The translations under genes were made by a program, and so were the position numbers. Positions 1-63,317 of a stretch of DNA of 63,317 nt are shown here, piece after piece (position 1 is the stretch's first letter; every line of letters starts with the position of its first letter). Source of the stretch: Pseudobdellovibrionaceae bacterium (lineage in GTDB: Bacteria > Bdellovibrionota > Bdellovibrionia > Bdellovibrionales > UBA1609). The stretch covers positions 1 to 63,317 of the forward strand of contig JABJQG010000043.1 of assembly GCA_018663505.1 (NCBI GenBank). Direction: 5' to 3'. The notes under the pieces are model-generated. The model was not told the DNA's origin. It made no database searches and worked only from the letters and a program-made list of their open reading frames with translations.

Positions 1-603
1 TATGATAATCAGGGTGGTGATCGAGGCTATGTTGATTCCGCAGGTACATTTACGGATTTTTCTCAAGGATCTTTAAAGCAAACAGGAAATAAATTTGATT
101 TAGCCTTGGAGGGAAAAGGTTTTTTCGAAATTATGACTCCAGATGGAGTAAAGTTTACCCGTGATGGTGCATTTCATTTAAGTCATGATGGAAAGCTAGT
201 GAATAAAGAAGGCTTCGCTGTTTTGCGATCAGGAAATCAAGATCCGGCGCAGAGATCCATCCAGATTCCTAATGCCCATAGTACAATTGCTTACAATGGA
301 GAAATATACTCTGGCGGGCAACTTGCGGCTAAACTATCTATTGTGGAGTTTCAAAACCCAGATGTTTTGAAGAAGATGGGTAATTCCATGTATTCAATTA
401 AAGAAAAGATGAACCCAGTAATGTCCATAGCAGAAAATGCTAAGGTACATCAGGGATCTATTGAAACCAGTAATGTGAATATCGTTCAAGAAATGACGGA
501 TATGATAAATGCAACAAGAGTGTTTGAGTCTACTCAAAAGGCAATAAAAGCTTTTGATGAGATGAATGCAAAACTTGTGAACGATGTTCCGAAGTTAAGG
601 TAA
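1..603 (+). CDS. flgF: FlgF-like flagellar basal-body rod protein (5' end missing)
   Basis: Frame 1 is open from the first base of the window, so the gene begins upstream and only the last 200 codons are present. FlgF/FlgG-family proteins form the rod that passes through the periplasm. The visible part has the family core (KGFFEIMTPDG, then YTRDG-like FTRDGAFHLSHDGKL) and the typical C-terminus with GSIETSNVNIVQEMTDMI and ATRVFESTQKAIKAFDEM, which is the helical rod/hook domain. It lies 15 bases before flgG, in the usual rod order. FlgF rather than a second FlgG is chosen by position and by divergence from the next gene. An internal ATG at 106 is not the start, because coding similarity runs upstream of it. 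Confidence 0.88.
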   Translation, partial: YDNQGGDRGYVDSAGTFTDFSQGSLKQTGNKFDLALEGKGFFEIMTPDGVKFTRDGAFHLSHDGKLVNKEGFAVLRSGNQDPAQRSIQIPNAHSTIAYNGEIYSGGQLAAKLSIVEFQNPDVLKKMGNSMYSIKEKMNPVMSIAENAKVHQGSIETSNVNIVQEMTDMINATRVFESTQKAIKAFDEMNAKLVNDVPKLR

Positions 604-618
604 GGGTGAGGAGTTATA

Positions 619-1404
619 ATGATTAAAGCTTTAAATACGGCATCCACTGGGATGAAAGCACAGCAAACTAATATGGATACCATTGCCAATAATATTGCCA
701 ATGTATCTACTTTTGGATTTAAAAAAGCTCGCGCAGAATTTGAAGACTTATTATATCACACAGAAAAAGAACCCGGAGCACAAACGGGAGCAAACTCAGT
801 ATCTCCAACGGGTGTGCAAGTAGGATTAGGAGTAAAAACAGCTGCAATTAAAAGTGATTTTGCACAAGGTTCAACAAAAATAACCAAAAATCCATTTGAT
901 ATTGAAATTCAGGGCCCAGGTTTTTTTCCTGTACAGGTTGGTGATGGCCAAATTGCTTATACACGTGATGGGGCTTTCCGAAAAGGACCTGGTGGAAAAA
1001 TTGTAGATAAAAATGGACATGCTATTCAGCCAGAAATAGTTATTCCTCCCACTGCAGCAGGTGTTGAAATATCACCGAATGGACAAGTGAGTATAATTAA
1101 CGGTGTTAATACTGTACCACAAAATGTTGGACAGATTCAATTAGTGAACTTTGTTAATCCGGCTGGTTTAAAAAATATTGGTAGAAATTTATTTGTTCCC
1201 TCACCAGGTAGTGGAGTTCCGCAGCAGGGTGCTCCGGGACAAAATGGGTTGGGGTATGTGGCTCAGGGGCAAATTGAAACGAGTAACGTGAATATTGTGG
1301 ATGAAATGGTGAATATGATTACTTCCCAAAGAGCCTACGAGACGAACTCTAAGGTCATACAAGCGGCTGATCAAATGTTGCAGTATATGAATAATTTAAG
1401 GTAA
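619..1404 (+). CDS. flgG: Flagellar distal rod protein FlgG
   Basis: FlgG builds the distal rod of the flagellar basal body. The 261-aa length is normal for the family. It opens with the canonical ALNTASTGMKAQQTNMDTIA followed by NNIANVSTFGFKK, has the central GPGFFPVQVGDG and YTRDGAFRKGPGGKIVD, and ends with the GQIETSNVNIVDEMVNMI and QRAYETNSKVIQAADQM signature that defines FlgG. The start ATG is preceded by a G-rich ribosome site (GGTGAGGAG). It sits between flgF and flgA in one operon. Confidence 0.97.
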   Translation: MIKALNTASTGMKAQQTNMDTIANNIANVSTFGFKKARAEFEDLLYHTEKEPGAQTGANSVSPTGVQVGLGVKTAAIKSDFAQGSTKITKNPFDIEIQGPGFFPVQVGDGQIAYTRDGAFRKGPGGKIVDKNGHAIQPEIVIPPTAAGVEISPNGQVSIINGVNTVPQNVGQIQLVNFVNPAGLKNIGRNLFVPSPGSGVPQQGAPGQNGLGYVAQGQIETSNVNIVDEMVNMITSQRAYETNSKVIQAADQMLQYMNNLR

Positions 1405-1414
1405 GGAAAATAAA

Positions 1415-2338
1415 TTGAAAATCTTGAGTCTTATATTTATTTTAACTTTATCAACATCAGTGTTGGCTCAGCCTGTTGTGAAGGTATTAAAAGAAGTTGC
1501 CTTAGTTAGATCAGGACGTATTTTCTTAAAAGATATCATAGATAATAACAGCTTAAATAAAGAATTGCTGAGAGTTATAGGGCGTATAGATTTGGGCAAT
1601 GTTCCGGAGCTAGGAGAAAGGCGTATATTTAAGCGTCAGCATTTATCAGAAATTATTCGTAAGAAAGCTGAATTTAAAAATTACACAATAATTATTCCTA
1701 AAGAAACTCTAGCTTTTAGGGCACATAGTAGACTAACGGGACCTTCTGTAAGTAAACAATTTGTTAAAAAATGGCAGAATGATTGTGTCCCATGTAAAAT
1801 TGAAATTACAAATTTAGTTTTACCTGACGTGACTCAATTAGTGAGTTGGAAAATTGGAGATTTAAAGTCTCTGCCGAGAGGAAGCTTTAACCTACCTATT
1901 TTAGTAACGACTTTAAATCATAAAAGTCGTTCATTTTGGGTCTCGGGTAAGGTGAAGGTTCGCAAAGTAGTTCCGGTTTTGTTAAGACAGATTAGTTTTG
2001 GTCAAAGATTACAACCATATGATGTAAAGATGAAAGAAATGGATGTTACGTATTTGTCAAAAAATAATCTAAGCTTAGAAGACGTACTGGGGAAGAAACT
2101 CACAAGGTCGCATAGAGCTAATGAGGTACTTGAAAGAAATAATATTTATAGAGAACGAGCTTTAAAACGTGGAGAAATTGTTAGAGTTAAAGTAGGAAGT
2201 TCAATGTGGGAAATTAGCATTGATGCACAGGCTGAGCAGAGTGGTTATATTGGTGAATTAGTTAAAATGAAAAACTTGCAATCTGGAAAGATGTTTTCCG
2301 CAAGAGTTTTAGGAAATGGAGAGGCTATTGTAGAATGA
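1415..2338 (+). CDS. flgA: Flagellar P-ring assembly chaperone FlgA
   Basis: FlgA is a periplasmic chaperone that helps FlgI subunits assemble into the P-ring. A signal peptide (ILSLIFILTLSTSVLAQ) begins at a TTG start preceded by AAGGAAAA. The C-terminal half has the SAF-domain pattern of the family: PVLLRQISFGQRLQPYDV, then LGKKLTRSHRANEVLERNNI, and the ending GEIVRVKVGSSMWEISIDAQA plus QSGYIGELVKMKNLQSGKMF. The 307 aa fit FlgA proteins with an extended N-terminal region. It overlaps flgH by 4 bases, suggesting coupled translation. Confidence 0.93.
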   Translation: MKILSLIFILTLSTSVLAQPVVKVLKEVALVRSGRIFLKDIIDNNSLNKELLRVIGRIDLGNVPELGERRIFKRQHLSEIIRKKAEFKNYTIIIPKETLAFRAHSRLTGPSVSKQFVKKWQNDCVPCKIEITNLVLPDVTQLVSWKIGDLKSLPRGSFNLPILVTTLNHKSRSFWVSGKVKVRKVVPVLLRQISFGQRLQPYDVKMKEMDVTYLSKNNLSLEDVLGKKLTRSHRANEVLERNNIYRERALKRGEIVRVKVGSSMWEISIDAQAEQSGYIGELVKMKNLQSGKMFSARVLGNGEAIVE

Positions 2339-3105
2339 AATATATCAATTTAAAAATAGTTCTTATTTTAATGGCTAGTTCTTTACTTGTGAACTGTGCT
2401 GGGTTTAATAAAAAAATAAAGTCATTGGTAAGTGGTAAGCCCGCAGCTTCAAAGGCTAGGTCCTCAAGAACAGTATCATATAATCAAAGAAAATCGTATC
2501 AAACAAATATGAATAGAAATTATAAAAGAATGACTAAGAAAAAGCTTAAGGAAGACTCTGGGTTAAACCAAAGATCGGGATCCTTATGGGTTATGGAAGG
2601 CCAAGGGGCTTATCTCTTTTCTCAAAATATTGTAAGACTCATTGGAGACCCTTTAAGTGTTAAGATTACAGGGGAACCCCAGAGGCAGTTAGAAACCAAG
2701 GTTCAAGTCATTAAAGATTTGTTAAAGCGACTTTCAGCAAGAACAAGATTGGCTAAAGCTCGAGCTGCTGCAGACGCTGCTAAAAAAGAAAAATCTAAGA
2801 AATCTAAAAAATCCAAGAAAAAGCCAGCGAATAGAAAAGTCGCATCTGATGGTGAAAAGGAAGATGATTTAGATTCAAAATTTGAAGTCAGGTTTGTGCC
2901 CACTCGGATTGTAGAGAGAATGGTTGATGGAAACTATAGAGTTAAGGGAACTCAGCCATTTATGATTGGTCGTAGGGAGTATAAAGTTATACTCACTGGT
3001 ATAGTTAGATCTGATGATTTTTCTGAAGACGGAGTACCGGCGACAAAGCTTTTAGACTCTAAGTTTGATGTTGTGAGTGTAAGAAAAAGAGGGAATAAAT
3101 TATGA
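2335..3105 (+). CDS. flgH: Flagellar L-ring lipoprotein FlgH
   Basis: FlgH forms the outer-membrane L-ring. The start has a lipoprotein signal ending LLVNC with the acylated cysteine at residue 21. The FlgH core is recognisable: SLWVMEGQGAYLFSQNIVR, the LIGDPLSVKITG segment, and the C-terminal VDGNYRVKGTQPFMIGRREYKVILTG. Between them is an unusual insertion of about 40 residues rich in Lys/Ala/Ser (around residues 140-170, with repeated KKSKKSKK). Lys-rich low-complexity inserts recur in other secreted proteins of this window. Overlaps flgA and flgI by 4 bases each. Confidence 0.93.
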   Translation: MKYINLKIVLILMASSLLVNCAGFNKKIKSLVSGKPAASKARSSRTVSYNQRKSYQTNMNRNYKRMTKKKLKEDSGLNQRSGSLWVMEGQGAYLFSQNIVRLIGDPLSVKITGEPQRQLETKVQVIKDLLKRLSARTRLAKARAAADAAKKEKSKKSKKSKKKPANRKVASDGEKEDDLDSKFEVRFVPTRIVERMVDGNYRVKGTQPFMIGRREYKVILTGIVRSDDFSEDGVPATKLLDSKFDVVSVRKRGNKL

Positions 3106-4106
3106 AATTTTTTATTTTAACTCAGACAGCACTATTTTTATGTTTGTTGGCATTTAGTGTAGAAGCCGCTCGATTAAAAGATATATCAAACATACGCGGC
3201 GTACGATCTAATCAGCTTGTTGGCTTCGGTGTTGTTGTTGGTTTAAATGGCACTGGTGATAGTAAAATGGAGTTTACAAATAAATCAACAGCACGAATGT
3301 TAGAAAAGCTTGGGGTTAAGTTAAAATCAAAAGATGTTGCTAGTAAAAATGTTGCGGCTGTACTTATCACGGCAACATTACCTCCTTTTTCTAGAGCTGG
3401 AAATAAAATTGATGTGACAGTGAACTCTGTTGGGGATGCTTCTAGTTTAAAAGGCGGGACATTGGTGCAGTCTCCACTACGTGCTGCCGACCAACAAACC
3501 TATGTTGTTGCTCAAGGTCCAGTCTTGGTAGGCTTTAGTCAAACAGGAGTTCACGAAACTGTAGCAAGAATACCAGATGGTGGGATTGTAGAGCGTGATG
3601 TTGGGTCAGAATTTGCCACAAGAAAAATGTTTCGTTTAACCTTACATAATTCAGATTTTACCACTGCAGCTCGAGTTGCAAAAAAAATAAATATTGATCT
3701 AGCCGGAAAATATGCATCGGCAATAGATGGCTCCACAATAGATATTGTATCCCCTCCAGGCTATGAATCTAAAGGCGTTGAGCTTCTAGCCTTAATTGAA
3801 ACACTCAATGTTTTTCCTGATACTAGAGCAAAAGTTGTAGTTAATGAAAAAACGGGAACGGTGATTATTGGTAGTCGTGTAAAAATATTACCCGTAGCTA
3901 TTACGCACGGAAATTTAACTGTAAAAGTGGGTTCATCTAAGAAGAAAAAAGATGGCGATCGAATAATGAATATAAAGCAAACAGCAAATGTTGGAGACCT
4001 GGTTAGGGCTATGAATAGTCTAGGAATCACACCTAAAGACCTGATAACTATACTTCAGAACATAAAGGCAGCTGGAGCTTTGCAGGGGGAAATTGAAGTT
4101 TTATGA
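3102..4106 (+). CDS. flgI: Flagellar P-ring protein FlgI
   Basis: FlgI forms the periplasmic P-ring in the peptidoglycan layer. A signal peptide precedes the hallmark N-terminus of the mature protein (ARLKDISNIRGVRSNQLVGF, GVVVGLNGTGDS). Other family segments are SKNVAAVLITATLPPFSRAG, the SLKGGTLVQSPLRAADQQTY stretch, VVNEKTGTVIIG and the C-terminal DLVRAMNSLGITPKDLITIL. At 334 aa it is slightly shorter than enterobacterial FlgI. It overlaps flgH. Its stop overlaps an ATG that does not lead into a recognisable FlgJ; instead a palindrome-bearing spacer follows. Confidence 0.97.
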   Translation: MKFFILTQTALFLCLLAFSVEAARLKDISNIRGVRSNQLVGFGVVVGLNGTGDSKMEFTNKSTARMLEKLGVKLKSKDVASKNVAAVLITATLPPFSRAGNKIDVTVNSVGDASSLKGGTLVQSPLRAADQQTYVVAQGPVLVGFSQTGVHETVARIPDGGIVERDVGSEFATRKMFRLTLHNSDFTTAARVAKKINIDLAGKYASAIDGSTIDIVSPPGYESKGVELLALIETLNVFPDTRAKVVVNEKTGTVIIGSRVKILPVAITHGNLTVKVGSSKKKKDGDRIMNIKQTANVGDLVRAMNSLGITPKDLITILQNIKAAGALQGEIEVL

Positions 4107-4578
4107 AAAATTATTTACGATTTTTCAATTTTAATGAGAACATAATATTTAATGGTGCGGATACATGGATGTGCCGCGCTACGAGGGTTGGTGAGTTAGA
4201 GGGCGAGTACCAAGGACGGTTTTTGGGTACCACTATCTTACAGGAAACAGGTGGAAAATTTAAGTGGATATCAAGGATTGATATCACTAAGAATTTACTC
4301 AACGAGCATGATGCTCTACGGTTCCTAGCTCATCTTCCCTCTCTTTTTTTTTCTTTTCTTTTGGCTTTAAAACAGCCTTCTGAGTCTCTCCAAATTTTAT
4401 TAAATAGGATCTTACCGCTTGGCAGGCACAAGCACGGGGCGGGTGCATGGCGTCTTCGGATGGCGTCATCTAAAAAGATGCCGCAACCCGGATACGCAAT
4501 GCTCGCCGTGAGTACCTGCCAAGCGGTAAGATCCTATTTAATAAAATTTGGAGAGACTCAGAAGACTGCTTTAAAGCT
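4107..4578. other. Non-coding or degraded spacer inside the flg operon
   Basis: About 470 bases separate flgI from the recognisable FlgJ coding region, in an operon where all other junctions are overlaps or short gaps. A reading frame 4103-4603 is open but matches no family I know, runs straight through both arms of a long inverted repeat, and changes character there. Other visible items are a hairpin around 4267-4283 (GATATCA/TGATATC), a small palindrome GAGCATGATGCTC near 4304, and a pyrimidine tract at 4332-4362. I regard this as an insertion scar or structured mRNA spacer rather than a gene. Confidence 0.5.
4364..4577. repeat. Long palindrome: 63-bp arms, 88-bp GC-rich core
   Basis: Left arm 4364-4426 and right arm 4515-4577 are reverse complements with only two mismatches, both near the outer ends. 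The AT-rich arms enclose a GC-rich core (4427-4514) that contains further short self-complementary segments: CACGG...CCGTG, and GCGTCATCT/AGATGCCGC with one mismatch. As RNA this would form a 61-pair stem within the flagellar operon transcript, as DNA a cruciform. No poly-T follows, so it is not a simple intrinsic terminator. No target-site duplication is obvious. Its core resembles that of the palindrome at 46786-46908. Confidence 0.9.
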
Positions 4579-5292
4579 ATGTGCATATGGGTGGGTGTTG
4601 TGAAGACTGGTGATGGTGGTGGGCATGTGCCTATTCAGAGGCATATTAAGTTGCATGATACTCGGAGTTATCAGGAGAAGATGGCTAGTCAGAAAAAGCA
4701 ACTTCGAGGTGCGGCTCAGATGTATGAGAAGCAATTTTTGGGAGAAATGGTTAGGGCTATGCGAAAAACCATTGATGGTCAGCATGGTATTGTAAAAAAA
4801 AGTTATTCCGAAAAATTATATAGTGATCAGTTGGATTCTGAGTATGTGGACTCTTGGACTAAGAGTGGCGGTGTAGGCATGGCAGATTTGATATTTAATC
4901 AAATCACTGACAAATACTTTTCTGGAAATCATCTTGTTAGGAAACAGAAGGGACCCATTTCTTTAGACAAAAATTCTAAGTCGCAAATGCATGAGTTGAA
5001 ATCCGTGGATGAAGGGAATGGGTCTAAAACTTTTTTGATTAAACCTGAGCAACAAAATGTAAAACCTGATGTAACTTCTCCTTGGAAAGGGAAAGTTGAA
5101 AAATCTTATAAAACAGATCAGGGAACGAATGTTTTGGAACTTAAGCATTTGGAATCGGGTTTAATGTCTAAAATGGTGTTTCCTGGGAGTTTGCTGCAGT
5201 TGAAACCCGGTGTGGAGCTTGATGCAGGACAAAAGATTGGTCAATTTGACCCTGGACTTGGAGTAATGGCTTGGAATTTAAGGAAGATTTAA
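4579..5292 (+). CDS. flgJ: FlgJ-like rod-assembly protein with a degenerate M23-like C-terminus
   Basis: The N-terminal third carries the rod-binding domain of FlgJ: LRGAAQMYEKQFLGEMVRAM then RKTI and, after about 30 residues, YSDQLDSEYVDSW followed by GGVGMADLIFNQIT. Enterobacterial FlgJ continues into a muramidase domain; that is absent. The last ~70 residues (SPWKGKVEKSYKTDQGTNVL ... LQLKPGVELDAGQKIGQFDP) resemble a LytM/M23 fold in spacing but lack visible zinc-binding His pairs, so any enzyme activity is doubtful. The start is uncertain: ATG 4579 begins immediately after a palindrome arm; GTG 4600, with GGGTGGG upstream, is an alternative. It precedes flgM. Confidence 0.82.
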   Translation: MCIWVGVVKTGDGGGHVPIQRHIKLHDTRSYQEKMASQKKQLRGAAQMYEKQFLGEMVRAMRKTIDGQHGIVKKSYSEKLYSDQLDSEYVDSWTKSGGVGMADLIFNQITDKYFSGNHLVRKQKGPISLDKNSKSQMHELKSVDEGNGSKTFLIKPEQQNVKPDVTSPWKGKVEKSYKTDQGTNVLELKHLESGLMSKMVFPGSLLQLKPGVELDAGQKIGQFDPGLGVMAWNLRKI

Positions 5293-5372
5293 TGGGAATG
5301 GGCATGTTTTTTTTGGAGAACCTGTCTCGTTATGATACAATGATAGATAGGCAAGAGGCCTAGGAGGATCAC

Positions 5373-5693
5373 ATGAAAGTTTCTAATATTGGCATTCAGC
5401 AGGGTTCAGGACTGAACAAGTCAGATGCATTAAACTCTAATAAAGAGGCTAAGGATGGTAAAGCCCATAAGGGTGCCAGCCTGGGTGAAATTAGATCTTC
5501 CTCCAAGGTAGATATTTCAGAAGCTGCTCAGCGGTTAAGTAAAGCTAAAGAAATTGCTTCTGCGGATTTAAATTCTGTGGATGCTAAAAATGTGGAACGC
5601 TTGCAGAAATTAATTGATGCCGGAAGCTATAAGGTGAGTGCAGACAATATTGCATCTAAGCTTGTAGATGAACATTTATTAATGCCTTCGTAA
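5373..5693 (+). CDS. flgM: Anti-sigma28 factor FlgM
   Basis: FlgM binds and inhibits the flagellar sigma factor FliA until the hook is complete, then is exported. The protein is 106 aa, Lys/Ser-rich and disordered at the N-terminus. It has the conserved block SSKVDISEAAQRLSKAKEIA and the C-terminal sigma-binding helices VERLQKLIDAGSYKVSADNI followed by ASKLVDEHLL. A strong ribosome site (AGGAGG) precedes the ATG by 6 bases. Position between flgJ and flgN is the usual one. Several sigma28-type promoters elsewhere in this window are its presumed downstream targets. Confidence 0.95.
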   Translation: MKVSNIGIQQGSGLNKSDALNSNKEAKDGKAHKGASLGEIRSSSKVDISEAAQRLSKAKEIASADLNSVDAKNVERLQKLIDAGSYKVSADNIASKLVDEHLLMPS

Positions 5694-5729
5694 AACAGAA
5701 GGAGAGTTGAGGTTGACTAAGGAGTGGTC

Positions 5730-6245
5730 ATGATCAAGAGTATTGACAACATTTATGATGAAGTTATTTTGCAAATGCAAGAAATGGTAAAGTTATATCG
5801 TTATCTTTTAGATGTAGTTAGGAAAGAAAAAGAGATTCTTATAGAGTCCAACCTTGAAGAACTCAATAATAATAATAAGGTAAAAGAACTTACATTATTG
5901 AAATTAAAAAAACAAGAGGCGCAAAGAATTGAGCTTATAGATGAGTTTGCACAAGCTATTGACTTTAAGCAAAGTCCGGTGAGGTTATTGGATTTAGCTA
6001 ATGATCTTGGTGGCGAGCGTGGCGATAAGCTAAGAAGGCAACACTCTGTTTTAACTATGTTATTGGGGCGGGTGCAGGATTTAAATAAAGAGAATGAAAT
6101 TTTGGTTCATTCCGCACTGGACCATGTTATTGGCGCCATGAAAACCATAAAAAATGATCTTAATGAAAACTCTATGTATAAGAAAAAAGGTGATGTTGAA
6201 AACCAAGGCGAATATGTTGGACGCTTGGTTCGACGTCAGGTTTAG
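5730..6245 (+). CDS. flgN: FlgN-type chaperone for hook-associated proteins
   Basis: A small helical protein (171 aa) placed directly before flgK and flgL, the clients of FlgN in other bacteria. It has the FlgN pattern: an N-terminal heptad-rich helix (MQEMVKLYRYLLDVVRKEKE), a charged middle (LKLKKQEAQRIELIDEF), and a late VQDLNKENEILVHSALDHVI segment. The ATG at 5730 is chosen because AAGGAG lies about 6 bases upstream; an in-frame GTG at 5724 would overlap that site. Sequence identity to FlgN is low, as is usual, so position carries much of the call. Confidence 0.85.
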   Translation: MIKSIDNIYDEVILQMQEMVKLYRYLLDVVRKEKEILIESNLEELNNNNKVKELTLLKLKKQEAQRIELIDEFAQAIDFKQSPVRLLDLANDLGGERGDKLRRQHSVLTMLLGRVQDLNKENEILVHSALDHVIGAMKTIKNDLNENSMYKKKGDVENQGEYVGRLVRRQV

Positions 6246-6319
6246 TATTTATTGAGGTTACAGCTGTTTAATTAGGATGATTGAATAGCGAATAAAAAAA
6301 GAGCAGGAGGCTCCACTTA

Positions 6320-7744
6320 ATGTCTAAGATTTGGTCTGTACTAGACATTGGAAAACGTTCATTGATGAACGCTCAAACCGGGCTTCAGACGGTCTCACAT
6401 AATATTGCAAATAAAACCACAGATGGATATTCCAGACAAAGAGTTGAGCTTCAATCCAATGTACCTGTAGGACATGGAAATAAGCGCATCGGAATGGGTG
6501 CCAGAACCGGGGCTGTGACTCGTACAAATAACTCATATTTAGAAAAACAAATTACCAATGAAGGAAACACCCTAGGTTATAACGATGCCAAGTCTCAAGT
6601 TTTGGGGCGTGTTGAGCAAGTTTTTAACGAACAGGTCAATGATGGTTTAAATAAGTTTATGGGTGATATGTTTAATTCTTTTAGAGAGCTATCTAATAAT
6701 CCAGAAAGTTTAGCATCCAGAACTTTAGTTAAAGAGTCTGCAGATTTTTTAGCCAAGGACTTTCATAGAGTGAGTCGACAGTTAAAAGACATACAGAAAG
6801 ATGTAGATTATCAGTTGGCCACTCATGTTAGTGAAGTTAATGAAATTACAAAGGAAATTGCAAACTTAAATGAAAAAATTCAGACGGTAACTGTTTCTGG
6901 TGGTCCAGCAAATGACGAGAGAGATCGTCGAGATTTATTAGTTAAAAAATTAAGTGAAAAAATAAATGTTCAGTATGCAGAAAGTAATACAGGTTTATTG
7001 ACTGTGACAGCTGGGAACTCAGCAATTTTGGTGAGTGGATATGATCAGCATGATTTATTTGTTTCAGGAACAGTTGAGGGAAAGAATAAGCAAGAAGGAA
7101 ATTTTGAGATTTTCTTTAAACCCAACAAAAAAGGAACCGCTATAAATGTTACACGCCAAATCACTAAGGGTGCTATTGGTGGATTATTGGAAACTAGAGA
7201 TATGAAAATTAATAAATATCTCTCTGATATGGATGATTTAGCTTATACATTAGGTAGTAAGATGAACGAGGTGCATAGCCTGGGCTATGATAGATATAAC
7301 GCTAAGTCAGGGAATTTTTTCACAGGACTCAATGGAAAAAAAGGGGCGGCACAGAATATCAATGTAAGTGAAAGAATTTTAAATGATGTGGGGACCATAG
7401 GTGCAGCAGCAGTAAAAAATTCCCCGGGGGACAACCGGGTAGCAAACTTAATTTCGTCCTTACAACAGTCTAATTTAATGGGAGGCGGTACAAATACCAT
7501 TGATGATTATTATAATTCAGTGGTGGGTGAAGTGGGTTCGGTGGCTAGCCGTGTAAATTCGGAGTTTACCTCACAAAGTAATATTGTTAAACAGCTGAAA
7601 AATATTAGAGAGAGCATAAGTGGTGTGAGTTTGGACGAAGAAACCACAAAGATGATTGAATTTCAAAAGTCTTTTGATGCTTCAGCAAGGCTGATTAGAA
7701 CGGCAGATGAGATGATGGATACAGTGTTGAGTATAAAAAGGTAA
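6320..7744 (+). CDS. flgK: Flagellar hook-associated protein 1 FlgK
   Basis: FlgK is the first junction protein between hook and filament. The N-terminus has the rod/hook family helix with SLMNAQTGLQTVSHNIANKT and TDGYSRQRVELQS, and the C-terminus has SISGVSLDEETTKMIEFQKS then FDASARLIRTADEMMDTVL, both diagnostic. At 474 aa it is a compact FlgK. The ATG is preceded by AGGAGG. It follows flgN and is 30 bases before flgL. Confidence 0.97.
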   Translation: MSKIWSVLDIGKRSLMNAQTGLQTVSHNIANKTTDGYSRQRVELQSNVPVGHGNKRIGMGARTGAVTRTNNSYLEKQITNEGNTLGYNDAKSQVLGRVEQVFNEQVNDGLNKFMGDMFNSFRELSNNPESLASRTLVKESADFLAKDFHRVSRQLKDIQKDVDYQLATHVSEVNEITKEIANLNEKIQTVTVSGGPANDERDRRDLLVKKLSEKINVQYAESNTGLLTVTAGNSAILVSGYDQHDLFVSGTVEGKNKQEGNFEIFFKPNKKGTAINVTRQITKGAIGGLLETRDMKINKYLSDMDDLAYTLGSKMNEVHSLGYDRYNAKSGNFFTGLNGKKGAAQNINVSERILNDVGTIGAAAVKNSPGDNRVANLISSLQQSNLMGGGTNTIDDYYNSVVGEVGSVASRVNSEFTSQSNIVKQLKNIRESISGVSLDEETTKMIEFQKSFDASARLIRTADEMMDTVLSIKR

Positions 7745-7774
7745 AAGGATAAAGGGATAAAAAGGTAAAACGTA

Positions 7775-8884
7775 ATGAGAGTGGCTGATAATTCTATTTT
7801 TAATCAAGTTAGGGATAATTTATCTCATAATAGAAATGATATGGCAGAACTGCAAAACAAAGCGGCGACTCAAAAGCGTGTAACTAAACCTTCTGACGAC
7901 CCAGTGGCAGCAGCGCGGGTTCTTGCCTCTAAAACAGACCTTCAGGGGCTTAATCAATATCAAAAAGATCTTAACTATGCACAAAACTTTTTAAATTTTT
8001 CAGATCAATCCTTAGATGAACTTACGCAAATAGTATCTCGTGTCAAGGAACTGGCTCTAGGCCAGGCTTCGGATGCGGGTGCGAACACCACAACTCGACG
8101 AGTTGTGGGTACAGAAGTTGAACAATTATTTTATCAAGTTGTTAAAATTGGGAATAGAAAATTAGGCGATAGATATATCTTTGGTGGTTTTAAAACTACA
8201 GAGCCACCCTTTAGTCAAAATGGTGAATATAAGGGTGACGATGGGGAAATGAAGATCAATATAGATAAAGGCTCCTTCACCACTATGAACATTCCTGGTA
8301 GCAAGGTTTTTCTTGGCGAGGGGTTAAGTCGGGACGGTATTAGCCATGCATCACAAAAGCAGCCTAAAACTGTAGAGGAGTTAAAAGCTCTTCAGGCGAA
8401 GATTCACAATGATGAGCAACAAAAATTGAATAAATCCAAAGAACTAAATAATTATGATAATAAAGGTGTGGAATTAAGAGGCCCAGCCTCAGTAAACTCC
8501 AATGGGATACACGCTTCAGCTGCGGAAAGCTCTGCCCAAGAAAATGGAAGTAAAAATATATTTGATGTGTTCAGAATACTAACAGTGGCGCTGAACACAA
8601 ATGATAAGTCATCTGTTCAAGACTCTTTAGATGATATCGATCAAGTTTTAGATCAAGTGATCTTGTCTAGATCACAAATTGGTTCAAGATCCATGGCCTT
8701 AGCCAATGCCTTAAACACATTGCAAAAAGGAGAGGTGGACTCTGAAGGTGTAATTTCACAGTTAGAAGACGCCAATGTGTATGAAGTAATCAGTGATATC
8801 AATAAAACAGAAGGGGCATTAAAAGCAACCCTGGCCACATCTGGAAAACTCATTCAACCCAGTCTTATGGATTTCTTAAGATAA
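7775..8884 (+). CDS. flgL: Flagellar hook-associated protein 3 FlgL
   Basis: FlgL is the second hook-filament junction protein and is related to flagellin. It shows the FlgL start (MRVADNSIFNQVRDNLSHNR, then NDMAELQNKAATQKRVTKPS, DDPVAAARVLASKTDL) and the conserved RYIFGGFKTTEPPFSQNGEY motif. The C-terminal helix includes VILSRSQIGSRSMALANALN. At 369 aa it is within the family range, with a moderately enlarged central domain. It ends the flg operon; a short direct repeat (AGATAAATAATT twice) follows the stop. Confidence 0.96.
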   Translation: MRVADNSIFNQVRDNLSHNRNDMAELQNKAATQKRVTKPSDDPVAAARVLASKTDLQGLNQYQKDLNYAQNFLNFSDQSLDELTQIVSRVKELALGQASDAGANTTTRRVVGTEVEQLFYQVVKIGNRKLGDRYIFGGFKTTEPPFSQNGEYKGDDGEMKINIDKGSFTTMNIPGSKVFLGEGLSRDGISHASQKQPKTVEELKALQAKIHNDEQQKLNKSKELNNYDNKGVELRGPASVNSNGIHASAAESSAQENGSKNIFDVFRILTVALNTNDKSSVQDSLDDIDQVLDQVILSRSQIGSRSMALANALNTLQKGEVDSEGVISQLEDANVYEVISDINKTEGALKATLATSGKLIQPSLMDFLR

Positions 8885-9050
8885 ATAATTAAGATAAATA
8901 ATTCAGTTTGAATAATGATCAGCCTAACAGCTGTAAACAAGTTATACATTTCTTAGTGGCTAGTGAGTAGCTAGGTTGTCTCTATGTTGGTCTTTAAATT
9001 GCAGTTACCAAGAGTAAAATATGAATTAAAATAATAAAAAAGGTGATGGC

Positions 9051-9896
9051 ATGACTAGAGTAAATATATACCTGTTTAAAATTTTATCATTGGTATTTGT
9101 AATGATAATGATGGTTGCTTGTAAAAATAAAAGCGTAAACACAGTTAAGCCACCTCGGTTTATTCAAGGGAGTATATCTCTCTATAAGAGTACAGTTTCT
9201 GGCTCTGCAAATTTTAGTTATCAGGTTCAGGCAGAAGGCGATAACTTTCGTTTTAGTGTTTTAAATGATCATAATTCAGACTACATTGCAGGAGAGAGAT
9301 CCTACTTATTTACTTCTCAGAATGAAAATGTATATACTTTTTTAACGGAGCTATTTAGAGGTGGCATTTCTATAGAGGTTAATAGAGGTTCTGAATGTTC
9401 TGATTGCCTTACTGGTTTTTTCTCTTCAGATATAGTTATTAAAGAGGGGACTTCAAATGAAGTTCAAGTAAAGACCAATGCATTTGCCCATATAATGGAT
9501 CTTGTTATTAACCAGGCATATATACAAATATTTCCCTTTGATGGAGATTACACCATGGTAAATCGTTATTGCAAAAGTGGAGATTTGCCCAATGATACCT
9601 TCTCATTTATAACTGATGAAATTAATTTAAGTTTCGACTCTGTGGGTAGTCAGATGTTTGTTGAACTTATTGAGGACGATATGGTGACCACCCAGGATCA
9701 GTTTACATACTCTATTTCAGAAGAGACATTAAAAGCTGATAATACATATCAGAGAATTGAAATTGTACCTAAAGGTTTAAATTCAGGGGTAGAGAGCTTT
9801 AGCTTTGTGGAAAGTCACTTCATAGGCCAGACTGGTAGCTGCGTCGAGGGTGATCAATTTGTATCCGAGTTTGTTAAAACCAACTATGTAAAATAA
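9051..9896 (+). CDS. Orphan lipoprotein
   Basis: I do not recognise the family. The N-terminus is a lipoprotein signal (hydrophobic stretch then MMVAC, cysteine at residue 24), so the protein is probably membrane anchored. The remaining ~255 residues are polar, with alternating beta-type stretches and a CSDC motif near residue 115. It has its own ribosome site (AAGGTGATGGC before ATG) and stands alone between flgL and the next small secreted protein. A weak GG-N10-GC pattern (8958-8974 area) is seen upstream, but I do not call it a promoter. Confidence 0.75.
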   Translation: MTRVNIYLFKILSLVFVMIMMVACKNKSVNTVKPPRFIQGSISLYKSTVSGSANFSYQVQAEGDNFRFSVLNDHNSDYIAGERSYLFTSQNENVYTFLTELFRGGISIEVNRGSECSDCLTGFFSSDIVIKEGTSNEVQVKTNAFAHIMDLVINQAYIQIFPFDGDYTMVNRYCKSGDLPNDTFSFITDEINLSFDSVGSQMFVELIEDDMVTTQDQFTYSISEETLKADNTYQRIEIVPKGLNSGVESFSFVESHFIGQTGSCVEGDQFVSEFVKTNYVK

Positions 9897-10093
9897 GACT
9901 CTTAATAAAGTGATTAAGACCGAAGGGGTCAACAAGTAATAGTAAATTTTATGCATATTGGGAAACTTCTGTTATATTAGTGACATAAAGCGGCTTTTAG
10001 GGCATTTAGCTAGTTCTAAGCATTCTGTATTAAGGTTGGCAGGTATGGAATCTGCATCTTGAGATGTGAATGTTAATAGTCTGGAGAATTAAA

Positions 10094-10453
10094 ATGAAAA
10101 AAATTGTATTGATACTGTCCTTGTCGCTAATTTCTATAACTACATACGCTGGTAATAATAGTTTACTTAAATGTGGTTACGGAGATGGGACATTTGAACT
10201 CATTCAAGAGAAGTCAGGGGTACGAGCAATTCTATTTGATAAATATGCTGTACAAGTAAAAAGCATAGGAGACCTAGCTTGCTATGGAGGCCTAGAGCCT
10301 ATTGATTTCTGTATTCAGGCAGGTGGAAATAAATTTTGGCTCACCACAACGCCGTTTGGGCACTCATTTACGTCATCTATGGACTCAAAGGAAGCTCAGT
10401 TAATTGGTCTTCAGCCGCTTTCTCAGTGTAATTTTGCTAAGCTCAAAGATTAA
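10094..10453 (+). CDS. Small secreted orphan protein
   Basis: The product is 119 aa with a clear Sec signal peptide (MKKIVLILSLSLISITTYAG). The mature part contains four cysteines (LKCGYG, LACYGG, DFCIQAG, SQCNFA), suggesting two disulfides in the periplasm or outside. The ATG at 10094 is chosen because GGAGA lies 7 bases upstream and the signal peptide then begins directly; an upstream in-frame ATG at 10070 lacks both. It converges with the hydrolase gene on the minus strand, with 20 bases between their ends. No family is recognised. Confidence 0.78.
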   Translation: MKKIVLILSLSLISITTYAGNNSLLKCGYGDGTFELIQEKSGVRAILFDKYAVQVKSIGDLACYGGLEPIDFCIQAGGNKFWLTTTPFGHSFTSSMDSKEAQLIGLQPLSQCNFAKLKD

Positions 10454-10473
10454 GTTAAAATCTAAAGAACTTG

Positions 10474-11394
10474 CTACATTGAGTCTGTTGAAAACAAGTA
10501 AATTTTTTGATTATTCAATATTTTGTAAAGCCCGATATTTTTATCTACCTCACTAATATCCTGAGCATTCAATAGTTTTTTAAAAAGGGCAGTTACTTTT
10601 TTGTTTTTAAAGGGGGGCGGCATATTAAAGTGACGATGACCAAAGAACGTTAATTCAGTTAAGTCTAAGTAGGTGGTGTTTTTAGCTAACTGCAGTGGTG
10701 CTCCACTATAGTCGAAACTTGCCCCTAATTTGGGTCCTCTCCAAATTGGTTTTTCGTAGAAAATTTTTTTTGAAATGTATAAGATAATATCATTAGAGTG
10801 CTGGGTGACATAAATTTGATTAGTAAAATCTAACTTATTTAACCACTGAGCATGTCCATTATATGGAACATCAGGAGCATTCAAGATCACCACATCAAAT
10901 AACTGTGCATCGAAAGACCGAGCATGGTGTATAGACTCCAAAAAAACTCGGAATAAAATATTGCCCATGCTGTGTAACAATAAGGTGACTTTGCGATCCT
11001 TAAATTTATGTTTATTTTTGAAGCGATATAGATCAAAGGTATAAAGAAGGTCTGCTAGGTCCCATGCTGAATTAACAGCATTATCTAAAGGACGATTAAA
11101 GAGACCTTTCCAGGAGGGCCATGAAAACAATATGGCGTGCACATCACTTAATTCTGCTACATTTGGAAGAGCTCCGTCATTTAAACTTTTTTTAGGATTT
11201 TTTCCTAAGCCATGCACATAAATAACAATATTTTTTGTGTCCTCTTTCTCAAATATTTGATCAAAAATTTTGCCAATTTCCTTAACTGCATATGGGTGCT
11301 TTAGGCCTTCGTCCAAAGTGTACAACGCCGCTTTTGCGTAGCACTGGAGGCTAGCAACAGATAAAATGAATACAAGCAGACGTTTTAAACTCAA
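10474..11394 (-). CDS. Secreted alpha/beta-hydrolase (DUF900-like esterase)
   Basis: A probable serine hydrolase exported by a signal peptide (FILSVASLQCYAKA). The alpha/beta-hydrolase fold is supported by NIVIYVHGLGKNPKKS (oxyanion region), the nucleophile elbow LLLHSMGN (GxSxG-like HSMGN), an Asp in ILNAPDVP, and a late FGHRHFNMPPP that could supply the catalytic His. The layout resembles DUF900/Lipase-3 like proteins. The TTG start is preceded by GGAGG. Substrate is unknown. Confidence 0.78.
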   Translation of the reverse strand: MSLKRLLVFILSVASLQCYAKAALYTLDEGLKHPYAVKEIGKIFDQIFEKEDTKNIVIYVHGLGKNPKKSLNDGALPNVAELSDVHAILFSWPSWKGLFNRPLDNAVNSAWDLADLLYTFDLYRFKNKHKFKDRKVTLLLHSMGNILFRVFLESIHHARSFDAQLFDVVILNAPDVPYNGHAQWLNKLDFTNQIYVTQHSNDIILYISKKIFYEKPIWRGPKLGASFDYSGAPLQLAKNTTYLDLTELTFFGHRHFNMPPPFKNKKVTALFKKLLNAQDISEVDKNIGLYKILNNQKIYLFSTDSM

Positions 11395-11794
11395 ATTTTG
11401 CCGCCTCCTCTTGGCTGTTTAGTTAGTTTTCAACACCAAGAGAGAATAACATAAAAACAAAAAAGTGGTCTTGAGAGCTCTTGAGATTGAAAAAAAGTAA
11501 ACTCAACTGGCTTTTAACAAAACTAATGACCTCAAAATGAGGGGGGGGTGATTAGTAACCTATGGGGTATGGTCTAGTCCTCTCCAAAGATCCAATTTTT
11601 TAATGGTAAGATATTAGGCTTTGCTTATGTAAAGGTTTCAAAACTCAGGGTTTTTTAAGATTCTGCAACAGACCCTTGACTTTTATCTGACTGAATAATA
11701 CCTAATGTGATCGGTTGGAAAAGCCGTAGAAGAACTAAGAGGTGAGCTTTTTAAGTCCTCATTTCTTTGACCTGGATGTTGAAGGAGAAATACC
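11395..11794. other. 400-bp intergenic region between divergent hydrolase gene and csrA
   Basis: No convincing reading frame is present. It must hold promoters for both neighbours. Visible items: CCTCAAAATGAGG hairpin leading into a run of eight G (around 11530-11547), a GGTCTAG box at 11572 that also occurs near flagellin promoters, a TTGACT hexamer at about 11674 without a good partner, and a possible leader hairpin (GAGGTGAGC...TCCTCA) near 11740-11764 just before the csrA ribosome site GAAGGAGAA. Confidence 0.5.
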
Positions 11795-12022
11795 ATGTTG
11801 GTTCTTACAAGAAAATTAGGTGAAAGCATCGCTATCGATGATCATATCAAGATTCGCGTTGTGCAGATCAAAGGTAAGCAAGTGCGCTTAGGCATTGAAG
11901 CACCTAGAGATACGAAAATTCACAGAGAAGAAGTTTATCTAGCTATTCAAGATCAAAATGTTGAGTCATCAAACACTCAGCCAGATCATACTCGAGCTGT
12001 TGCAAAACTCTTAAAACCTTAA
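11795..12022 (+). CDS. csrA: Carbon storage/translation regulator CsrA
   Basis: CsrA is an RNA-binding dimer that represses or activates translation by binding GGA motifs. The 75-aa protein opens with the invariant MLVLTRKLGESIAIDD and has IKIRVVQIKGKQVRLGIEAP followed by HREEVYLAIQ, including the key RLGIEAP loop. A strong ribosome site (GAAGGAG) precedes ATG. It is followed by fliW, its known antagonist partner in many flagellates, and lies between the hook-filament junction genes and the flagellins, consistent with control of flagellin translation. Confidence 0.97.
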   Translation: MLVLTRKLGESIAIDDHIKIRVVQIKGKQVRLGIEAPRDTKIHREEVYLAIQDQNVESSNTQPDHTRAVAKLLKP

Positions 12023-12045
12023 TAGTTCCACTATTACTTGGTTTC

Positions 12046-12076
12046 AGAGGGAGTGTCTGCGGCTCCCTTTGTGGTT
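12046..12076 (+). terminator. Probable terminator after csrA
   Basis: An AGAGGGAG/CTCCCTTT stem (one wobble pair) with a 9-base loop lies 24 bases after the csrA stop, followed by a moderately T-rich tail. The tail is weak, so read-through into fliW is likely. Confidence 0.45.
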
Positions 12077-12227
12077 TATAATTCGGGCATAAGTCCCTTA
12101 TTAAATGACACGCAGCCCTGTAAAATTCAAAATAGACTAAAGTTTTGTAAAGATTTCAATCTTAACCGGAAAAAGCTCTTGCGATGTCCTATAATTGTGG
12201 GCATTCTTCTTGTATAGGGGGAAAAGT

Positions 12228-12767
12228 ATGCAAGTAAACACTTCTAGGTTCGGGCTTATCGATGTTTCAGATGATGATGCAATTACTTTTTCTGAAGGCC
12301 TTCTTGGTTTTGGTCATTTAAGAAAATTTATAATGTTAGATGACCCTACGGACGAAATATTTGCATGGCTGCAGAGTTGTGAAAATGGTCAACTTGCTTT
12401 TCCAATTCTAGAACCAGAACTATTTGTAGAACAATATAGTGTGAAAATGACTAAAAGTGATCTAGAAGCTCTAAATCTTGAGAGTACTGATGGCAGTCGA
12501 TTTTTCACTATTGTTACAATTCCAGAAGATGCTACAAAAATGACGGCTAATTTAAAAGCGCCTCTTGTCATTAATGTAAAAGAGAAGATAGGACGCCAGT
12601 GTGTACTCCAAGATAACAAGTTAAATATTTGTGAACCCATATTCACTAAGCTACAACAACGCTTAGTACAGCAGCCACAAGCCACAATAAAGACAAAGGC
12701 AGCAGAGTGGGGCGTTGCAGTTAGATTACCTGATAACAGTGACCTTGGTTTAGAGAATTTAAAGTAG
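12228..12767 (+). CDS. fliW: Flagellar assembly factor FliW
   Basis: FliW binds flagellin and CsrA; free FliW relieves CsrA repression of flagellin. The protein has family segments ITFSEGLLGFGHLRKFIMLD, FAWLQSCENGQLAFPILEPE and the TVVTIP-like TIVTIPEDATKMTANLKAP, then LVINVKEKIGRQCVL. At 179 aa it carries roughly 35 extra C-terminal residues beyond the usual core. The ATG at 12228 is chosen because AGGGGGAAA lies just upstream and it begins with the typical MQVNTSRFG. A TATAAT at 12190-12195 may be a -10 element, but no good -35 is seen. Confidence 0.95.
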   Translation: MQVNTSRFGLIDVSDDDAITFSEGLLGFGHLRKFIMLDDPTDEIFAWLQSCENGQLAFPILEPELFVEQYSVKMTKSDLEALNLESTDGSRFFTIVTIPEDATKMTANLKAPLVINVKEKIGRQCVLQDNKLNICEPIFTKLQQRLVQQPQATIKTKAAEWGVAVRLPDNSDLGLENLK

Positions 12768-12803
12768 GTCGGTTGATCATCAGTCCATTTTTTAAGTGTA
12801 TAT

Positions 12804-12836
12804 AAAGCTTCTATCTAGAGGCTTTTTTTATTTTTC
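12804..12836 (+). terminator. Intrinsic terminator after fliW
   Basis: A 9-bp stem (AAAGCTTCT/AGAGGCTTT, one G-T pair) with a short loop is followed by a long T-rich tail (TTTTTTTATTTTT). It lies about 40 bases downstream of the fliW stop. Confidence 0.8.
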
Positions 12837-12894
12837 ATTATTTTATGGGTTTATAAGTGGGTAGTTTTGAGCAAAGGATTTCCCATTAGCGCCC

Positions 12895-12910
12895 TTCCAT
12901 GGATGGAAAA
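12895..12910. repeat. Possible solo end/remnant of the 220-bp hairpin element
   Basis: CCATGGATGGAAA here matches the right terminal inverted repeat of the elements at 15362-15579 and 44132-44365. The 15 bases upstream (GGATTTCCCATTAGCGCCC) also resemble the GATTTCCCAT end. There is no full second copy of the element around it, so it could be a deletion remnant or chance. Confidence 0.4.
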
Positions 12911-12944
12911 TCATCGACTTTGATCCAATTTGAGATTCAACTTC

Positions 12945-12971
12945 TACATTGTAGGTAATATTTGCCGATAG
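12945..12971 (+). promoter_or_regulatory. Sigma28-type promoter upstream of the FlgT-like gene
   Basis: TACATTGT, 11 bases, GCCGATAG: 5/8 and 7/8 matches to the TAAAGTTT-N11-GCCGATAA flagellar promoter consensus. It is 68 bases before the GTG start at 13039, leaving a plausible leader with an AAGGAAGG ribosome site. Confidence 0.6.
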
Positions 12972-13038
12972 GTACTATAGCTAAGGAAGGCTAATAAAAT
13001 ATCTAAGGAAGGTCTGTTTGCCAAGGAAGGGGTAAATC

Positions 13039-13578
13039 GTGCAAAAGACTCTATTAGCTGGATTTTTAATGCTAGCTCTATTCATAAGTAAAAACTCAAT
13101 GGCTGGGAATAACCTGTTGGTGTTTGATGTGAAAAAATCTCTACCACTATCGGATAAAGAAACTGTTTATAAGGATTTTTATATTAATGGTGGTGACGAA
13201 TATGGTTTAAGACCAGGAATGCTTGTTACCGTTTATAGAAGTAAAGCCATGTATGATAATTACAGTAACAAGTCTGCAGGGGATTTAAAAATATTCGTAG
13301 GCCGTTTAAAAATAATTCATGTGCAAAATGGCCTAGCCGTTGCACGAATGTTTTCAACACTTTCTAGAAAAAGATTACCCATATTAGAATATACAACCAT
13401 TATGGTAGGCGATCGCTTAGACATGAACACTCTGGAGATGGATCGTGGTTCAAAGAAAAGAAAATCAGCCCATAAGAAGAAGCCAACGGCACCAAAGCCA
13501 ATGAAACAAGAGATGGAGCAGGTTTCTATGAACTTGCAAATGCCAGATAAGCCTGTGCAGATGCCTAATATGCAGTAA
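13039..13578 (+). CDS. Secreted protein with FlgT C-terminal-like domain
   Basis: A 179-aa protein with a Sec signal (LLAGFLMLALFISKNSMAG). Residues ~45-130 (FYINGGDEYGLRPGMLVTVY ... VGRLKIIHVQNGLAVARMFS ... YTTIMVGDRLD) follow the pattern of the FlgT C-terminal domain (glycine-initiated beta barrel: G-x-x-x-G-LxxGM, then GxLxIxxV). FlgT is an outer-membrane-side flagellar ring protein in polar flagellates. The tail is Lys/Pro/Met/Gln-rich. The sigma28-type promoter just upstream supports a flagellar role. GTG start with AAGGAAGGGG upstream. Full-length FlgT is larger, so this is not called flgT. Confidence 0.72.
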   Translation: MQKTLLAGFLMLALFISKNSMAGNNLLVFDVKKSLPLSDKETVYKDFYINGGDEYGLRPGMLVTVYRSKAMYDNYSNKSAGDLKIFVGRLKIIHVQNGLAVARMFSTLSRKRLPILEYTTIMVGDRLDMNTLEMDRGSKKRKSAHKKKPTAPKPMKQEMEQVSMNLQMPDKPVQMPNMQ

Positions 13579-13760
13579 TTCTCTTTTGTATAACAACAAT
13601 ATTTAAAAAGTTCAACTTGGGTTGTTTCTGCGACATCATCTATGTAATATAGGAGTTCAATTCCAATATTACATAGAATTTAGCTTAGCTATTTGATAAC
13701 AGGAATGAAAATCGTAAACGAAACAGGTGTAATTTAAAAAAATAAGAGTAACTTCAGTGG

Positions 13761-14315
13761 CTAGAGGCCAAAAGATACACCAATTTTTAATTTTGAAATT
13801 ATGCCGAGTTCGTCTTTTTTATCCAGTTTGTCGGGGTAGCCTCTTTTAAATAGATCAACTCCAGCAGATGCATAGATTGCTGACCCATGGTTCATTTTGA
13901 GTCTGGTACCTAGCTCAAGGCCAAAAAATAAATCTCCACCAACTGGCCTGACTTTGAATCCAAACATTTTGTACTTTAAAAAATTTTGAATTTTTTTGCT
14001 AGTATCCAAGGGGGTGCCAATTCCAAAAGAGAGTCCCCAGAATTGATTTTTTGACGATAAATTCGTATCGTAGCCAATTAAAAGACCGATTCCATGAATA
14101 GAGATTAGCTGAGCATCAATGCTAAAATCCTGTTCCTCTTCCCCAGTACTGGAATAACTAAGTAAAGATCTCGAAAAGTCAGTGGTGAATGTTTTTAAGT
14201 TCTGTTCATTTTTGAGATGAGTGCTTAATTGAGAGGTTGAGGTTGAAGTTGTGGCAAAACTACTCACTGTTAAAAAGCAAAGATTGATTAAAAAAATGTA
14301 CATCATATACCCCAT
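13761..14315 (-). CDS. Orphan secreted protein, beta-barrel-like
   Basis: No family is recognised. A hydrophobic N-terminal signal (MYIFLINLCFLTVSSFA) is followed by a Ser/Thr-rich linker and then alternating amphipathic strands ending in a C-terminal aromatic-Gly-Leu (KIGVSFGL), the pattern of a small outer-membrane barrel. The start is ambiguous: TTG 14318, ATG 14315, 14306 and 14303 are in frame; GGGG lies shortly before 14306. It is divergent from prmA with about 120 bases between. Confidence 0.65.
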   Translation of the reverse strand: MGYMMYIFLINLCFLTVSSFATTSTSTSQLSTHLKNEQNLKTFTTDFSRSLLSYSSTGEEEQDFSIDAQLISIHGIGLLIGYDTNLSSKNQFWGLSFGIGTPLDTSKKIQNFLKYKMFGFKVRPVGGDLFFGLELGTRLKMNHGSAIYASAGVDLFKRGYPDKLDKKDELGIISKLKIGVSFGL

Positions 14316-14433
14316 CAAGATGGGGAAAGAAGTAGTACCTTTTTGTTGTGGCGTCTAGAGAAATATTTTCATGATTACCTGATTTTCAGCAGCACTGTTT
14401 TCATGCCAAGGGAGTTGTGCTAAACAGAGGTTT

Positions 14434-15327
14434 ATGACAACAACTCCAAATTATTACGAATTTCTTATTTATGATTTAACCTCCTTGCAAGAAGACCTTG
14501 TGAGCTCTTTTTGCTTTGAGTTGGGAGCTGGTGGAATAAGTGAAAATTTGCAATTTACTCAGAATTTTGAAAATTATGAGCCAGTAACTATTGAAACTCA
14601 AACTCATAATTTGATAGCTTATTTTGAACAAAAACCTACTGATGACTTTACAGCTCAATTTAAAAGTGAATTTCCAGATGTATTTTTTGAGTTGCGGGAA
14701 AAAGTAAACAAAGATTGGATGGCCGAATGGAAAAAGGGTTTTCAGTCATTTTCTCTTGTTGAGGATATTTGGGTAGTACCTAGCTGGGAAGAGAACTTTA
14801 ATAGCTCGGATCGTTTTATGAAAATAGATCCAGGAATGGCTTTTGGCACGGGAACTCATGCAACTACACAATTGGCAGCACAGCTTATTTATGATTTATA
14901 CAGTGAACAAAGTATAGATACAGTGATTGATGTGGGTACTGGTACAGGCATCTTAGCCATGCTTTGTGAAATGTTAGGCGCTAAAAGGGTTACTGGCACA
15001 GAGATAGATGAAGTTGCACGCCAAGTGGCTAAGGAAAATATTTTAGATAATCAATCAAAGTGTGTTGAAATATTGGATCATCAACTAGAAACAGAAGGCG
15101 GACGGTATGATCTTGTGATTGCCAATATTATTGATGGGGTATTAGTTCAAATTCAAAAGGATCTAAAGCGACTTTCTAATAAATATATGGTGCTCACCGG
15201 AATCTTAGATGAAAGAGAACAGTTATTTTTAAATCGTTTTCAATTTGAAGATGAAAATAAAAAGTTCAAAATAATAAAACGAGTGGAATTAAGTGAATGG
15301 GTAGGCTTTTTAGTAGAGCTTGGTTAG
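14434..15327 (+). CDS. prmA: Ribosomal protein L11 methyltransferase PrmA
   Basis: PrmA trimethylates lysines and the N-terminus of ribosomal protein L11 using S-adenosylmethionine. Family marks: NKDWMAEWKKGFQSF, the substrate/SAM approach MKIDPGMAFGTGTHATTQLA, SAM motif I DVGTGTGILAMLC near residue 167, TGTEIDEVARQVAKENILDN, and motif IV VIANIIDGVLVQIQKDL. The 297 aa fit. It stands apart from the downstream methyltransferase rsmE, separated by a hairpin repeat element. Confidence 0.95.
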   Translation: MTTTPNYYEFLIYDLTSLQEDLVSSFCFELGAGGISENLQFTQNFENYEPVTIETQTHNLIAYFEQKPTDDFTAQFKSEFPDVFFELREKVNKDWMAEWKKGFQSFSLVEDIWVVPSWEENFNSSDRFMKIDPGMAFGTGTHATTQLAAQLIYDLYSEQSIDTVIDVGTGTGILAMLCEMLGAKRVTGTEIDEVARQVAKENILDNQSKCVEILDHQLETEGGRYDLVIANIIDGVLVQIQKDLKRLSNKYMVLTGILDEREQLFLNRFQFEDENKKFKIIKRVELSEWVGFLVELG

Positions 15328-15361
15328 AAGGTACGAGTTAGGATTTTTGAGCTTTTAGAGC

Positions 15362-15579
15362 AAAGTTGATAGTTTTCCATCCATGGGAGCTCGGGCCTAT
15401 GGCGGCCCGAGCCCACCAATTCCCCCACGTCGTGTGGGAGAATCTATTGCAAGATAATAAATCCATAGTTACCTGAAATTTTTTAATTACCTATAGATTC
15501 TTTAACACGATGTTAAAGAATTGCGGGTTTCAGGGGCGGCTAGCCCCTGATCTCCCATGGATGGAAAGGTATCAACTTT
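15362..15579 (+). repeat. 220-bp multi-hairpin inverted-repeat element, copy A
   Basis: Bounded by 27-bp inverted arms: AAAGTTGATA, two unmatched bases, then TTTCCATCCATGGGA (15362-15388), mirrored at 15553-15579. Inside, in order, are a CGGGCC/GGCCCG hairpin (~15392-15409), a CCCAC/GTGGG hairpin with loop GTCGT (~15424-15438), a GAATCTAT/ATAGATTC pair enclosing an AT-rich centre, a TCTTTAA-CACGATG-TTAAAGA hairpin (~15499-15519), and a CAGGGGC-GGCTA-GCCCCTG hairpin (~15531-15549). It fills the prmA-rsmE gap. Copy B at 44132-44365 is in the opposite orientation. Possibly a mobile non-autonomous element and/or a structured RNA; no known family is recognised. Confidence 0.9.
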
Positions 15580-15703
15580 ACACTAGTTGCCCAAAGCTAC
15601 CCAATCATAAATCAACATTTTAATGAAATAGGCGTTATGATATAGAACAAAAATATGTTAATAGGCTACTTGGTAACTAGATAAAAACCTAAAGCAGGAA
15701 TCA

Positions 15704-16453
15704 ATGAGAAGATACTGGGTAGACAAAGGAAAAGTTCAAGAGGGCAAGATCTTATTAGATGGAGATGTGTTTCGTCATATTTGCGGAGTTTGTCGCATGG
15801 AGCAGGGGGCACACTTCGAGCTGTTGACCAGTGAATCCAAAGCTTACTTTGTGGAACTTGTGGATGTTCAGAAAAAAGCGGCCACAGCCATTGTTAAAAA
15901 TGTGAGGGATATAGATCCGCTACCTGAGCCACATATCCATATTGCTCTATCAGTACCAAAATTCGCAAAAATGGATTTAATTGTGGAAAAAAGTGTGGAG
16001 CTAGGGGTGAAAGCCATTCATCCATTTACCTCAGACTACAGTTTTGTGAAAAAAAAGAGCGCTATTTCGGAAAATAAATTCAAACGATGGGAAAAAATCG
16101 TAGTTTCAGCCACCCAGCAGTGTGGACGAGGTGAGCTTATGCAACTGCATGAGCCCACAGACTTTTCCAGCTTAGTAGAAAAGTTTAACCTTCAGTCCTC
16201 CGCCCAGGGTCTATTTATGTATGAGGGCGAAACTCAAATGAGTTTGAGGCAGGCCACACATGCACTCCGGGGGGAGAAAATTCAACAAATATGGGCTTTT
16301 ATAGGCAGTGAAGGTGGTTTTTCCAATAATGAAGTTGAATTTATGAAAATGAACAAGCTTATGCCAATATCATTGGGTGAGCAGGTGTTAAGAGTGGAAA
16401 CAGCATGTGTGGCGCTCGCCAGCATTTTAAAGTATGAGTTCTTACTCCCATAA
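15704..16453 (+). CDS. rsmE: 16S rRNA (uracil-1498-N3)-methyltransferase RsmE
   Basis: RsmE methylates U1498 of 16S rRNA and belongs to the SPOUT (knotted) methyltransferases. The 249-aa protein starts MRRYWVDKGKVQEGKILLDG and has HICGVCRMEQGA, the central HIALSVPKFAKMDLIVEKSV then ELGVKAIHPFTSDYS, and the C-terminal knot with FIGSEGGFSNNEVEFMK, SLGEQVLRVETACVALASIL. All are family hallmarks. It is a monocistronic-looking gene downstream of a repeat element. Confidence 0.96.
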   Translation: MRRYWVDKGKVQEGKILLDGDVFRHICGVCRMEQGAHFELLTSESKAYFVELVDVQKKAATAIVKNVRDIDPLPEPHIHIALSVPKFAKMDLIVEKSVELGVKAIHPFTSDYSFVKKKSAISENKFKRWEKIVVSATQQCGRGELMQLHEPTDFSSLVEKFNLQSSAQGLFMYEGETQMSLRQATHALRGEKIQQIWAFIGSEGGFSNNEVEFMKMNKLMPISLGEQVLRVETACVALASILKYEFLLP

Positions 16454-16527
16454 TTTTGAAGTAAAATAATAGGGTGCGGCCACATTTTCAGCCCGATATA
16501 TGAGCAAATCTGATTAAAGGAAATAAT

Positions 16528-17478
16528 ATGGATGCTTTTGATGACTTTGAAATTAAACCTTTAACTAAAGGGTTGGGGTTTCATAAAAAATCTGAGGAAT
16601 TAAAATCTGCGATGCAGAAATCAATTGTAGGCTCTTCAATGACTTCAAAGAGTATTCCCGACATACCTGTGGATGAACTTTTCTCAGAAGAAGATCCCGA
16701 TAGTCTGATGAGCTATGAAGATTTGCTATCTGCTTTAGAAACTCCAACTTCAGACTTGGAGGTCACTCAAACTTTTGAAAGACCATCTGCAAGTAGTAGA
16801 AATACGAGAAGTACGAACACCATAAGTGATTTAGCAAAAAATTCTTTTACAGCTGGTATGGATTTTTTCGACACAGAGACTGTTCAAGAAGAAACCCCAT
16901 TTCCTGGAGAGGAAATTAAAACTCCATTGAGTGAAGAGCCTCCATTTACAAGTAATATACCTGCATTAGATAAAACAATTGCAAATCGCCCTTTACCTAA
17001 AGTGGAAATGACATCGGATATTTCCAGGGGTGCTACAAACTCACCTGGTCAACAGTTAACACCCGCATCTTTTAGTATATCGGCAGCATTCCTAGATGTC
17101 TTTGTTGTCCTTGGCATCTCAATGTTGTCATTGGTCATGTTACTTATTGTTACAGGGGTAGAGCTGTCCAGCGTTGTTGCTATGGCTCAATCAGATTTTA
17201 CTATTCAGATGGCTCTTGTGATTATGTATGTGTCTATATACCAAATCTATGTTATTGGCTCTCGTAGTATAAGTGCTAAAACCTTAGGGGAGTGGACTTT
17301 TGGGCTACAATTAGGAAACGAGAAAGAACAGAGACGAGCTATATTCCCATTAAAAGTTTTGTGGAGGGGAGTGATGATTCTTTTAACAGGAGTTGTGACT
17401 ATGCCTTTGTTATCAATTATTTTTAGAAAAGACCTAATGAAATACTTATCTGGTTTGCAGTTATATAGCCAAGCTTAA
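16528..17478 (+). CDS. RDD-family membrane protein
   Basis: The N-terminal ~170 residues are hydrophilic and begin with MDAFDDFEIKPLTKGLGFHK, a motif also seen at the start of RDD proteins of Bdellovibrio-like bacteria as far as I recall. The C-terminal half has three to four membrane helices (FLDVFVVLGISMLSLVMLLI, IQMALVIMYVSIYQIYVIG, VLWRGVMILLTGVVTMPLLS) and the RDD-type SAKTLGEWTFGLQL segment. Function is unknown; RDD proteins are suggested transporters. It lies just before rfaE2, with ribosome site AAAGGAAA. Confidence 0.82.
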   Translation: MDAFDDFEIKPLTKGLGFHKKSEELKSAMQKSIVGSSMTSKSIPDIPVDELFSEEDPDSLMSYEDLLSALETPTSDLEVTQTFERPSASSRNTRSTNTISDLAKNSFTAGMDFFDTETVQEETPFPGEEIKTPLSEEPPFTSNIPALDKTIANRPLPKVEMTSDISRGATNSPGQQLTPASFSISAAFLDVFVVLGISMLSLVMLLIVTGVELSSVVAMAQSDFTIQMALVIMYVSIYQIYVIGSRSISAKTLGEWTFGLQLGNEKEQRRAIFPLKVLWRGVMILLTGVVTMPLLSIIFRKDLMKYLSGLQLYSQA

Positions 17479-17515
17479 GTAGTGTTGAGGCTCCACAAGT
17501 GAGCTTAGGAAATGT

Positions 17516-18004
17516 ATGGAAAATATTTATAATTATAGTGATTCAGAAAGTGTTCGTGGATTAAATGCAAAAGTTTATTCTGTTCATCATATGTATGAGC
17601 AGAAGGTGGTGTTTACAAACGGATGTTTCGACCTGTTACATGTTGGACATGTGAGGTATTTAAACGAAGCTAAAAAACAAGGTGATCTACTTATAGTGGG
17701 GTTGAACTCAGATGCAAGTGTAAAAGCTCTAAAGGGAGAGGATCGCCCTATCCAAAGCCAAGAAGACCGGGCGGAAATATTATTGGCACTATCCGCTGTG
17801 GATTATGTTTGTATTTTTAATGAGGACACACCCTTAAATTTAATTAAAAATATCAAGCCAGATATTTTAGTTAAAGGTGGCGATTGGACAGTGGAGCAAA
17901 TTGTTGGAGGCAAAGAAGTCTTGGAAAATGGTGGAGAAGTTAAATCTCTACAGTTTGTTGATGGTAAATCTACTACAAAAATTATTGAAAGATCAAAGTC
18001 TTAG
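17516..18004 (+). CDS. rfaE2: D-beta-D-heptose 1-phosphate adenylyltransferase (RfaE domain II)
   Basis: This enzyme makes ADP-D-glycero-D-manno-heptose from heptose-1-phosphate, for LPS core or glycoprotein decoration. The cytidylyltransferase-fold signature is clear: [20 protein letters not shown] (HxGH), then [55 protein letters not shown] and the ending [11 protein letters not shown]. At 162 aa it is a stand-alone domain, not the fused HldE. Two GT9 heptosyltransferase-like genes occur at 34079-37420. Its stop overlaps the end of the convergent gene by 12 bases. Confidence 0.95.
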
Positions 18005-18733
18005 CCCTAGATTGAAGCTAATAGTGTTGTTGGTGTATCGGTCGGCCTGAAGAGTAAAAAAGTAGATGTCGTAGAGATAAGTCATTCCAATATAAGAATG
18101 AAGAGTGCGTTCTAGTTCCGACTCGTTTGATCCAGAATCAGTTAGAAAACTCGTTGGCCCTTGACCTAAGAAAGTACTTCTGGTTTTTATGGGACCAGCT
18201 CCAAAATAGAAAACGAGATTCTGAACATAAAGGCTGTAAATAAATTCCCCACCTAAGGTGCTTGATGAAAAGCTATCTTGAGTTGTAGAGGAGTTGCCAT
18301 GGATCAAAAACGAGAGGGTGTATGGGAGGTAGCTGCCTTGAAAAAAACTCCATTTAAGTGCACCACCATAAGAGGAATAATTTACATTTCCGATAGGGGG
18401 AGCAAAGTGAAGGTGGACGTCAAAGTTGCCGTATAGTCCTTTGGCAATGGATAGAGTTTGGTAACTAAATTCGGACTGGCCATTTGTGGTATTTCCAAGA
18501 AATGAAAGTTCGCTCACAGGGACGTTTGTTGTTGATAAACTGACTTCAAATCCTGAGTACCCACCTAATGGGTACGGGATAGAAAGGAGTTTGGTGCTTG
18601 TTGTGTGACCAAGAATTTTAGTGACTTGTTGGCGGTCTTTTTTTGATAAATTATCAGGAATATCTAAAGCGAAGGTCGGTAGGGCTAATAGCAGTACTAC
18701 AAATAAAGTGGGTAGTGATTTATAAAATTTCAT
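17993..18733 (-). CDS. Orphan outer-membrane-like secreted protein
   Basis: No family recognised. The ATG at 18733 gives an immediate signal peptide ([18 protein letters not shown]); a TTG-initiated extension to 18769 is possible but would bury it. The mature part has alternating Ser/Thr/Gly-rich strands (for example [34 protein letters not shown]) and ends [11 protein letters not shown], like an outer-membrane barrel. It converges on rfaE2, overlapping its 3' end. Confidence 0.68.
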
Positions 18734-18837
18734 TAGTATCATTATTAGAATACTTCGTGATGAGGTCAATATGCTGTATGTAAACTCAGGTGTAAAAAGT
18801 AAAGTATTAACACATGTAAGATGTAATCTTATGGATA

Positions 18838-18873
18838 ATAAAAAAAACCCTAGGATAAAGGCTTATCCTAGGG
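18838..18873 (-). terminator. Strong hairpin with poly-T, minus strand
   Basis: A perfect 11-bp stem (CCCTAGGATAA/TTATCCTAGGG, loop AGGC) is followed on the minus strand by eight T. It is 180 bases beyond the first flagellin and may be a second-line terminator for it. Confidence 0.8.
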
Positions 18874-19009
18874 CGGGCTTAAGAGCAGTTTTGGTCTATG
18901 GGCTACTACTCAGAACCTTATAAAATTTTTTAGCTAAAATATTTTTTATCAAAAGGGCTCTGTAAGACCTATGTCCCTTTTAAAAGTGCAGTTAGAGTAA
19001 GGTATTTAA

Positions 19010-19049
19010 TATTTAAAAACTAAGGGCAGAGATAAACTGCCCTTAGTTT
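19010..19049 (-). terminator. Intrinsic terminator of flagellin gene A
   Basis: A perfect 13-bp stem (AAACTAAGGGCAG/CTGCCCTTAGTTT, 7-base loop) begins 3 bases after the flagellin stop. On the minus strand it runs into TTTTTAAAT. Confidence 0.88.
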
Positions 19050-19051
19050 CT

Positions 19052-19882
19052 CTAGAAGTTAAGTAGTCTTAGTGCAGAGTTTCCATTTTGGTTTGCACTA
19101 GCAAGGACTCCAATAGCTGCTTGCTGTAAAATACTGGCTGAAGTTAATTCAGCAGTTTCATGTGCCACATCGGCGTCACGAATTCTAGATTTTGCTGCAG
19201 AAAGATTTTCATACTGGATGTCTAGGTTACTTACAGTTACTTGTAATCTAGATTGTACCGCACCAAAATCAGCTCGCATTTGACCTAATTTTTCAATGGC
19301 AGCATCAACTGACCCAAGAGTATCCCTTGCGCCGGACTTGTCTGAAAGGTCCACACCATCAATTCCTAATGTACCGATCGTTGCATCAGCTTCAATATTG
19401 TACTTAATTATGTTTTCCTCACCAGAGAAAGGACCCACATGGTACTCCAGTTCTTCGCCGGCTCCATTTAACAGCTGTTTATTTCCAAATCTTGTAGACT
19501 GGGCAATACGCTCAGATTCCTCAATTAATTGAGTTGCTTCTTGATTTAAAAAGCCACGTTCCACTTCAGAAACTGTATCTGACGCCGCTTGTACACCTAA
19601 TTCTCTTAAACGAATTACGATATTATTAATCTCATTTAAACCACCCTCACTCACTTGAATTAATGATTGAGCGTTGTAAGCATTGTTTCGTGCTTGTTTG
19701 ATACCAACAACCTGGCCTCTAATATTTTCAGAAATCGCTAAACCAGCGGCATCATCAGATGCTTGTACGATTCGACTCCCAGATGCTAATGCTGCTTGAG
19801 CATGTTCCATCCGTTTTTGGTTAGTTGTTAATTGCCTTTGCGCGTTCAGTGACGCGGTATTTGTGTTAATTCTTAAGCCCAT
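19052..19882 (-). CDS. fliC: Flagellin (copy A)
   Basis: Filament subunit. The protein starts MGLRINTNTASLNAQRQLTT and has the conserved N-terminal D0/D1 block (GSRIVQASDDAAGLAISENI, NAQSLIQVSEGGLNEINNIV, RLRELGVQAASDTVSEVERG) and C-terminal D0 (SRIRDADVAHETAELTSASI, ending ALRLLNF). At 276 aa it lacks a large variable D2/D3 domain. The ATG at 19882 is preceded by AAGGGG and gives the canonical start; upstream in-frame ATGs at 19912 and 19909 are ignored. A sigma28-type promoter lies 235 bases upstream, giving an unusually long leader. Confidence 0.96.
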   Translation of the reverse strand: MGLRINTNTASLNAQRQLTTNQKRMEHAQAALASGSRIVQASDDAAGLAISENIRGQVVGIKQARNNAYNAQSLIQVSEGGLNEINNIVIRLRELGVQAASDTVSEVERGFLNQEATQLIEESERIAQSTRFGNKQLLNGAGEELEYHVGPFSGEENIIKYNIEADATIGTLGIDGVDLSDKSGARDTLGSVDAAIEKLGQMRADFGAVQSRLQVTVSNLDIQYENLSAAKSRIRDADVAHETAELTSASILQQAAIGVLASANQNGNSALRLLNF

Positions 19883-20110
19883 AGTAAGCCCCTTTACAAA
19901 CTGCTTCATCATAAAACAAACTTTGGCCCCTAACTTTTCGCCCTATGCAAAAAACCATAAATCAAAGCACAATCCATTGTGGTTAATAATGTGTTTGTGG
20001 AGTGTATTTCCTTAAAAAAATGTGACTGCACTTTTTTATGGGAAACTCTTTTTTGGACTCATTGTAGTGACTGCTAAAATGAAACCTTAAAAGGTGCTCC
20101 AACATGTTCA
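19883..20110 (-). promoter_or_regulatory. Long 5' leader of flagellin A
   Basis: If transcription starts at the sigma28-type promoter 20117-20143, a ~228-base untranslated leader precedes flagellin A. Its first bases (20111 down to 20086) read TTGAACATGTTGGAGC then ACCTTTTAAG, complementary to a stretch in the leader of flagellin C (28073-28099). No reading frame of note is present. The remainder up to 20394 holds the flagellin B terminator and otherwise nothing clear. Confidence 0.55.
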
Positions 20111-20116
20111 AGTACT

Positions 20117-20143
20117 ATCTCGGCGAAGGTCTAGTTTTCTTTA
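20117..20143 (-). promoter_or_regulatory. Sigma28-type promoter of flagellin A
   Basis: On the minus strand: TAAAGAAA, 11 bases, GCCGAGAT (5-6 of 8 in each half against TAAAGTTT-N11-GCCGATAA, with TAAAG intact). Two GGTCTAG boxes lie at 20128 and 20151. Confidence 0.7.
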
Positions 20144-20220
20144 GGCCTTTGGTCTAGGTATTTTTAGACGCTGTGCATCTAGTCATTGAAATCATACGAA
20201 ATGGGAGTGAAAAAAAAGTG

Positions 20221-20257
20221 AAAAAAATAAAAAAGGCATCTCAAAATGAGATGCCTT
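20221..20257 (-). terminator. Intrinsic terminator of flagellin gene B
   Basis: A perfect 11-bp stem (AAGGCATCTCA/TGAGATGCCTT, loop AAA) runs on the minus strand into TTTTTTATTTTTTT. It is 138 bases after the flagellin B stop; a second hairpin (GGGCAA...TTGCCC, 20343-20370) without a T-run lies closer. Confidence 0.85.
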
Positions 20258-20394
20258 AAAGCCCGCCTGATTTAGAATGAAACACTATTTTGCCCATCCT
20301 GTTTCAATCTAAACACAATTTTTTGTTAATAATATCTAAACTAGGGCAAACTGTACTGTTTAAACTTGCCCACTATACATAGTATGAATTTTTT

Positions 20395-21222
20395 CTAGCT
20401 TAAAAGCATAAGAGCATTTCTTGCTCCACTATTAGCTTGGGCCAAAACGGAGACTCCAACATCCTGAAGAATCTGCCCTTTAGTGAGTTTAGTGATTTCA
20501 TCAGCAAAATCTACATCAGCAATAATCGATCGTGCAGACTCAATGTTTTCATATTGGGATGAGAGATTATCAATAGCGTATTGAAAGCGACTTTGTATGG
20601 CCCCAAAGCTGGACCGGGCATCCATCACACCTAATAATGCCTCATCAATGGAGTCTAAGGAGTCTTTTGCACTACTTTGGTCCAGAACGCTGAGGTCAGC
20701 AATGCCAACCTCTTGGGAGGTGGTATTTGCCTCAAGTTGAAACTTTATTATATTCTCTGGTCCTTTAAATGCTCCCACATGGAACTCAAATTCCTCATTT
20801 GTGCCCACGAGCATCTTTTTGCCACCATATCTGGCAGATTGAGCTATTCGATCAAATTCAGCGTTGAGCTGAGTAAATTCCTTTTCCAAATACTCTCTTT
20901 CATTGTCTCCAATAGTATCACTGGCCGACTGAACAGAGAGCTCTCGTAAGCGAATCAAAATATTATTTTGTTCATTTAAGCTACCTTCAGCGGTCTGTAT
21001 AAAGGATACAGCGCCTTCGGCATTAAATTTAGCCTGTTTTATGCCAGAAAGTTGTGATTTTAAACTTTGGCTGATTGCAAATCCCGCCGCATCGTCGGCA
21101 GGGTCCGACACTCTAGACCCAGAACCAAGGGCTTTTAAAGCCTTGTCCGTAATTCTCTGGGCATTTCCCAAATTTCTCTGTGCCACCAAGGCAGCCACGT
21201 TGGATGATATTCTAAAACTCAC
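20395..21222 (-). CDS. fliC: Flagellin (copy B)
   Basis: A second flagellin, 275 aa, with start SFRISSNVAALVAQRNLGNA, N-terminal block GSGSRVSDPADDAAGFAISQ and SLNEQNNILIRLRELSVQSA, and C-terminal SARSIIADVDFADEITKLTK ... ANSGARNALMLLS. It is more divergent from copies A and C than they are from each other (for example SQSLKSQLSG, DEALLGVMDARSSFG), so it may form a distinct filament segment. The GTG at 21222 is chosen because GGAGGTGCAAA precedes it and the usual flagellin N-terminus begins there. Confidence 0.95.
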   Translation of the reverse strand: MSFRISSNVAALVAQRNLGNAQRITDKALKALGSGSRVSDPADDAAGFAISQSLKSQLSGIKQAKFNAEGAVSFIQTAEGSLNEQNNILIRLRELSVQSASDTIGDNEREYLEKEFTQLNAEFDRIAQSARYGGKKMLVGTNEEFEFHVGAFKGPENIIKFQLEANTTSQEVGIADLSVLDQSSAKDSLDSIDEALLGVMDARSSFGAIQSRFQYAIDNLSSQYENIESARSIIADVDFADEITKLTKGQILQDVGVSVLAQANSGARNALMLLS

Positions 21223-21318
21223 TTTGCACCTCCCGTTAATTTCGTTCAAGCCATTCACGAAATCAATTTGGTGCCCATAGACCTTTTATTTTTAGTTTCA
21301 TTTTAACAGTCGAGCATA

Positions 21319-21345
21319 CTATCGACACATCGCGTCAATACTTTA
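21319..21345 (-). promoter_or_regulatory. Sigma28-type promoter of flagellin B
   Basis: On the minus strand: TAAAGTAT, 11 bases, GTCGATAG; 7/8 and 6/8 matches to the flagellar consensus. It predicts a leader of about 90 bases. Confidence 0.75.
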
Positions 21346-21391
21346 AGCTTATTTTTGAATTAAATGTAAGTGTCTGTAATTAGAGCTTATA

Positions 21392-21745
21392 TTAAGCAAC
21401 TTTTTTAAATTGGGTTCCCGAGGAAATCAAATCTAATTCAAATTGATCTTGATATAGATATTTGTCTAGGCCATTTTGAAACACGGGATCTGTGGTTTTT
21501 TTGGCTCGAGTGTTCAGAGGGACAACTTTGTTTTTACTGGTGCTTTGCTTTAGAAAAGCCTCAAAACGGTTGGAAAAGGACGTGGTTTCATCTTCATTTG
21601 CAGGTGAATTTAGAGTCATTTCTGTCATTTCAGCTTCAATAGGGCGTACTTCCTCGCTCATTTGCTGGATTCTACGCATAACAGCATCTCGATCGCTATC
21701 AAGTCCTTCTATTTCTTCCATTGGTTCTAATTTACGAATCCCCAT
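21392..21745 (-). CDS. Small orphan cytoplasmic protein
   Basis: A 117-aa acidic-then-basic protein with no signal peptide, beginning MGIRKLEPMEEIEGLDSDRD. A helix-prone first half (RDAVMRRIQQMSEEVRPIEA) is followed by a Ser/Thr/Lys-rich linker. AGGACT precedes the start. It lies directly upstream of flagellin B on the same strand, but a promoter separates them. I see no recognised domain; a flagellar link is only positional. Confidence 0.7.
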   Translation of the reverse strand: MGIRKLEPMEEIEGLDSDRDAVMRRIQQMSEEVRPIEAEMTEMTLNSPANEDETTSFSNRFEAFLKQSTSKNKVVPLNTRAKKTTDPVFQNGLDKYLYQDQFELDLISSGTQFKKVA

Positions 21746-21978
21746 ACTTTAGTCCTGCCCGTATAAGTTATCGGCAGGAATATCATAAACTTAATGCTGT
21801 GCGTTAAATAAATGTTGATGTGGAGAAAGGGAGCTTTTTTGGGGCACCAAAGTGAACCTATAATATGTTGGTATTTTTGTCCATATGCGTGGGAAGGCAG
21901 GTTACCTTTTGTGTGAACACTACAATGTGAGCGCTAAACTAATCGAGGCCATTATTGTCTGGCCCCGATAATTATATA

Positions 21979-22581
21979 TTAATAAAAGGTTCTTTTTTCT
22001 ACAATATTTTGTACAGTGCCGTAGATGTCTATCATATTTTTAACCTGCTCAACACAGCTGCTTTGTACTCCAGCAACCACTGCAGCATTATCACACTGAA
22101 CAACATCTACATTTTTTGCTTCACTCATAAAGTCACCCATAACAAGTGCATAAGCTTCTGTAGACCAGTCATCATTGGTCATTTCTAACAGTCCTTCGCC
22201 CGTAGGGAGCCCTTGGGATTCTTTAGATAATTCAGCTAAGGCTTGTCTGTATTCATCCCAAGCAAAAAGCTTACTGATGTAGGTTTGGCTCTTCATATAA
22301 TCTAACCCTAAGCTCATGAGGTGGAGACCTTCTTTTCTCATTTCACTTTGTTTTACCGTTGTGGGTGCTTCTTCAGAGCAATACTTTTTCTTAAAACTTG
22401 AAGCTGCTTCTGCCATTTTGGTAAGAACACCTTCCTCTATGTTAGGCATGTCTCTATCAAACTGAGGGCAAGCCATACTTCGTAATTTAGATATTTCTTC
22501 TGCAGAGTAATCGTTAGAACGATCTGCTGCCAACAAAGTACTGCTTATAAACATTGTCGTTAATAAAATAGTGAATTTCAT
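21979..22581 (-). CDS. Secreted orphan protein
   Basis: A 200-aa protein with a signal peptide (MKFTILLTTMFISSTLLAA). The mature part is helical and acidic with five cysteines (ACPQFD, KKYCSEE, VVQCDN, SSCVEQ); the last, near VQSSCVEQVKNMIDIYG, resembles helical periplasmic proteins. The ATG is preceded by AAGGAGACT. It is followed by 230 bases without a gene before flagellin B's neighbour. No family recognised. Confidence 0.72.
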   Translation of the reverse strand: MKFTILLTTMFISSTLLAADRSNDYSAEEISKLRSMACPQFDRDMPNIEEGVLTKMAEAASSFKKKYCSEEAPTTVKQSEMRKEGLHLMSLGLDYMKSQTYISKLFAWDEYRQALAELSKESQGLPTGEGLLEMTNDDWSTEAYALVMGDFMSEAKNVDVVQCDNAAVVAGVQSSCVEQVKNMIDIYGTVQNIVEKRTFY

Positions 22582-22735
22582 AATAGTCTCCTTAATTTGT
22601 TATACTTGTATATGAGGATAACAGAGAAGGACTTAAATTACTTAAAATTGCAGGTGGATTGAAAAAAAGTTATTTAAGTTTGAGTGATGTTGTCTAAATA
22701 GAAATATTTACAGAGTATTTACTCTAGTTCTTAAC

Positions 22736-25201
22736 TTAATTTTTCGGTTTAAACTGTATTATGTTATTAGCAGGTGTCTTTAATACTGTATTTGTCATTC
22801 TTATTGGGTAAACATCTACATCAACTATTTGAGTGAATGAAGTGCGCCAAAAATTTAAATCAGATTGTTCAACATCACTCCAATTTTGTAACTTCATTGC
22901 TGTCTTAAAACCAGGAAACAATTTGTAAATCATTTTCTTAATATTTTTTATGTCACCAAATGGATTTAACAGAGTGTTTAATTTTGCTAATATTCGTGCG
23001 TCCCTCATCTCACCTTTTAAGAACAAGAATATATCTTCAGGTGAATATTCCATTTTAATAAACTCCTTCAATGAGGATGCTGAGTTTCTATCAGTATTAA
23101 ACATCCGAATATTGTCTTTCCCAGTGAGGGTTACAATTAATTCTCTTAAAAATAAATAGTCTTTACCTGGTGCAACTTCAGAAATTAACTCGTCAATATA
23201 CTGCCCAGGTTTAAGCTTGTTATTTAAAATATGAAAAATAGTCTCTTTAGGAATACTTATGGGTTTTGACATTAAAATGAAACCGTCTGGATAGGCGAAT
23301 TTCATATTCTTAATGTTTCGTAGATCTAAAACACCTAAATTATTTTCTTTTAAAATGTGGTATTGTTCATAAAGCCATTGAACGGCTTGCTCTTTTGTAC
23401 CACTATCTCCAACCAAAAAACTGGTTAAATCGTTATCTTTATTTGAGAATAAAAATTTATGAACCGCTTCTACAGAAAAACCCTCATAAAACTTAAATTT
23501 ACTACTCAGGTTTTTAGTTGCTGGATGCACCTTAGGTAGATTTGTGTTCGGATGGGGCCTCATGTAGGGTCTTAACATATTTAGTTTAAAATCAGCTTTA
23601 CCCAAAAATAAATTCTCTATGACTGATCCTACTATAACGTTTTGAGGCTTAAACAACATGGGGTCTGAGGATTGAAAGTCAAACCAGTCAGATTTGCTTA
23701 AAAACATATTACTTAAACCAATATTTTCTAATAATTTTTTAAATTTGTAGCTATTTATTTCTGTATTCAAGGTAGGAAAAAAATCATTTTTTAATTTTAT
23801 ACTGTGTATAACCGTGCGCTGTGGAGTTCCAGTTTTTTTAAAGACAACCTGATATTCCTCTGATCCTGTGGCGGTATTTTTGCTAATATCTCGGTAATTA
23901 TGTGTGTGCCTATTTGATTTTACAGATACAGTTATAGTATTTAATTCTGAATTATTACTGATAAGTTCATAATAGAAATTTTTATAAAAATCGATCTTAT
24001 CAGTATGGTTTTCAACTTTATAGATAATTTGAAATTGTGGATTCTTCTTACTGGTTTCAATGATGATATGAGGTTTAAGATCTTCTGAAAATTTATTGGA
24101 GTTATTAGTAATGGCTTGCTTATCTTGATTTGTCATCTGTAATACCGCCGCCATTGTTGCTGCCTCTGAACTATTATCATTTATCAACCGATCATACATT
24201 GAATCCAAATAATTTTCTAATACACCGGATAGATTTAGTGATTCAATGTTGTTCTTAGTGGAAGAGTCTAGTTTATTCTCTGTTATGTATAAATTTAGAA
24301 TATTCTCTAATTCACCAGCATATAGAGCCTTAATAATCATTTTTTTTGAATCACTGACAAATTGACTTTTATTTTGGTTAGCAACCGAGCCTAATTTTAG
24401 TTCTCTTAATAATTTCACTATTGGAGTGCTTTCAGAGCCTACTAATTGCAGTTTGTTAAGTCCAATAGAGCTTTGCTCTAAAATTTGTTGCTCCATTGTA
24501 CGAACTAAATGATCAGCCTTTTTGTACGCAACCACAGGAGCGAAGCTATTTGTAAACCAAGAAACCGATCTACTGTGGATGTCATCCTTAATAATAAACT
24601 CTGTTATATTGCGCATGGCTAATGGCGCAGGTGAAAAAATTCCATCATTGCTTTTGGCACTATATTTAATTGATTTTAATTTATTCCCTTTGTAATGAAA
24701 CTTAAACTCACTCGAATATTTCGCATCACTGTAGACATCGTTTTCATTGGCTTTTAATAAATTCTCATAAGTTGTCCCTAAAAGTTGTGATTCCGATGTT
24801 TTTATTTTTTTTATAAATCCATTTTTGGTCAATTCTACGGTGACTCTAAATTGAATTGTATTGCCAAAATAACCGTTCTCTCCACCATAACCATTTTGTG
24901 CATGTGAAAACCAACTTACTTTTTTTGCATTGCCGATAGAATCTCTTTCGATAATAGCATTGTTAATTAAAACTTGGTTTTTTTTAAGGCTGTCAGTTAG
25001 AGGTTGTTCACCCGATAATTTTAATTCTCCTGTAGACCAATCGATGATGACAGATTTTGAAATAGCTTTCTTGCTGGAAAAAATTTTTGTTGTTGCCAGG
25101 CTTTTACCATTATTACGAAAATAATTTAAACATACATTTGCGTAGACGATGTCCACAGAAATAAAAGTAGAGAGTAATGTATAAATAATTTTTTTTATCA
25201 T
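22736..25201 (-). CDS. Large secreted orphan protein (821 aa)
   Basis: The largest single orphan in the window. A signal peptide (KKIIYTLLSTFISVDIVYA) is followed by a cysteine-poor body. The first ~250 residues contain repeated beta-type YxGNKLKSIKY-like strands; the last ~300 residues look helical, with EQAVQWLYEQYHILKENN and ISEVAPGKDYLFLRELIVTL. AT-richness is higher than in its neighbours and Asn/Lys are frequent. An RBS-like GAGAGGAATG lies before the start. No domain is recognised. Confidence 0.75.
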   Translation of the reverse strand: MIKKIIYTLLSTFISVDIVYANVCLNYFRNNGKSLATTKIFSSKKAISKSVIIDWSTGELKLSGEQPLTDSLKKNQVLINNAIIERDSIGNAKKVSWFSHAQNGYGGENGYFGNTIQFRVTVELTKNGFIKKIKTSESQLLGTTYENLLKANENDVYSDAKYSSEFKFHYKGNKLKSIKYSAKSNDGIFSPAPLAMRNITEFIIKDDIHSRSVSWFTNSFAPVVAYKKADHLVRTMEQQILEQSSIGLNKLQLVGSESTPIVKLLRELKLGSVANQNKSQFVSDSKKMIIKALYAGELENILNLYITENKLDSSTKNNIESLNLSGVLENYLDSMYDRLINDNSSEAATMAAVLQMTNQDKQAITNNSNKFSEDLKPHIIIETSKKNPQFQIIYKVENHTDKIDFYKNFYYELISNNSELNTITVSVKSNRHTHNYRDISKNTATGSEEYQVVFKKTGTPQRTVIHSIKLKNDFFPTLNTEINSYKFKKLLENIGLSNMFLSKSDWFDFQSSDPMLFKPQNVIVGSVIENLFLGKADFKLNMLRPYMRPHPNTNLPKVHPATKNLSSKFKFYEGFSVEAVHKFLFSNKDNDLTSFLVGDSGTKEQAVQWLYEQYHILKENNLGVLDLRNIKNMKFAYPDGFILMSKPISIPKETIFHILNNKLKPGQYIDELISEVAPGKDYLFLRELIVTLTGKDNIRMFNTDRNSASSLKEFIKMEYSPEDIFLFLKGEMRDARILAKLNTLLNPFGDIKNIKKMIYKLFPGFKTAMKLQNWSDVEQSDLNFWRTSFTQIVDVDVYPIRMTNTVLKTPANNIIQFKPKN

Positions 25202-25460
25202 AGTTCATTCCTCTCTATAAAATAGGTTTAACTCAAGCACATTGCTTTTAATTTTGACTATAAAGTCTACTCTAACATGGCTTCTCTCAGTTCATAGTGT
25301 CACATGAACCATATTGAAATGAAGTTAAGAAAAAGCTTAAACGTACATAAGTTATACATGAATTATTTTCAAACAAACCATGGCCTATAAGGGTGCACTG
25401 GCTAGAAACAACAAAGCTTCTTTTAAGTGACTAAGAGAAGATTATCTGTAAATCAATGTT

Positions 25461-26348
25461 TTAAAACAGGTCGATTAATTCTGAAGGAGATTTAATTTGT
25501 TCTACTTTTTTAATTAATTCTTGCTCTCTAATATGCTTTAAAATAGACAGAGCTTCATTTTGTAAGAGGCTTGGATCATTTCTTTTTTTAGTTAAATCTA
25601 TAGTTTTTTTCTGATCTAAAATATAATCACAGAACTCAGTGATTCCTTTACTTTCTGTGGCTACAGTTTTAAATATCTTAGATTCATTGGCTTTGGAAGA
25701 TGCGATATCTAGAGTGGCTTTAAGTTCATTAGAGAAAGTTTCGCTACCAGGACGATCAGCTTTATTTACTAAGAACAGATTGGTGATCTCAAGTAGGCCG
25801 GCTTTCATAGCTTGAATGGAGTCTCCAGATTCGGGGACTAATACTACGGATAAGATATCTGCCACATTCATTATATCTAATTCTGTTTGTCCTACTCCTA
25901 CAGTTTCTACTAATACTATATCGAACTTCATTAAGTCATAGGCTCTTAACATTAAGTATGTGGAGGCACTCAGGCCACCCAGGCTGCCTCGTGACCCTAG
26001 AGATCTGATATATACCTTGGGGTCGTTAAAAAATTCAGAATAACGAATGCGATCCCCTAGTATGGCTCCTCTAGTAAAGGGGGATGAGGGGTCTACGGCT
26101 AGGACTCCAACAGTGAAATCTTTAGACCTAAAGTAGCGAATAAGTTCATTGATAATCGTGGATTTTCCAGCTCCGGGAGGTCCTGTGATGCCCAACCTTA
26201 AGGAAAATGGGCCAGCATCATTAAAGAGTCCCTTAATATCAGCAGCATTAAAACTCCACTGGTCTAACTGGGTAAGTAGTTTTGCTAAAACTCTAAAATC
26301 GCCCTGATTCAAGCGACTTACTAAGTCGCTAATTTTGTCTCTTTTCAA
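25461..26348 (-). CDS. meaB: MeaB/ArgK-family P-loop GTPase
   Basis: MeaB-type G3E GTPases protect and load cobalamin into methylmalonyl-CoA mutase-type enzymes. Clear marks are the Walker A GITGPPGAGKSTIINELI (residues ~53-70), the switch segment VLAVDPSSPFTRGAILGDRI, RSLGSRGSLGGLS, the DxxG-like VLVETVGVGQTELDIMNVAD, VLVPESGDSIQAMKAGLLEI and the base-recognition VNKAD. The TTG at 26348 is chosen because AAAGGA precedes it and the protein then begins like other MeaB proteins. The frame stays open to 26552, which would overlap the divergent gene. No mutase gene is in the window. Confidence 0.88.
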   Translation of the reverse strand: MKRDKISDLVSRLNQGDFRVLAKLLTQLDQWSFNAADIKGLFNDAGPFSLRLGITGPPGAGKSTIINELIRYFRSKDFTVGVLAVDPSSPFTRGAILGDRIRYSEFFNDPKVYIRSLGSRGSLGGLSASTYLMLRAYDLMKFDIVLVETVGVGQTELDIMNVADILSVVLVPESGDSIQAMKAGLLEITNLFLVNKADRPGSETFSNELKATLDIASSKANESKIFKTVATESKGITEFCDYILDQKKTIDLTKKRNDPSLLQNEALSILKHIREQELIKKVEQIKSPSELIDLF

Positions 26349-26537
26349 TGTATATCCTTTGAGATCATAAGCTCCTGAAAATAATACGTTTTTATAAACC
26401 CACTGTCTAGCTGTCTCATCTCTTGACAGCCTTTTATGAGGGGGTTTTGGAGGCGTAAAAATCTTCTGTGATTTTAGATGCTTACCTGGGCATAGCTGGC
26501 ATGGATCGTGCCTTATATAGGTGTAAGGGAGATAATT

Positions 26538-27734
26538 ATGAAAAAGAAACACTTATATATGCTGATGGTAGTAGTTCTTTTTGGTGCGTTTATTGAGTTT
26601 GGAAAACATTTTACTAAAAATGCGAGTTATTTAACCTGGCCAACTAAGGTTGTGGAGTTTGAGTTTAAATCTGAGAAAAGAACTTCAGCTGAGTTTACGG
26701 ATGATAATGAGTTTAAGCAAATAGTTAAAAACAGATCTAAAAAATCTAGGTTTCAAAGAAAATCTCGTTTCAAGTCTGCTAGAACTCAATCTATAAGAGG
26801 AAACGGATCCCCCAATATAAATAAAAAACTTAAGAAAGACCAAAGAGTTAAAACAAAAAAAGCTAAGGATGCTAAAGCCAAGAAGGCAGCCAAAGACGCT
26901 AAAGCGAAAAAGGCAGCTCAAGATAAAAAGAAAAAAGATGCCAAAGGTAAAAAAGTATCTGTAACTAAAACAGATAATAGCCCTGTGGTGGAAGAGTTAC
27001 CAGTTGATGATGTGCAGGAAGACAATAATGTGACTTCAAACAATCCATTTTCGTTTGAAAACAATGGGGCTGTTTCCAGTAATAATGACAAAGCTAAACA
27101 AGAAGAAGAATCCATTGATTTAGGGCCATGGAGAGAGCGATTGTTAAATGGAACAAACTACAAAGCTATGCAGGAGTTTATGACTCTTTACCAAAATGGG
27201 GGAGTTAACTCTCAAGGTTTTTATACAATTGTATATGAAATGTTAGACATAAATAATGCAGAGACGAGAGAGTTAGCTATAAAAGCAGTGGCCTCGCTAA
27301 CAGAACTTGAGAGCTACAAGGCATTAATATTTGTAATGGAGCAGGATAAATTCTCTACTGATCAGGCTAAGAAGGCAGAAAGCTCTTTAGTGGCAATGGC
27401 TATGCCGGCCAACTTATTTTTGTTTAAGACTGTTTTGCTTAGTGAGACAAGTTCAAATTTAGCTTTAGTAATGGCCGTAAATCTTATTGAAAAAGCAGCA
27501 AAGCTCACCGAGAGCATGATTAGTACTACTAGCCAGGATCAAGGAAGCGCAGATGTTGCAACTTTATCTATTGAAAGGGCTATGGAGAGGTATGAACTGG
27601 TTTTACAAGCTTTAAATACATCTGTTGTGAATATTGAGAGTCAAGAGGTTGTTAATCTTATTGAACAGGCTGTGGCCTCAATTGAGAGATTAACCCAAAA
27701 CTCTGCTTTTAGAGTTCCAGCCACTATTGAGTAA
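26538..27734 (+). CDS. Secreted Lys/Ala-rich orphan protein with helical C-terminal domain
   Basis: The N-terminus is a signal anchor (YMLMVVVLFGAFIEFGKHF). Residues ~60-145 are extremely basic, with KAKDAKAKKAAKDAKAKKAA-type repeats. Residues ~170-398 are helical and resemble HEAT/ARM-type repeats (ETRELAIKAVASLTELESYK, SSNLALVMAVNLIEKAAKLT). GGGAGATAATT precedes ATG 26538. The basic linker could bind nucleic acid or anionic polymers such as peptidoglycan. No family is recognised. It is divergent from the GTPase. Confidence 0.75.
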   Translation: MKKKHLYMLMVVVLFGAFIEFGKHFTKNASYLTWPTKVVEFEFKSEKRTSAEFTDDNEFKQIVKNRSKKSRFQRKSRFKSARTQSIRGNGSPNINKKLKKDQRVKTKKAKDAKAKKAAKDAKAKKAAQDKKKKDAKGKKVSVTKTDNSPVVEELPVDDVQEDNNVTSNNPFSFENNGAVSSNNDKAKQEEESIDLGPWRERLLNGTNYKAMQEFMTLYQNGGVNSQGFYTIVYEMLDINNAETRELAIKAVASLTELESYKALIFVMEQDKFSTDQAKKAESSLVAMAMPANLFLFKTVLLSETSSNLALVMAVNLIEKAAKLTESMISTTSQDQGSADVATLSIERAMERYELVLQALNTSVVNIESQEVVNLIEQAVASIERLTQNSAFRVPATIE

Positions 27735-28191
27735 CTGTAAGAGTCTTTAATCGTAAAGGCTCGGTTTAAACAGCACACTCACATACAAAAGTCTGATGAC
27801 TTAAAGTCTTAGTTATAAAAGTCTTAAGACTTTAGAGAGCTTGCGACGCATGTCCAGTATATTACACCAACAAACATCCCGATATCAATACCAAGGTCTA
27901 GTTAACGCGCGACCATGGTCTAGTTGTTCTAGACTGTCCTTCAGTCTTACAGGACCTCGCCGAAAGAGGTGTTGTAAGTATTGCAACTGGTCTTTAAGAC
28001 CTAAAACAAAAGTCGAGTTAATTCTTTGAGTGACTGCGAAGATTAGCATAAAAAATTGATTTTTATTTTTGTCTTAAAAGGTGGTTTCAACATGTTCAAC
28101 CCAGCACACGATGTGTGATTTTCAGACTGAGCCTTGTAGGAAGGACACTGAAACTATTGAAATGGATATCGCAACAACAAAGGAGTCTATT
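27735..28191 (+). promoter_or_regulatory. 457-bp upstream region and long leader of flagellin C
   Basis: No gene is supported here; a 62-codon frame at 27841 has no recognisable content. The region holds a perfect AAAGTCTTAAGACTTT palindrome (~27817-27834) surrounded by repeated AAGTCTT units, three CTAG-centred boxes (GGTCTAG at 27895 and 27917, CTAGAC at 27929), a sigma28-type promoter (27940-27966), and a ~219-base leader. The leader contains the conserved motif 28073-28099 shared, inverted, with flagellin A and several GGA motifs (GTAGGAAGGAC, ATGGATATC, AAAGGAGTC) of the kind bound by CsrA. Confidence 0.6.
27940..27966 (+). promoter_or_regulatory. Sigma28-type promoter of flagellin C
   Basis: TTCAGTCT, 11 bases, GCCGAAAG; 5/8 and 6/8 matches to the flagellar consensus with exact spacing. 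Start of transcription would be near 27973, 219 bases before the ATG. Confidence 0.62.
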
Positions 28192-29025
28192 ATGCCATTA
28201 ACTCTAACCACGAATCTAGCGTCAATTAACGCTCAGAAATCTATGGCCAAAACAGAGAGAAATCTTGATAAAAGTTTTTCACAACTTTCTTCAGGATCAA
28301 GAATTACAAAAGCTGCTGATGATGCCGCAGGGTTATCTATCAGTGAAGGCTTACAATCTACAATCAGAGGTTATGGACAAGCTCGTCGAAATGCCAATGA
28401 TGCTATCTCTATGATTCAAGTATCAGAGGGTGGGTTAGGTGAAGTCAGTAATATTTTAACACGTCTAAGAGAGTTAGGTGTGCAAGCCGCTTCAGACACC
28501 GTAGGGCAAGACGAAAGAGGCTTTATAGATAAAGAAGTTCAACAACTAAAAAATGAGGTACAGCGTATTGCTGAATCCACAAGATACGGAAATACAAAGT
28601 TATTAGATGGTTCAGGAGAAGAATTTTCTTTTCAAGTAGACATCAATAATGATGATTTTCAAGATAGAATTGGCTTTGATGCTTCGGCTCAAGAGGCCAC
28701 GCTCAGTGCATTAGGTATAGATGGTTTTGATTTTTCAGATAAGACAAACGCAAGAGAGTCTTTGGAAGTTCTAGAAGGAGCTCAGAAAAATGTAAACGGT
28801 CATCGTGCCACACTTGGTGCCTTGCAAAACAGACTTATATCAACAACAGAGAACTTAGGTAGCGCAATAGAAAACTTTTCTGCAGCGAACTCACGAATTC
28901 GTGACACAGATGTAGCACAAGCTTCTGCTGAACTTGCTAGAAATAATATTTTAAAAGCAGCTTCCGTGTCAGTTATGGCACAGGCTAATGCAAGTCCATC
29001 ACAAGCACTTAAATTAATTGGATAA
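28192..29025 (+). CDS. fliC: Flagellin (copy C)
   Basis: A 277-aa flagellin beginning MPLTLTTNLASINAQKSMAK, with GSRITKAADDAAGLSISEGL, MIQVSEGGLGEVSNILTRLR and ELGVQAASDTVGQDERGFID, and a C-terminal NSRIRDTDVAQASAELARNN ending ASPSQALKLIG. The ATG at 28192 has AAAGGAG just upstream; an in-frame GTG at 28081 would add 37 unrelated residues. Unlike copies A and B it is on the plus strand and precedes flaG-fliD-fliS. A weak hairpin (CCCAGAG/CTCTGGG, ~29089-29114) follows. Confidence 0.96.
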   Translation: MPLTLTTNLASINAQKSMAKTERNLDKSFSQLSSGSRITKAADDAAGLSISEGLQSTIRGYGQARRNANDAISMIQVSEGGLGEVSNILTRLRELGVQAASDTVGQDERGFIDKEVQQLKNEVQRIAESTRYGNTKLLDGSGEEFSFQVDINNDDFQDRIGFDASAQEATLSALGIDGFDFSDKTNARESLEVLEGAQKNVNGHRATLGALQNRLISTTENLGSAIENFSAANSRIRDTDVAQASAELARNNILKAASVSVMAQANASPSQALKLIG

Positions 29026-29261
29026 GTATTTTAAAAGTAAACAGGAATTGGCGAGGGGGAGACTCCTTCCTTGCCGGAACCTAACCTACCCAGAGGGTAC
29101 TTTGTTCTCTGGGGTTCTAATAAAAATTGAAAGTTTGTAGTTCGGTGAATTTCAAATAATCAAAATTAATCCGAAAGTTAGTTGCTCATATAAGACTAAA
29201 TGAATAGTAAAAATAAATAAAGGTGAAGGACTAGAAAAAGGCTTGAAAGTTAAAATAGATT

Positions 29262-29288
29262 TAAAGCTTAAATAAACTTTACCGATGC
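29262..29288 (+). promoter_or_regulatory. Sigma28-type promoter of flaG
   Basis: TAAAGCTT, 11 bases, ACCGATGC: 7/8 and 5/8 matches to TAAAGTTT-N11-GCCGATAA. Transcription would begin only about 4-5 bases before the flaG ATG. Confidence 0.7.
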
Positions 29289-29298
29289 AATTGTTAAG

Positions 29299-29679
29299 AT
29301 GAATATAAAAAGCTTAGCTCCACAACCAGTAAGTCTTGATTTCGCTAAAGGCGTAAATAAGCAAAAAGAAGTTAAAACTTCTGATACAGGTGATAGAGAT
29401 GCTGATGGGAAAAGAAACCCAGATGAGAGGCCTCCAAAGCACCAGTTAACAGAGGAGGAACTTCAGTTAGTGTTAAAATCTTTGAGAGCATTACCGGGTA
29501 TAAAAGATAAACATTTAGTTGTTAGTTATACTGAGAAAGATGAACACTATACGTTTTTTATTAAGGATCCTTACGGAGAAATTATAAGAAGATTATCAAC
29601 TGATGAAGCATGGGGTTTATATCTAAGTCATTCTGATTCTGAAGATACCAAGGGGCATTTACTAGATAAAGCTGTCTAG
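29299..29679 (+). CDS. flaG: FlaG-like flagellar protein
   Basis: FlaG proteins influence filament length and stability; the mechanism is poorly known. This 126-aa protein has the FlaG layout: a disordered polar N-terminus and a C-terminal domain with LVVSYTEKDEHYTFFIKDPY followed by GEIIRRLSTDEAW (family pattern: VxxD-x-ETGEVIRQIP). It sits between a flagellin and fliD, its usual place. No ribosome site precedes the ATG, and the sigma28-type promoter ends 10 bases upstream, implying a leaderless mRNA. Confidence 0.8.
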   Translation: MNIKSLAPQPVSLDFAKGVNKQKEVKTSDTGDRDADGKRNPDERPPKHQLTEEELQLVLKSLRALPGIKDKHLVVSYTEKDEHYTFFIKDPYGEIIRRLSTDEAWGLYLSHSDSEDTKGHLLDKAV

Positions 29680-29902
29680 ACCAAGAACCACACTAAGACC
29701 ATAGTCAAACCTAGCAAGTTTTAAAACAGCAAAATATTGACGTTTTTTTGCATGTAAACTGCAAAAAACTGAATAGATTCGACCAACCTTTGAGGAAGGT
29801 CTAATGCCATTTTATTGGCTCATAAAAAACTTGTTTTGTGTGTATAATATAAGAACGGTTTAAGGAATAAACTGATTAAAAACGTAAGTCAGGAGGACGA
29901 CG

Positions 29903-31282
29903 TTGCCCGCAATAAGATTTGGTGGAATGGCTTCAGGGTTACCGCCTAACATTGTTGAACAGCTCATTGAGGCTGAAAAACTTCCCATTAAAAATATGGA
30001 AGTTAAAAGGGAGAAGTCTGAAAGTCGTTTGAAATTAGTTAATGAACTTGATGAAAAAATATCAGCCATGCAAGGGTCAATTGGCACATTGGCATCCACA
30101 CGTGGTTTTAATGATATCAAATTACTAACTGGAGATTCTAATGTAGTGCAAGGCACAGTGGATCCCGCAATAACTCAACCAGGGAGCTGGAATATTGAAG
30201 TTGTTGAGTTAGCACAGAAGGCTGCAGCTATCACAGTGGGATTTCCAGATAAGGATACTACAGAAATTGGAGTTGGGTATTTTCGTTTTGAAACTCCTGA
30301 GGGTGAAAAAGAAGTGTATATTAATGGGGAGAACTCCACATTAGAAGGCGCGGCCAATGCTATTAATAAGGCTCATATAGGTGTCAGAGCCTCTGTATTA
30401 AATGACAGAAAATACCCTGATGCGCCGTTTCGTTTAATGATCTCAGGGGATACCGTGGGTGGAGATAGCCAAGTAAATTACCCAACCCTATATTTTTTAG
30501 ATGGTGATCAGGATTTATATTTTGAAGAAGAACGTGAAGCAAAAAATGGTTTAATAAAAATTGATGGATTCGAATTTGAAGTTGCTGGTAATACAGTGAC
30601 AGATGCTATTCCAGGGGTCACCTTGGAGCTTAAACAAGCTACTCCTGGAAAACAAGTAAATGTGACAGTAAAAGAAGATCAAGAAGTTGTTCATGGTAAA
30701 GTAAAAGAGTTCGTGGATGCTCTTAATGGAGTATTAGGTTTTATTCAAAGCCAAAATAGAATGACTAAGGATACTGATACTACGAAAACACTGGGAGGCG
30801 ATGGTCTATTACGTAGTATAGAAAATAGATTTAGGAGATTAATTCAAAGTTCACAAATGGGTGTTAATGGTCCGATTAAAAGACTGAACCAAATAGGAAT
30901 CGAATTCAACAGAGAAGGCCTCGTGAAATTTGATGAAGAAAAATTTAATGCTACATTAGCTAAAAATCCAGATGATGTTCAACAATTTTTTGCTGGTGAT
31001 GGTTTTAGTGTTGGTTTTGTACCTAGTTTAAAAAATAACATTAAGGTTTTGAAAGACAAAGTTTTTGGCCCTTTGGCAACTCGAAGAAAATCCTTAGAAA
31101 ATAAAATCGATCAAATTGATAGAAGGATTGAGAACAAAGAAAAACAATTAGAGAAAAAGGAAGTATTTTTAAGAAATAAATTCGCTAAGTTAGAAACTAC
31201 AATGTCTAGATTAAAGTCTCAAATGGGACAAGTAGCGTCAATGCCTGGAGCGGGTGGTGGTGGAATGCCTAACTTTGGGTGA
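29903..31282 (+). CDS. fliD: Flagellar filament cap protein FliD
   Basis: FliD caps the growing filament. The N-terminus (AIRFGGMASGLPPNIVEQLI, then EAEKLPIKNMEVKREK) is the family signature GMxSGLDxxxLVxxLM. The C-terminus has the coiled-coil ENKIDQIDRRIENKEKQLEK then the conserved LRNKFAKLETTMSRLKSQMG. At 459 aa it is a standard FliD. The start is TTG at 29903, with CAGGAGG 6 bases upstream. It is followed by fliS. Confidence 0.95.
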   Translation: MPAIRFGGMASGLPPNIVEQLIEAEKLPIKNMEVKREKSESRLKLVNELDEKISAMQGSIGTLASTRGFNDIKLLTGDSNVVQGTVDPAITQPGSWNIEVVELAQKAAAITVGFPDKDTTEIGVGYFRFETPEGEKEVYINGENSTLEGAANAINKAHIGVRASVLNDRKYPDAPFRLMISGDTVGGDSQVNYPTLYFLDGDQDLYFEEEREAKNGLIKIDGFEFEVAGNTVTDAIPGVTLELKQATPGKQVNVTVKEDQEVVHGKVKEFVDALNGVLGFIQSQNRMTKDTDTTKTLGGDGLLRSIENRFRRLIQSSQMGVNGPIKRLNQIGIEFNREGLVKFDEEKFNATLAKNPDDVQQFFAGDGFSVGFVPSLKNNIKVLKDKVFGPLATRRKSLENKIDQIDRRIENKEKQLEKKEVFLRNKFAKLETTMSRLKSQMGQVASMPGAGGGGMPNFG

Positions 31283-31298
31283 GGAAATATTATAATAA

Positions 31299-31326
31299 TG
31301 AAGGCTTAATTAAATAACGCCGATAT
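31299..31326 (+). promoter_or_regulatory. Possible sigma28-type promoter of fliS
   Basis: TGAAGGCT, 12 bases, GCCGATAT. The -10 half is 7/8, the -35 half weaker and the spacer one base longer than ideal. It lies 40 bases before the fliS ATG. Confidence 0.5.
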
Positions 31327-31365
31327 GAATATGAATAAAAAAAATGAGTAAAGGAATAAAAATAT

Positions 31366-31776
31366 ATGAACCGTGGTTATCAAAAGTACAAGTCGGCTAA
31401 TGTGGAAAGTGCATCAAGAGAGAAGTTACTTCTTTTATTATATGAAGGAGCAATTAAGCATATTAAAAAAAGTATGCTAGCTGTTGAGGCTAACAACATA
31501 GCCGAGCGTGGAACAAATATTGGTAGGGCTTATGATATTATTATGGAACTAAATAATACTCTTAACCATGAAGTTGGCGGAGAAATCGCAAAAAATTTAG
31601 AACAACTATATATGTTCATTACTGAGCAACTCACTCAGGCTAATATTGATGGAAGCAAAGAGCCCCTTGAAAATGCTCTTAAGGTAACCACAACATTGTA
31701 TGAAGGTTGGAAAATTGCAATTGAAGATTTAAAAAAGAAAGATAATTCAGCACTTAAGGAACTAAAAATAGGCTAA
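31366..31776 (+). CDS. fliS: Flagellin export chaperone FliS
   Basis: FliS binds the flagellin C-terminus and prevents premature polymerisation. The 136-aa protein has the conserved start GYQKYKSANVESASREKLLL, LLYEGAIKHIKKS, the NIGRAYDIIMELNNTLNHEV helix and LYMFITEQLTQANIDGSKEP, followed by TLYEGWKIAIEDL. All are family marks. The start is preceded by AAGGAATAAAA. It forms an operon with the next small gene. Confidence 0.96.
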   Translation: MNRGYQKYKSANVESASREKLLLLLYEGAIKHIKKSMLAVEANNIAERGTNIGRAYDIIMELNNTLNHEVGGEIAKNLEQLYMFITEQLTQANIDGSKEPLENALKVTTTLYEGWKIAIEDLKKKDNSALKELKIG

Positions 31777-31791
31777 TCTAAGGAGGGATAT

Positions 31792-32229
31792 GTGAATCAA
31801 ATACTAGCGCTACTCAGAGAAAAGAATTCTCTACTGGAGAAATTCTATTCGTTGAATAGAAATGAAATTCAGAATATTACAGATCAAAACTTTTCAAATA
31901 TAGAAAAGTTTTATCAAGATAGGGAAGATATATTAGGTATTATTCGCTTAATTGATAGAAAAATTGATGAATCCAATAATACAGCAGATTCTTTGGAGGA
32001 AGTAGATACCGTCTCTGATGAGATCCGTATTGAAATGCGGGAACTACTTTCCTTTAAAAAAGCTATTGTAGAAAAGATTTTATCTCAAGATCTGGGGATT
32101 TTGTCACAAATTGATGATGAAAAATCTAGAATAATAGTTGAGCTATCAAAAACTGGGACACAGAAAAAAGCCATTGGTTCCTATAAATCTAAAGGCAAGC
32201 GTAACCATAGACTAGACGAAAGTTTTTAG
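31792..32229 (+). CDS. Small coiled-coil protein in the FliT position
   Basis: A 145-aa, highly charged helical protein directly after fliS, where FliT/FlgN-type chaperones are found. It opens MNQILALLREKNSLLEKFYS with NRNEIQNITDQNFSNIEKFY, consistent with heptad helices, and later VEKILSQDLGILSQIDDEKS. Sequence alone does not prove the family; FliT is a guess from position and size. GTG start with AAGGAGGG upstream. A Lys/Arg-rich tail is unusual for FliT. Confidence 0.75.
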   Translation: MNQILALLREKNSLLEKFYSLNRNEIQNITDQNFSNIEKFYQDREDILGIIRLIDRKIDESNNTADSLEEVDTVSDEIRIEMRELLSFKKAIVEKILSQDLGILSQIDDEKSRIIVELSKTGTQKKAIGSYKSKGKRNHRLDESF

Positions 32230-32311
32230 CCAAGAATATGACATGTGAGTTTGTTTCGTCAAAAAGGCCTCTAAAGTTTTCCCTCAAAACAAAACCTTGA
32301 GGCCATGACGT

Positions 32312-32327
32312 TGGCATGACAGTTGCT
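32312..32327 (+). promoter_or_regulatory. Sigma54-type promoter of the glycosylation island
   Basis: TGGCATGACAGTTGCT matches TGGCAC-N5-TTGCA with exact GG-N10-GC spacing (GG at 32313-32314, GC at 32325-32326). It lies 38 bases before the TPR gene start. A stable hairpin (GGCCTC...GAGGCC, ~32269-32303) just upstream may terminate the fliS operon or serve an enhancer-binding protein. Confidence 0.7.
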
Positions 32328-32364
32328 CCACTAATTTAGGTGATTACTTACCTAAGGAGTGGGA

Positions 32365-33438
32365 GTGTCTAATATAGATTTTAGTCCAGAAATTCAATTA
32401 GAAGAAAAAGTGCAAAATGCAGAAGGGGAAATAGATAGATCTGTTTCTCCTATGATAGGTTTGATAGCTCATCCAGAAACTAGCAGGCAAGAAGAGCTTT
32501 TAAAGTTTGATTTAGAATATCAAACAGAAAAACCGAGAGGCAAAAAGGATAGTTTTGTAGAAAACGGTATGTTACTTCTTGATAGTAAGGAATATAAATA
32601 TTCCGAAGTCTTATTTAGAAAGGCATTATTAAAAGACTCAAAAAATTTTGACGCTATTGTAGGTTTAGGTTTGTCCTTTTTAGGGCAGCTAGATTTTGAC
32701 AAAGCCTTAAAATGCTTTAAAGCATCTTTACAGCTTAAACACACAGAGAAAGTATTGTCATATATTGGAGATTGTTATTATACAAAGGCTGAAGATGAGG
32801 TCGCATTACATTACTATGAACAGTCTTTGATAGGACTGCAGTATGATTCTCTAAGGTTGTTTGATATTTATAAAAATATTGGAAATATTTTTGTTAGAAA
32901 AAATGATTATGAAAGTGCTGAAGAGAATTATAATAAAGCTTATACCATAAATCCAGATTCGGATGTTTTAGCTGTCAATTACGGAACATTAGAAATTCAA
33001 AAAGGGAACTTAGATACTGCACAAGAGCGTTTTAAATCAGCTATTCATTTTAACAACAAAAATGATAAAGCATGGCTAGGTTTATCCCTCGTTAATAGGG
33101 AGTTCGGCGATATCGATTTATCATGGGGTAATTTAAATAAGTCCTTAGATTTAAACCCACTGAACCAAGTATCCTTGCAGTTAGCTATGGACTGGGCTTT
33201 TCGAGATGGAAAAATTGATCAAATGGTAGGTCTTTTAGAGAACTACTTAAGTGTAAATGATCAAGATGCAGAGATGAGTTTTTTACAGGCTCAAATTTTA
33301 TATAAAATAGGGCGTTTCGCCCATGCGAAAATAGAAATGCAAAGAGTATTAGCCATAGATCCAATGTTGAACGGGGCCAGTGACCTTATGAGCTTTATTT
33401 GTGAAAGCTTAAATAAAGTGGAAAATCGTAATGATTGA
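32365..33438 (+). CDS. TPR-repeat protein heading a glycosylation-type gene cluster
   Basis: Contains about seven to eight tetratricopeptide repeats from residue ~75 onward (for example KEYKYSEVLFRKALLKDSKN, FDKALKCFKASLQLKHTEKV, NDYESAEENYNKAYTINPDS, GNLDTAQERFKSAIHFNNKN, ending FAHAKIEMQRVLAIDPML). No signal peptide, so cytoplasmic. GTG 32365 is chosen because AAGGAG is ~6 bases upstream (GTG 32359 is alternative). It overlaps the next gene by 8 bases. TPR proteins adjacent to flagellin glycosyltransferases are known to bind flagellin (FlmG of Caulobacter); a similar adaptor role is an inference. Confidence 0.85.
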   Translation: MSNIDFSPEIQLEEKVQNAEGEIDRSVSPMIGLIAHPETSRQEELLKFDLEYQTEKPRGKKDSFVENGMLLLDSKEYKYSEVLFRKALLKDSKNFDAIVGLGLSFLGQLDFDKALKCFKASLQLKHTEKVLSYIGDCYYTKAEDEVALHYYEQSLIGLQYDSLRLFDIYKNIGNIFVRKNDYESAEENYNKAYTINPDSDVLAVNYGTLEIQKGNLDTAQERFKSAIHFNNKNDKAWLGLSLVNREFGDIDLSWGNLNKSLDLNPLNQVSLQLAMDWAFRDGKIDQMVGLLENYLSVNDQDAEMSFLQAQILYKIGRFAHAKIEMQRVLAIDPMLNGASDLMSFICESLNKVENRND

Positions 33439-34078
33439 TATTTTAACAAACAACGAAAATCTTCAGGTTATAAAGTATAATGGACAGCTTATGTGTTCGT
33501 TACGTGACCCAATTAAAGCAGCAGGGACATGGTTAGCTCATTTCGAACAAAGTTATCATGATAATATTGCTGAGTATGATTTAATTTTTGTTGTTGGCTT
33601 AGGTTCCGGATATGAGCTCAAGCAATTCGTAACAAAGTATAAAAACATTAGGGTTATAGTTGTGGATACCAGCCCGATCCTGTTTGATCGCATTAAAAAA
33701 ATTCACCCAATTTTAGATGAAAAGATTGAATTTATGTGTGTAAGTTCAATGAATGAGTTCTTTAACAATCAGCTTATTGCTGAAAATATTTCTAAACTAT
33801 ACGCAGTAGCTAAAATTAATTTTTCTTTACGTCCAGAGAAGTATTTATTTAGTGAGATATATAAGGCTTTTACTGTGAGAACCTCACAAAGCTTCTCTAA
33901 GTATATTGCAAGATATGAAAAATTAGAGAAATTAATAAGCAAAACTAAGTTAAACAACTCATTAAAAGAGAATGAATTGATTAGTGTATTAAATTTGAAT
34001 GAAAGTTTAGATGAACAAAATCTTCGTGGCCAATACAGCATTGAATTACTAAAAGTGTTAAAGGAGCTAGTTGTATAG
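33431..34078 (+). CDS. Maf-N/MptE-like protein, probably flagellin glycosylation accessory
   Basis: A 215-aa protein resembling only the N-terminal part of motility accessory factors (Maf, DUF115 proteins): LIFVVGLGSGYELKQFVTKY then NIRVIVVDTSPILFDRI, which reads as a nucleotide-binding Rossmann start. The remainder is helical and Lys/Asn-rich, without the rest of DUF115. It overlaps the TPR gene by 8 bases and abuts the GT9 gene, so it is translationally coupled to both. Truncated relative to Maf (~600 aa). Confidence 0.65.
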   Translation: MIDILTNNENLQVIKYNGQLMCSLRDPIKAAGTWLAHFEQSYHDNIAEYDLIFVVGLGSGYELKQFVTKYKNIRVIVVDTSPILFDRIKKIHPILDEKIEFMCVSSMNEFFNNQLIAENISKLYAVAKINFSLRPEKYLFSEIYKAFTVRTSQSFSKYIARYEKLEKLISKTKLNNSLKENELISVLNLNESLDEQNLRGQYSIELLKVLKELVV

Positions 34079-35770
34079 ATGAACGAATTTAAACTTCTTA
34101 CTAAGAAAAAGATATTAGTTGTTAACTTATTAAGAATTGGTGACATAATTTCTAGTACTCCCATATTAAAAGGCATAAAAAATGAAAACCCTGGGGCAGA
34201 AATTCATTTACTTATTAATAAACAATTTTCTTTTATGGAGAACCTCATACCTTTTGTAGATAAATTCATATACTTCAATAGGACTAACTTTCAAAACTCC
34301 ATATGTAGTGAAGATCGCCCGTTATTCGAATCAATGCACCTATTAGACAGGTTTATACAAAAACTAAATATGAGTAAGTATAATGATGTGATTAACCTTT
34401 CGCAAAATAGATTATCAACGCAAATTTGTTCCCTCATTAATTGCGAAGAGCTTCATGGACTGTCATTATCTTCAAGAGGTGATATATCATCAAGCTCCTC
34501 ATGGTTTAGGTATTTAAATGACTATGAGAGTATTAGAAAGCAAAGTGTGTTTAATTATATAGATGTATTTAAAAGAGCAGTTTTAGTTAATCCAAATGGG
34601 TATAACAAAATTTATTTAAAAGAGAGTGTCAAGGGGATTCTTCTGGCAGATGGATTTATAAAAGCAAATCTAATAGGAAAAAGTATTGTTTCTATTCAGG
34701 TGCTTACAAGTGAAGAAAAGAAAAACTGGGGTGCTGAAAATTTTAAAGAATTAATAGAGAGCATTCTTTTGGAAAACGAGAATGTGGCCTGTGTGTTACT
34801 TGGTGCACCAAATGAAATTGATTATTTAAATAATCTAAAGAATTTAGTAAAAGGGCCTATTGCTGATAGATTACATATTTTTGCAGAATCACTTTCTGCA
34901 ACCTTCACTTTATTAAATCACAGTCAAATATTGATAACTGGAGATACAAGTATTAAGCACATGGGTGCTGCTGTGGATAATTTACCAATAATAGAGTTAA
35001 GCATTGGAAGCAGTCATTTAAAGAAAACCGGTGTTTATGTTAAGGATGCAGTAATTTTACAAGCTAAGAGAAGCTGCGCTCCATGTGGGCACGACAATAC
35101 CTGTGAGAACCAGCAATCTCTTGCTTGTCGTCAAGATATTGCTCCAAAGCTCGTTACAAAGATAGCTAACTATATACTTGGTGGAAGTCCTGTTAAAAAG
35201 ATAGAAAAAATATTTGCTTCTGAAAATTTACTATCTACTGAAGTATATTTAACAGAGTTTACAGGTTATGGGTTATGGTTTGCCACTAGTATTTGTGGTC
35301 AGCAAGATATTGTTAATGAAAAATTGAATCAATGGACTTGGGCGCATTTTCTGGACAATAAAATCGCAACAAGGAACTATGATTTTGAGCTACCGCATGA
35401 AGACCTCTTGATGAGTGACATAGCAAGGGTAAATATTAGAAAAAATGACCTAACTAGCTATTTTGAATATCAAAAATTAATAAAATATCGAAAATCTTTT
35501 TTAAGATCAATGCAGGGCAATGATTTTAGCTTATTCTCTCAATCTATAACAGCAATACTAAATCTTGATAGTATTGCTAATGATGCGCCCCTGCTTGAGC
35601 TTTATTACAATCAAATAGTTAGTAGCTGGAAATTAGGTTTAGCGAAAAATTTTTACCAAATTAGAAAACTTTCGATTGTTATTGATGACTTAATTACAAG
35701 ATATGAATCGAAAATGAAAATTTATCAAAAAGTAAAAGCACAGCATTTATTTAAAGGAGGTCATTTATGA
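34079..35770 (+). CDS. GT9-family heptosyltransferase-like protein (563 aa)
   Basis: The N-terminal half follows ADP-heptose:LPS heptosyltransferases: KKILVVNLLRIGDIISSTPI, LKGIKNENPGAEIHLL, LYxDVINLS-type KYNDVINLSQNR, SIQVLTSEEKKNWGAENFKE, and the donor-site segment ILITGDTSIKHMGAAVDNLP. It also has the Cys motif SCAPCGHDNTCENQQSLACR typical of this family. About 200 extra C-terminal residues are helical and unrecognised. It uses the TPR-Maf-GT9 context beside flagellar genes, suggesting protein (flagellin) rather than LPS as acceptor. Overlaps the 58-aa gene downstream (ATGA). Confidence 0.88.
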   Translation: MNEFKLLTKKKILVVNLLRIGDIISSTPILKGIKNENPGAEIHLLINKQFSFMENLIPFVDKFIYFNRTNFQNSICSEDRPLFESMHLLDRFIQKLNMSKYNDVINLSQNRLSTQICSLINCEELHGLSLSSRGDISSSSSWFRYLNDYESIRKQSVFNYIDVFKRAVLVNPNGYNKIYLKESVKGILLADGFIKANLIGKSIVSIQVLTSEEKKNWGAENFKELIESILLENENVACVLLGAPNEIDYLNNLKNLVKGPIADRLHIFAESLSATFTLLNHSQILITGDTSIKHMGAAVDNLPIIELSIGSSHLKKTGVYVKDAVILQAKRSCAPCGHDNTCENQQSLACRQDIAPKLVTKIANYILGGSPVKKIEKIFASENLLSTEVYLTEFTGYGLWFATSICGQQDIVNEKLNQWTWAHFLDNKIATRNYDFELPHEDLLMSDIARVNIRKNDLTSYFEYQKLIKYRKSFLRSMQGNDFSLFSQSITAILNLDSIANDAPLLELYYNQIVSSWKLGLAKNFYQIRKLSIVIDDLITRYESKMKIYQKVKAQHLFKGGHL

Positions 35771-35943
35771 CTGAAAATGCAGATTTAAAAATCAAATTAA
35801 AGAGGCTTGAACAGTTAACTCAAAAAATTATGAAAACTCAAGGCTATAATAAAGAAATCGAAAAGGTGAAAGTCTTAGAAGAACTTATTAGGGAGCAGTT
35901 TAAAAATGAAAATACTAATTCTTCAACTCGCCAGATTCGGTGA
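35767..35943 (+). CDS. Small coiled-coil protein (58 aa) between the two GT9 genes
   Basis: A 58-codon gene with a strong ribosome site (AAAGGAGG, 6 bases before ATG). It begins MTENADLKIKLKRLEQLTQK and continues as a charged helix (EIEKVKVLEELIREQFKNEN). Its start overlaps the preceding GT9 stop (ATGA) and its 3' end overlaps the next GT9 gene by 38 bases in another frame, so translational coupling is likely. No domain recognised; size and heptads suggest a small adaptor or subunit. Confidence 0.72.
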   Translation: MTENADLKIKLKRLEQLTQKIMKTQGYNKEIEKVKVLEELIREQFKNENTNSSTRQIR

Positions 35944-37420
35944 CATATATCAAACTTATCCGGCATTAAATGCTTTAAAAAGAGTTTATCCAAGTGCCAA
36001 GATAGATGTATTAGTTCGTGAAAAATTTGCTAAAGCCGCAGAAGCTTGTGAGAGTATTGATGAGATTATTCAGTTGAATACTAAGGAGATATTGCATCCT
36101 TTTCTCCAGCCTTTAACTTCAGATGAGGATACTTTTTCTGATGAGCTCAGTGAGTCCTTGTTGGAGATCGGTAAACTTTTGGATAAGTTGAAACTTAATG
36201 AATACACTCATATTTATAATATAAGTTTTTCTCCTTTATCGAGTTATTTGTTGTCAACACTAACGGAGGAAAGCATGCATATCGGTGGCTATTCTCGCCA
36301 TTCTGATGGGTATTTATCAATATTTGGGGATATTTCAGCATACTTTTACGCTCAGGTGGGTGTAGGTAAAAAGAATCGTTTTCATCTGTGTGACATCTTT
36401 GCAAATGTAGTTGGTGTAGAATTGGAAGATCGTGATTTTCAAGTGTCTCAAAATGCTCTTGCTGGAACAAAGGCTGAGTTGAGTCAGATTGATAAATATA
36501 TTTGTTTTCACTTAGCTGCAAGTACAGAAGATAAAACTCTTGAGCCTTTTAAGTGGGTGCAGGTTATAAGAAAACTTAGAGATATTAAAGACATTAGCAT
36601 TGTTTTGTTAGGTGCAGCCAATGAACAAACTATTGCCGACGAAGTTATGCAACAGATTGATGATAAGAGAATAATTAACCTTGTAGGTAATACAGAGTTT
36701 TCTGAGTTGCTGGGGGTGGTAAACAAAGCTCAATTGGTTGTCGGTGCAGATAGTCTATTTATGCAACTTGCAAACTTGGTACAAACCCCATGTTTAAATT
36801 TTTCTTTTCCCTCTGTTAATTTTTGGGAAACGGGTCCCTTAGCTTCACAAAGTGCGGTGGTTTACAAAGAATCAAGGGAGATGCTAACTTCAGATGTGCT
36901 AAGTAATGAAATCACTTTATTTCTTTCTAGTGATGAATTTAGCGATACTTGTATTCGAAAATCTGATAAGGGGTTAACTAGATATAATGTGGACTTGGAT
37001 GAGGTCTTTGATTTTCATTGGAATTTAATTAAAGCACTTTATCTTCCGGGGCAAGTTTTCCCACATCTTCTTTTGCAAGAGCACTTTCAAGCTATTTGGC
37101 AACTTAAGGATATTCTAGGTTTTGTTATTGACCAAGTAGAGAAAATGGAAGGTCAGTCGGATGATAAGTTACAAGATTTAAATTTATCCATTGTTGAAAG
37201 TGAACAGCTTATTGGTGCTATTTTTAGATTAGTCCCAGATTTAATGCCAATTTATTGGTGGTTTCAAACAGAAAAGATTAGAATTGCGCCAGCCCCTTTG
37301 AGCCACATTATTAATGAAACAAAATCTAAATATGAACAGTTATTAGCTGTGGTTGACTTATATATTTCTATGGACCCAGGAGCCGATCATAAACAAATTG
37401 CCCAACCATTGGAGGCCTAA
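35906..37420 (+). CDS. Second GT9-family heptosyltransferase-like protein (504 aa)
   Basis: Opens with the heptosyltransferase signature MKILILQLARFGDIYQTYPA then LNALKRVYPSAKIDVLVREK; KYICFHLAASTEDKTLEPFK and SIVLLGAANEQTIADEV are in the expected places, and VVGADSLFMQLANLVQTPCL corresponds to the donor-binding segment. It lacks the GT9 C-x-x-C-x-H cluster seen in the preceding gene. A ~150-residue C-terminal extension is helical. Start ATG at 35906, with GGGAG upstream. Its stop overlaps the next start by one base (TAATG). Confidence 0.87.
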   Translation: MKILILQLARFGDIYQTYPALNALKRVYPSAKIDVLVREKFAKAAEACESIDEIIQLNTKEILHPFLQPLTSDEDTFSDELSESLLEIGKLLDKLKLNEYTHIYNISFSPLSSYLLSTLTEESMHIGGYSRHSDGYLSIFGDISAYFYAQVGVGKKNRFHLCDIFANVVGVELEDRDFQVSQNALAGTKAELSQIDKYICFHLAASTEDKTLEPFKWVQVIRKLRDIKDISIVLLGAANEQTIADEVMQQIDDKRIINLVGNTEFSELLGVVNKAQLVVGADSLFMQLANLVQTPCLNFSFPSVNFWETGPLASQSAVVYKESREMLTSDVLSNEITLFLSSDEFSDTCIRKSDKGLTRYNVDLDEVFDFHWNLIKALYLPGQVFPHLLLQEHFQAIWQLKDILGFVIDQVEKMEGQSDDKLQDLNLSIVESEQLIGAIFRLVPDLMPIYWWFQTEKIRIAPAPLSHIINETKSKYEQLLAVVDLYISMDPGADHKQIAQPLEA

Positions 37421-38037
37421 TGGAAACAGTTGTCATAAAAAGAGAAGATCTTATTAGTAGAAATTCAGATAATAAATTTTTGCAACAAGTAATTAGGAAG
37501 ATTGAGAAAGATTATTGGGATGATGGTAAGGTATTATTTGATGTACATTTAGATGGAATACTTATCGATGAATCTTCTCCATTCAATAATTTAGATATTC
37601 AATCTAATGACTATTCAGAAATTAAATTAAGAGTTCAGCTTTTGGATGATTTAGTATGGTCCACGGTAGACTCTACATTAGAGTATGTGAAAAAATTATC
37701 TACTTTCTGTGAATCCACAGTTGATAAGTATAGAAAAGAAAAATATGAAGCAGCCTTAAGGGATTTGGTGCAAATCGTAGATAGCGCACAATGGACATTT
37801 GAATCGGTGACACTAATTAATACTCAGCTTACTAAAAAATGTCCAACGGCATATCAGTCTCAATTCGCCCTTTGGATGAATACTGAGTTGAAGTTCGTCA
37901 ACGTTCTAAAGGAGCTTATTGAATCCTTTGATTCTAGCGACTATATATTACAAGCCGACATTCTTGAATTTGATTTTTTAACTATTCTTGATGAAAGTTT
38001 AGTTTATTTAGAGTCTATTAAAAATACCCGAGTATAA
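37420..38037 (+). CDS. Orphan protein ending the glycosylation island
   Basis: A 205-aa acidic protein that starts on the last base of the preceding stop (TAATG), so it is coupled to the GT9 gene. It has no signal peptide or membrane helix. A beta-rich first 75 residues (GKVLFDVHLDGILIDESSPF) is followed by long helices (STLEYVKKLSTFCESTVDKY, YEAALRDLVQIVDSAQWTFE). No family is recognised. About 57 bases of spacer and a likely promoter separate it from the histidine kinase. Confidence 0.78.
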   Translation: METVVIKREDLISRNSDNKFLQQVIRKIEKDYWDDGKVLFDVHLDGILIDESSPFNNLDIQSNDYSEIKLRVQLLDDLVWSTVDSTLEYVKKLSTFCESTVDKYRKEKYEAALRDLVQIVDSAQWTFESVTLINTQLTKKCPTAYQSQFALWMNTELKFVNVLKELIESFDSSDYILQADILEFDFLTILDESLVYLESIKNTRV

Positions 38038-38094
38038 TTTCATAGACATGAGAAGTTCCTAGATAGTTTTGAAAAACTAAGATAAATTAGTATT

Positions 38095-40098
38095 ATGAAT
38101 ACGAACTCTATCACTTGGTTTGGACCCTGGCCACAATTACCTGATGCTTACTTAAAGTTAGCACATGGGTACAATATTCACTATATACCAGTAAGTTCTT
38201 TCGCGGAATTACAAAGTCAAAGTGACTCTAGACCATTAAAATTAATTGGACCTTTGAAAGGTGATCTCGCAGGAGCCACTGACGCAGATAATTATTTTAA
38301 TTCAGAACAAAATGAATCTATCCTTTGGATTAATGAAAAATCTGAGATGGATGATTTGATCTATATAGCTAATCAAAATTCAGTATATGGGGTTGTTAAT
38401 ATTCTAAAAGATTGCTCAGCAATGGAGGGTGGTTTAAGTGAATTTATTGGCAATTACAATAAAAAGATAGAACGTAAACAGTTGCATAAAAATTTAAAAG
38501 ATAAAAATCTAGAGTTGGATTCCTTAAATTTAAACTTAAAAGAGCTAGTAAAGGCTCGAACTGAAGACTTGGAAACATCCCGGCAGTTACTCAGTCAGAA
38601 GGCTATGAGCCTAAAAAAACTAGTTAGTTTTGTAGATACAGTTTCTTTTCAGGCAGATTTCGAAGGGATCCTCAGTTTTCTTCATCGAGAAATTAAAAAG
38701 TTTGAAAATATAGGCACGCCATTACTTATGTATACCCTCAACCATCAGTTAACCAAAATAGTTTCTATTCAAGGCGGGGCAATATCCAGTCATAGTTGTC
38801 GACAAAAAAAATTATTTGAAGAATTAAAAGTCACAAGGAATGAAGAAGAGCTTCAGTTACGTTTAGCAAATGAACTGGGGCGCCCCTTTAACAGAATTTT
38901 GCCAATAACTTTAATATTGAATAAACATAATTTTTCTGGAGAAGTAGGAGCATTGTTAATGTTTGAGCACCAGCTCGGAGGCCAAGAGCTTCATAAGTTT
39001 ATGGAGTTTATTACAGAAAGACTACAGGCTGTAAGCATTGCCGTAGAAAAATTACTTTTGGAAGATGACTTTATTGAGAACTCAAAATTATGGGAATATA
39101 CATTTGATGGTGTGGAAAATCCAATTGCTATTGTAGATGAAAACTTTAATTTACTGAGGTCCAATACACATTTTCAAAAAAATAATAAATTCACAAACTG
39201 CTATGAAATATTTCAAGGTAGGGAAGCTCCTTGCACCGGCTGTCCCATGAGTCCAAATAAGAATGAAAGTGCGGGCTTTGTTTCAAAAAATGAAAAAACT
39301 TATCAGGTGTTTTCATATCCAATTAAATTTGAGAGTCAAAGTAAGGTAAAGGTTTTTGTTAACTATTATTTGGATGTAACTCGAACTAAAGCTCTTCAAT
39401 CTAAAGTTATACAAAATGAAAAAGTGGCGGCAATAGGGCATTTAGCAGGAAATATAGCACACGAACTAAATAACCCACTTTCTGGAATAAAAGCCATGAC
39501 ACAATTTTTGCTTCAAGAAATTGTTGATGATAAATCGCTTCGAGATGATATCAATGAAGTAAATAAAGCAGTAGTTCGATGCCAACAAATAATTAGTAAT
39601 CTTTTGGATTTCACTAAGGAAGGTGAGGCTGAGGATGAGGAAGGCAGTTTAACAGACTTAGTGGCAACAACATTGCCATTATTAAAAACTATTTTATCAG
39701 ACCATAATGTGGAGATAAATTTGTCAAATTCGGTGGGCAAAATTAAGGGATCCATGCCTTTAATTCAGCAGGTTATATTTAACTTAGTAAAAAATGCTTG
39801 TCAGGCGATTAAGGTCGGACCGGGGAGTATTCAAATATCAACAGGGTCCAATGATGATTATTGGTCATGGTTTGAGATTAGGGACTCTGGCGCAGGTATG
39901 AGTCCAGGGGTTATTGAATCTATTTTTGAGCCTTTTTATACTACAAAAAAAGAAGGCGATGGCACGGGGCTCGGACTTTTTATTAGTAAAAATATTGTTG
40001 ATAAATTCAAGGGAACCATTGAAATTAAGTCTCATTTAGGAGAGGGTACTACCTTTAAAGTAAGTTTTCCAAAAATAAATCACAAGGAGATAGCTTGA
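38095..40098 (+). CDS. Soluble hybrid-type sensor histidine kinase with Cys-bearing PAS domain
   Basis: A cytoplasmic kinase. Residues 1-125 look like a degenerate receiver domain; 125-175 is coiled coil; ~175-320 may be GAF-like; ~330-430 is a PAS domain with C369, C380 and C383 in NCYEIFQGREAPCTGCP, a pattern seen in redox- or metal-sensing PAS domains. The HisKA box GHLAGNIAHELNNPL places the phospho-His at H456. The ATPase has the N box (IQQVIFNLVKNACQAI), G1 (IRDSGAGM) and G2 (GDGTGLGLFIS). It overlaps the receiver gene by 4 bases, its presumed partner. Confidence 0.93.
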   Translation: MNTNSITWFGPWPQLPDAYLKLAHGYNIHYIPVSSFAELQSQSDSRPLKLIGPLKGDLAGATDADNYFNSEQNESILWINEKSEMDDLIYIANQNSVYGVVNILKDCSAMEGGLSEFIGNYNKKIERKQLHKNLKDKNLELDSLNLNLKELVKARTEDLETSRQLLSQKAMSLKKLVSFVDTVSFQADFEGILSFLHREIKKFENIGTPLLMYTLNHQLTKIVSIQGGAISSHSCRQKKLFEELKVTRNEEELQLRLANELGRPFNRILPITLILNKHNFSGEVGALLMFEHQLGGQELHKFMEFITERLQAVSIAVEKLLLEDDFIENSKLWEYTFDGVENPIAIVDENFNLLRSNTHFQKNNKFTNCYEIFQGREAPCTGCPMSPNKNESAGFVSKNEKTYQVFSYPIKFESQSKVKVFVNYYLDVTRTKALQSKVIQNEKVAAIGHLAGNIAHELNNPLSGIKAMTQFLLQEIVDDKSLRDDINEVNKAVVRCQQIISNLLDFTKEGEAEDEEGSLTDLVATTLPLLKTILSDHNVEINLSNSVGKIKGSMPLIQQVIFNLVKNACQAIKVGPGSIQISTGSNDDYWSWFEIRDSGAGMSPGVIESIFEPFYTTKKEGDGTGLGLFISKNIVDKFKGTIEIKSHLGEGTTFKVSFPKINHKEIA

Positions 40099-40460
40099 GA
40101 ATATTGATAGTTGATGACGAACCAATTATAAGGCGGTCTCTGTTGCGAGTGGGTAAATCTCTAGGTGACGAGATGTTTGAAGCTGAGGACGGACTTTTGG
40201 GATTTGAGGCTATGAAAAGTGTTAAACCAGACCTGGTATTTCTTGATGTTCTTATGCCTAAGTTAACAGGGCCGCAGATGCTAGAAAAGGTAGGTGATAA
40301 AGGCGACATAAAGGTGGTCCTTATGTCAGCTTATTCTGGTGAGTATAACTTGCAAACGGCAAAAGCTTTAGGTGCAGATTTGTTTCTGGCAAAACCTTTT
40401 GATGATATATTTAAAGTATTTAATGAAGCAAAAAAACTGGTTGGGGGTACTCATGACTGA
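40095..40460 (+). CDS. Single-domain response regulator
   Basis: A 121-aa receiver domain without output domain: MRILIVDDEP (acidic pocket), the phospho-acceptor D51 in VFLDVLMPKLTGP, the switch VVLMSAYSG, and LAKPF with the conserved Lys. TTG start overlapping the kinase stop, preceded by AAGGAGA. It is coupled to the kinase before it and to the PilZ-like gene after it, suggesting a phosphorelay that controls a c-di-GMP-type output. Confidence 0.93.
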   Translation: MRILIVDDEPIIRRSLLRVGKSLGDEMFEAEDGLLGFEAMKSVKPDLVFLDVLMPKLTGPQMLEKVGDKGDIKVVLMSAYSGEYNLQTAKALGADLFLAKPFDDIFKVFNEAKKLVGGTHD

Positions 40461-40803
40461 TCAAGGGACAAATGAAATCAGAGAGAAAGTAAAACCTTAC
40501 CCAATGAAATTAAACCTTGTGGGTGGCAAGATTATAAAAGGTGAGATTTTAAAACTTACGGAGGTTGGATTTTTATCGGATTTAAAGGGTGAGTTTGTGG
40601 AGGTAGGCGATGCGTATAAAGCTGACTTTACAATTCCTGTTTTTAGTAAACATATAACCATTGATATTATTATTATAAAAACTTACGACCATTATATGTC
40701 TAAAGATAATGTTGTGCGTATTGTAGAATGTCATTATGAGTTTATTGGTGACGATATTAAACAAGAAATTAATAGATTTTTAGAAGCCATACAGCAAACA
40801 TAG
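40453..40803 (+). CDS. PilZ-like protein
   Basis: A 116-aa protein overlapping the receiver gene by 8 bases. It reads like a PilZ domain by pattern (YPMKLNLVGGKIIKGEILKL, TEVGFLSDLKGEFVEVGDAY, ADFTIPVFSKHITIDIIIIK) but the canonical RxxxR c-di-GMP motif is not visible, so ligand binding is uncertain. ATG 40453 is used because the upstream frame overlaps the receiver coding region. It probably acts downstream of the kinase/receiver pair. Confidence 0.65.
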   Translation: MTDQGTNEIREKVKPYPMKLNLVGGKIIKGEILKLTEVGFLSDLKGEFVEVGDAYKADFTIPVFSKHITIDIIIIKTYDHYMSKDNVVRIVECHYEFIGDDIKQEINRFLEAIQQT

Positions 40804-40816
40804 AAAAGGTGATAAT

Positions 40817-41362
40817 TTGCGTATAATATCAGGGAAATTTAAAGGCCGTATTTTAAAAAGTTTTAAGGCTCCTCATATTCGGCCCACAACAGATAGGGTT
40901 AAGGAAACTATTTTTAATGTACTTACCGGCTATGTGGATGGGGCTTCAGTTCTTGACCTATTTGCTGGTACAGGAAACTTATCAATAGAGGCCATTTCTC
41001 GAGGCGCTACTCAGGTGGTTAGTGTTGAGAATCATAAAAAATCTATTCAAATTATTAAGTCTAATATGCAGCACTTTAAGATTTCTAATGAAGAAATTAA
41101 AATAGTGTCAAAGGATGTTCTTTCTTTTTTAAAAAAAGCTCCAGAGCAGGTGTTTAACGTGATCCTTATTGATCCTCCTTTTACAGAAAAGATGGCACAC
41201 GAGGTCATGGAAGCCCTTGTAAATACTTCAATATTTGACGACAACAGTCTCATTATGATCGAGTCCTCTTCACAAGAACGTATTGATGATAGCTATGGTC
41301 CACTGAAGTTGCAAAGCCGTAAAAATTTTGGTGATAAATGGGTTTCATTTTTTAGTCTTTAG
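40817..41362 (+). CDS. rsmD: 16S rRNA (guanine-966-N2)-methyltransferase RsmD
   Basis: Methylates G966 of 16S rRNA. Hallmarks: MRIISGKFKGRILKSF, RPTTDRVKETIFNVLTGY, SAM motif SVLDLFAGTGNLSIEAISRG and the N6/N2-methyltransferase motif ILIDPPF. At 181 aa it is standard. TTG start with AAAAGGTG upstream. rsmD-coaD is a common pairing, and coaD follows here after 15 bases. Confidence 0.95.
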   Translation: MRIISGKFKGRILKSFKAPHIRPTTDRVKETIFNVLTGYVDGASVLDLFAGTGNLSIEAISRGATQVVSVENHKKSIQIIKSNMQHFKISNEEIKIVSKDVLSFLKKAPEQVFNVILIDPPFTEKMAHEVMEALVNTSIFDDNSLIMIESSSQERIDDSYGPLKLQSRKNFGDKWVSFFSL

Positions 41363-41377
41363 AGCTAAGTTACTCTC

Positions 41378-41857
41378 ATGAATAAAGCTATGTATACGGG
41401 AAGTTTTGATCCAATAACATTTGGTCATGTGAATATCATTAAGCGTGCTGCAAAAATTGTTGATGAGCTTTTAGTTTTGGTCTGTTTTTCTGCATCAAAA
41501 CAATATTTATTTTCTCCAGAAGAACGAGTGGCTTTGATTCAAGAATCCATAGCTACCTTGGGTTTAAAAAATGTTAAAGTTTCCTTTTATGAAGGCCTTG
41601 TTGTTGACTACGCTATGAAACATAATATTTCTCTTTTAGTGCGTGGGATGCGTGCTGTTTCTGACTTTGAACATGAAAGTGCCATGTCTAGAATTAATAA
41701 TGAATTGTATTCGGAAATAGAAACCATTGGTTTGTTTTCTGACCCGGGAGTGAGTCATATTTCGTCAAGGTTTGTTAAAGAAATAGCTAAGAATAATGGA
41801 AGCTTACAAGGCTTGGTTCCCGAGCCAGTGCAAATAAAAATAAAGGAAAAATTATGA
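41378..41857 (+). CDS. coaD: Phosphopantetheine adenylyltransferase CoaD
   Basis: Catalyses the penultimate step of coenzyme A synthesis. The nucleotidyltransferase signature is MYTGSFDPITFGHVNIIKRA (TxGHxxI), with EERVALIQESI, LLVRGMRAVSDFEHESAMSR and SHISSRFVKEIAKNNGSLQG. At 159 aa it is full length. It follows rsmD and overlaps the aminotransferase by 4 bases. No clear ribosome site precedes ATG, so translation may depend on coupling to rsmD. Confidence 0.96.
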   Translation: MNKAMYTGSFDPITFGHVNIIKRAAKIVDELLVLVCFSASKQYLFSPEERVALIQESIATLGLKNVKVSFYEGLVVDYAMKHNISLLVRGMRAVSDFEHESAMSRINNELYSEIETIGLFSDPGVSHISSRFVKEIAKNNGSLQGLVPEPVQIKIKEKL

Positions 41858-43053
41858 TTTCAGATAGAGCAAAGGGTCTTCAGCCGTCCCCAACCTTAGC
41901 TTTAGCAACAAAAGCTAAAGAACTTAAAGCACAGGGGCATGATGTGATATCTCTTTCGGTGGGTGAACCAGATTGGGACACCTTTGATAGTGTAAAGAGG
42001 GCTGGGATTTTGGCTATTGAAAATGGAGAAACAAAATATGCGCCTTCAAACGGTATACCTGAATTAAGAAAAGCCATAGCAGGCCAGGTTAATAATGATT
42101 TGTCTGTAAATTATAAAGACACAGAAGTGACGGTTTCAACGGGTGGAAAATTTATTTTATTTTCTATTATGCAAGTTATATGCAATCCCGGAGATGAAGT
42201 GATTATTCCAGCTCCTTACTGGGTGAGTTACCCTGTGATGACCGAGCTTGCTGGAGGTAAACCTATTGTTGTTGAGTGCGGTAAATCTGAAAATTATAAA
42301 CTAACTCCAGAGCTTTTGGAAAAAAGCATAACTAAAAAAACAAAGGCTCTTATTTTAAACTCACCATCTAATCCAACGGGTTTTTATTATTCTTTAGCTG
42401 AGCTAAAAGCGTTGGCAAAAGTTTTAGAATCTCATCCGGGTATTGTTATTATTTCTGATGATATTTATAATCGTTTAGTTTTCTCTGACTCTGGATTAGC
42501 TCCACATATTCTAATGGCCAGTAAAAAGCTGAAAGACAGAACTGTTATCGTAAATGGAGTTTCAAAAACTTACTCTATGACCGGGTGGCGACTAGGTTGG
42601 GCTTTGGGACCTGCAGAAATAATTGGCGCTATGAATAAATATCAGAGCCAGACAGTGAGCTGTGCAAGCCCGTTTACCCAAAAGGCGGCTGTTCAGGCAA
42701 TTGTGGCCGGTGGGCAGGAATTCGCAGAGTCCTTAATAAAATTAAAAAAACGACGTGATTTTGTTTTTTCTCAATTAACTGACATAGATGGCTTTGAGCT
42801 ACAAGAGCCTCAGGGGGCATTTTATGCTTGGCCAAATGTATCGGCGCATTTTGGTAAATCATATGATGGACAAAAAATTGAAAACTCTAAAGACTTTGCT
42901 AAACATTTATTAGAAGATCAAATGGTGGTGGCTGTACCAGGTGTTGATTTTGGATTAGAAGGTTATTTAAGAATGAGCTATGCTCTTTCAACAGACCGTA
43001 TGGGAGAGGCTGTCACTCGGATCAAATCATTTTTAGCTAAACTTGAATCGTAA
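41854..43053 (+). CDS. aspC: Pyridoxal-phosphate aminotransferase, aspartate-type
   Basis: A class I/II (AspAT-Ib-like) aminotransferase, 399 aa: DVISLSVGEPDWDTFDSVKR, TKYAPSNGIPELRKAIA, TVSTGGKFILFSIMQVI, PAPYWVSYPVMTELAGGKPI, ILNSPSNPTGFYYS, IISDDIYNRLVFSD and the PLP-lysine in NGVSKTYSMTGWRLGWALGP. It most resembles aspartate/prephenate aminotransferases, but the exact substrate cannot be read from sequence. It overlaps coaD. Confidence 0.9.
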   Translation: MISDRAKGLQPSPTLALATKAKELKAQGHDVISLSVGEPDWDTFDSVKRAGILAIENGETKYAPSNGIPELRKAIAGQVNNDLSVNYKDTEVTVSTGGKFILFSIMQVICNPGDEVIIPAPYWVSYPVMTELAGGKPIVVECGKSENYKLTPELLEKSITKKTKALILNSPSNPTGFYYSLAELKALAKVLESHPGIVIISDDIYNRLVFSDSGLAPHILMASKKLKDRTVIVNGVSKTYSMTGWRLGWALGPAEIIGAMNKYQSQTVSCASPFTQKAAVQAIVAGGQEFAESLIKLKKRRDFVFSQLTDIDGFELQEPQGAFYAWPNVSAHFGKSYDGQKIENSKDFAKHLLEDQMVVAVPGVDFGLEGYLRMSYALSTDRMGEAVTRIKSFLAKLES

Positions 43054-43196
43054 AATAGGAAATCACTTTACTGAACTAACATTTTATTAACCTGGAGGCA
43101 CCTAGACTTCAGTCTATTGTGTCCTCAAACTCTTTTCTGTACAATATAACAAGGGGCATGGGAATTTTCAGTGCTTGAATTTTATTAGGGGAAAGT

Positions 43197-43901
43197 ATGG
43201 CAGTAAATGTACTTATATTTGTATCTTTGTTTTTAAATATTGCTGTGGGGATTGGCTTGTTTATTATGTGGATGGCCGTTAAGGGGCCAGCGAAAGACGA
43301 TCCGAGATTAAGCCGTGGGTTACAATTACTGCAGAATAAAATCTCTGTACTCGAAGACCTTTCTGACCAAACAGACGTTCAGGTAAAAAAACTGGTTCAT
43401 ATTTTAGATCAAAAAGGGGCTCAGGTTCAAAGAAAAATAAAGGAATCTGAAAAGCAAATTTTAAAGATCAACGAATCTATGAAACGTAGTTTAGATGTGG
43501 CTGATGTGTTTCAGGATAAAATTCCTCATCAAGAAATCATTAATCGACAAAATTCCATTAAATATGTTCAGGCGGCACAGATGGCCCATCAGGGTAAACC
43601 TGTATCCGAAATTGTTGAGCGATTAGGTTTACCCGAGGGGGAAGTACGGTTTATTACTAAGATTAATAAAGACAAGTTAGTTTTTGATGAAAATCAGTTA
43701 CCTCAATGGGCTGTTCGTGGTTTGAAAAAACATACAGAAATTGATGAAACAGATACTGACTTAGCATCTAGCTTCTATGCATCTAATCTGTCAAAAGTTT
43801 CATATAATGATGATGAAATGAAAAAGTTAGGGGATAAGTTTAAAGCTGCTTGTAAGCAAGAAAATAATGAGCCTGTAGTTTATGAGCCGGAACAAATTTA
43901 A
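43197..43901 (+). CDS. DUF2802-like membrane-anchored protein
   Basis: An N-terminal membrane helix (VLIFVSLFLNIAVGIGLFIM) is followed by a coiled coil (~residues 45-105) and a helix-turn-helix-like segment NSIKYVQAAQMAHQGKPVSE then IVERLGLPEGEVRFITKI, the pattern of DUF2802 proteins found near flagellar genes in other Proteobacteria. 234 aa. It overlaps the next gene by 20 bases. Role unknown; the family's flagellar neighbourhood is suggestive. Confidence 0.8.
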   Translation: MAVNVLIFVSLFLNIAVGIGLFIMWMAVKGPAKDDPRLSRGLQLLQNKISVLEDLSDQTDVQVKKLVHILDQKGAQVQRKIKESEKQILKINESMKRSLDVADVFQDKIPHQEIINRQNSIKYVQAAQMAHQGKPVSEIVERLGLPEGEVRFITKINKDKLVFDENQLPQWAVRGLKKHTEIDETDTDLASSFYASNLSKVSYNDDEMKKLGDKFKAACKQENNEPVVYEPEQI

Positions 43902-44115
43902 GCGAGGACAGACTGTTATAGGGGAAGTGGTAGAGCATGTTGAAGGCTCTAGGGACCTCATTATTCAATTAGATTCAAAACTAATGAGAGTGCAAAATGC
44001 TACATATAGGCGTTTCGCAGTTGGTGATAGTATTTCACTTATTGTGAGCTCTTCATCGCCCCTTAGGTTTGAGCTTTCAGTAAGTGCGCCAGGTCAGTTG
44101 AATTTAACTGTTTAA
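43882..44115 (+). CDS. Small orphan beta-rich protein
   Basis: A 77-aa protein in a different frame overlapping the preceding stop by 20 bases. It begins MSRNKFKRGQTVIGEVVEHV and continues with strands (DLIIQLDSKLMRVQNATYRR, FAVGDSISLIV), similar in character to an OB/S1-like nucleic-acid-binding fold. No specific family is recognised. The hairpin repeat element copy B follows within 20 bases. Confidence 0.72.
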   Translation: MSRNKFKRGQTVIGEVVEHVEGSRDLIIQLDSKLMRVQNATYRRFAVGDSISLIVSSSSPLRFELSVSAPGQLNLTV

Positions 44116-44131
44116 AGTTTGTGGTTTGTAC

Positions 44132-44365
44132 TTTTATTGAGATCTTTCCATCCATGGGAAATCGAGGCTGGTCGCCTCGAGCTCCACAATCTAATGGCAT
44201 CGTGCCATTAGATCTAAAAAAATATTAATATTTGAGACAAACTGAATTTTCTTTTAATATTTCTTTCTTACCTTTCATTAGATTCCCCCACACGACGTGG
44301 GGGAATTGGTGGGTTCGGGCCGCCATTAGGCCCGATTTCCCATGGATGGAAAGATCTCAATGAAA
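44132..44365 (-). repeat. 220-bp multi-hairpin inverted-repeat element, copy B
   Basis: Perfect 29-bp terminal arms at 44136-44164 and 44333-44361, with TTTCCATCCATGGGA in each and weaker pairing beyond. The inside, read on the minus strand, matches copy A (15362-15579): CGGGCC/GGCCCG hairpin, CCACCAATTCCCCCACGTCG, a CCCCCAC/GTGGGGG hairpin, an AT-rich centre, a hairpin with the same CACGATG loop but different stem (TCTAATGG/CCATTAGA) and a last hairpin TCGAGGC-GACCA-GCCTCGA. The stems changed but stayed paired. It fills the gap between the 77-aa gene and a minus-strand orphan. Confidence 0.9.
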
Positions 44366-44473
44366 GAAGAAACCTCAAATTAAAAACAAACCCAAATTCA
44401 ATGAATTGGACACACAATCAATACGAGGACTTTATAAAATTAACCAAGCTGTGAACAAGAGATGAACTAAATA

Positions 44474-44977
44474 CTAAACACTTTCTCTTACAAATCGAGT
44501 CATGTAATAACGAACAAGAAAATCTAGGTTCTTAATTTCGTGATCTTTGAATTTCCAGATGAGTTCTTCAAAAGCAACCCACTCAGCAACTAACTGATCT
44601 TCTTTTATTTGGCGAGGGGCATTCTTTTCAATAGTTTGCCCTGGAATAAACGCATTACCAATGTGGTTAAAAGAAACAGAGAGTTTACCGGGTCCTTTGA
44701 TGGAGAAAATTAATTTGTAACCGTTACGGAAAAGCATGAAGTCTGCTATTGTTTTTGCAATACCATAAATTTTAATTTGTCCTGAGCTGGTTGTTTTCAT
44801 TTGATTAAAGGCAGATGAAGCTTCAACGAATAGAACTTTAAGATCTTTTATAAATTCAACAGTTTCTACCTTTATAGCTTCATTGGCGTTGAACCCAGCT
44901 GAAAAATCAACCATTCCTGATTCTTCCATTTTCACTTCAGCGTCTATAAGATCTTTGATCCACGAAATTTTATCCAT
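44474..44977 (-). CDS. Orphan cytoplasmic protein
   Basis: A 167-aa soluble protein beginning MDKISWIKDLIDAEVKMEES; GAGGAG precedes ATG 44977. Mixed alpha/beta, including GQIKIYGIAKTIADFMLFRN and YKLIFSIKGPGKLSVSFNHI, which resembles ligand-binding cup strands, and a C-terminal helix with NLDFLVRYYMTRFVRES. No family recognised. It stands alone and is divergent from pal. Confidence 0.75.
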   Translation of the reverse strand: MDKISWIKDLIDAEVKMEESGMVDFSAGFNANEAIKVETVEFIKDLKVLFVEASSAFNQMKTTSSGQIKIYGIAKTIADFMLFRNGYKLIFSIKGPGKLSVSFNHIGNAFIPGQTIEKNAPRQIKEDQLVAEWVAFEELIWKFKDHEIKNLDFLVRYYMTRFVRESV

Positions 44978-45269
44978 AGCGAAACTCCTCTGCATTACAT
45001 TAAGTATCAATGCTAAGCATGGTTCTGTCTAGTTTTCGTGCTACAAAAAAGCAGAGGTTGAGGGGTGATTGCTATGTCGCGTTACTTATGAATACTTTTT
45101 TGCAGGGGTGGTTGTTTGTTCAGTGACTTTTTTGTTTAAGAAATGAGCGCTTTAATTTGGTCATTGAAGTTTTAACGCGGAAGACTATATGTATGGAGTG
45201 CGTTTTCAAATGAATAAAATAGTGAGAGACTTAACGCTGTCTTTTAACAACATAAGAATGAGGTGTAAA

Positions 45270-45767
45270 ATGTTAAAAACATTAGGTCTACTAATTGTTT
45301 CATTGTCAGTGGTATTAAATATTTCCTGTTCAACAAAGGATACAAAAGAAGAAGCTCCAGCAGAAGATAGTGCGGCTATATCAGAAAAGGGAATCGAAGT
45401 GGATCCTTTAGGTTCAGATAGTGGCAATATTAATGGATTGGCTACCGTACAATTTGGTTATGACCAATTTTCTTTATCTGCTGATGCTCGACGTATGTTA
45501 TCTGAAAACATGGGTTGGATAAAAGATCACGGTGATTACACAATTCAGATTGAAGGGCATTGTGATTCTCGTGGATCTGTGGAATACAACTTAGCACTAG
45601 GAGAAAAAAGAGCAAAAGCGGTTAAGAACTACCTAGTAAGCTTGGGTGTTTCTTCTAAAAGGTTAACTATTATTAGTTATGGAAAAGAAAAGTTATTAGC
45701 AATGGGTGATTCTGAATCAGATCATGATCAAAACCGTCGAGCTAACTTTGTTCCGTTACCAAGATAA
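45270..45767 (+). CDS. pal: Peptidoglycan-associated lipoprotein Pal
   Basis: Pal is the outer-membrane lipoprotein of the Tol-Pal envelope-constriction system. Lipobox ending LNISC (Cys 20), then an acidic linker and an OmpA-like domain: VQFGYDQFSLSADARRML, IQIEGHCDSRGSVEYNLALG, ekRAKAVKNYLVSLGVSSKR, LTIISYGKEKL and NRRANFVPL. ATG 45270 is chosen because GAGGTG precedes it and the lipoprotein signal begins there. It is followed by a DUF4398-like lipoprotein and cpoB, consistent with a Tol-Pal operon; tolQRAB are not in the window. Confidence 0.95.
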   Translation: MLKTLGLLIVSLSVVLNISCSTKDTKEEAPAEDSAAISEKGIEVDPLGSDSGNINGLATVQFGYDQFSLSADARRMLSENMGWIKDHGDYTIQIEGHCDSRGSVEYNLALGEKRAKAVKNYLVSLGVSSKRLTIISYGKEKLLAMGDSESDHDQNRRANFVPLPR

Positions 45768-45786
45768 TAAATTCAAATTTAATTAG

Positions 45787-46104
45787 ATGAAATCTAAAAT
45801 TACATTAATAATTGCCTTCATATTGTTATATGGAGGCTTTTTTTTTGGTTGTGTTGGCCCGGCACCAGTACTAGAGTATAACTTAGCTCAAGAATCTTTG
45901 GTGCGAGCAAAGTATGTAGGGGCAACAAAATTTGCCTCTGGGCATTGGCACCAGGCAAATAGGTTTTATGATAAGGCTAAGAAGCACTATGAAAATCGTG
46001 AGTATAGCCAAGCTCGAAATTTCTTTGAGAAGGCTAGGTTATCTGCTGAAAAAGCAGAAAATCTATCGCGGGTAAAAAAGTTTAAGTCGGGTGAGGGTCC
46101 ATGA
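45787..46104 (+). CDS. DUF4398-like lipoprotein
   Basis: A 105-aa lipoprotein (lipobox FFGC, Cys 22). The rest is one helical hairpin with alternating YDKAKKHYENREYSQARNFF and EKARLSAEKAENLSRV, the DUF4398 pattern found next to OmpA/Pal genes. It shares the operon with pal and overlaps cpoB by 4 bases. Likely an envelope accessory to Tol-Pal, by context. Confidence 0.82.
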   Translation: MKSKITLIIAFILLYGGFFFGCVGPAPVLEYNLAQESLVRAKYVGATKFASGHWHQANRFYDKAKKHYENREYSQARNFFEKARLSAEKAENLSRVKKFKSGEGP

Positions 46105-46757
46105 TGAATCAATTTTTTTCAATTCTTACTCTATTACTAGGTCTTTTAGTTTTACCTTCTTGCTTGCTAACAAGACATGACATTAAAGCGAATGAGGAAA
46201 AAAAGCAGCTATCAAATCAGGTGAGTACTTTACAGCAGACCAATGCTGAGTCGCAAAATCAGATGATAGTTCTGGATCAGTCCTATAATGAATTACGTGG
46301 GCGTATTGAGGTTTTAGAAAAAATAAAAATGGATCAAGAACAAAGTTTGGCAAATAAGGACCTAGAGAAAGAGAATCAGTTCCAGGTTTATGAGCAGGCT
46401 TTAGAGAAAAATGAAAAACGCATACAAGGCTTAGAAACTGAAATCGCTGACCTCAAAAAGCAATTAGCTAAGAAAAAAGTAGCTAAAAAGAAAGTGAAAA
46501 AGCCAAAAGGTAATTATACCTCTGCAGAGTCTTATTTCTCAAAGAAAGATTGGAAAAAAGCTATTGTTGGTTATCAGAAATACAGAGAGTTAAACCCTAA
46601 GGGCCGTCGTTACCCTGAGGTGACTTATAAAATTGGTGTTTGCTTTCAAGAACTTGGAATGGCGGATAATGCCAAGATTTTCTATCAAGAGGTTGTTGAA
46701 AAGTTTTCTAAATCTAAGGAAGCTAAGAAATCAAAATATAGACTTAAGAAGTTGTAG
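46101..46757 (+). CDS. cpoB: CpoB/YbgF-like TPR lipoprotein
   Basis: CpoB-type proteins couple Tol-Pal to cell-wall synthesis. Lipobox LVLPSC (Cys 21), then a long coiled coil (~residues 30-130), a Lys-rich hinge (AKKKVAKKKVKKPKG) and a C-terminal TPR unit (SYFSKKDWKKAIVGYQKYRE, VTYKIGVCFQELGMADNAKI, FYQEVVEKFSKSKEAKK). That architecture and the position after pal define the family. CpoB is normally a soluble periplasmic protein; here it is lipidated. Confidence 0.83.
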   Translation: MMNQFFSILTLLLGLLVLPSCLLTRHDIKANEEKKQLSNQVSTLQQTNAESQNQMIVLDQSYNELRGRIEVLEKIKMDQEQSLANKDLEKENQFQVYEQALEKNEKRIQGLETEIADLKKQLAKKKVAKKKVKKPKGNYTSAESYFSKKDWKKAIVGYQKYRELNPKGRRYPEVTYKIGVCFQELGMADNAKIFYQEVVEKFSKSKEAKKSKYRLKKL

Positions 46758-46785
46758 GTATTAAGCTGTCTTTGGTGGTGACATC

Positions 46786-46908
46786 GAGGATGTTAGCTGT
46801 CATTGATATATCTAACCCAAAAAGGCTCAGACATGCAGTGCTCGGCCTTTGGCCTCCGCGCTGAACTCGCTTTTTGTGCTAGATATATCAATGACAACTA
46901 ACATCCTC
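46786..46908. repeat. Long palindrome: 29-bp arms, GC-rich core
   Basis: Left arm 46786-46814 and right arm 46880-46908 are reverse complements with one mismatch, enclosing a core (46815-46879) with GCAGTGCTCGGCC, GGCC-TTT-GGCC and an AAAAAG/CTTTTT pair. The core segment GACATGCAGTGCTCGGCC aligns with GATACGCAATGCTCGCCG in the core of the palindrome at 4364-4577 (13 of 18). The arms of the two palindromes are unrelated. It lies in the gap between cpoB and tsaD, with no poly-T. Confidence 0.88.
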
Positions 46909-46950
46909 TAACATTGACTTCTTTAAATATTAACTTTGGTTTGAGTATCT

Positions 46951-48003
46951 ATGAGTGATAATTCTTTTAAACTTGTGCTTGCTGTGGAAACTAGTTGTGA
47001 TGATACCTCTGTGGCTTTGGTTAAGGCTGATGGTTATGTGGTCTCTGTATTGAGCGCAAATCAAGATTTAGAGCATAAGGATTTTGGTGGGGTAGTTCCT
47101 GAAATTGCAGGCCGCAATCATAGTTTAAATTTGTTGCCTCTCATGGATAAGCTTTTAAAGAGCACTGATACTCAGTGGGAAGACATTGATGGTTTAGCTG
47201 TTACTAACCGACCGGGTTTAGTGGGTTCTTTGCTGGTGGGCCTGGTAAGTATTAAAACAATTGCAATTGCAAAGCAACTTCCTTTTGTGGGCGTTAATCA
47301 TTTAGAGGCTCACCTTTTGGCTCCATTTTTAAAAGATGAATCTTATGAGCCACCTCAAGATTTTCAGTATCCCTATGTTGCTTTGGCGGTGAGTGGTGGT
47401 CATACGCAGCTCTACGTGGTGGAGTCCTTTGGCCGTTATAAGATTTTAGGAAAAACTTTAGATGATGCTGCAGGTGAAGCTTTTGATAAGTTTGGTAAAC
47501 TTTTGGGTTTGGGTTTCCCTGGTGGTATCAAAGTAGATCAGCATGCCAAAGAGGGTGATGTGAAAAAATATAATTTTCCACGTAGTTTAATTCGTGAGGA
47601 TAATTATAATTTTAGTTTTTCGGGTTTAAAGGCTTCGGCACAAAGGCTTATAAAAAAAATTGGCCAGGATGAAAAAAGACAGTTTATACATTCTTTGTGT
47701 GCTTCTTACCAAGAGGCCATTGTAGATGTGCTTTTATTTAAATTAAAAAAGGCTTGTGAAGAACTTAATATTCCTCGCGCTGTTGTTACAGGTGGGGTGA
47801 GTGCAAACTCACGTTTACGTGCAAGGGCTAAAATATGGCAGGAGGAGTCTGGTGTACAAGTGGTGATTCCGCCCATACGTTACTGTACTGATAATGCAGC
47901 CATGGTGGGTTATGTTGGTATTGAAAGACTGAACCGAGGAGAGGTTTCTCCACAAGATTTAAAACCTATGCCACGTTTGGATGAAAGCGAGTTTTTGGCT
48001 TGA
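46951..48003 (+). CDS. tsaD: tRNA N6-threonylcarbamoyladenosine transferase TsaD
   Basis: Transfers threonylcarbamoyl to A37 of ANN-decoding tRNAs. Marks: AVETSCDDTSVALV, FGGVVPEIAGRNH, LVGLVSIKTIAIA, the metal-binding NHLEAHLLAP (H117, H121), ALAVSGGHTQLYVV, GKTLDDAAGEAFDKFGK, SFSGLKASAQRLI and VVTGGVSANSRLR with YCTDNAAMVGYVG. 350 aa, full length. It overlaps rsmA by 4 bases. Confidence 0.97.
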   Translation: MSDNSFKLVLAVETSCDDTSVALVKADGYVVSVLSANQDLEHKDFGGVVPEIAGRNHSLNLLPLMDKLLKSTDTQWEDIDGLAVTNRPGLVGSLLVGLVSIKTIAIAKQLPFVGVNHLEAHLLAPFLKDESYEPPQDFQYPYVALAVSGGHTQLYVVESFGRYKILGKTLDDAAGEAFDKFGKLLGLGFPGGIKVDQHAKEGDVKKYNFPRSLIREDNYNFSFSGLKASAQRLIKKIGQDEKRQFIHSLCASYQEAIVDVLLFKLKKACEELNIPRAVVTGGVSANSRLRARAKIWQEESGVQVVIPPIRYCTDNAAMVGYVGIERLNRGEVSPQDLKPMPRLDESEFLA

Positions 48004-48863
48004 ACGATCTTAAAAAACGAGTTTTAGAACAATTACATGTTATGGATGCTTCTCCAAAAAAATCCTTGGGACAGAATTTTCTTATTGATGACAATGTTAT
48101 TAATAAAATCATTCAAGCCGTTGTTAAAAGGAAACCTAAGAATCTCATTGAGGTGGGACCAGGCTTAGGAGCTTTGACTCGGCATTTAGTTGCTTTAGAG
48201 AAGCCTTTAACGCTCATTGAGCTTGATGATGAGTTTTCAGCTTACTGGCAAAAACAAAGTGAGTTTCCCAGCTCTTCAAATTTAGATGTCATTGTTGAAG
48301 ATGCATTAAGACTAAATTGGCAGGAGCTAGTAGAGCGAGAGACCTTATTAGTGAGTAATTTGCCTTACCAAATTTCGTCATCCTTGGTTATGGACAGATC
48401 TTTTGGACCCAGTTTTATTGATCAAATGGTATTGATGTTTCAAAAAGAAGTGGCAGAAAGAATTACCTCTGATGTGAGTAAAAAAAGTTTTGGTTTGTTA
48501 ACAGTAATTTCCCAAGTATTTTGGGAAGTGGGCCTGGTTTGTGATGCAGGTCCGGGTAGTTTCTATCCCGCTCCTAAGGTATCCAGTCGAGTGCTTTATT
48601 TTAAGAGAAAGTCTTTGCAGGGAGAATTAGAAATTTTTAATGATGCAAAGGTGGCTCAGTCTTTTTTAAAATTTGTTAAAGCTGCGTTTTTACACCGTCG
48701 AAAATTTTTATTAAAAAATTTAAAGCCAGTGATGAACGAAAATAAAAGTTTAAGCGATGTGGAAGATGTTTTTAATTCTATGGATATAAACCTAAAAGCT
48801 CGGGCTGAAGAAGTTTACCCCATGGAGTATGTTGAGCTGTTTAAAAGTATTTCACTTGTTTAG
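48000..48863 (+). CDS. rsmA: 16S rRNA dimethyladenosine transferase RsmA (KsgA)
   Basis: Dimethylates the two adjacent adenines in helix 45 of 16S rRNA. Contains ASPKKSLGQNFLIDDNVI, SAM motif IEVGPGLGALTRHLV, VSNLPYQISSSLVMD (the NLPY catalytic motif), DQMVLMFQKEVAERITS and the C-terminal AAFLHRRKFLLKNLKP. TTG start at 48000 overlaps tsaD. 287 aa, standard. Confidence 0.96.
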   Translation: MNDLKKRVLEQLHVMDASPKKSLGQNFLIDDNVINKIIQAVVKRKPKNLIEVGPGLGALTRHLVALEKPLTLIELDDEFSAYWQKQSEFPSSSNLDVIVEDALRLNWQELVERETLLVSNLPYQISSSLVMDRSFGPSFIDQMVLMFQKEVAERITSDVSKKSFGLLTVISQVFWEVGLVCDAGPGSFYPAPKVSSRVLYFKRKSLQGELEIFNDAKVAQSFLKFVKAAFLHRRKFLLKNLKPVMNENKSLSDVEDVFNSMDINLKARAEEVYPMEYVELFKSISLV

Positions 48864-48980
48864 GCTAAAATCCCTTATTTGGAACTATGTTCCGGATATT
48901 CGGATGTTCGTATTTTCTGCGGACGTTGAAGCAGTAATCAGTAGATTTGAGTAGGTATAGTTCTTGTATTACTGTCAGGA

Positions 48981-49520
48981 ATGAAAAATAGATTCTATAA
49001 CTTTGAATTAAAGCCTTTTCATATTACAGGACGTATTCAATTAACAGATTTAAAAGATACACATACATTGGATATATGGAATTTTTTTCTTTGTGAATTT
49101 AGAAAGCAAAGTGAACAGAATACTCTTAAGTGGGTATCTTTTGTTTTAATGGGGACTCACTTTCATATCTTGTGCTATCCACAAGATAAAGCAGTGGGTG
49201 AAATAGGCGAACACTTTAGTGTTAGCGGTGGCGAGAGTTTTAAACTTAGAAATGTGGAGTTTTATAAAATTGATAATATTAAATATTATCACACTGTTTA
49301 TAAATATATCTACAGAAACCCTGTTGAGGCAGGGCTATGTAAAAGTGCTGTAGATTATCCATATAGTAGTCTCAATAGTATTGTAAGGGGAAGCCCACAA
49401 AGCTGTGTGTTTGATGATGACATGCATTTGATTTTTAATCCCAAAAAGGTAGTTGAGTGGATTGATACTGATTTTTCTGAAGATTCTTATCAGAAGTGCG
49501 GATATAGCGTAATTATGTGA
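48981..49520 (+). CDS. REP-associated tyrosine transposase (RAYT / Y1_Tnp-like)
   Basis: An HUH single-strand DNA transposase of the IS200/TnpA_REP superfamily. The HUH motif is in VLMGTHFHILCYPQ, and the catalytic-Tyr helix in YHTVYKYIYRNPVEAGLCKS, followed by DYPYSSLNSIV, which is the RAYT C-terminal pattern. 179 aa, close to full length, with no frameshift. It stands alone, as RAYTs do, and is flanked by a hairpin 3' (49559-49594) and a small one 5' (GGAACTATGTTCC, ~48882). RAYTs mobilise short palindromic elements, so it is a candidate partner for repeats in this window. Confidence 0.87.
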   Translation: MKNRFYNFELKPFHITGRIQLTDLKDTHTLDIWNFFLCEFRKQSEQNTLKWVSFVLMGTHFHILCYPQDKAVGEIGEHFSVSGGESFKLRNVEFYKIDNIKYYHTVYKYIYRNPVEAGLCKSAVDYPYSSLNSIVRGSPQSCVFDDDMHLIFNPKKVVEWIDTDFSEDSYQKCGYSVIM

Positions 49521-49558
49521 ATAGTAAGCTGCGTTTCAAGAAATCGTTACTAACGGGA

Positions 49559-49594
49559 CTCTGTTTCCATTTGACATGATAGTTGGAAATAGAG
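49559..49594. repeat. Short inverted repeat 3' of the RAYT gene
   Basis: CTCTGTTTCCA at 49559 pairs with TGGAAATAGAG at 49584 (10 of 11) around a 14-base loop, beginning 39 bases after the RAYT stop. TTTCCAT recalls the ends of the 220-bp elements, but the similarity is short. Confidence 0.55.
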
Positions 49595-49645
49595 GTTCAT
49601 GTTTCACAATAATTGTTCCTGATTAGAAGAGGCATGGCCTGGAAC

Positions 49646-50413
49646 CTATTGAAACCAACAGCTAGGTCGTGGGTTTAGCAGTAGGCCAGCCACAAGTGTG
49701 TCTATTCGACACTGTGGGTTGGGGTAGAACCTAAGGTCTCTATTTATTTCCAAAGACGTTGTTTTATCAGGAGTGAGCAGGTTAGTTTGGATTTGAGTTT
49801 CCTTATGGAGACTTAACATAAAACTGTGTTTAATGGCAAAGAGAACACGCTCACAGAGCTTGGAATCTAGGATGGATGACAAACATATATCTAACTCTCC
49901 TGAGGGAAGTTTGGGGCTATGGTTTGACTTTGGAAGAAACTGAAATACTTTTTTTAGACATTTTGAGGTTGTGTAGTAGTCGGCCTCGCCTTCCATTGGG
50001 GATTCGTCCCATTTGAAATTTTGTTTTGCAAAAGCATGACCCAGTTCATGGCAAATCACTAGGGCAATGCCGTCTTTAGTTATGCCTTTAAGGTTAGCAT
50101 AACCACCGTAGACGTTAACTATATGGATGGTCTTTACTGAAGAGTTCCACTTAGAGTTAGATTCATTGTTTTCAAGTTGGGTAGGATCAATCTTTACATA
50201 AGAAGCTCGAAGATAATTTGAGAAATCCCAAGGGCTAAGTCCTCTGTCTTCCGGGTTGAACAAAAGTGCGGACTGAGTTTCTTCTAATTTTTTCTCATAG
50301 GCCATGCTGGTGGCATGAAATACCTCATTGAGTTCAGTGTGAGAAATTTGTCCTAGGGTAGGAGTACTGCTTAGCAGGTAAGTAACTAGTGTGACTTTAA
50401 TGAAATTCTGCAT
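49646..50413 (-). CDS. Secreted zinc metalloprotease-like protein (HELGH)
   Basis: A 255-aa protein with a signal peptide (VTLVTYLLSSTPTLG) and a zincin motif ALVICHELGHAFAKQ (HExxH at 122-126) with the probable third ligand in PMEGEADYYTTSKCL (E141/E143). It has several later cysteines (DICLSSI, KLCERVLF, PQCRID, PSCWF). The layout resembles short M48-like or uncharacterised secreted metallopeptidases that are frequent in predatory bacteria. Substrate is unknown. A good sigma70-type promoter lies just upstream. Confidence 0.82.
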   Translation of the reverse strand: MQNFIKVTLVTYLLSSTPTLGQISHTELNEVFHATSMAYEKKLEETQSALLFNPEDRGLSPWDFSNYLRASYVKIDPTQLENNESNSKWNSSVKTIHIVNVYGGYANLKGITKDGIALVICHELGHAFAKQNFKWDESPMEGEADYYTTSKCLKKVFQFLPKSNHSPKLPSGELDICLSSILDSKLCERVLFAIKHSFMLSLHKETQIQTNLLTPDKTTSLEINRDLRFYPNPQCRIDTLVAGLLLNPRPSCWFQ

Positions 50414-50433
50414 TTCCCATACCCCCTGTAGTA

Positions 50434-50462
50434 TATATAACTTCTAGCTTAATAACTGTCTA
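50434..50462 (-). promoter_or_regulatory. Sigma70-type promoter of the metalloprotease gene
   Basis: On the minus strand: TAGACA, 17 bases, TATATA, ending 21 bases before the ATG. Confidence 0.6.
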
Positions 50463-50775
50463 TAAACAGGGGGTTCTCTGGCAATGTTACAGGTTGTAAA
50501 TAAATTTTACCTAGTTGGTATAAGTTTTACTTAGAGGAAGCGAGGCTACCTGGCTTTATAACGAACATTCTGTATATTTTTATTGACGGTTTGATTAGTC
50601 AAAGACCTTTTCCATTGTGGATGATTTTGATACATATTATTCACAAAAAACGTTTCAAAATCTTACATGAGCAGAGTTTTGAGGCCTTTTTCGTACATAC
50701 AAAGTTTTATTTCAGGCGTATTATATTTGATGTCATTAACGCAGCTTTTTATGGGTAAAATATTGGTAAATTCAC
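50463..50775. other. Rest of the intergenic region before the giant prepilin cluster
   Basis: About 310 bases between the metalloprotease promoter and the sigma28-type promoter. I see no reading frame, strong hairpin or repeat in it. Confidence 0.4.
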
Positions 50776-50802
50776 TTAAGTAGTTGGTGAAAGAGCCGAT
50801 AA
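50776..50802 (+). promoter_or_regulatory. Sigma28-type promoter of the giant prepilin cluster
   Basis: TTAAGTAG, 11 bases, GCCGATAA. The -10 half is a perfect 8/8 match to the flagellar consensus and the -35 half 5/8 with exact spacing; it ends 37 bases before the first ATG. Confidence 0.75.
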
Positions 50803-50839
50803 GTAAGGTACCTTTTGAGGTTAAGCGGGATGTAATTGA

Positions 50840-53083
50840 ATGAAAAATTTTGAAAACACTAAAGGATTTTCCCTCATGGAGGTCATGGTCTCCATTGGGA
50901 TCATGAGTATTGTCAGTTTAGGTGTGACAAGTTTGCTAGTGAAAACTAACCAAGAGGTAAAAAAAGCAAATGTAAAATTGCTGGCAAACAGTATACTTGT
51001 ACAAGTACAGTCCTATGTTAAAAATGATAGAATTTGGTCATCATCAAGAAACAATTCAGGAAATGCTAACTCAAATGGAAGTAACGGGCTTAACAACACA
51101 CAGAATTCTTTTTATTGTTTAGATAATCCTGGGGTATGCACTAAAACAGCAAAACATTTTGTACTATACAGCTCCTCAGGTAGTTTAAATAGTAACTTAA
51201 CCTCAACAGCAACTGATCCTGATCTTCGAGGTTTTGATTTAAATGGTTTACCATGCTCTAGCTATGATGCGGTTAATGGAAATGATAATTGCCCTTTTGG
51301 CCTTACACTTACATTTACTCCACTTTGTGCCGGAAATAGCTGTAGTAGTAACAACTCTACTGCTATTCGCATTGACGGTTCGCTTAAGTACAAACCCAAT
51401 AGTTCAAATTTAAAAATGGCGATGAATGAATCATTCTTAAAATTCTCCTTGCTGCGTCACCCTTCAGCTGTAGAGAGTGATGTTGAACGGATTTGTGAAG
51501 AAGATTTTGCGGGCAATTGGCTTGATGGTATATGTCATCTAAATACACAATCAATTTGTGAGAGTTTGTTTGGTGTATGGGGCGGTAACACATGCACTAG
51601 CTTACAAAGTTCAGCAGGAACATGTAGTTCTATTGGTGGTGTGTGGACGGGTATTGGTAATGGGCAAAGTGCGTGTGTTATTCCTGCTTTGACAGATACT
51701 TGTAAGGAGCTGGGTGGAACGCCAGAGTATGTGGGTGTGAACTCTACATTTTCCTGTGCCAATTTGAGCTATAACACTGTGACTAATACTAATGGCAACA
51801 GTGAAGTCAAAAAAATCTGTGAAAAGCTAGGTGGAGTTGGAACTTTTTCTAGCGCTTCATTGAATGCGGCGGCCAGTTGTGACCTCTCAGGAATGTATGC
51901 AACTAGCTTTGAAACAACTTGCAAAGCAGTCTCCGACGGAGGGAATGGTGGTCGTATTGTTGCAGATGCTAGTGTACTAGGTGGAAAATACTGCATTTGG
52001 GATGATAGTGTTTTAGATACTAAATTAAAAAATTTCTGTGAGGGTTTAGATCAGAATATTTTAGGAACAGGTGTGTCCGCATCCACTGGACTTTATGATG
52101 CTAATACAAAAGACTGTTCATTTTCCATGGTTCATGCCATAGACAATATTAAAATTGCTTCTGACGTGAAAAAAGTTTTTAGTGAGGATTTTGCGACTCC
52201 CAATACGGTGAATCACACGTTAGGGTCCGCTAGATGCCAAGATGGTTATTACATGCAAGGGTTTGATAGTAATGGTGTTCCAATCTGCTTTGAATACTTG
52301 CCGTATGTATGTACTCCCACATGGGCACCTTCTCCTGAAAACACATGCACCACAGGAACAATAACTCAGACCGATGGGTGTGGTGGAAGTCAGACTGTGA
52401 GTGGGACAAAAGTTTGTAGTACTTGCTCAACTACTAGTACACCACAAGTATATAACCTGACTAGCACCCCTCCTTCTCCTAAGTTATGTATAGGTCAACA
52501 ATATATGACTAACCTAAGTAATACTCTTCCAAATCAATGCGCAGAAACTGGGGCACTAGTATGCGAGTCTTCAGCTGGAGCTTTTGTCAGCAGAAGAAGC
52601 ATTGGCTTTAATAATTCCAGATGGTTAAATACTTGTGTGTGCTCTACTTATTTGGGCACGGGAACACATACAGAGTCTGATTGCACTACAGATGGTGGTG
52701 TTGTTAAGAATGCGGAATCTGGAGTAAAAGTATGCGCATTTCCGGCTGATTTTACAAATCCTGCTTTTGGACCCTGTATTTTCACTGAGGGGCTAGGTGG
52801 AGCTGAATGTACTAATATTTGTCCCACAGGTTGGTCAAAATATTCGGGTTGGATGGAAACTGCAGATAGAACCTGTAATGAAAATCCTGACTCAAATGAT
52901 GTTGCTAATTGTGGTATAACCACTTGCACTGCTACAGGTCAAAATTGGAGTAACCATTCAATCCGAAACACTTGTAACTACCAAGGTCGTCAAGGATTAT
53001 TTATTCCAACACCAACAAGTCCATGTGGAATAGTAGCGAATATAGCCTGCAGATCAAGTTATAGAAGTATGGGGTGTCATTAA
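50840..53083 (+). CDS. Giant cysteine-rich type IV prepilin-like protein 1 (747 aa)
   Basis: The N-terminus is a type IV prepilin signal, FENTKGFSLMEVMVSIGIMS, with cleavage expected after G9 and Glu at +5. The following helix anchors it in the membrane. The rest is several times longer than ordinary pilins, has many cysteines and repeats of the type CxxxxGxWxxxxCxLNTxxxCxxLLGxW and GGVWxxxxxxxxC, then a C-terminal CPTGWSKYSGWMETADRTCN region and IACRSSYRSMGCH end. It is the first of three paralogs. Type II secretion/pilus minor subunits are the nearest class. Likely a surface adhesin carried by a pilus; function is inferred. Confidence 0.85.
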   Translation: MKNFENTKGFSLMEVMVSIGIMSIVSLGVTSLLVKTNQEVKKANVKLLANSILVQVQSYVKNDRIWSSSRNNSGNANSNGSNGLNNTQNSFYCLDNPGVCTKTAKHFVLYSSSGSLNSNLTSTATDPDLRGFDLNGLPCSSYDAVNGNDNCPFGLTLTFTPLCAGNSCSSNNSTAIRIDGSLKYKPNSSNLKMAMNESFLKFSLLRHPSAVESDVERICEEDFAGNWLDGICHLNTQSICESLFGVWGGNTCTSLQSSAGTCSSIGGVWTGIGNGQSACVIPALTDTCKELGGTPEYVGVNSTFSCANLSYNTVTNTNGNSEVKKICEKLGGVGTFSSASLNAAASCDLSGMYATSFETTCKAVSDGGNGGRIVADASVLGGKYCIWDDSVLDTKLKNFCEGLDQNILGTGVSASTGLYDANTKDCSFSMVHAIDNIKIASDVKKVFSEDFATPNTVNHTLGSARCQDGYYMQGFDSNGVPICFEYLPYVCTPTWAPSPENTCTTGTITQTDGCGGSQTVSGTKVCSTCSTTSTPQVYNLTSTPPSPKLCIGQQYMTNLSNTLPNQCAETGALVCESSAGAFVSRRSIGFNNSRWLNTCVCSTYLGTGTHTESDCTTDGGVVKNAESGVKVCAFPADFTNPAFGPCIFTEGLGGAECTNICPTGWSKYSGWMETADRTCNENPDSNDVANCGITTCTATGQNWSNHSIRNTCNYQGRQGLFIPTPTSPCGIVANIACRSSYRSMGCH

Positions 53084-53084
53084 T

Positions 53085-54905
53085 ATGAAAAAGATAACTA
53101 CACTCCATTATTTATTCAATTCAAAAGGTTTCTCCTTAATGGAAATTATGGTTGTCACAGGTGTAATGTCAATAATGAGCGCTGGTGTTGCTAGAATGAT
53201 TAGTAATATGAATACTGAAAATAAAAAGATTATAATAAAAACAACAGCTCAATCGGTACTTTCATTGGTAGAATCTCAGATGAAAAGTGATCATATTTGG
53301 ACAGCCACGAGAAATAACGCTGGGAATGATGGGTCGGCAGCTGTGCAAAACACAGAATCCTTTTATTGTTTTGATGAAGGGACAAACTGTACTACTACTC
53401 CAAAACATTTTATTTTGTATAGCTCCAGTACAGAAGTTAATAGTAATTTGAGCTCAGATGCTGCGGACCCTGACTCTAGAGGTTTTGATTATAATGGTGT
53501 GCCGTGCTCCACTTACGATGTTAATGGGGATGACGGTTGCCCATTTCAGTTAAAATTAACTTATGTTCCAAGTTGTAATAATGTGGCCTCCTGTACTGTT
53601 GGGAATTCTAGTATAACCATTACTGCAGCTATAACATATAGCCCTGCGAGTGAGCGATTAAAAGTGCCTATGAACTCCAATGGATTAAAAATTGTTCGTT
53701 CTCGTGGTGCTTCGACTGTGGCAACTTATCCTGAAAGAATATGTGAACATTTTAGAGGAAGATGGGATGGATCTAACTGTCGGTTAAATACAGAGAATGT
53801 GTGTAGAGATTTACTGGGATCATGGGATGCCAATTTAAATCGTTGTTCTACTGTACAAGGTTCAGCTAGTCTCTGCACAGAAGTTGGTGGTGTGTGGAAC
53901 CACTTTGGAAATAATAAATGCAATTTTCCAGGATTAATAGATATGTGTAAAGAGATGGGAGGAACTCCTGCTCAAAATGGTAACTTTCAATTTGTATGTA
54001 ATGGCCTGAGTTCTACTGCAAACAGTACCACAAGCGTTTTCAAAAACCTCTGTATAGTTATGAAGGGTAGTTTCACCGATGCTACAGCTACCACAGCCAG
54101 TGTTTGTGATACAACTAATTTATATAACAATGCATTGACCACAACTTGCACGCAAAATGGGGGGAAAATTGTGGTGGATGCTTCAGTGTATGGAGGCAAG
54201 TTTTGTGTTTGGGATCAAAACAACTTAGACCTTCGCCTTCAAGACTTGTGTGCAAATTTAGATAACCAGATTTCTGGTTTAACAGTAAATAATGGTTCAG
54301 GTGTCTATGATGGGACAAATTGTTTGTTTAGTGTTTCCCATGATGCTGATAATATCCGGCAGGACACTGACGTCACAACAGTGTATAATGCCGCGACAGC
54401 TGCCCCAGCGCCTAATGCTGTGGGTACTGCAAGGTGCTCCCCAGGGTTTCACTTTAATGGATTTTACAACAATGGAATGCCTGTTTGTATTCAGCTTCCT
54501 GTTACTGGGCCTAGTGGGCCTCAGTTTTCTGATTGTTCGGCATCCATTGTGATGCTTAACCGCGGAATGAGAGATAAAGATCTTGCATGGGTTAACACAG
54601 TTGTGACTGGGCAAGAGTCGCTTTTGGGTTGGGGAGGTTCAAAACATGTTACTCTTCTTAACGGACAGAAATACCTGTTACCTATCACAAAGCACGGTTT
54701 AAAAGTAAAAATTTTAGACTACGCTGGCTTTGTCAATGCAAATGCAAATTACCCGGGTTATCTAGAGTATTCTAACTTTTTATCAACTCCTCGTTGGATG
54801 AGTAGTCTTGTAAGATTAAATGTGGCACTACCTGCGCTAACAAATATTACTGACTCATTAACTGTACATACATGTAATAATGGTACCTGGGAGAAAACTC
54901 CATGA
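53085..54905 (+). CDS. Giant cysteine-rich type IV prepilin-like protein 2 (606 aa)
   Basis: Prepilin signal NSKGFSLMEIMVVTGVMSIM, cleavage after G15. It starts one base after the previous stop. It is paralogous to its neighbours across the N-terminal and central Cys-rich parts (for example RICEHFRGRWDGSNCRLNTE, VGGVWNHFGNNKCNFPGLID, MCKEMGGTPAQNGNFQFVCN) but ends differently, with GWGGSKHVTLLNGQKYLLPI and a short CNNGTWEKTP, so it lacks the C-terminal SxW/CxxGW domain of copies 1 and 3. Domain swapping at the C-terminus is suggested. Stop overlaps the next start by 4 bases. Confidence 0.85.
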   Translation: MKKITTLHYLFNSKGFSLMEIMVVTGVMSIMSAGVARMISNMNTENKKIIIKTTAQSVLSLVESQMKSDHIWTATRNNAGNDGSAAVQNTESFYCFDEGTNCTTTPKHFILYSSSTEVNSNLSSDAADPDSRGFDYNGVPCSTYDVNGDDGCPFQLKLTYVPSCNNVASCTVGNSSITITAAITYSPASERLKVPMNSNGLKIVRSRGASTVATYPERICEHFRGRWDGSNCRLNTENVCRDLLGSWDANLNRCSTVQGSASLCTEVGGVWNHFGNNKCNFPGLIDMCKEMGGTPAQNGNFQFVCNGLSSTANSTTSVFKNLCIVMKGSFTDATATTASVCDTTNLYNNALTTTCTQNGGKIVVDASVYGGKFCVWDQNNLDLRLQDLCANLDNQISGLTVNNGSGVYDGTNCLFSVSHDADNIRQDTDVTTVYNAATAAPAPNAVGTARCSPGFHFNGFYNNGMPVCIQLPVTGPSGPQFSDCSASIVMLNRGMRDKDLAWVNTVVTGQESLLGWGGSKHVTLLNGQKYLLPITKHGLKVKILDYAGFVNANANYPGYLEYSNFLSTPRWMSSLVRLNVALPALTNITDSLTVHTCNNGTWEKTP

Positions 54906-57109
54906 TAACTACGATTATTGCCAAATTATTAAATCGAAAAAATAAGAAATCTTGTGAGCGTGGCTTCTCAATTATGGAAGTAATGGTTACTACTGGAATC
55001 ATGGCGATTATTAGTGCGGGTATGGCTAAAATGATTACAAACATGAGTGTTGATAACAAAAAAGCACTTATAAAGAGTACTGCTATTTCAATTATTTCCA
55101 GAGTGGAGTCTCAGGTTAAAAGTGATTATATTTGGGAGTCCACTAGAGGCAACCCAAAAAATGATGGAAACGGGCAAGTAAAAGGTGGAGAGTCTTTCTT
55201 TTGTTTAGATACTGATAATAGTTGTAGTAAAAACCCTAGGCACTTTATTTTGTATAGTTCGGCCACTGATACAACAAGTAATTTATCTTCGGATGATCCT
55301 AATCCTGCGAACCGAGGTTATAATTTTTCAGGAGAGGCGTGTTCAGGGTTTGATGCTATAAATGGTAATAATGAGTGCCCCTTTCAGATGACTTTGACTT
55401 ACACACCAGTGTGCACAAATAATGGGAACTGTGTTTTATCTGGTACAGATATAAGAATAGAAGCTAGCTTGAAATATAAACCTGCTAGTAGAAAGTTTGA
55501 GATTCCATTTAATTCAAGTAGGTACCAGTTCTCATTTTTAAGAGGATCAGGAACATCAGGCAACTACTCAGAGCAGGCATGTAAACAACTACAGGGAGTC
55601 TGGGATGGAAATCAATGCAAACTGAACACAGCTAGTGTTTGTGCTGATTTATTGGGGACCTGGAATGGAACCCTGTGTACAGCAACAGTGAGTCCGGGAG
55701 CATCTTGTGGCAGCATAGGAGGAGTATGGAGCGTGGGTACAAGTACTTGCTCTTTTCCGGGTTTAGATTTGGTGTGTACAGAGATGGGTGGGACACCTGC
55801 TTTAGATGAGAATTTAAAGTTTATTTGCAATGGTTTAAGCTCAAATTCAGGCGGAGCATTTGGTTTTTCAGGAGTTAGTAATTTACAGAAAATATGTACT
55901 ACCCTAAAAGGCACATTTATTTCTGCTGGAGCAGGGGCAGCGAGTTGTGATTTTAGTAACCATTATAGTACTGCATTAACCACAGAATGTTTGGGGAATG
56001 GAGGTGCTATTGCAATAGACTCTTCTGTATTTGGGGGGAAGTATTGTGTGTGGAGTGAGAGTAGTTTAAATGTAAAATTAGAAAATTTTTGTAAAAGTCT
56101 AGATGACAAAGTAACGGGACTTCAAGTGAGTGCAGGGTCGGGGACTTATAATTCAGCTACGGGGTCTTGTAATTTTGGTCTCACTCATACTAACGATAAT
56201 ATCAGGGCTGACACTCATGTAAAACGTGTGTATGATTCTCCAACAAATAGTTTGGCTGTAAATGCTGTGGGTTCAGCAAAGTGCGACACGGGTCATTATC
56301 TAGAAGGCTTTGACAGTAATGGCAAGCCAATCTGCATTCAAGTACCTGAGCCAGCAGGGCCAGGGAATCAAGGCTCTAGCTGTGTTGAAAAAACTGTTTT
56401 ACGGGCGAAACTCATTTATACTGAAACGTGGGTACCAGGTATGTTTGGTATGGCTACTATAAAAGTAGAATGGAAGTCAGTGGACTACATATTAGAGGCA
56501 AGTAACCATGGGGACATCGTTGGATTTCCGAGTTATAATTTCCCCATTGGTTCGGCTCCAGCATCAAATGGGTATACTTACCGGTTCGAAAATAACGCCC
56601 ATATATGGGCGTTTTATGGAATCTCAAACAACAGTATTATTAAGCCTCAGCAACTTTATTACACTTGTGATAACGGAAGTTGGGGCTCGTCCTGGCACGA
56701 TCTTCCCACAGGAGTCCTGGGCAACCTAAGGCAATTAGTGAATAGTGTACATTCCGATGTTGATTGTTCGGATATGGGCGGAGTGGCCACAGACATTGGC
56801 AATGGATCACTTATTTGTAAATTTACTAATAATAATACATGTCAAGTGGGAGGAACGTTTGCAAGCCCTGCCCATTCCCCTTGTGGGAAATGCCCATCAG
56901 GTTGGACTCAGTATGGTAACTGGTCACAATCTACTGCAACAACCTGTAATGCAAACCCCACCTGTGGAACCACCTGTACAACAGGAAGCCATAGCTGGAG
57001 CGAAGCTGTTCAGGAAACCTGTTCTTACACGAACAGATTTGCATATTCAGGCTGCACACCAGTGAATATCACTTGTTTAGCTGCTACCACATCTATAGGG
57101 TGTTATTAA
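54902..57109 (+). CDS. Giant cysteine-rich type IV prepilin-like protein 3 (735 aa)
   Basis: Prepilin signal CERGFSIMEVMVTTGIMAII, cleavage after G21, longer basic leader than in copies 1 and 2. It shares the Cys-rich central repeats (VCADLLGTWNGTLC, GGVWSVGTSTCSFPGLD, CTEMGGTPALDENLKFICNG) and ends with CPSGWTQYGNWSQSTATTCN then TCLAATTSIGCY, like copy 1. It overlaps copy 2 by 4 bases, so all three are one operon. A terminator follows. Interpretation as copy 1. Confidence 0.86.
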   Translation: MITTIIAKLLNRKNKKSCERGFSIMEVMVTTGIMAIISAGMAKMITNMSVDNKKALIKSTAISIISRVESQVKSDYIWESTRGNPKNDGNGQVKGGESFFCLDTDNSCSKNPRHFILYSSATDTTSNLSSDDPNPANRGYNFSGEACSGFDAINGNNECPFQMTLTYTPVCTNNGNCVLSGTDIRIEASLKYKPASRKFEIPFNSSRYQFSFLRGSGTSGNYSEQACKQLQGVWDGNQCKLNTASVCADLLGTWNGTLCTATVSPGASCGSIGGVWSVGTSTCSFPGLDLVCTEMGGTPALDENLKFICNGLSSNSGGAFGFSGVSNLQKICTTLKGTFISAGAGAASCDFSNHYSTALTTECLGNGGAIAIDSSVFGGKYCVWSESSLNVKLENFCKSLDDKVTGLQVSAGSGTYNSATGSCNFGLTHTNDNIRADTHVKRVYDSPTNSLAVNAVGSAKCDTGHYLEGFDSNGKPICIQVPEPAGPGNQGSSCVEKTVLRAKLIYTETWVPGMFGMATIKVEWKSVDYILEASNHGDIVGFPSYNFPIGSAPASNGYTYRFENNAHIWAFYGISNNSIIKPQQLYYTCDNGSWGSSWHDLPTGVLGNLRQLVNSVHSDVDCSDMGGVATDIGNGSLICKFTNNNTCQVGGTFASPAHSPCGKCPSGWTQYGNWSQSTATTCNANPTCGTTCTTGSHSWSEAVQETCSYTNRFAYSGCTPVNITCLAATTSIGCY

Positions 57110-57141
57110 AGAAAAGTATCAAAAAGGCTCCAGTCATCGAC

Positions 57142-57172
57142 CTGTTGGTATTGTAACCAATAGCATTTTTTA
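57142..57172 (+). terminator. Terminator of the giant prepilin operon
   Basis: CTGTTGGT/ACCAATAG stem (one G-T pair), loop ATTGTA, then CATTTTTTA, 33 bases after the stop of prepilin 3. Confidence 0.75.
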
Positions 57173-57344
57173 TAATTATACATTTTGTTATGATTTCCAT
57201 TGCTCTACTCTAATTTGGGGCTGCAGTTTGCCGGGCTAATGCTAAAAAATATTGCGAATTTAAATACCAGAGCTCTTGAAGGAAAAACTGCACACAGGTT
57301 AAAAATTGAAGTTTTTAAGATCAGAAACTGCTTTCCACTATAGG

Positions 57345-57373
57345 TTGTCAAAATAAGCACTTCCTGCTACTTT
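57345..57373 (+). promoter_or_regulatory. Possible sigma70-type promoter of smpB
   Basis: TTGTCA, 17 bases, TACTTT. Transcription would begin within a base or two of the smpB ATG at 57381. Confidence 0.45.
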
Positions 57374-57380
57374 CTTTGCC

Positions 57381-57836
57381 ATGAGCATAAAAATTATTGC
57401 CCTTAATAAGAAGGCACGTTTTGATTTTCAAATTATTGACACTTTAGAAGCCGGTATGGTCCTTAAAGGCAGTGAGGTGAAGTCCTTACGTAATGGCCAA
57501 TGTGTATTAAAGGACTCCTATGTGTCATTTAGAGGGGAAGAGGCTTATTTACAAAATGCCCATATTAGTGTGTATAAAGCCAGTAGTTACAATAACCACG
57601 AGCCCGAGCGCTTAAGAAAGTTACTACTACATGCCCATGAACTCAAAAAGCTCTATGCTATGATGCGAGAAAAAGGTGTAAGTTTAGTACCGTTAAAAAT
57701 CTACTTTAAAAAAGGTATGGTTAAAATAGAACTAGGTGTGGCTAAAGGGAAAACTAAAGGGGATAAACGTGATACTTCTAAGATGCGTGATGCTTCACGC
57801 GAGATGGCTCAGTCTCTTCGGCGCGCAAAGACGTAA
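57381..57836 (+). CDS. smpB: SsrA-binding protein SmpB
   Basis: SmpB delivers tmRNA to stalled ribosomes. Signature segments: LNKKARFDFQIIDTLEAGMV, LKGSEVKSLRNGQCVLKDSY, YLQNAHISVYKASSYNNHEP, ERLRKLLLHAHEL and the C-terminal KGKTKGDKRDTSKMRDASRE. 151 aa. No ribosome site precedes the ATG. The ssrA RNA gene is not visible in the window. Its 3' end overlaps the convergent HAMP gene by 59 bases. Confidence 0.96.
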   Translation: MSIKIIALNKKARFDFQIIDTLEAGMVLKGSEVKSLRNGQCVLKDSYVSFRGEEAYLQNAHISVYKASSYNNHEPERLRKLLLHAHELKKLYAMMREKGVSLVPLKIYFKKGMVKIELGVAKGKTKGDKRDTSKMRDASREMAQSLRRAKT

Positions 57837-58446
57837 GGTTAAACACACGTTCATCGGGCTCACTCAGTAGATGACCTAGTTGCCTTTGTTTGTCTGTTAA
57901 CATCTCATTTATTTCTAGGTTTTTTTCAGCTTCTGAGTCTGATTTATTGATATTTTTAAGTTTTCGCATTTCCATATTAATTTGCGTTTTAAAAGAAGTA
58001 AAAAAGTAATTATAGTTATCTATGAGTTCTTGAAACTCATCATTGGACCTAATTTTGATGGGGTTTAAGTGCCACTTCCCACGGCTTAGAAACTTAATGT
58101 GATAGTTGAGAATCTTAATGGGAGCTACAATTTTGTTGGAGACCTTATAACCAAAATAAGTAAAAAAACCAGTGAGGCATATGGTGCTTGTGGCTAGTAG
58201 AAACTTAATCCAAGTTATTTCACGGGAAAGATGAGAAATGAGTTTGGGTTCATATGAAAATGCTAACTCTTTAAAAATATCATAATTTTGAGTGGCATAA
58301 TACAAAATAGGAAGAGATGATACGATCATTCCAATAAGAGCAGCACCCACAAGGGTGAAGATATAGCGTAACTGAAATTCTTTATCTATAAAAAAAGTGG
58401 TCCTTTTTTTGTAAAAAGCCCCTTTTTTATGTCGATAATTTTGCAT
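57778..58446 (-). CDS. HAMP-domain membrane protein
   Basis: A 222-aa protein with two membrane helices (YIFTLVGAALIGMIVSSLPI and KFLLATSTICLTGFFTYFGY) flanking a ~40-residue outside loop. A HAMP-like linker follows (KVSNKIVAPIKILNYHIKFL, ending DEFQELIDNYNYFFTSF), and then a coiled coil without kinase, cyclase or MCP domain. ATG 58446 is used because the protein then starts with KKRTTFFIDKEFQLRYI, the usual beginning of this Bdellovibrio-type family; earlier in-frame ATGs exist to 58560, overlapping the divergent gene. Confidence 0.75.
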   Translation of the reverse strand: MQNYRHKKGAFYKKRTTFFIDKEFQLRYIFTLVGAALIGMIVSSLPILYYATQNYDIFKELAFSYEPKLISHLSREITWIKFLLATSTICLTGFFTYFGYKVSNKIVAPIKILNYHIKFLSRGKWHLNPIKIRSNDEFQELIDNYNYFFTSFKTQINMEMRKLKNINKSDSEAEKNLEINEMLTDKQRQLGHLLSEPDERVFNLTSLRAEETEPSRVKHHAS

Positions 58447-58510
58447 AAACCACATACTATATATTTTATAAGACATTGGTGAAATACTAAAGCTCTTCGA
58501 GGGTAAACAT

Positions 58511-59329
58511 ATGAAGATTAAGCAAAAGTCAGAGGGCAAAAAACTCCTACTCCACTCCATACTGAACCTTTCGTCGGGGCTGGCCCTTGTATTTTGTCTT
58601 GTTGCCTGCTCTAGCGTAAAGACTAAAGACAGGTCTGAGTTCGATCCTAAAAGTGAAGAGAATGTGGAAAAAAAATTAGATCTTGATGAGGAAATATCCT
58701 TAAGCTCAGACCGGACACATTTAGACGAGGTGAGAAAAGAAATTCCAAAGGAAATTAAAAAGGATAATGATGAGCTAGCTTATACCTTAAGCCTAATGAA
58801 AGAAGGGAAACGGAAACCTAATGATATTAGATCTCGTTACCAAAAAGCCTTAAGAAAAAAAAGAAATAGTTTTAACAAAAATAGTAAAAAACTCAGGAAG
58901 AATTTTACAAAACAGGAACGTAAAAAACGAGCAGTGTTTTTAAAACTACAAAAACAAGAACGTGATGTTTTTAAAAAACAAAAGTTAACAAATAGGGAGC
59001 AACGTAAAGATTTTTTTAATAAACAAGACGAAAAAAGAAAAAACTTTTTCGCCAATGAACGTGATCAAAGAAAAGAATTTGAGTCAGAGATGCGATCCAC
59101 ATCTAAAGATTTTAATGCTGATTATAACGAGAAGATAAAAACATTTAATGCCGAGCTCAGAAATTATTCTAAAGACTATCGAGATCGACTAAATATGGAT
59201 CGTAAAATGAAACGTCTTAAAGCTAAACAGCGAAGAAAAGCCCGTTCATCAAGTGGGCGTTATCAGCAAAACAATGCGACTCCTTCAGAATTTGATGAAA
59301 TGAATCAGGTCCCGCCAGAGGATCTTTAG
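58511..59329 (+). CDS. Lys/Arg-rich helical lipoprotein
   Basis: Lipobox LVAC (Cys 33) after a long basic N-region, with GAGGGTAAACAT before the ATG. Residues ~115-240 are a continuous, highly basic helix with a recurring KKR-x-F/FFxxQxxxRKxF pattern (QERKKRAVFLKLQKQERDVF, REQRKDFFNKQDEKRKNFF, DQRKEFESEM), about 12-14 residues per unit. Such a charged rod could bind peptidoglycan or nucleic acid. No family recognised. It starts within the overlap zone of the divergent HAMP gene. Confidence 0.75.
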   Translation: MKIKQKSEGKKLLLHSILNLSSGLALVFCLVACSSVKTKDRSEFDPKSEENVEKKLDLDEEISLSSDRTHLDEVRKEIPKEIKKDNDELAYTLSLMKEGKRKPNDIRSRYQKALRKKRNSFNKNSKKLRKNFTKQERKKRAVFLKLQKQERDVFKKQKLTNREQRKDFFNKQDEKRKNFFANERDQRKEFESEMRSTSKDFNADYNEKIKTFNAELRNYSKDYRDRLNMDRKMKRLKAKQRRKARSSSGRYQQNNATPSEFDEMNQVPPEDL

Positions 59330-59401
59330 GCCTGCCCATAAGAATCAAATTTTTAAAAGGACTGGCCTATCTAGTTTTTAGCGTAACTGAATTTGCTTAG
59401 A

Positions 59402-60514
59402 TTATTTAAATTTAAACTTCACAGCTACGGGATAATGATCAGAGAATCCTGCTTTTTTGGGATCATAGGTATTGAAATTATACCCCACAGGTACAAATTG
59501 AGTGGCCCCGTACCAGTTTAATGAACGCTCACTGTATTTCACTTTTTTAGAATTCATGCGTGTTGCTAGAATTCTATAGCCATTTGGCTTAATGATTATA
59601 TCCCTAGCTGAATTTAAATTTTGGCTTATAAGAATTCGGTCATATTTATGGTAAGAGCCACCGCGCTTGTACCAATATGTTCCGGGAGGCATTTTATAAG
59701 TCATAGGGTTTTTATTCTGTTCGGATAAGCTTTGAGCGTCACTTACGTAATGATCCCAGTTAGGTGAGGTGAGGTAGGTGTGAAAAGCATTGGGGATTTC
59801 GTCGGCACGAGTATTAAAATCACCCGTAAGTATAACTGAATATTTATCCAAGCCAATTTTGTGGGTTTGATTATTGATTTCACCTCGCAGTAGTTTTGCA
59901 ACAGCGGCTCTATAAGTGGGGTGGCTAGCTTGTGAGGGCCAATGGTTTACGTATACTCCAATAATACGATCTGTTTTGTCACTTTTTAATTTAAAATGAG
60001 CACGTAAAATATGGCGAGTTTGAAAGCCTAATGCCTTGGATACATTAAATTCTTCATGTTCCAAGTATTGAAGTTTATTTTCCTTATAAAGGAGAGCCAC
60101 TTCGATTCCTCTTTTATCATCGGCATGAGTAATTATAAATTTATCATACCCTAAGGTCTCAGCTAACTTTTGTGCTACAAAATCATTTTCAATTTCTTGC
60201 ACTGCAAGTAGATCTGGCAAAACGCCTTGCATATCTACAACTCGTTTAATTTGATTGAGCTTTAAATTTAATTTCTCTTCATTCCAGTCTGTTCTTAAGC
60301 AGGTGTCACGGTACCTTTGGTTTTTAATAGTTCGGCACCATTCTCTTTTGTTAGGGTGAGAGAGGGGGAGCCAAGTGTAGTCTTGGCGGCCTTCATCGTG
60401 TTTTGTATCGAATAAATTTAATAGGTTATAGCTTAGAATTTTAAATTCATAAGGGCCTATTTTTATTTCCATTTTTTTTGTTAGGGGGTCGGCAGCGTCA
60501 ATTATGTCTGCCAT
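59402..60514 (-). CDS. Endonuclease/exonuclease/phosphatase-family protein
   Basis: EEP-superfamily fold: ILSYNLLNLFDTKHDEGRQD at the start, metal site LLAVQEIEND, VYVNHWPSQASHPTYRAAVA (His and Asn), ILTGDFNTRADEIPNAF and the final FSDHYPVAVKF, all catalytic segments of the family. It could be an extracellular nuclease. No ribosome site precedes the ATG at 60514. Upstream, the frame is open to near 60590 and encodes a textbook signal peptide without an ATG/GTG/TTG; the true start may be ATT at 60571 preceded by GGACAGG. Confidence 0.9.
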   Translation of the reverse strand: MADIIDAADPLTKKMEIKIGPYEFKILSYNLLNLFDTKHDEGRQDYTWLPLSHPNKREWCRTIKNQRYRDTCLRTDWNEEKLNLKLNQIKRVVDMQGVLPDLLAVQEIENDFVAQKLAETLGYDKFIITHADDKRGIEVALLYKENKLQYLEHEEFNVSKALGFQTRHILRAHFKLKSDKTDRIIGVYVNHWPSQASHPTYRAAVAKLLRGEINNQTHKIGLDKYSVILTGDFNTRADEIPNAFHTYLTSPNWDHYVSDAQSLSEQNKNPMTYKMPPGTYWYKRGGSYHKYDRILISQNLNSARDIIIKPNGYRILATRMNSKKVKYSERSLNWYGATQFVPVGYNFNTYDPKKAGFSDHYPVAVKFKFK

Positions 60515-60710
60515 GCTGTTGTAAGTGTAAGAAAGCGAGATGAATAAACTAATTAATACTTTTAGCTTAATTTTAAACCTGTCCAGTTGGTGTTAGGTCA
60601 TATGTAGAGCATCTTCTTGATCCTCTAAAGATCATATAACTTGCCCCAGATTGTAGTCTTCAGTTTTATTTAAACCAACATATTCCGCCAGAGAAGCGTC
60701 GCAGTATTAA

Positions 60711-61634
60711 TTATTTTTTTGTAGACCGACGGGGTACTTTTGTTCGTGCATTTTTGTTTACGGTGGTAGATGCCTTTTTGCTGGAGTCGCTTTTTTTGAG
60801 TTCTTTCATAGGTTTGAATTGTACATGTTCAAAAACCTGCAAAAGGTCTTTAGCCTGAAGTTCTTTGTATTTACCTGTGGCAAGGGTTCCTAGCTTCAAG
60901 CTGCCAATGGCTACACGACGCAGTTTCTTTACATCTAGTCCCACTTTCGCAAACATTTTACGAATTTGTCGATTCTTACCCTCAGAAATAGAAATACGAA
61001 CCCATTCGTATTCCTTGTTTTCTACTTTAGAGGTGAGCTTCTTTACACGCTCTATGTGTAGGGCTTTTACTCGTCCACCAATAATAGTTACTCCTGAGAG
61101 TAGTTTTCTGGTTTGGTATTGGTTCAACTTACCATCAAGTTTAACAAGATATGTTTTTGGAATTTTGGATTTAGGATGAATAACCTCTTGGGAAAATTCT
61201 CCGTCATTGGTAAGCAGTAATAGCCCCTCTGTCTCCCAATCTAAGCGACCTATGGGGAATAGCCTAAGGTGTTCGTTTGCAGGGAAAAAGTCACCTATGG
61301 TGGTTCTGCCTGTTGGGTCAGCCATTGTTGTGAGTACTTTTTTAGGTTTGTTAAACATAATATAGGTTTTGTCTTTAGGTGGCCTTAGGGCTTTGTCCTG
61401 GTACTTCACCACGTCAAGCTTTGGGTTAATCTTTACGCCAAGTTCGTAAACCACTCGCCCATTAATTTTGATTTTCCCCTCATCAATGGCCTCATCGGCC
61501 TTTCGGCGACTCATTAGGCCTGTGGAGGAAATCCACTTATTTAAGCGCACCTCATCTGGATTTGAATTCACTTTTTTAGGAGTTACTTTTTTTCTTACAG
61601 GTGATTTTCGTTTTGAGGTTGCTTTTTTGGCCAT
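60711..61634 (-). CDS. rluB: 23S rRNA pseudouridine synthase, RluB/RsuA family
   Basis: Converts a uridine in rRNA to pseudouridine. An S4 domain (VRLNKWISSTGLMSRRKADE, AIDEGKIKINGRVV) is followed by the RsuA-type catalytic motif FPIGRLDWETEGLLLLTNDG (catalytic Asp in GRLD) and PKTYLVKLDGKLNQYQTRKL, and EGKNRQIRKMFAKVGLDVKK. N- and C-terminal tails are Lys/Arg-rich, which is unusual. 307 aa. It overlaps the upstream gene by 40 bases. Confidence 0.93.
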   Translation of the reverse strand: MAKKATSKRKSPVRKKVTPKKVNSNPDEVRLNKWISSTGLMSRRKADEAIDEGKIKINGRVVYELGVKINPKLDVVKYQDKALRPPKDKTYIMFNKPKKVLTTMADPTGRTTIGDFFPANEHLRLFPIGRLDWETEGLLLLTNDGEFSQEVIHPKSKIPKTYLVKLDGKLNQYQTRKLLSGVTIIGGRVKALHIERVKKLTSKVENKEYEWVRISISEGKNRQIRKMFAKVGLDVKKLRRVAIGSLKLGTLATGKYKELQAKDLLQVFEHVQFKPMKELKKSDSSKKASTTVNKNARTKVPRRSTKK

Positions 61635-62599
61635 TGATTCTTCTTTTGTGATCTTAACTTGGTTTTTATTAGTGAATACTCTAAGTTAGATACCAAAAGA
61701 GCGAGAAGTTTGTCATGGGAAAACACTGTTTTTAAGGTGTGTTGTGCTTTTTTCAAGGTTTGGGTGGCAAAGCTTACAGCATGCTCGTCCCCAGACTCTA
61801 GATATTGGATGGATTTCTCTAAAAGCTTAATGGTTTCAGCGTAAAATGGATCTGAGTTTAAATTTAAAAATTCGGACTCCAGCTTCTTCAGATTCAAGAA
61901 GACGTCATTTACGTTGTGTAGCTGAGTGCTCTGAAAGGCACCTGTTTTCTGAAAAGTATAGCCTCTAACCATATGCCCGCTGAAAACCCCTTGTTTGTTT
62001 TCCCAGCGAGCAATGATAAAAGGAGACACCTCAAGCTTTTGCGAGCTCTCAGAACGAAGCTCAATCTCAATGTTATACTTAAGGTGAGTCACCGGAGATA
62101 GGGGGACCAGATAGCCATCCACAATAGAGAAGTGCTCAGCAAACACGAGTACTTCTAGGGATTGGTCAGGGTTTTTAATAAGCACTAGAACACGGTTGTC
62201 TTTAAGAGCTTTGATATTTGAAAGCTCCTGGGTAGTATTTAAAGATTTAATTTGGTGAGAGAGATAAACTTTCAGTGCACTGACCTGATCTTCGGTCTTC
62301 TCTAAACTAATGATTTGGTAATTTGGCAGACCTTGGTCTAGCGGCTGAGCAGTAAGAATAGCCGATGTTTTTTGAAAATTAACAACACACTCTTTCACTA
62401 CTTTTTCTAGGGATTGCTTGTTTTTGCGCCAGTATTCTTGAGAAAAGGCATGGAAATAGAACTCTTTGATTATATTTTCATCAAAATTTGAGCCTAAGTA
62501 GTCATGGTTTTTTAAAAAATGATATAAGCTTAGCCGACCTACATTTTTTTGTGGATCATTGTTTAATAAAAATTGAGCAAATTGAGTGACAGACGCCAT
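61595..62599 (-). CDS. Orphan cytoplasmic protein, co-transcribed with rluB
   Basis: A 334-aa protein without signal peptide or membrane helix, beginning MASVTQFAQFLLNNDPQKNV. Its first half has mixed secondary structure (GRLSLYHFLKNHDYLGSNFD); a beta-rich middle (SLEVLVFAEHFSIVDGYLVP, KYNIEIELRSESSQKLEV) is followed by a helical C-terminus. Its 3' end overlaps the rluB start by 40 bases, so they form an operon. No family recognised. Confidence 0.75.
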   Translation of the reverse strand: MASVTQFAQFLLNNDPQKNVGRLSLYHFLKNHDYLGSNFDENIIKEFYFHAFSQEYWRKNKQSLEKVVKECVVNFQKTSAILTAQPLDQGLPNYQIISLEKTEDQVSALKVYLSHQIKSLNTTQELSNIKALKDNRVLVLIKNPDQSLEVLVFAEHFSIVDGYLVPLSPVTHLKYNIEIELRSESSQKLEVSPFIIARWENKQGVFSGHMVRGYTFQKTGAFQSTQLHNVNDVFLNLKKLESEFLNLNSDPFYAETIKLLEKSIQYLESGDEHAVSFATQTLKKAQHTLKTVFSHDKLLALLVSNLEYSLIKTKLRSQKKNQWPKKQPQNENHL

Positions 62600-62662
62600 G
62601 TGTAAACGATAAGTTTAACAGTAGAGGTAAGTCTAGTTTTTTTTTACAAAAAAGGGAATTAA

Positions 62663-63193
62663 ATGCCAAGGCAGCTCCATCCTGAAATTTTTAAACCACT
62701 AAATATGCCTGAAGCTCAGCAACAGTCAGAAGTGCTGGCTCCTAGTGGTGCTATAAACCAAATGAACACCCAAAATTTGGATCAATTAGATAACGTGGAT
62801 TTGCAGATTTTTTCTATGAAAATGGATAGCATGCAAAAGCAAATTAAAGAGTTAGAGTCCAAATTTGAATTAGCTAATGGCCGTGTAGAGGAAGTAACTA
62901 AAGCTTCTAAACTAAAATTTGATAGTGTGCAAAAGGCTTATAAAAAAATGGAGCTTTATGTAACCTCAAGGTTCCAGACTCATCAATCTCAATTTGCAGA
63001 AATGTCGGGGAAGATTACATCTCAGAAACTACGAGATATCAAAATAGAAGAGCTTATTAATCGCCAAAACCAAATGGTACAAAGCTTTGAAGCTCGTATG
63101 GGTGATATGAAAAAAGTAATTTCCGAACAACAATATCAAATTCTCAACCTTAAGGGTGCTTTGAAAGAAGCTATTCGCCGGCTACATAAGTAG
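62663..63193 (+). CDS. Coiled-coil orphan protein
   Basis: A 176-aa hydrophilic protein, divergent from the orphan/rluB operon. Residues ~45-170 are predicted coiled coil (LQIFSMKMDSMQKQIKELES, YKKMELYVTSRFQTHQSQFA, IEELINRQNQMVQSFEARMG). Starts MPRQLHPEIFKPLNMPEAQQ, with GGGAA upstream. No domain recognised. The 86 bases to the next candidate start contain nothing clear. Confidence 0.75.
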   Translation: MPRQLHPEIFKPLNMPEAQQQSEVLAPSGAINQMNTQNLDQLDNVDLQIFSMKMDSMQKQIKELESKFELANGRVEEVTKASKLKFDSVQKAYKKMELYVTSRFQTHQSQFAEMSGKITSQKLRDIKIEELINRQNQMVQSFEARMGDMKKVISEQQYQILNLKGALKEAIRRLHK

Positions 63194-63279
63194 AGTTAAT
63201 TCTACACGTTGTTCTTGTTTTCCAATATTCTAAATATGAGCATTTTTTTCTCAGAAATTTGTTTAATCGAGGTCATATC

Positions 63280-63317
63280 GTGAAAGATCTTCAGGTACTG
63301 GTTCGATGCCATCAATA
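63280..63317 (+). CDS. Possible start of a further gene (truncated by window end)
   Basis: GTG at 63280 follows GAGG by 7 bases and leads into an open frame (MKDLQVLVRCHQ) to the end of the window. Too short to assign. Confidence 0.4.
   Translation, partial: MKDLQVLVRCHQ

Follow-up and report, generated by a model that had tools for sequence, protein, structure and literature searches.

Coevolving complementarity among flagellin mRNA leaders of the Bdellovibrionales suggests base pairing in trans

The kissing-loop antisense systems ColE1 RNA I/RNA II and R1 CopA/CopT pair cis-encoded complements of one locus. In OxyS-fhlA a dedicated small RNA, acting with Hfq, pairs in trans with an mRNA leader and makes loop contacts. 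An interaction between two mRNAs has been described for the hly 3'UTR and the prsA2 5'UTR of Listeria monocytogenes (reviewed in PMC7821165), and in E. coli the sRNAs UhpU, MotR, FliX and FlgO are derived from UTRs and are sigma28-dependent (PMC10578931). In B. bacteriovorus, most of the attack-phase promoters that have been mapped are FliA (sigma28) promoters of the form TTAAG-N16-CCGATA (PMC3627812). Bdellovibrio assembles one filament from six flagellins in the fixed order FliC3, 5, 1, 2, 6, and RNA control is not discussed in the passages searched of the paper reporting this (PMC2791853). In the open-access literature searched, we found no paper explaining how Bdellovibrio flagellin amounts and order are set, and no report of pairing between flagellin leaders.

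The window analyzed here, the whole 63,317-nt stretch of contig JABJQG010000043.1 from a Pseudobdellovibrionaceae genome, contains open reading frames for flagellin A (FlaA; minus strand, 19055-19882, ATG at 19882; orthologues in relatives 70-84% identical), flagellin B (FlaB; minus strand, 20395-21222, GTG at 21222) and flagellin C (FlaC; plus strand, 28192-29025, start at 28192). The flagellin promoters have the TAAA/TTAAG-N15-16-(G)CCGATA-like form by which the sigma28 regulon is recognized. The FlaA promoter, TAAA-N15-GCCGAGAT (20117-20143, minus strand; predicted start ~20113-20110), fits the FliA consensus of B. bacteriovorus, TTAAG-N16-CCGATA (PMC3627812). A sigma28-like promoter, TTAAAG...GTCGATAG (21319-21346, minus strand), precedes FlaB at a position equal to that in relatives, and the sigma28-type promoter of FlaC (27940-27966, plus strand) has its -10 element GCCGAAAG at 27959. 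In B. bacteriovorus kdesi the A and C genes form an adjacent pair near fliD. No Rfam family matched the window at the gathering threshold, an Rfam search of L176, L142 and L150 returned tRNAs only and no leader family, and a search of a phage collection gave no match.

Several other features of the window were recorded. A leader at 12945-13038, between a sigma28-like promoter (GCCGATAG) and the ORF at 13039, has three spaced (C)TAAGGAAGG-like repeats, an arrangement resembling the several GGA sites of a CsrA-type regulator. The interval 50840-57109 encodes three large proteins in tandem, which are related to one another and have N-termini like those of type IV prepilins; a sigma28-like promoter (GCCGATAA) at 50776 precedes the first. 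Small transposase-like ORFs, by eye of the REP-associated type, occur at 48981-49520 and in L176 (11006-11662), where one transposase-like ORF lies between the two flagellin genes.

An earlier note on this DNA, made from the sequence alone, had described two shared segments separated by 3-4 variable bases near FlaA and in the FlaC leader. Both copies were located on the plus strand, at 20086-20111 (CTTAAAAGGTG-CTC-CAACATGTTCAA) and 28073-28099 (CTTAAAAGGTG-GTTT-CAACATGTTCAA). The motif had these 2 matches in the window (expected mean 0.00 in 100 dinucleotide shuffles) and only the same 2 in the whole 3.78 Mb genome; its exact form had 0 matches in 57 related genomes. The shared segments are antisense to each other in the FlaA and FlaC transcripts. 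Given the position of the FlaA promoter, ~6 nt from the beginning of the segment, and the predicted start, the FlaA message should begin with about UUGAACAUGUUGGAG, and hence with the reverse complement, in agreement with the note. Measured from the predicted start, the FlaC leader is roughly 215 nt long and has its copy ~100-125 nt in; the whole linear duplex has a predicted energy of -34.6 kcal/mol. The note's pairing over 11+12 bases held in part: of the two arms, only the one of 12 nt shows conservation throughout the order, the 11-nt arm CTTAAAAGGTG being confined to this lineage. On the FlaA side this extension is CACCUUUUAAG (20086-20096, minus strand), complementary to the FlaC copy identified by motif match at 28073-28083 (plus strand), and L142 and L162 have different extensions where the CTTAAAAGGTG arm sits.

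The conserved part consists of the FlaA 5' box UUGAACAUGUUGGAG (20097-20111, minus strand), whose GUUGGAG half doubles as the 5' strand of a helix in the FlaA leader (P1), and of the FlaC box CAACAUGUUCAA (28088-28099, plus strand), with the order consensus CUCCAACRUGUUCAACC. The nearest named genomes in the set are Bdellovibrionales/Pseudobdellovibrionaceae metagenome assemblies, and the set reaches Bdellovibrio bacteriovorus (kdesi, L176). Complementarity of the FlaA mRNA 5' end to a mid-leader FlaC box is present in 37 further genomes from the order. When FlaA +1..+45 was scored for ungapped complementarity to the FlaC leader in genomes with both genes (n = 38), own partners summed to 1339 and genome-shuffled partners to 1026 ± 25, with a maximum of 1126 among 5000 shuffles; the match was nearly always 6-15 nt past the FlaA promoter. 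These shuffles leave relatedness in place; identical shuffles of control regions gave values near zero. The 12-bp core had 415 Watson-Crick and 14 G-U pairs in 444 cells (fixed windows, 37 genomes), the FlaC box window being the best-scoring one chosen in each leader. Divergent boxes still matched their partners, for example UAAGUAAGUUGGAG/CUCCAACUUACUUA in G041, GUUACUUGUUGG/CCAACAAGUAAC in L182 and UGAACAAAACGG in L154, so that the search of relatives' flagellin leaders proposed in the earlier note found complementarity kept even where the sequence had changed.

Across 36 genomes (L188 was omitted from the joined alignment because its 16-nt window was misplaced; its true box match is UGUACACGUUG), the linear helix was 93.7% paired, and 12 of its 14 pairs had changes on both sides. 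Among the ten best core pairs (linear helix columns 25-34), one-sided changes comprised 8 G-U and 0 A-C, which fits RNA and not DNA. This pattern bears on the alternative raised in the earlier note, an inverted protein-binding site, taken here as DNA sites of a regulatory protein close to the two flagellin promoters. The core AACATGTT is indeed a dyad in the source genome, and the FlaA copy lies at the transcription start. The FlaC copy, however, is 100+ nt inside the leader, and the dyad is not conserved (AACATGTT becomes AACGTGTT, and CATG becomes CGTG, in most relatives). A protein site is further disfavoured by the absence of A-C changes, by a second contact made of two hairpin loops with covarying stems and by still another complementary segment in FlaB, and we regard it as very improbable.

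FlaC leaders of relatives follow the layout sigma28 promoter, GAGUGACUGC, ~45-75 nt, CUCCAACRUGUUCAACC, hairpins and Shine-Dalgarno, and FlaA leaders have GAACACGUUGGAGCA directly past the promoter, followed by CAGCAGUCACUG, GGGUCAGUCACCC and CUCCAAC. The FlaA message thus bears complements of both conserved FlaC elements. Two other roles for the FlaC box were considered and rejected, namely masking of the FlaC Shine-Dalgarno (z 0.0; neither box overlaps it) and pairing with a conserved cis partner downstream (z 0.2).

The second conserved contact, absent from the earlier note, is between GTGACTGC at 28030-28037 in FlaC and GCAGTCAC in FlaA. The FlaC hairpin CUUUG-AGUGACUG-CGAAG (28024-28041, plus strand) presents the loop heptamer GUGACUG (28030-28036), which faces CAGUCAC (20028 to 20022) in the loop of FlaA hairpin P3 (20014-20037, minus strand). 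With 8-nt loops complementary over 7 nt, and outer stem pairs 75-76% paired with covariation, the two hairpins satisfy the definition of kissing loops. The heptamers were Watson-Crick complementary in 257 of 259 cells (fixed windows, 37 genomes), compared with 236.5 ± 2.0 for permuted partners, and the kissing helix was 99.2% paired (36 rows). Compensated variants occur in separate lineages (GUGAUUG/CAAUCAC, GUGACUA/UAGUCAC, GUGACGG/CCGUCAC and GUGACAG/CUGUCAC). Wherever the FlaA loop differs from CAGUCAC (11 genomes), the FlaC leader lacks GUGACUG (11 of 11); 9 of these leaders hold a new 7-nt complement, and the remaining 2 (G043 and L154) retain all but one of the 7 loop pairs. For L154, L169, L171 and G043, the FlaC loop was chosen with the FlaA loop already known. 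In the joined alignment of both contacts (36 rows), 89.1% of cells were paired and the covariation score was 0.379, compared with 0.157 ± 0.010 when shuffled and a maximum of 0.131 when slid. Compensatory double changes are numerous in the two contacts alike, over genomes ranging from Pseudobdellovibrionaceae-type MAGs to Bdellovibrio bacteriovorus. The proposal of the earlier note that the FlaA leader pairs with the FlaC leader is supported by this covariation and by the large excess of own over shuffled partners, although the support is an evolutionary signature only.

The same data speak to the possibility that an inverted repeat was kept alike through recombination between the flagellin loci, without any RNA function. 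FlaA and FlaC are paralogues ~8 kb apart on opposite strands, as that account would have it, but most relatives have the A and C genes in the same orientation, the matched tracts of 7-16 nt are too short for usual gene conversion and their flanks differ. Separate tracts also match separate partners, and G-U wobbles and 7-nt loops that covary alone contradict recombination, which we consider the least plausible of the explanations weighed here.

The consensus fold of the FlaA leader comprises P1, formed by the 5' GUUGGAG with CUCCAAC ~100 nt on, P2 with the loop CAGUCA (20060-20085, minus strand) and P3 with its 8-nt loop. The default consensus fold (model R1) paired the FlaA 5' strand otherwise, and a model with P1-P2-P3 (R2) was used instead; it was 86.1% paired, with a covariation score of 0.356 versus 0.184 ± 0.019. 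P1 covaries (GUUGAAG/CUUCAAC in L142, GUUGGUA/UACCAAC in L172 and GUUGGGAA/UUUCCAAC in L182), and as a cis helix it is supported by position but only weakly by permutation (z 1.1). Its 3' strand in the window (19998-20002, minus strand) is CUCCA, giving only 5 bp, where relatives have CUCCAAC. The segment after P3 as an anti-Shine-Dalgarno was suggestive only (z 2.3).

This fold is also relevant to the possibility of a plus-strand antisense RNA over the FlaA 5' end, which would be a second FlaC-type element with a cis effect on FlaA. Read on the plus strand, the FlaA region does resemble the conserved FlaC element (GTGACTGC ... CTCCAACATGTTCAA). A conserved sigma28 promoter is nevertheless directed into FlaA, the P1/P2/P3 fold with its G-U pairs suits the sense strand, and an antisense RNA would not account for the covariation with FlaC, a distant gene; we accordingly give such an RNA very little credence.

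A covariance model of the FlaA domain found one copy each in 61 of 140 genomes of the order, representing 38 genera. The source genome had 1 significant copy, the second place reaching only E 0.39. In 8 extra genomes picked by this model alone, the FlaC box matched in 8 of 8 and the P3 loop in 7 of 8, the exception being G026, which is without the P3 loop and in which P2 could substitute. The model detected no FlaA domain in genera g20 and g30 (G019, G031, G039 and G045), and the FlaC-like leaders sampled there lacked both elements, orthology being less certain in these genera.

RNA-level conservation alone leaves the partner unnamed, and the FlaA and FlaC leaders might both pair with a third RNA, such as a small RNA, and not with each other. 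Attack-phase small RNAs are abundant in B. bacteriovorus (PMC3627812). There is, on the other side, no third copy of the motif in the source genome, and genomes with the FlaA domain have a single copy of it. As the FlaA and FlaC boxes are mutually complementary, a third RNA could match both only by carrying both strands. Such a partner is unlikely but cannot be excluded.

To survey pairing between the flagellin mRNAs, own-genome complementarity was scored among the 5' leaders and 3' flanks of FlaA, FlaB and FlaC. The only strong signals between different regions were FlaA5-FlaB5 (z 14.9), FlaA3-FlaB5 (z 8.3) and FlaA5-FlaC5 (z 7.9); control pairings of the same regions gave z ~2 or less. Initial signals for B5-B3 (z 4.4) and B3-C5 (z 3.4) were discarded, as the 220-nt window after FlaB had reached the FlaA leader; with this window trimmed to 100 nt, they dropped to 1.1 and 0.5. 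A FlaC 5'-3' contact is possible (C5-C3, z 3.2); a conserved GUAGGU hairpin occurs in FlaC-class leaders (e.g., L021, L023 and L146) and a complementary UACCUAC hairpin in the 3' flanks of several FlaC-like genes (L013, L020 and L033).

The FlaB 5' end (GUGACUGCUGAAAUGAAC), directly past the FlaB promoter, is complementary to the loop and 5' arm of FlaA P2. In the window, the FlaB element is CGACUGUUAAAAUGAAAC (21295-21312, minus strand) and its FlaA counterpart lies at 20085 to 20069. The contact was 94.2% paired over 16 bp, with double changes in 11 of 12 varying pairs (31 genomes), as in L154 (UGACUAUAAACGACC/GGUCGUUUAUAGUCA) and L163 (UGACUGCUAAAUGAACCA/UGGUUCAUUUAGCAGUCA). Downstream of the FlaA gene, the 3'UTR hairpin GAGUAGU-loop-ACUGCUC (18883-18911, minus strand) has a loop, generally GCCCACAGACA, that is complementary to FlaB UGUCUGUGGGC (z 9.5); in the window the pair is GCCCAUAGACC (18903 to 18893) and GGUCUAUGGGC (21273-21283, minus strand). 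The FlaB GGUCUAUGGGC element adjoins GCACC, which faces GGUGC at the FlaB Shine-Dalgarno, and the adjoining segment is complementary to the Shine-Dalgarno region with z 3.0. With this arrangement, pairing with the FlaA 3'UTR could open the FlaB start, which is an inference. The observation of the earlier note is confirmed and is part of a larger pattern, with a second conserved FlaA-FlaC contact and FlaB as a further partner.

The 3'UTR hairpin in the window is followed by CUUAAGCCCGCCC and a terminator. The layout of loop GCCCACAGACA, then UUAAGCCCGCCC, then terminator is repeated behind FlaA genes throughout the order, and UUAAGCCCGCCC is conserved in its own right and unexplained.

Sequence comparison establishes that flagellin mRNAs are complementary at several sites and that this complementarity is conserved and coevolves. 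The complementary segments, which lie in transcripts of different protein-coding genes and are kept by compensatory change, have the properties expected of trans mRNA-mRNA pairing. Matching untranslated-end sequences have changed together over evolution, and we consider it highly probable, on these comparisons, that the leaders of the three sigma28-transcribed flagellin mRNAs base pair in trans, i.e., that the messages stick to one another. That the mRNAs physically pair inside the cell is inferred, as are the order in which contacts form and any consequence for expression.

Under this reading of trans pairing, the FlaA 5' leader (~115 nt) would be the receptor, its first ~16 nt forming the 5' strand of P1, which would enclose P2 and P3. 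The 8-nt loop of the FlaC hairpin (A-GUGACUG) would meet the P3 loop CAGUCAC over 7 nt, and this kissing is inferred to nucleate first. The single-stranded FlaC box CUCCAACRUGUUCA, ~45-75 nt past the loop and complementary to the FlaA 5' end, appears to mimic the 3' strand of P1 and to extend it, a feature that strand invasion following loop contact would predict; it may then invade P1 from the free FlaA 5' end, giving a trans helix of 12-16 bp, longer in the window. In parallel, the FlaB 5' end would pair with the P2 loop and arm, and the FlaA 3'UTR loop with the FlaB leader element adjoining the Shine-Dalgarno complement. The inferred outcomes are that FlaA stability or translation is set against FlaC supply, that FlaA mRNA opens the FlaB start and that paralogous flagellins are produced in ratio or in order. 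With the FlaC box off the FlaC Shine-Dalgarno and FlaA P1 at the extreme 5' end, effects on FlaA stability or folding are likeliest for the FlaA-FlaC contact; translational activation, likewise inferred, is best assigned to the contact with FlaB. A still broader picture, to which we give an even chance, is a self-organising flagellin mRNA network with FlaA as hub, whose 5' leader and 3'UTR would contact the FlaB and FlaC leaders via separate coevolving sites, so that mRNA-mRNA contacts, without a dedicated regulator, may determine the supply of several flagellins and their order within one filament.

This offers a base-resolved hypothesis for flagellin amounts and order that is testable by mutant and compensatory mutant. 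If true, it would be a rare conserved example of structural-gene mRNAs regulating each other via their leaders, and the several independent compensatory changes make flagellin leaders a useful test set for RNA-RNA interaction prediction.

Like ColE1 and R1, the FlaA-FlaC contacts combine 6-8 nt loops complementary over 7 nt with a longer duplex; in those systems the partners come from one locus, whereas the flagellin partners are separate genes sharing contact sites only. An antisense pair of that type, encoded on opposite strands of one locus, was rejected for FlaA and FlaC, which are ~8 kb apart and on one strand in most relatives. OxyS-fhlA is similar in its loop contacts in trans to an mRNA leader and differs in that both flagellin partners are mRNAs. 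The E. coli UTR-derived sRNAs likewise represent sigma28-controlled, UTR-derived base-pairing control of flagellin, but they are processed and act on the fliC coding region, whereas here whole flagellin leaders would pair (PMC10578931). The hly-prsA2 case, in which two protein-coding mRNAs pair in trans via untranslated regions, resembles the FlaA 3'UTR-FlaB leader contact in joining a 3'UTR to a 5'UTR; it concerns one pair of unrelated genes, whereas the flagellins are three paralogous structural genes in a putative network kept across an order, with additional loop-loop contacts between two 5' leaders.

Follow-up and report, generated by a model that had tools for sequence, protein, structure and literature searches.

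The six genes downstream of fliS in this Pseudobdellovibrionaceae genome probably constitute a sigma-54-driven flagellin-modification operon, in which GT9 enzymes together with a stand-alone Maf N-domain would glycosylate flagellin in the cytoplasm, a reading to which we give a probability of roughly 0.7. In the window, by which we mean the whole 63,317-nt stretch of DNA analysed, all six open reading frames at 32359–38037 are real and abut or overlap one another, as the initial annotation of this DNA had described for a six-gene cluster (Table 1). The block is preceded by fliD, fliS and fliT, with flaG-fliD-fliS directly upstream. The FliT/FlgN-like gene shows the same synteny phylum-wide.

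Table 1. Coordinates of the promoter, the six genes of the block and their neighbours in the window.
Feature	Position	Strand	Description
FliS, flagellin chaperone	31366..31776	+	Upstream neighbour; PF02561 1.5e-36
FliT/FlgN-like chaperone	31792..32229	+	Upstream neighbour; FliT match of 20.2 bits, weak and under the Pfam cut-off
Sigma-54-type promoter TGGCATGACAGTTGCT	32312..32327	+	Start of operon; -24 GG, -12 GC
TPR	32359..33438	+	Cytoplasmic TPR protein, 359 aa as called; Pfam TPR_2 1.3e-21
MafN	33431..34078	+	Stand-alone homologue of the Maf N-terminal (degenerate Rossmann) domain; no Maf catalytic domain
GT9a	34079..35770	+	GT9 (heptosyltransferase-like) with C-terminal extension; PF01075 4.1e-14
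CC58	35767..35943	+	58-aa probable coiled coil; overlaps start of GT9b by 38 nt
GT9b	35906..37420	+	GT9 at residues 1-344; helical C-terminal extension ~366-488; PF01075 9e-17
ORPH	37420..38037	+	Small N-terminal beta domain and four-helix bundle
Histidine kinase	38095..40098	+	HisKA and HATPase_c; downstream of module

The block opens with an exact GG-N10-GC element (TGGCATGACAGTTGCT; GG at 32313–32314, GC at 32325–32326) that matches the sigma-54 consensus at 11 of 12 bases and is the sole site scoring ≥10/12 in the whole window. Before the TPR gene, TGGCA-N6-TTGC[T/A] is found in 67 of 83 distinct orthologues with every fixed base invariant, and a first count, made before deduplication, placed a site scoring ≥10/12 upstream of 81 of 99 TPR genes, where shuffles gave about 1.2 at ≥9/12. 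The other genes of the block, scored in the same way, had no such sites, with the exception of one MafN. On sequence evidence the sigma-54-type site is real, since it is conserved upstream of TPR orthologues, and the promoter claimed in the initial annotation is upheld; rpoN is present in the source genome. The true start of the TPR gene is probably the GTG at 32365, 5 nt after an AAGGAG.

The gene order fliS-fliT-(TPR-MafN-GT9a-CC58-GT9b-ORPH)-HK-RR is kept throughout Bdellovibrionota apart from losses in particular lineages, with the histidine kinase following the module in nearly all loci, and the gene set is common to most flagellated relatives in the phylum; in some flagellated relatives the enzymes are gone from the locus. 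Conservation next to fliS had been proposed as a check on the block and was indeed observed across order and phylum, which identifies a conserved operon instead of the ‘island’ first described and leads us to reject a horizontal island; the operon is vertically inherited. Its flagellar association goes far beyond chance: fli genes lay within the retrieved stretch at 36 of 39 MafN-seeded loci, and each of the 145 genomes in which MafN matched strongly (E<1e-10) also had fliS, whereas no such match was made by any of the 30 genomes without fliS. Because two genome sets share duplicate loci, key counts were deduplicated.

Searched alone against Pfam, the window MafN gave no Maf match, and its relationship to Maf was seen through its relatives. 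PF20157 (Maf_flag10_N) was matched by 13 of 21 MafN orthologues, and the homologue at a locus of a second phylum (L185; Myxococcota according to the tree) scored above the PF20157 gathering cut-off. Profile–profile comparison aligned MafN with the canonical Maf N-domain over 90 columns (HHalign 98.5%, E 1.5e-15) and with fusions of MafN to CgeB at HHalign 99.6%, placing the Maf_flag10 N-terminal domain in the MafN family. PF01973, the MptE-like/sialyltransferase-like catalytic domain, was found neither in MafN nor anywhere in the genome at E≤1, and sequence comparison of MafN with solved structures returned only weak methyltransferase matches. The protein had been called Maf-like, and so it is: orthologues and profiles reveal homology to the Maf N-domain, with the catalytic domain absent.

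GT9a and GT9b both match PF01075, and the AlphaFold2 model of GT9b (pLDDT 93.8) adopts a GT-B fold with Z ~28 against WaaC/WaaF/GT9 and 17.8 against TibC; its GT-B N-lobe starts at residue 1, and no TibC-like N-terminal beta-barrel was seen in it. Residues D22, K215, D289, T290 and H294 of GT9a are invariant in 18/18 orthologues, and GT9b has D13 and D282 in 62/62 and K210 in 61/62, with the motif His replaced by Gln in the window protein and 13 others. The catalytic Asp/Lys and the Asp-Thr/Ser sugar-nucleotide motif are present in both proteins, in agreement with their earlier description as two heptosyltransferase-like proteins. GT9a additionally carries a four-Cys motif, C333-x2-C336-x5-C342-x7-C350. 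The idea that a 450-aa protein in family f5 is a degenerate GT9 was not supported (HHalign 0.9%).

GT9 is mainly an LPS family, and GT9a and GT9b share catalytic residues and fold with WaaC, WaaF and WaaQ. The flagella of Bdellovibrio and Bacteriovorax are sheathed, and their sheath LPS is unlike cell LPS (PMC7175336), so the two proteins could instead act on LPS, as heptosyltransferases that adapt it to the flagellar outer-membrane sheath, with the operon serving sheath formation. We consider this unlikely. In contrast to the LPS enzymes, GT9a and GT9b have a C-terminal extension, lie in a flagellar operon and form separate old tree groups (moderate support), each spanning Bdellovibrionia and Bacteriovoracia, and the genome encodes other, shorter GT9s of 336–352 aa that lack the extension. 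The neighbouring genes encode export chaperones and include no LPS genes, the partners (a Maf N-domain, and ORPH, which also occurs beside canonical Maf) belong to the world of flagellin modification, and the same gene set, compared by gene content only, is found in the second phylum.

Slightly less probable again is a module that serves chiefly to chaperone filament proteins or to scaffold their assembly, with the GT9 fold used for flagellin binding and enzymatic function lost or subsidiary. Helical, chaperone-like sequence makes up much of the operon, TPR alone is kept at other loci, and among syntenic orthologues the identity of the operon proteins is far below that of FliD and FliS. In one genus a GT9b-like protein without catalytic motifs persists in the same place (HHalign 95.6%), and these proteins may therefore also act non-enzymatically. 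The catalytic Asp and Lys are, however, kept in both GT9s in the great majority of cases, the window included, which points to catalysis.

The AlphaFold2 model of ORPH has a pLDDT of 93.0, and a fold search with it found nothing more specific than generic four-helix bundles, most of them designed proteins (Z up to 16, with FAT domains at ~13); Z values of this size tell little for helical bundles. Helical bundles occur in both ORPH and GT9b; no sequence homology to the Maf C-terminal domain was detectable in ORPH or in the GT9b extension, and none was found between ORPH and the GT9 extensions. The label ‘orphan’ does not fit, as the family is widespread, occurring in 32 of 198 genomes of the second phylum, mostly beside GT9, MafN or fliS and in three beside canonical Maf. 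ORPH is thereby a conserved partner of flagellar glycosyltransferases.

The TPR protein, which has 25–37% identity to its syntenic orthologues, had been assigned the role of substrate recognition. Loci of the Bacteriovoracia type carry MafN-GT9-GT9-ORPH but lack a local TPR gene, and two exovorus-type relatives retain TPR and the sigma-54 site, the other block genes having left the locus. This separability from the enzymes leaves the proposed recognition role unsupported, and MafN and ORPH are better candidates for it. CC58 has a mean identity of 41% among syntenic orthologues, and its overlap with GT9b is kept in 54/54 distinct pairs, at 38 nt in most.

In the flagellin-glycosylation reading, a helper layer of MafN and ORPH, possibly with TPR and CC58, would bind flagellin in the cytoplasm before export; GT9a and GT9b, as inverting GT-B enzymes of the ADP-heptose transferase family, would add one or two sugars to its Ser/Thr residues; and FliS would then carry the modified flagellin to the export gate. 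We infer flagellin as the acceptor, this division of labour and order of action, and the identity of the sugar. Heptose is a plausible donor. The initial annotation had taken rfaE2 (hldE2, at 17516) as evidence for it, which we reject: the genome also contains hldD and the further short GT9s, and the LPS core likewise needs heptose genes such as hldE2 and hldD, so that LPS explains them equally well. A test for nonulosonic acid through NeuB gave a single 282-aa, 40-bit match on the hldD contig, which could be KdsA. Flagellins from loci that have GT9 and from those that lack it were alike in their Ser/Thr positions, so that no acceptor signature emerged. The open literature yielded no report of modified flagellin in this group, nothing under the locus tags that follow fliS in HD100 (Bd0612) and, as first supposed, no described system with this gene set.

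Since flaG-fliD-fliS lies immediately before the block and the flagellin genes are at times located elsewhere, the sugar acceptor could be another flagellar protein exported with flagellin, such as the cap FliD or FlaG. This is improbable in our view, as the homologous Maf acts on flagellin, in the cytoplasm and ahead of FliS binding (PMC4065374), and the analogous FlmG also acts on flagellin, which its TPR binds (PMC7591256).

Flagellin glycosylation by this operon would resemble several known systems in part. Maf (PF20157 with PF01973; Aeromonas caviae Maf1, Magnetospirillum Maf) shares N-domain homology, a flagellar neighbourhood and an expected cytoplasmic action before FliS, whereas here the MptE/sialyltransferase-like domain is missing genome-wide, the N-domain is a separate chain and two GT9 enzymes would supply the catalytic function. 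Caulobacter FlmG likewise involves TPR, GT-B and short flagellins, but it joins a required TPR and the glycosyltransferase in one chain; here TPR is a separate, dispensable gene, the glycosyltransferases belong to GT9, and a Maf N-domain and ORPH accompany them. The BAHT enzymes (TibC, Aah) have a WaaC-related GT-B core in common with the GT9s here and possibly a protein acceptor, TibC being known to heptosylate a protein (PMC4358343), and the GT9a four-Cys motif recalls the TibC iron finger with different Cys spacing. TibC has an N-terminal beta-barrel, not seen in the GT9b model, and an autotransporter context, as against a helical C-terminal extension and flagellar context here.

A further likeness is to loci in the second phylum, which have the MafN domain, a GT9 with extension, ORPH and fliS/fliD as neighbours, but in which MafN is fused to a CgeB-type glycosyltransferase, a domain missing at the Bdellovibrionota loci. 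The N-domain therefore recurs with three catalytic partners: MptE-like, CgeB-like and GT9. We tentatively suggest, at somewhat short of even odds, that this is an ‘exploded’ Maf, whose N-domain would be a portable flagellin-handling module paired with unrelated catalytic domains (sialyltransferase-like, CgeB-like, or GT9 in trans). In Bdellovibrionota it would act as its own subunit alongside two GT9s and a four-helix protein, all behind a strikingly conserved sigma-54 promoter, and in certain lineages a GT9 would have become a non-catalytic scaffold.

Predatory bacteria of this group are genetically manipulable. Where such predators encode the N-domain in a gene of its own, alongside GT9 enzymes, the question of what the Maf N- and C-terminal domains do, roles stated to be unclear (PMC11339370), becomes directly testable. 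If our reading is true, the operon would be a flagellar glycosylation machinery common to most flagellated members of one phylum, and the ORPH family a marker for flagellar glycosyltransferase loci, canonical Maf ones included.

All six genes of the overlapping cluster described in the initial annotation are present and overlap as claimed. In order, they encode a TPR protein, MafN (a stand-alone homologue of the N-terminal domain of the flagellin glycosyltransferase Maf), GT9a, a 58-aa probable coiled coil (CC58), GT9b and ORPH, with GT9a and GT9b being heptosyltransferase-like proteins with a C-terminal extension. Pfam identifies gene 1 as TPR and genes 3 and 5 as GT9 (PF01075), and gave no confident single-sequence match for genes 2, 4 and 6. 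In NCBIfam, GT9a and GT9b are nearest to heptosyltransferases I–III, yet fall far under every equivalog cut-off. The module is immediately preceded by flagellin, a FlaG-like gene, fliD, fliS and a FliT/FlgN-like gene, and is followed by a histidine kinase, a single-domain response regulator, a PilZ-like gene, rsmD, coaD and an aminotransferase, the last four named by reading of the sequences.

Features of the window and of locus L185, a related flagellar locus from a second phylum
Sequence	Position	Feature	Remarks
Window	17516	hldE2 (rfaE2)	confirmed by NCBIfam
Window	28081-29025	flagellin ORF	called mechanically, too long 5′; real start probably near 28189-28195
Window	32312-32327	sigma-54-type site	TGGCATGACAGTTGCT
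Window	32359-38037	six-gene module	
Window	38095-40803	histidine kinase, response regulator, PilZ-like gene	come after the module at almost every Bdellovibrionota locus
Window	50840-57109	three tandem paralogues, 606-747 aa	prepilin-type N-termini (GFSLMEVM/GFSIMEVM); longer than pseudopilins usually are
L185	2363-11769	CgeB-TPR, GT2-TPR and GT4-CgeB glycosyltransferases adjoining GT9, MafN, ORPH, fliS and fliD	sigma-54-like site upstream of MafN; likely a multi-sugar flagellin glycosylation locus

We searched for the block with the MafN protein against 59 relatives and then with profiles. The arrangement fliS-fliT-[module]-kinase-regulator occupies the same location throughout the order and phylum, so the term ‘island’ does not fit, and among the named loci of a different collection of genomes nearly all belong to Bdellovibrionota. 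After deduplication, TPR, MafN, GT9a and GT9b occur together in 46 of the 80 loci with fliS/fliT and the kinase; the presence of CC58 and ORPH varies. At loci of the Bacteriovoracia type (family f18) the set is MafN-GT9-GT9-ORPH and TPR is absent, at loci of other classes a single GT9 accompanies TPR, and two exovorus-type relatives have only TPR left, with its sigma-54 site retained. The module proteins evolve fast, as their mean identity to those of the window is 21–41%, compared to about 60% for FliD and FliS. By a tally of listed rows uncorrected for shared ancestry, fliS is found in 260/290 genomes of the phylum, and a strong MafN match (<1e-10) in 145 genomes, all with fliS, and in 0/30 fliS-less genomes. 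Genes of the fli group lie within the fetched stretch at 36 of the 39 MafN-seeded loci, and two of the other three are short or edge contigs. The near-universal trailing position of the signalling set in Bdellovibrionota makes it as old as the glycosyltransferases; the kinase and regulator follow the module in Bacteriovoracia as well. Individual loci show further variation: a 395–427 aa ORF separates fliT from the TPR operon in L096, L101, L124, L128, L131, L171 and L176 (lipoprotein-like in appearance in L096, with a single CxxCH haem-binding motif), a 348–454 aa protein of unassigned family replaces MafN/GT9 between TPR and the kinase in L105, L106 and L107, and L154 retains GT9b-ORPH-kinase with unrelated genes in place of the usual upstream fli genes.

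The promoter predicted at the start of the cluster was borne out. No other site in the window combines GG-N10-GC with 10/12 or more consensus bases, and TGGCA-N6-TTGC(T/A) precedes 67 of 83 distinct orthologous TPR genes, with the fixed positions kept without exception (before deduplication, 81/99 have a site at ≥10/12). Other block genes lack a site at that score save one MafN gene in another phylum, and the TPR genes without one include those at the loci of other classes. This conservation excludes a chance match and marks the site as a conserved predicted promoter; rpoN is present in the source genome.

The Maf N-terminal domain (PF20157) was matched by 13 of 21 MafN orthologues (best 2.6e-5), and the L185 homologue scores above the Pfam cut-off. 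In profile-profile comparison, MafN aligns with canonical, PF01973-containing Maf proteins (98.5%, E 1.5e-15, 90 columns) and with Maf-N/CgeB fusions (99.6%, E 4e-24, 144 columns). No catalytic Maf domain was found in the source genome. MafN also gives weak methyltransferase matches, in agreement with a published account in which the Maf N-domain is a degenerate Rossmann fold, weakly similar to methyltransferases, and its function is called unclear (PMC11339370). In the phylum of L185, labelled Myxococcota by the tree tool, ORPH profiles match in 32/198 genomes, commonly in the order MafN-CgeB, GT9, MafN-CgeB, GT9, ORPH, small gene, fliS, fliD, flagellin, and in genomes G412, G350 and G482 ORPH directly adjoins canonical Maf. 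MafN and ORPH thus turn up repeatedly in flagellar loci alongside three different types of catalytic domain, and nothing else speaks as strongly for modification of a flagellar protein by the Bdellovibrionota module.

The ORPH model (pLDDT 93.0) has a small N-terminal beta domain followed by a four-helix bundle, and its structure matches are generic bundles. In loci L034 and L045, GT9b has an extra C-terminal stretch bearing the conserved ORPH motif DYxLLADxLEYEL, and no separate ORPH gene was found in these two genomes; this joining suggests that GT9b and ORPH work together. CC58 overlaps the GT9b start in 54/54 distinct pairs, mostly by 38 nt, consistent with translational coupling.

Both GT9a and GT9b conserve the catalytic Asp, Lys and Asp-Thr/Ser motif in the alignment, residues which we take to correspond to those of WaaC; a motif His is Gln in the window GT9b and 13 other sequences. 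In the GT9b AlphaFold2 model (pLDDT 93.8), residues 1–344 match WaaC, WaaF and a Veillonella GT9 with Z of about 28 and TibC with Z 17.8; none of the structure matches listed extends over the helical segment beyond about residue 366. Four GT9a cysteines (333, 336, 342, 350) recall the TibC iron finger (Cys 339, 342, 358, 370; PMC4358343), but the spacing differs. GT9a and GT9b form separate groups in a tree whose deepest forks are weakly supported, each spanning Bdellovibrionia and Bacteriovoracia, so that the pair is an old, vertically inherited one. Rows of this tree labelled 'Desulfo' belong to the phylum of L185. In genus g108, a 448–452 aa protein, seen at L114 and L115, aligns with GT9b including its extension (HHalign 95.6%, E 1.2e-8), and inspection of the sequences shows the N-terminal QLARxGD motif replaced and the catalytic Asp gone, making it a candidate pseudoenzyme of the flagellar operon and suggesting a non-catalytic role able to persist after enzyme activity is lost. 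For a family f5 protein, the status of a degenerate GT9 was likewise considered and was not supported.

Maf modifies flagellin in the cytoplasm ahead of FliS binding (PMC4065374), and FlmG binds flagellin by its TPR domain (PMC7591256). By analogy with these systems, the best reading is that GT9a and GT9b would glycosylate flagellin in the cytoplasm, with MafN and ORPH as putative substrate-handling subunits. The initial annotation assigned substrate recognition to TPR; the f18 loci without it and the exovorus-type loci with TPR alone show it to be separable from the enzymes, although it may contribute. Where a locus lacks GT9, its flagellins were checked for a loss of Ser/Thr, and none was seen. 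ADP-heptose is a plausible donor given the ADP-heptose transferase fold and the presence of hldE2 and hldD, but these two genes, the first of which had been read as a pointer to flagellin heptosylation, are equally explained by LPS.

In B. bacteriovorus HD100, fliD is Bd0611 and fliS is Bd0612 (PMC9140294), and judging from synteny the module should follow Bd0612. As the initial annotation had supposed, we found no description of this gene set in the open-access papers searched. Flagellin glycosylation in general is already known; what is new is the variant that this module represents.

Follow-up and report, generated by a model that had tools for sequence, protein, structure and literature searches.

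The stretch of DNA analysed here (the window, 63,317 nt) is contig 44 of the 72-contig draft genome of a Pseudobdellovibrionaceae bacterium with a size of 3.78 Mb, labelled G000 in the following. An inverted-repeat search identified a 280-bp inverted repeat at 44109-44388 (copy B), which is wider than the region 44132-44365 of the original prediction. Its arms (44109-44169 and 44328-44388) are 61 nt long and 85% complementary. The neighbours of copy B are a small ORF that stops near position 44115 (by eye) and a minus-strand gene ending at 44474. The window harbours a second copy (copy A) and a remnant as well. The features are as follows.

44109..44388, no strand: copy B, whole element including outer arms (inverted repeat and within-copy arm alignment)
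44148..44216, plus strand: type-2 half-unit of copy B (covariance model match, 82.7 bits)
44162-44180, plus strand: hairpin 1 of the type-2 half-unit, TCGAGGC/GCCTCGA (counted by hand)
44181-44187, plus strand: junction of the type-2 half-unit (counted by hand)
44189-44198 with 44204-44213, plus strand: hairpin 2 stem of the type-2 half-unit, loop ATCGT at 44199-44203 (counted by hand)
44214-44216, plus strand: CTA of the type-2 half-unit (counted by hand)
44217..44278, no strand: AT-rich variable spacer separating the half-units (low between-copy identity)
44279..44349, minus strand: type-1 half-unit of copy B (covariance model match, 88.9 bits)
44335-44315, minus strand: hairpin 1 of the type-1 half-unit (counted by hand)
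44314-44308, minus strand: junction of the type-1 half-unit (counted by hand)
44306-44282, minus strand: hairpin 2 of the type-1 half-unit, loop GTCGT at 44296-44292 (counted by hand)
44281-44279, minus strand: CTA of the type-1 half-unit (counted by hand)
15346..15595, no strand: copy A (inverted-repeat search and covariance model)
15377-15446, plus strand: type-1 half-unit of copy A (covariance model)
15494-15564, minus strand: type-3 half-unit of copy A (covariance model)
12844..12928, plus strand: remnant composed of a left arm, TTCCATGGATGGAA and an arm of the other kind (terminal pattern match and repeats)

In the window, the half-unit covariance model recovered both half-units of copy A and both of copy B with E-values of 1e-18 or better. 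The remnant lacks both half-unit cores.

The element consists of two inverted half-units around an AT-rich spacer of variable sequence. Going inwards, each half-unit comprises an outer arm with CCATCCATGGGAGATC at its end, then hairpin 1 with a stem of 7-8 bp, a C-rich junction and hairpin 2, a 10-bp stem with the 5-nt loop RTCGT, which is followed by CTA. Three types of half-units are told apart by their stems.

Type 1: hairpin 1 TCGGGCC/GGCCCGA, hairpin 2 ATTCCCCCAC/GTGGGGGAAT
Type 2: hairpin 1 TCGAGGC/GCCTCGA, hairpin 2 ATCTAATGGC/GCCATTAGAT
Type 3: hairpin 1 TCAGGGGC/GCCCCTGA, hairpin 2 ATTCTTCAAC/GTTGAAGAAT

Assigned by hairpin 2, the 93 half-units first tabulated comprise 50 of type 1, 22 of type 2 and 21 of type 3. 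Mixed half-units combine a type-3 hairpin 1 with a hairpin 2 nearer to type 1 or 2 (L074, L083, L102 and L100). Within an element chiefly types 1 and 2 or types 1 and 3 are paired; copy A represents the combination 1+3 and copy B 1+2.

A covariance model search of G000 yielded at least 115 half-units at no fewer than 61 places, with both halves present at 54 of them. Scoring in the first look covered 150 of the 759 candidates, which makes 115 a minimum. Between copies the core is 0.89-0.96 identical, compared to 0.64-0.71 for the spacer and 0.62-0.66 for the arms. Moreover the outer ends are common to the copies (42 matches vs 2 for a reversed-pattern control). Three short hairpins (L115, L114 and L130) carry the outer ends of this family, termed family 1, with the core partly or wholly gone as if by deletion.

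For the minus strand of copy B, folding gives -112.2 kcal/mol when treated as RNA (z -12.3) and -67.2 when treated as DNA (z -13.9). As RNA, the plus strand is just as stable (z -13.1), and copy A reaches z-scores of -10.2 and -11.0. The original prediction had read the stem differences between copies A and B as compensatory changes. Both exchanges are present in the sequence and the paired exchange is real, but a type-3 half-unit is thereby compared with a type-2 half-unit and not substitutions at one site. As the two copies differ in half-unit type, these exchanges do not constitute a set of independent substitutions. The TTCTTTAAC stem of copy A itself deviates from type 3 by a compensated change from C-G to U-A. 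Within types, the 93 tabulated half-units show 10 compensated two-sided pair changes, with the type-1 rows of L028 and L110 left out (hairpin 2 out of register). Unpaired substitutions in the same stems, which had been named as speaking against the prediction, do occur: 14 one-sided pair changes (3 G-T, 6 A-C and 5 others) in 13 half-units stand against the 10 two-sided ones.

For the pair counts, near-duplicates and hairpin 1 of half-units disrupted by an insertion sequence were dropped beforehand; one sequence set for counting comprised 27 of 42 sequences plus one typed row. Hairpin 2 is paired in 95.6% of the cells over 27 distinct sequences with a covariation score of 0.729, compared to 0.256 for shuffled and at most 0.242 for slid alignments. 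For both hairpins, 28 half-units are 95.8% paired and score 0.530 vs 0.202 shuffled, whereby the half-unit sequences are related and all these counts hence represent non-independent events. Measured against shuffles and slides, the pair counts are decisive for the existence of the fold as such. Selection for the folded form, as originally put forward, was drawn from the covariation of two copies, which is insufficient alone because hairpin-templated copying gives paired changes too, according to PMC8794818. A constraint on the fold is nevertheless supported by stem length and loop being kept while stems are replaced across half-unit types and across bacterial families of the order. The fold is likely to be under constraint, be it as RNA or as single-stranded DNA.

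A DNA search in 57 relatives retrieved no match to the element, and only structure models reached other genomes. Model R1 matched 1 of 146 other genomes, namely G095 (same order, other family) at 4 places. Model R2, derived from the G000 and G095 sequences and run on 38 relatives of G095, gave matches in 5 of 38 genomes, among them G095 (43 half-units), G041, which belongs to a third family (7), and G134 (2). The remaining single matches in G047 and G092 are distrusted, the former resembling coding sequence and the latter being weak. In G134 two distant half-unit-like hairpins are found ~270 nt apart within a longer inverted repeat (L238, 1-560). The hairpin 2 stems of G095, e.g. AAGGTCGGCC where G000 has ATTCCCCCAC, share few letters with those of G000, i.e. 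the stems are fully replaced; the 10-bp stem length is kept and the loop is mostly RTCGT. In a gap-free alignment of 15 sequences hairpin 2 is 95.3% paired (score 0.952 vs 0.200 shuffled). For 39 distinct rows from other genomes, in an alignment fitted to the model, the values are 94.0% and 0.475 vs 0.112, whereby pair counts from other genomes lean towards the fold as the matches were found by a fold-rewarding model. Entropy is lower in loop columns (0.56 bits) than in stem columns (1.21 bits), as calculated over 33 sequences of G000 and 11 others. The exact hairpin 2 pattern of type 1 has no match in the genome-contig and viral-contig collections. The G095 pattern gave 9 single matches in unrelated genomes, none with a model half-unit, and none in viral contigs.

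Regarding the position relative to genes (simple ORF rule), 50 places were examined, 10 of which are unclassifiable with the neighbour missing at a contig end. Among the 40 classified places 38 are intergenic and 2 lie over short ORFs. The 38 places are flanked by 18 convergent, 17 tandem and 3 divergent gene pairs, while the 34 gaps of ≥ 60 bp in the window comprise 4 convergent, 24 tandem and 6 divergent ones, i.e. convergent pairs are in excess (18/38 vs 4/34, p 0.002). In the 17 tandem pairs the element is located at a median of 46 bp past the upstream stop codon and 133 bp ahead of the next gene. The copies sit near gene 3' ends and prefer convergent pairs. This placement speaks for the main rival to a single-stranded DNA reading, which we rank second: an RNA element whose hairpins would function within the 3' UTR of mRNAs as bidirectional terminator, by 3' end protection or by protein binding. 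The junctions give a weak hint in the same direction, since a disallowed combination, meaning one that breaks junction-junction pairing when the strand with type 2/3 in front is read, occurs in 0 of 41 cases (hypergeometric p 0.03, copies non-independent). However, arm mismatches amount to 49 G-T and 48 A-C in copies with an arm identity of ≥ 0.70, i.e. G-U pairs are not in excess, and hence selection on one RNA strand is not apparent. The equal folding of both strands argues against such a role as well, and so do three copies (L013, L017 and L024) beyond an apparent ordinary terminator (by eye) and an Rfam 15 search of the window with no match above the gathering score. An RNA role at mRNA 3' ends is a minority possibility, albeit a serious one.

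The outer arms are on average more alike within a copy (mean identity 0.713) than between copies (0.637). In 7 of 17 copies the within-copy identity exceeds the 95th percentile of the between-copy values, and the arms of L002 share ~60 consecutive identical positions. In L012 the 3' side of hairpin 1 together with the junction reads CCAGCCTCGATTTCC, which matches the inverted form of GGAAATCGAGGCTGG, located directly upstream, letter for letter; the corresponding stretch in other type-2 copies is CCGCCTCGAGCTCC. Judged from the letters, this 15-nt footprint looks like one template-switch event. Template switching can create as well as repair hairpins, as set out in PMC8794818.

Two further hairpin families with copy-specific arms were observed in G000. 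Family 3 (window 46786-46908) has 40 copies in G000 (L173-L212) and is present in G007, G012, G060 and G065. Its conserved core of ~65 nt resides at the tip of a long stem. Each of the 40 copies examined has stem arms of its own (38-71 nt, counting part of the core edge). The two arms of one copy match almost perfectly, whereas arms of different copies mostly show no relationship, with a median alignment score of 91 vs 18; outside the core, 1938 of 2024 arm positions are identical, 7 copies of relatives counted in. In 30 of 38 classified copies the upstream gene has the same orientation as the core (p 0.0005). An apparent wobble asymmetry (74 A-C vs 16 G-T) was discarded as a core-edge effect, since the outer arms alone show 14 G-T and 16 A-C. 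Family 2 (window 4364-4577; L146, L147, L148 and L167) exhibits a core of ~85-100 nt at ~8 places with copy-specific, near-perfect arms of ~23-66 nt in copies with both arms readable. As arm matches confined to the same copy are common in G000, an argument from arm covariation alone is weakened.

The copy-specific arm identity, the perfect arms of family 3 and the L012 footprint, together with the template-switch literature (PMC8794818), would suit inert palindromes that spread once and acquired paired changes by template switching or arm conversion alone, with no selection. One would not expect such palindromes to retain loop, junction, stem length and CTA amid stem replacement across bacterial families of the order, nor to be much more alike in the core than in arms and spacer. 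We regard inert palindromes as improbable.

Hairpin 1 of family 1 is a target of an insertion sequence, found at L019 (54-1208) and at contig ends of G000, with a gene for an IS481-like transposase of 384 aa. The protein scores 184.5 bits against NF033577, below the cut-off of 224, while the Pfam domains LZ_Tnp_IS481 and rve are above cut-off. In 17 of 17 flanked cases (8 left, 9 right) the insertion sequence ends within hairpin 1, and hairpin 1 of both types 1 and 3 is hit. The common site is GGCYG, followed by 4 bp that recur on both sides of the insertion (CCTT, CCCC and similar), the 4-bp duplication being deduced from junctions of different insertions. Since the type-3 site lies in the stem, the insertion sequence may read sequence instead of the loop.

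Concerning mobility of the element itself, 10 Y1 transposase matches were obtained at 9 places in G000 (e.g. L059-L064), none of which has a family 1 repeat within ~1.5 kb; no RAYT gene among the Y1 matches examined adjoins the repeat. Likewise, none of the three hairpin families is near these matches. The ORFs next to the single half-units L158, L161, L162 and L166 look ordinary by eye with no transposase seen. By eye no target duplication was seen at the element ends, which are degenerate, and no autonomous transposon with these ends was noticed among the outer-end and model matches in the 72-contig draft. The common outer ends and the core-deleted short forms with the same ends would fit a classical MITE of a DDE transposon with the terminal repeat TATGGGTTTATGAGTGGG and perhaps a TA duplication, but with no such transposon found, degenerate ends and no visible target duplication this is very unlikely.

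Taken together, we lean towards reading the family of copy B as non-autonomous dispersed palindromic elements, REPIN/MITE-like, which are recognised as folded single strand. A trans-acting protein would recognise the half-unit as folded single strand, most likely DNA, and spread the element. Stem pairing, stem length and loop would be kept under this recognition while the stem letters drift. Paired stem changes may arise in part via hairpin-templated copying (template switching), which would restore pairing in one step, and those compatible with the required fold would then be retained. Constraint would be weakest on the long outer arms, which would drift fastest. We favour the single-stranded DNA form as there is no preference for either strand and the family shows the behaviour of a dispersed mobile repeat.

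More tentatively, mobile double-hairpin half-units travelling as folded single-stranded DNA might form an undescribed family that extends over the whole order, combined with an arm-copying process that builds or keeps perfect copy-specific stems around the cores of families 2 and 3. If true, a copying mechanism that is dedicated or unusually active would have produced the long perfect hairpins. With dozens of copies per genome, stems fully exchanged across bacterial families of one order and a template-switch footprint, the system offers a natural test of how stem pairing is maintained. The family 1 hairpins represent a new set of landing sites for an insertion sequence. Moreover covariation in palindromic repeats alone is no proof of RNA.

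A literature search covering open-licence papers returned no description of family 1. The Brucella repeats Bru-RS1/RS2 are palindromic and serve as insertion sites of IS711. They resemble family 1, by description and not by sequence, as palindromic repeats hosting one insertion sequence, although the inserting element here is IS481-like. An insertion sequence specific to one repeat family recalls the REP-targeting insertion sequences treated in PMC1525189; unlike those, the one found here is IS481-like and uses GGCYG with a 4-bp duplication in types 1 and 3. Terminal inverted repeats common to the copies are shared with MITEs. REP/BIME/REPIN systems with TnpA-REP (RAYT) are extragenic palindromes of high copy number (PMC8266576, PMC3116915), which are arranged as inverted pairs around a variable spacer, recognised in folded form and targeted by insertion sequences. 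Family 1 equally consists of many extragenic inverted-pair palindromes (61 places, 54 paired). In contrast to REP/REPIN, however, its half-unit core of ~70 nt contains two hairpins and is accompanied by long arms, the GTAG tag beside the hairpin is rare (G before TAG in 2 of 82, though CTA after hairpin 2 is conserved) and the repeat is without a neighbouring RAYT gene. By description, not sequence, family 1 finally resembles the bacterial stem-loop families, which according to PMC2267715 are intergenic repeat families with a common fold.
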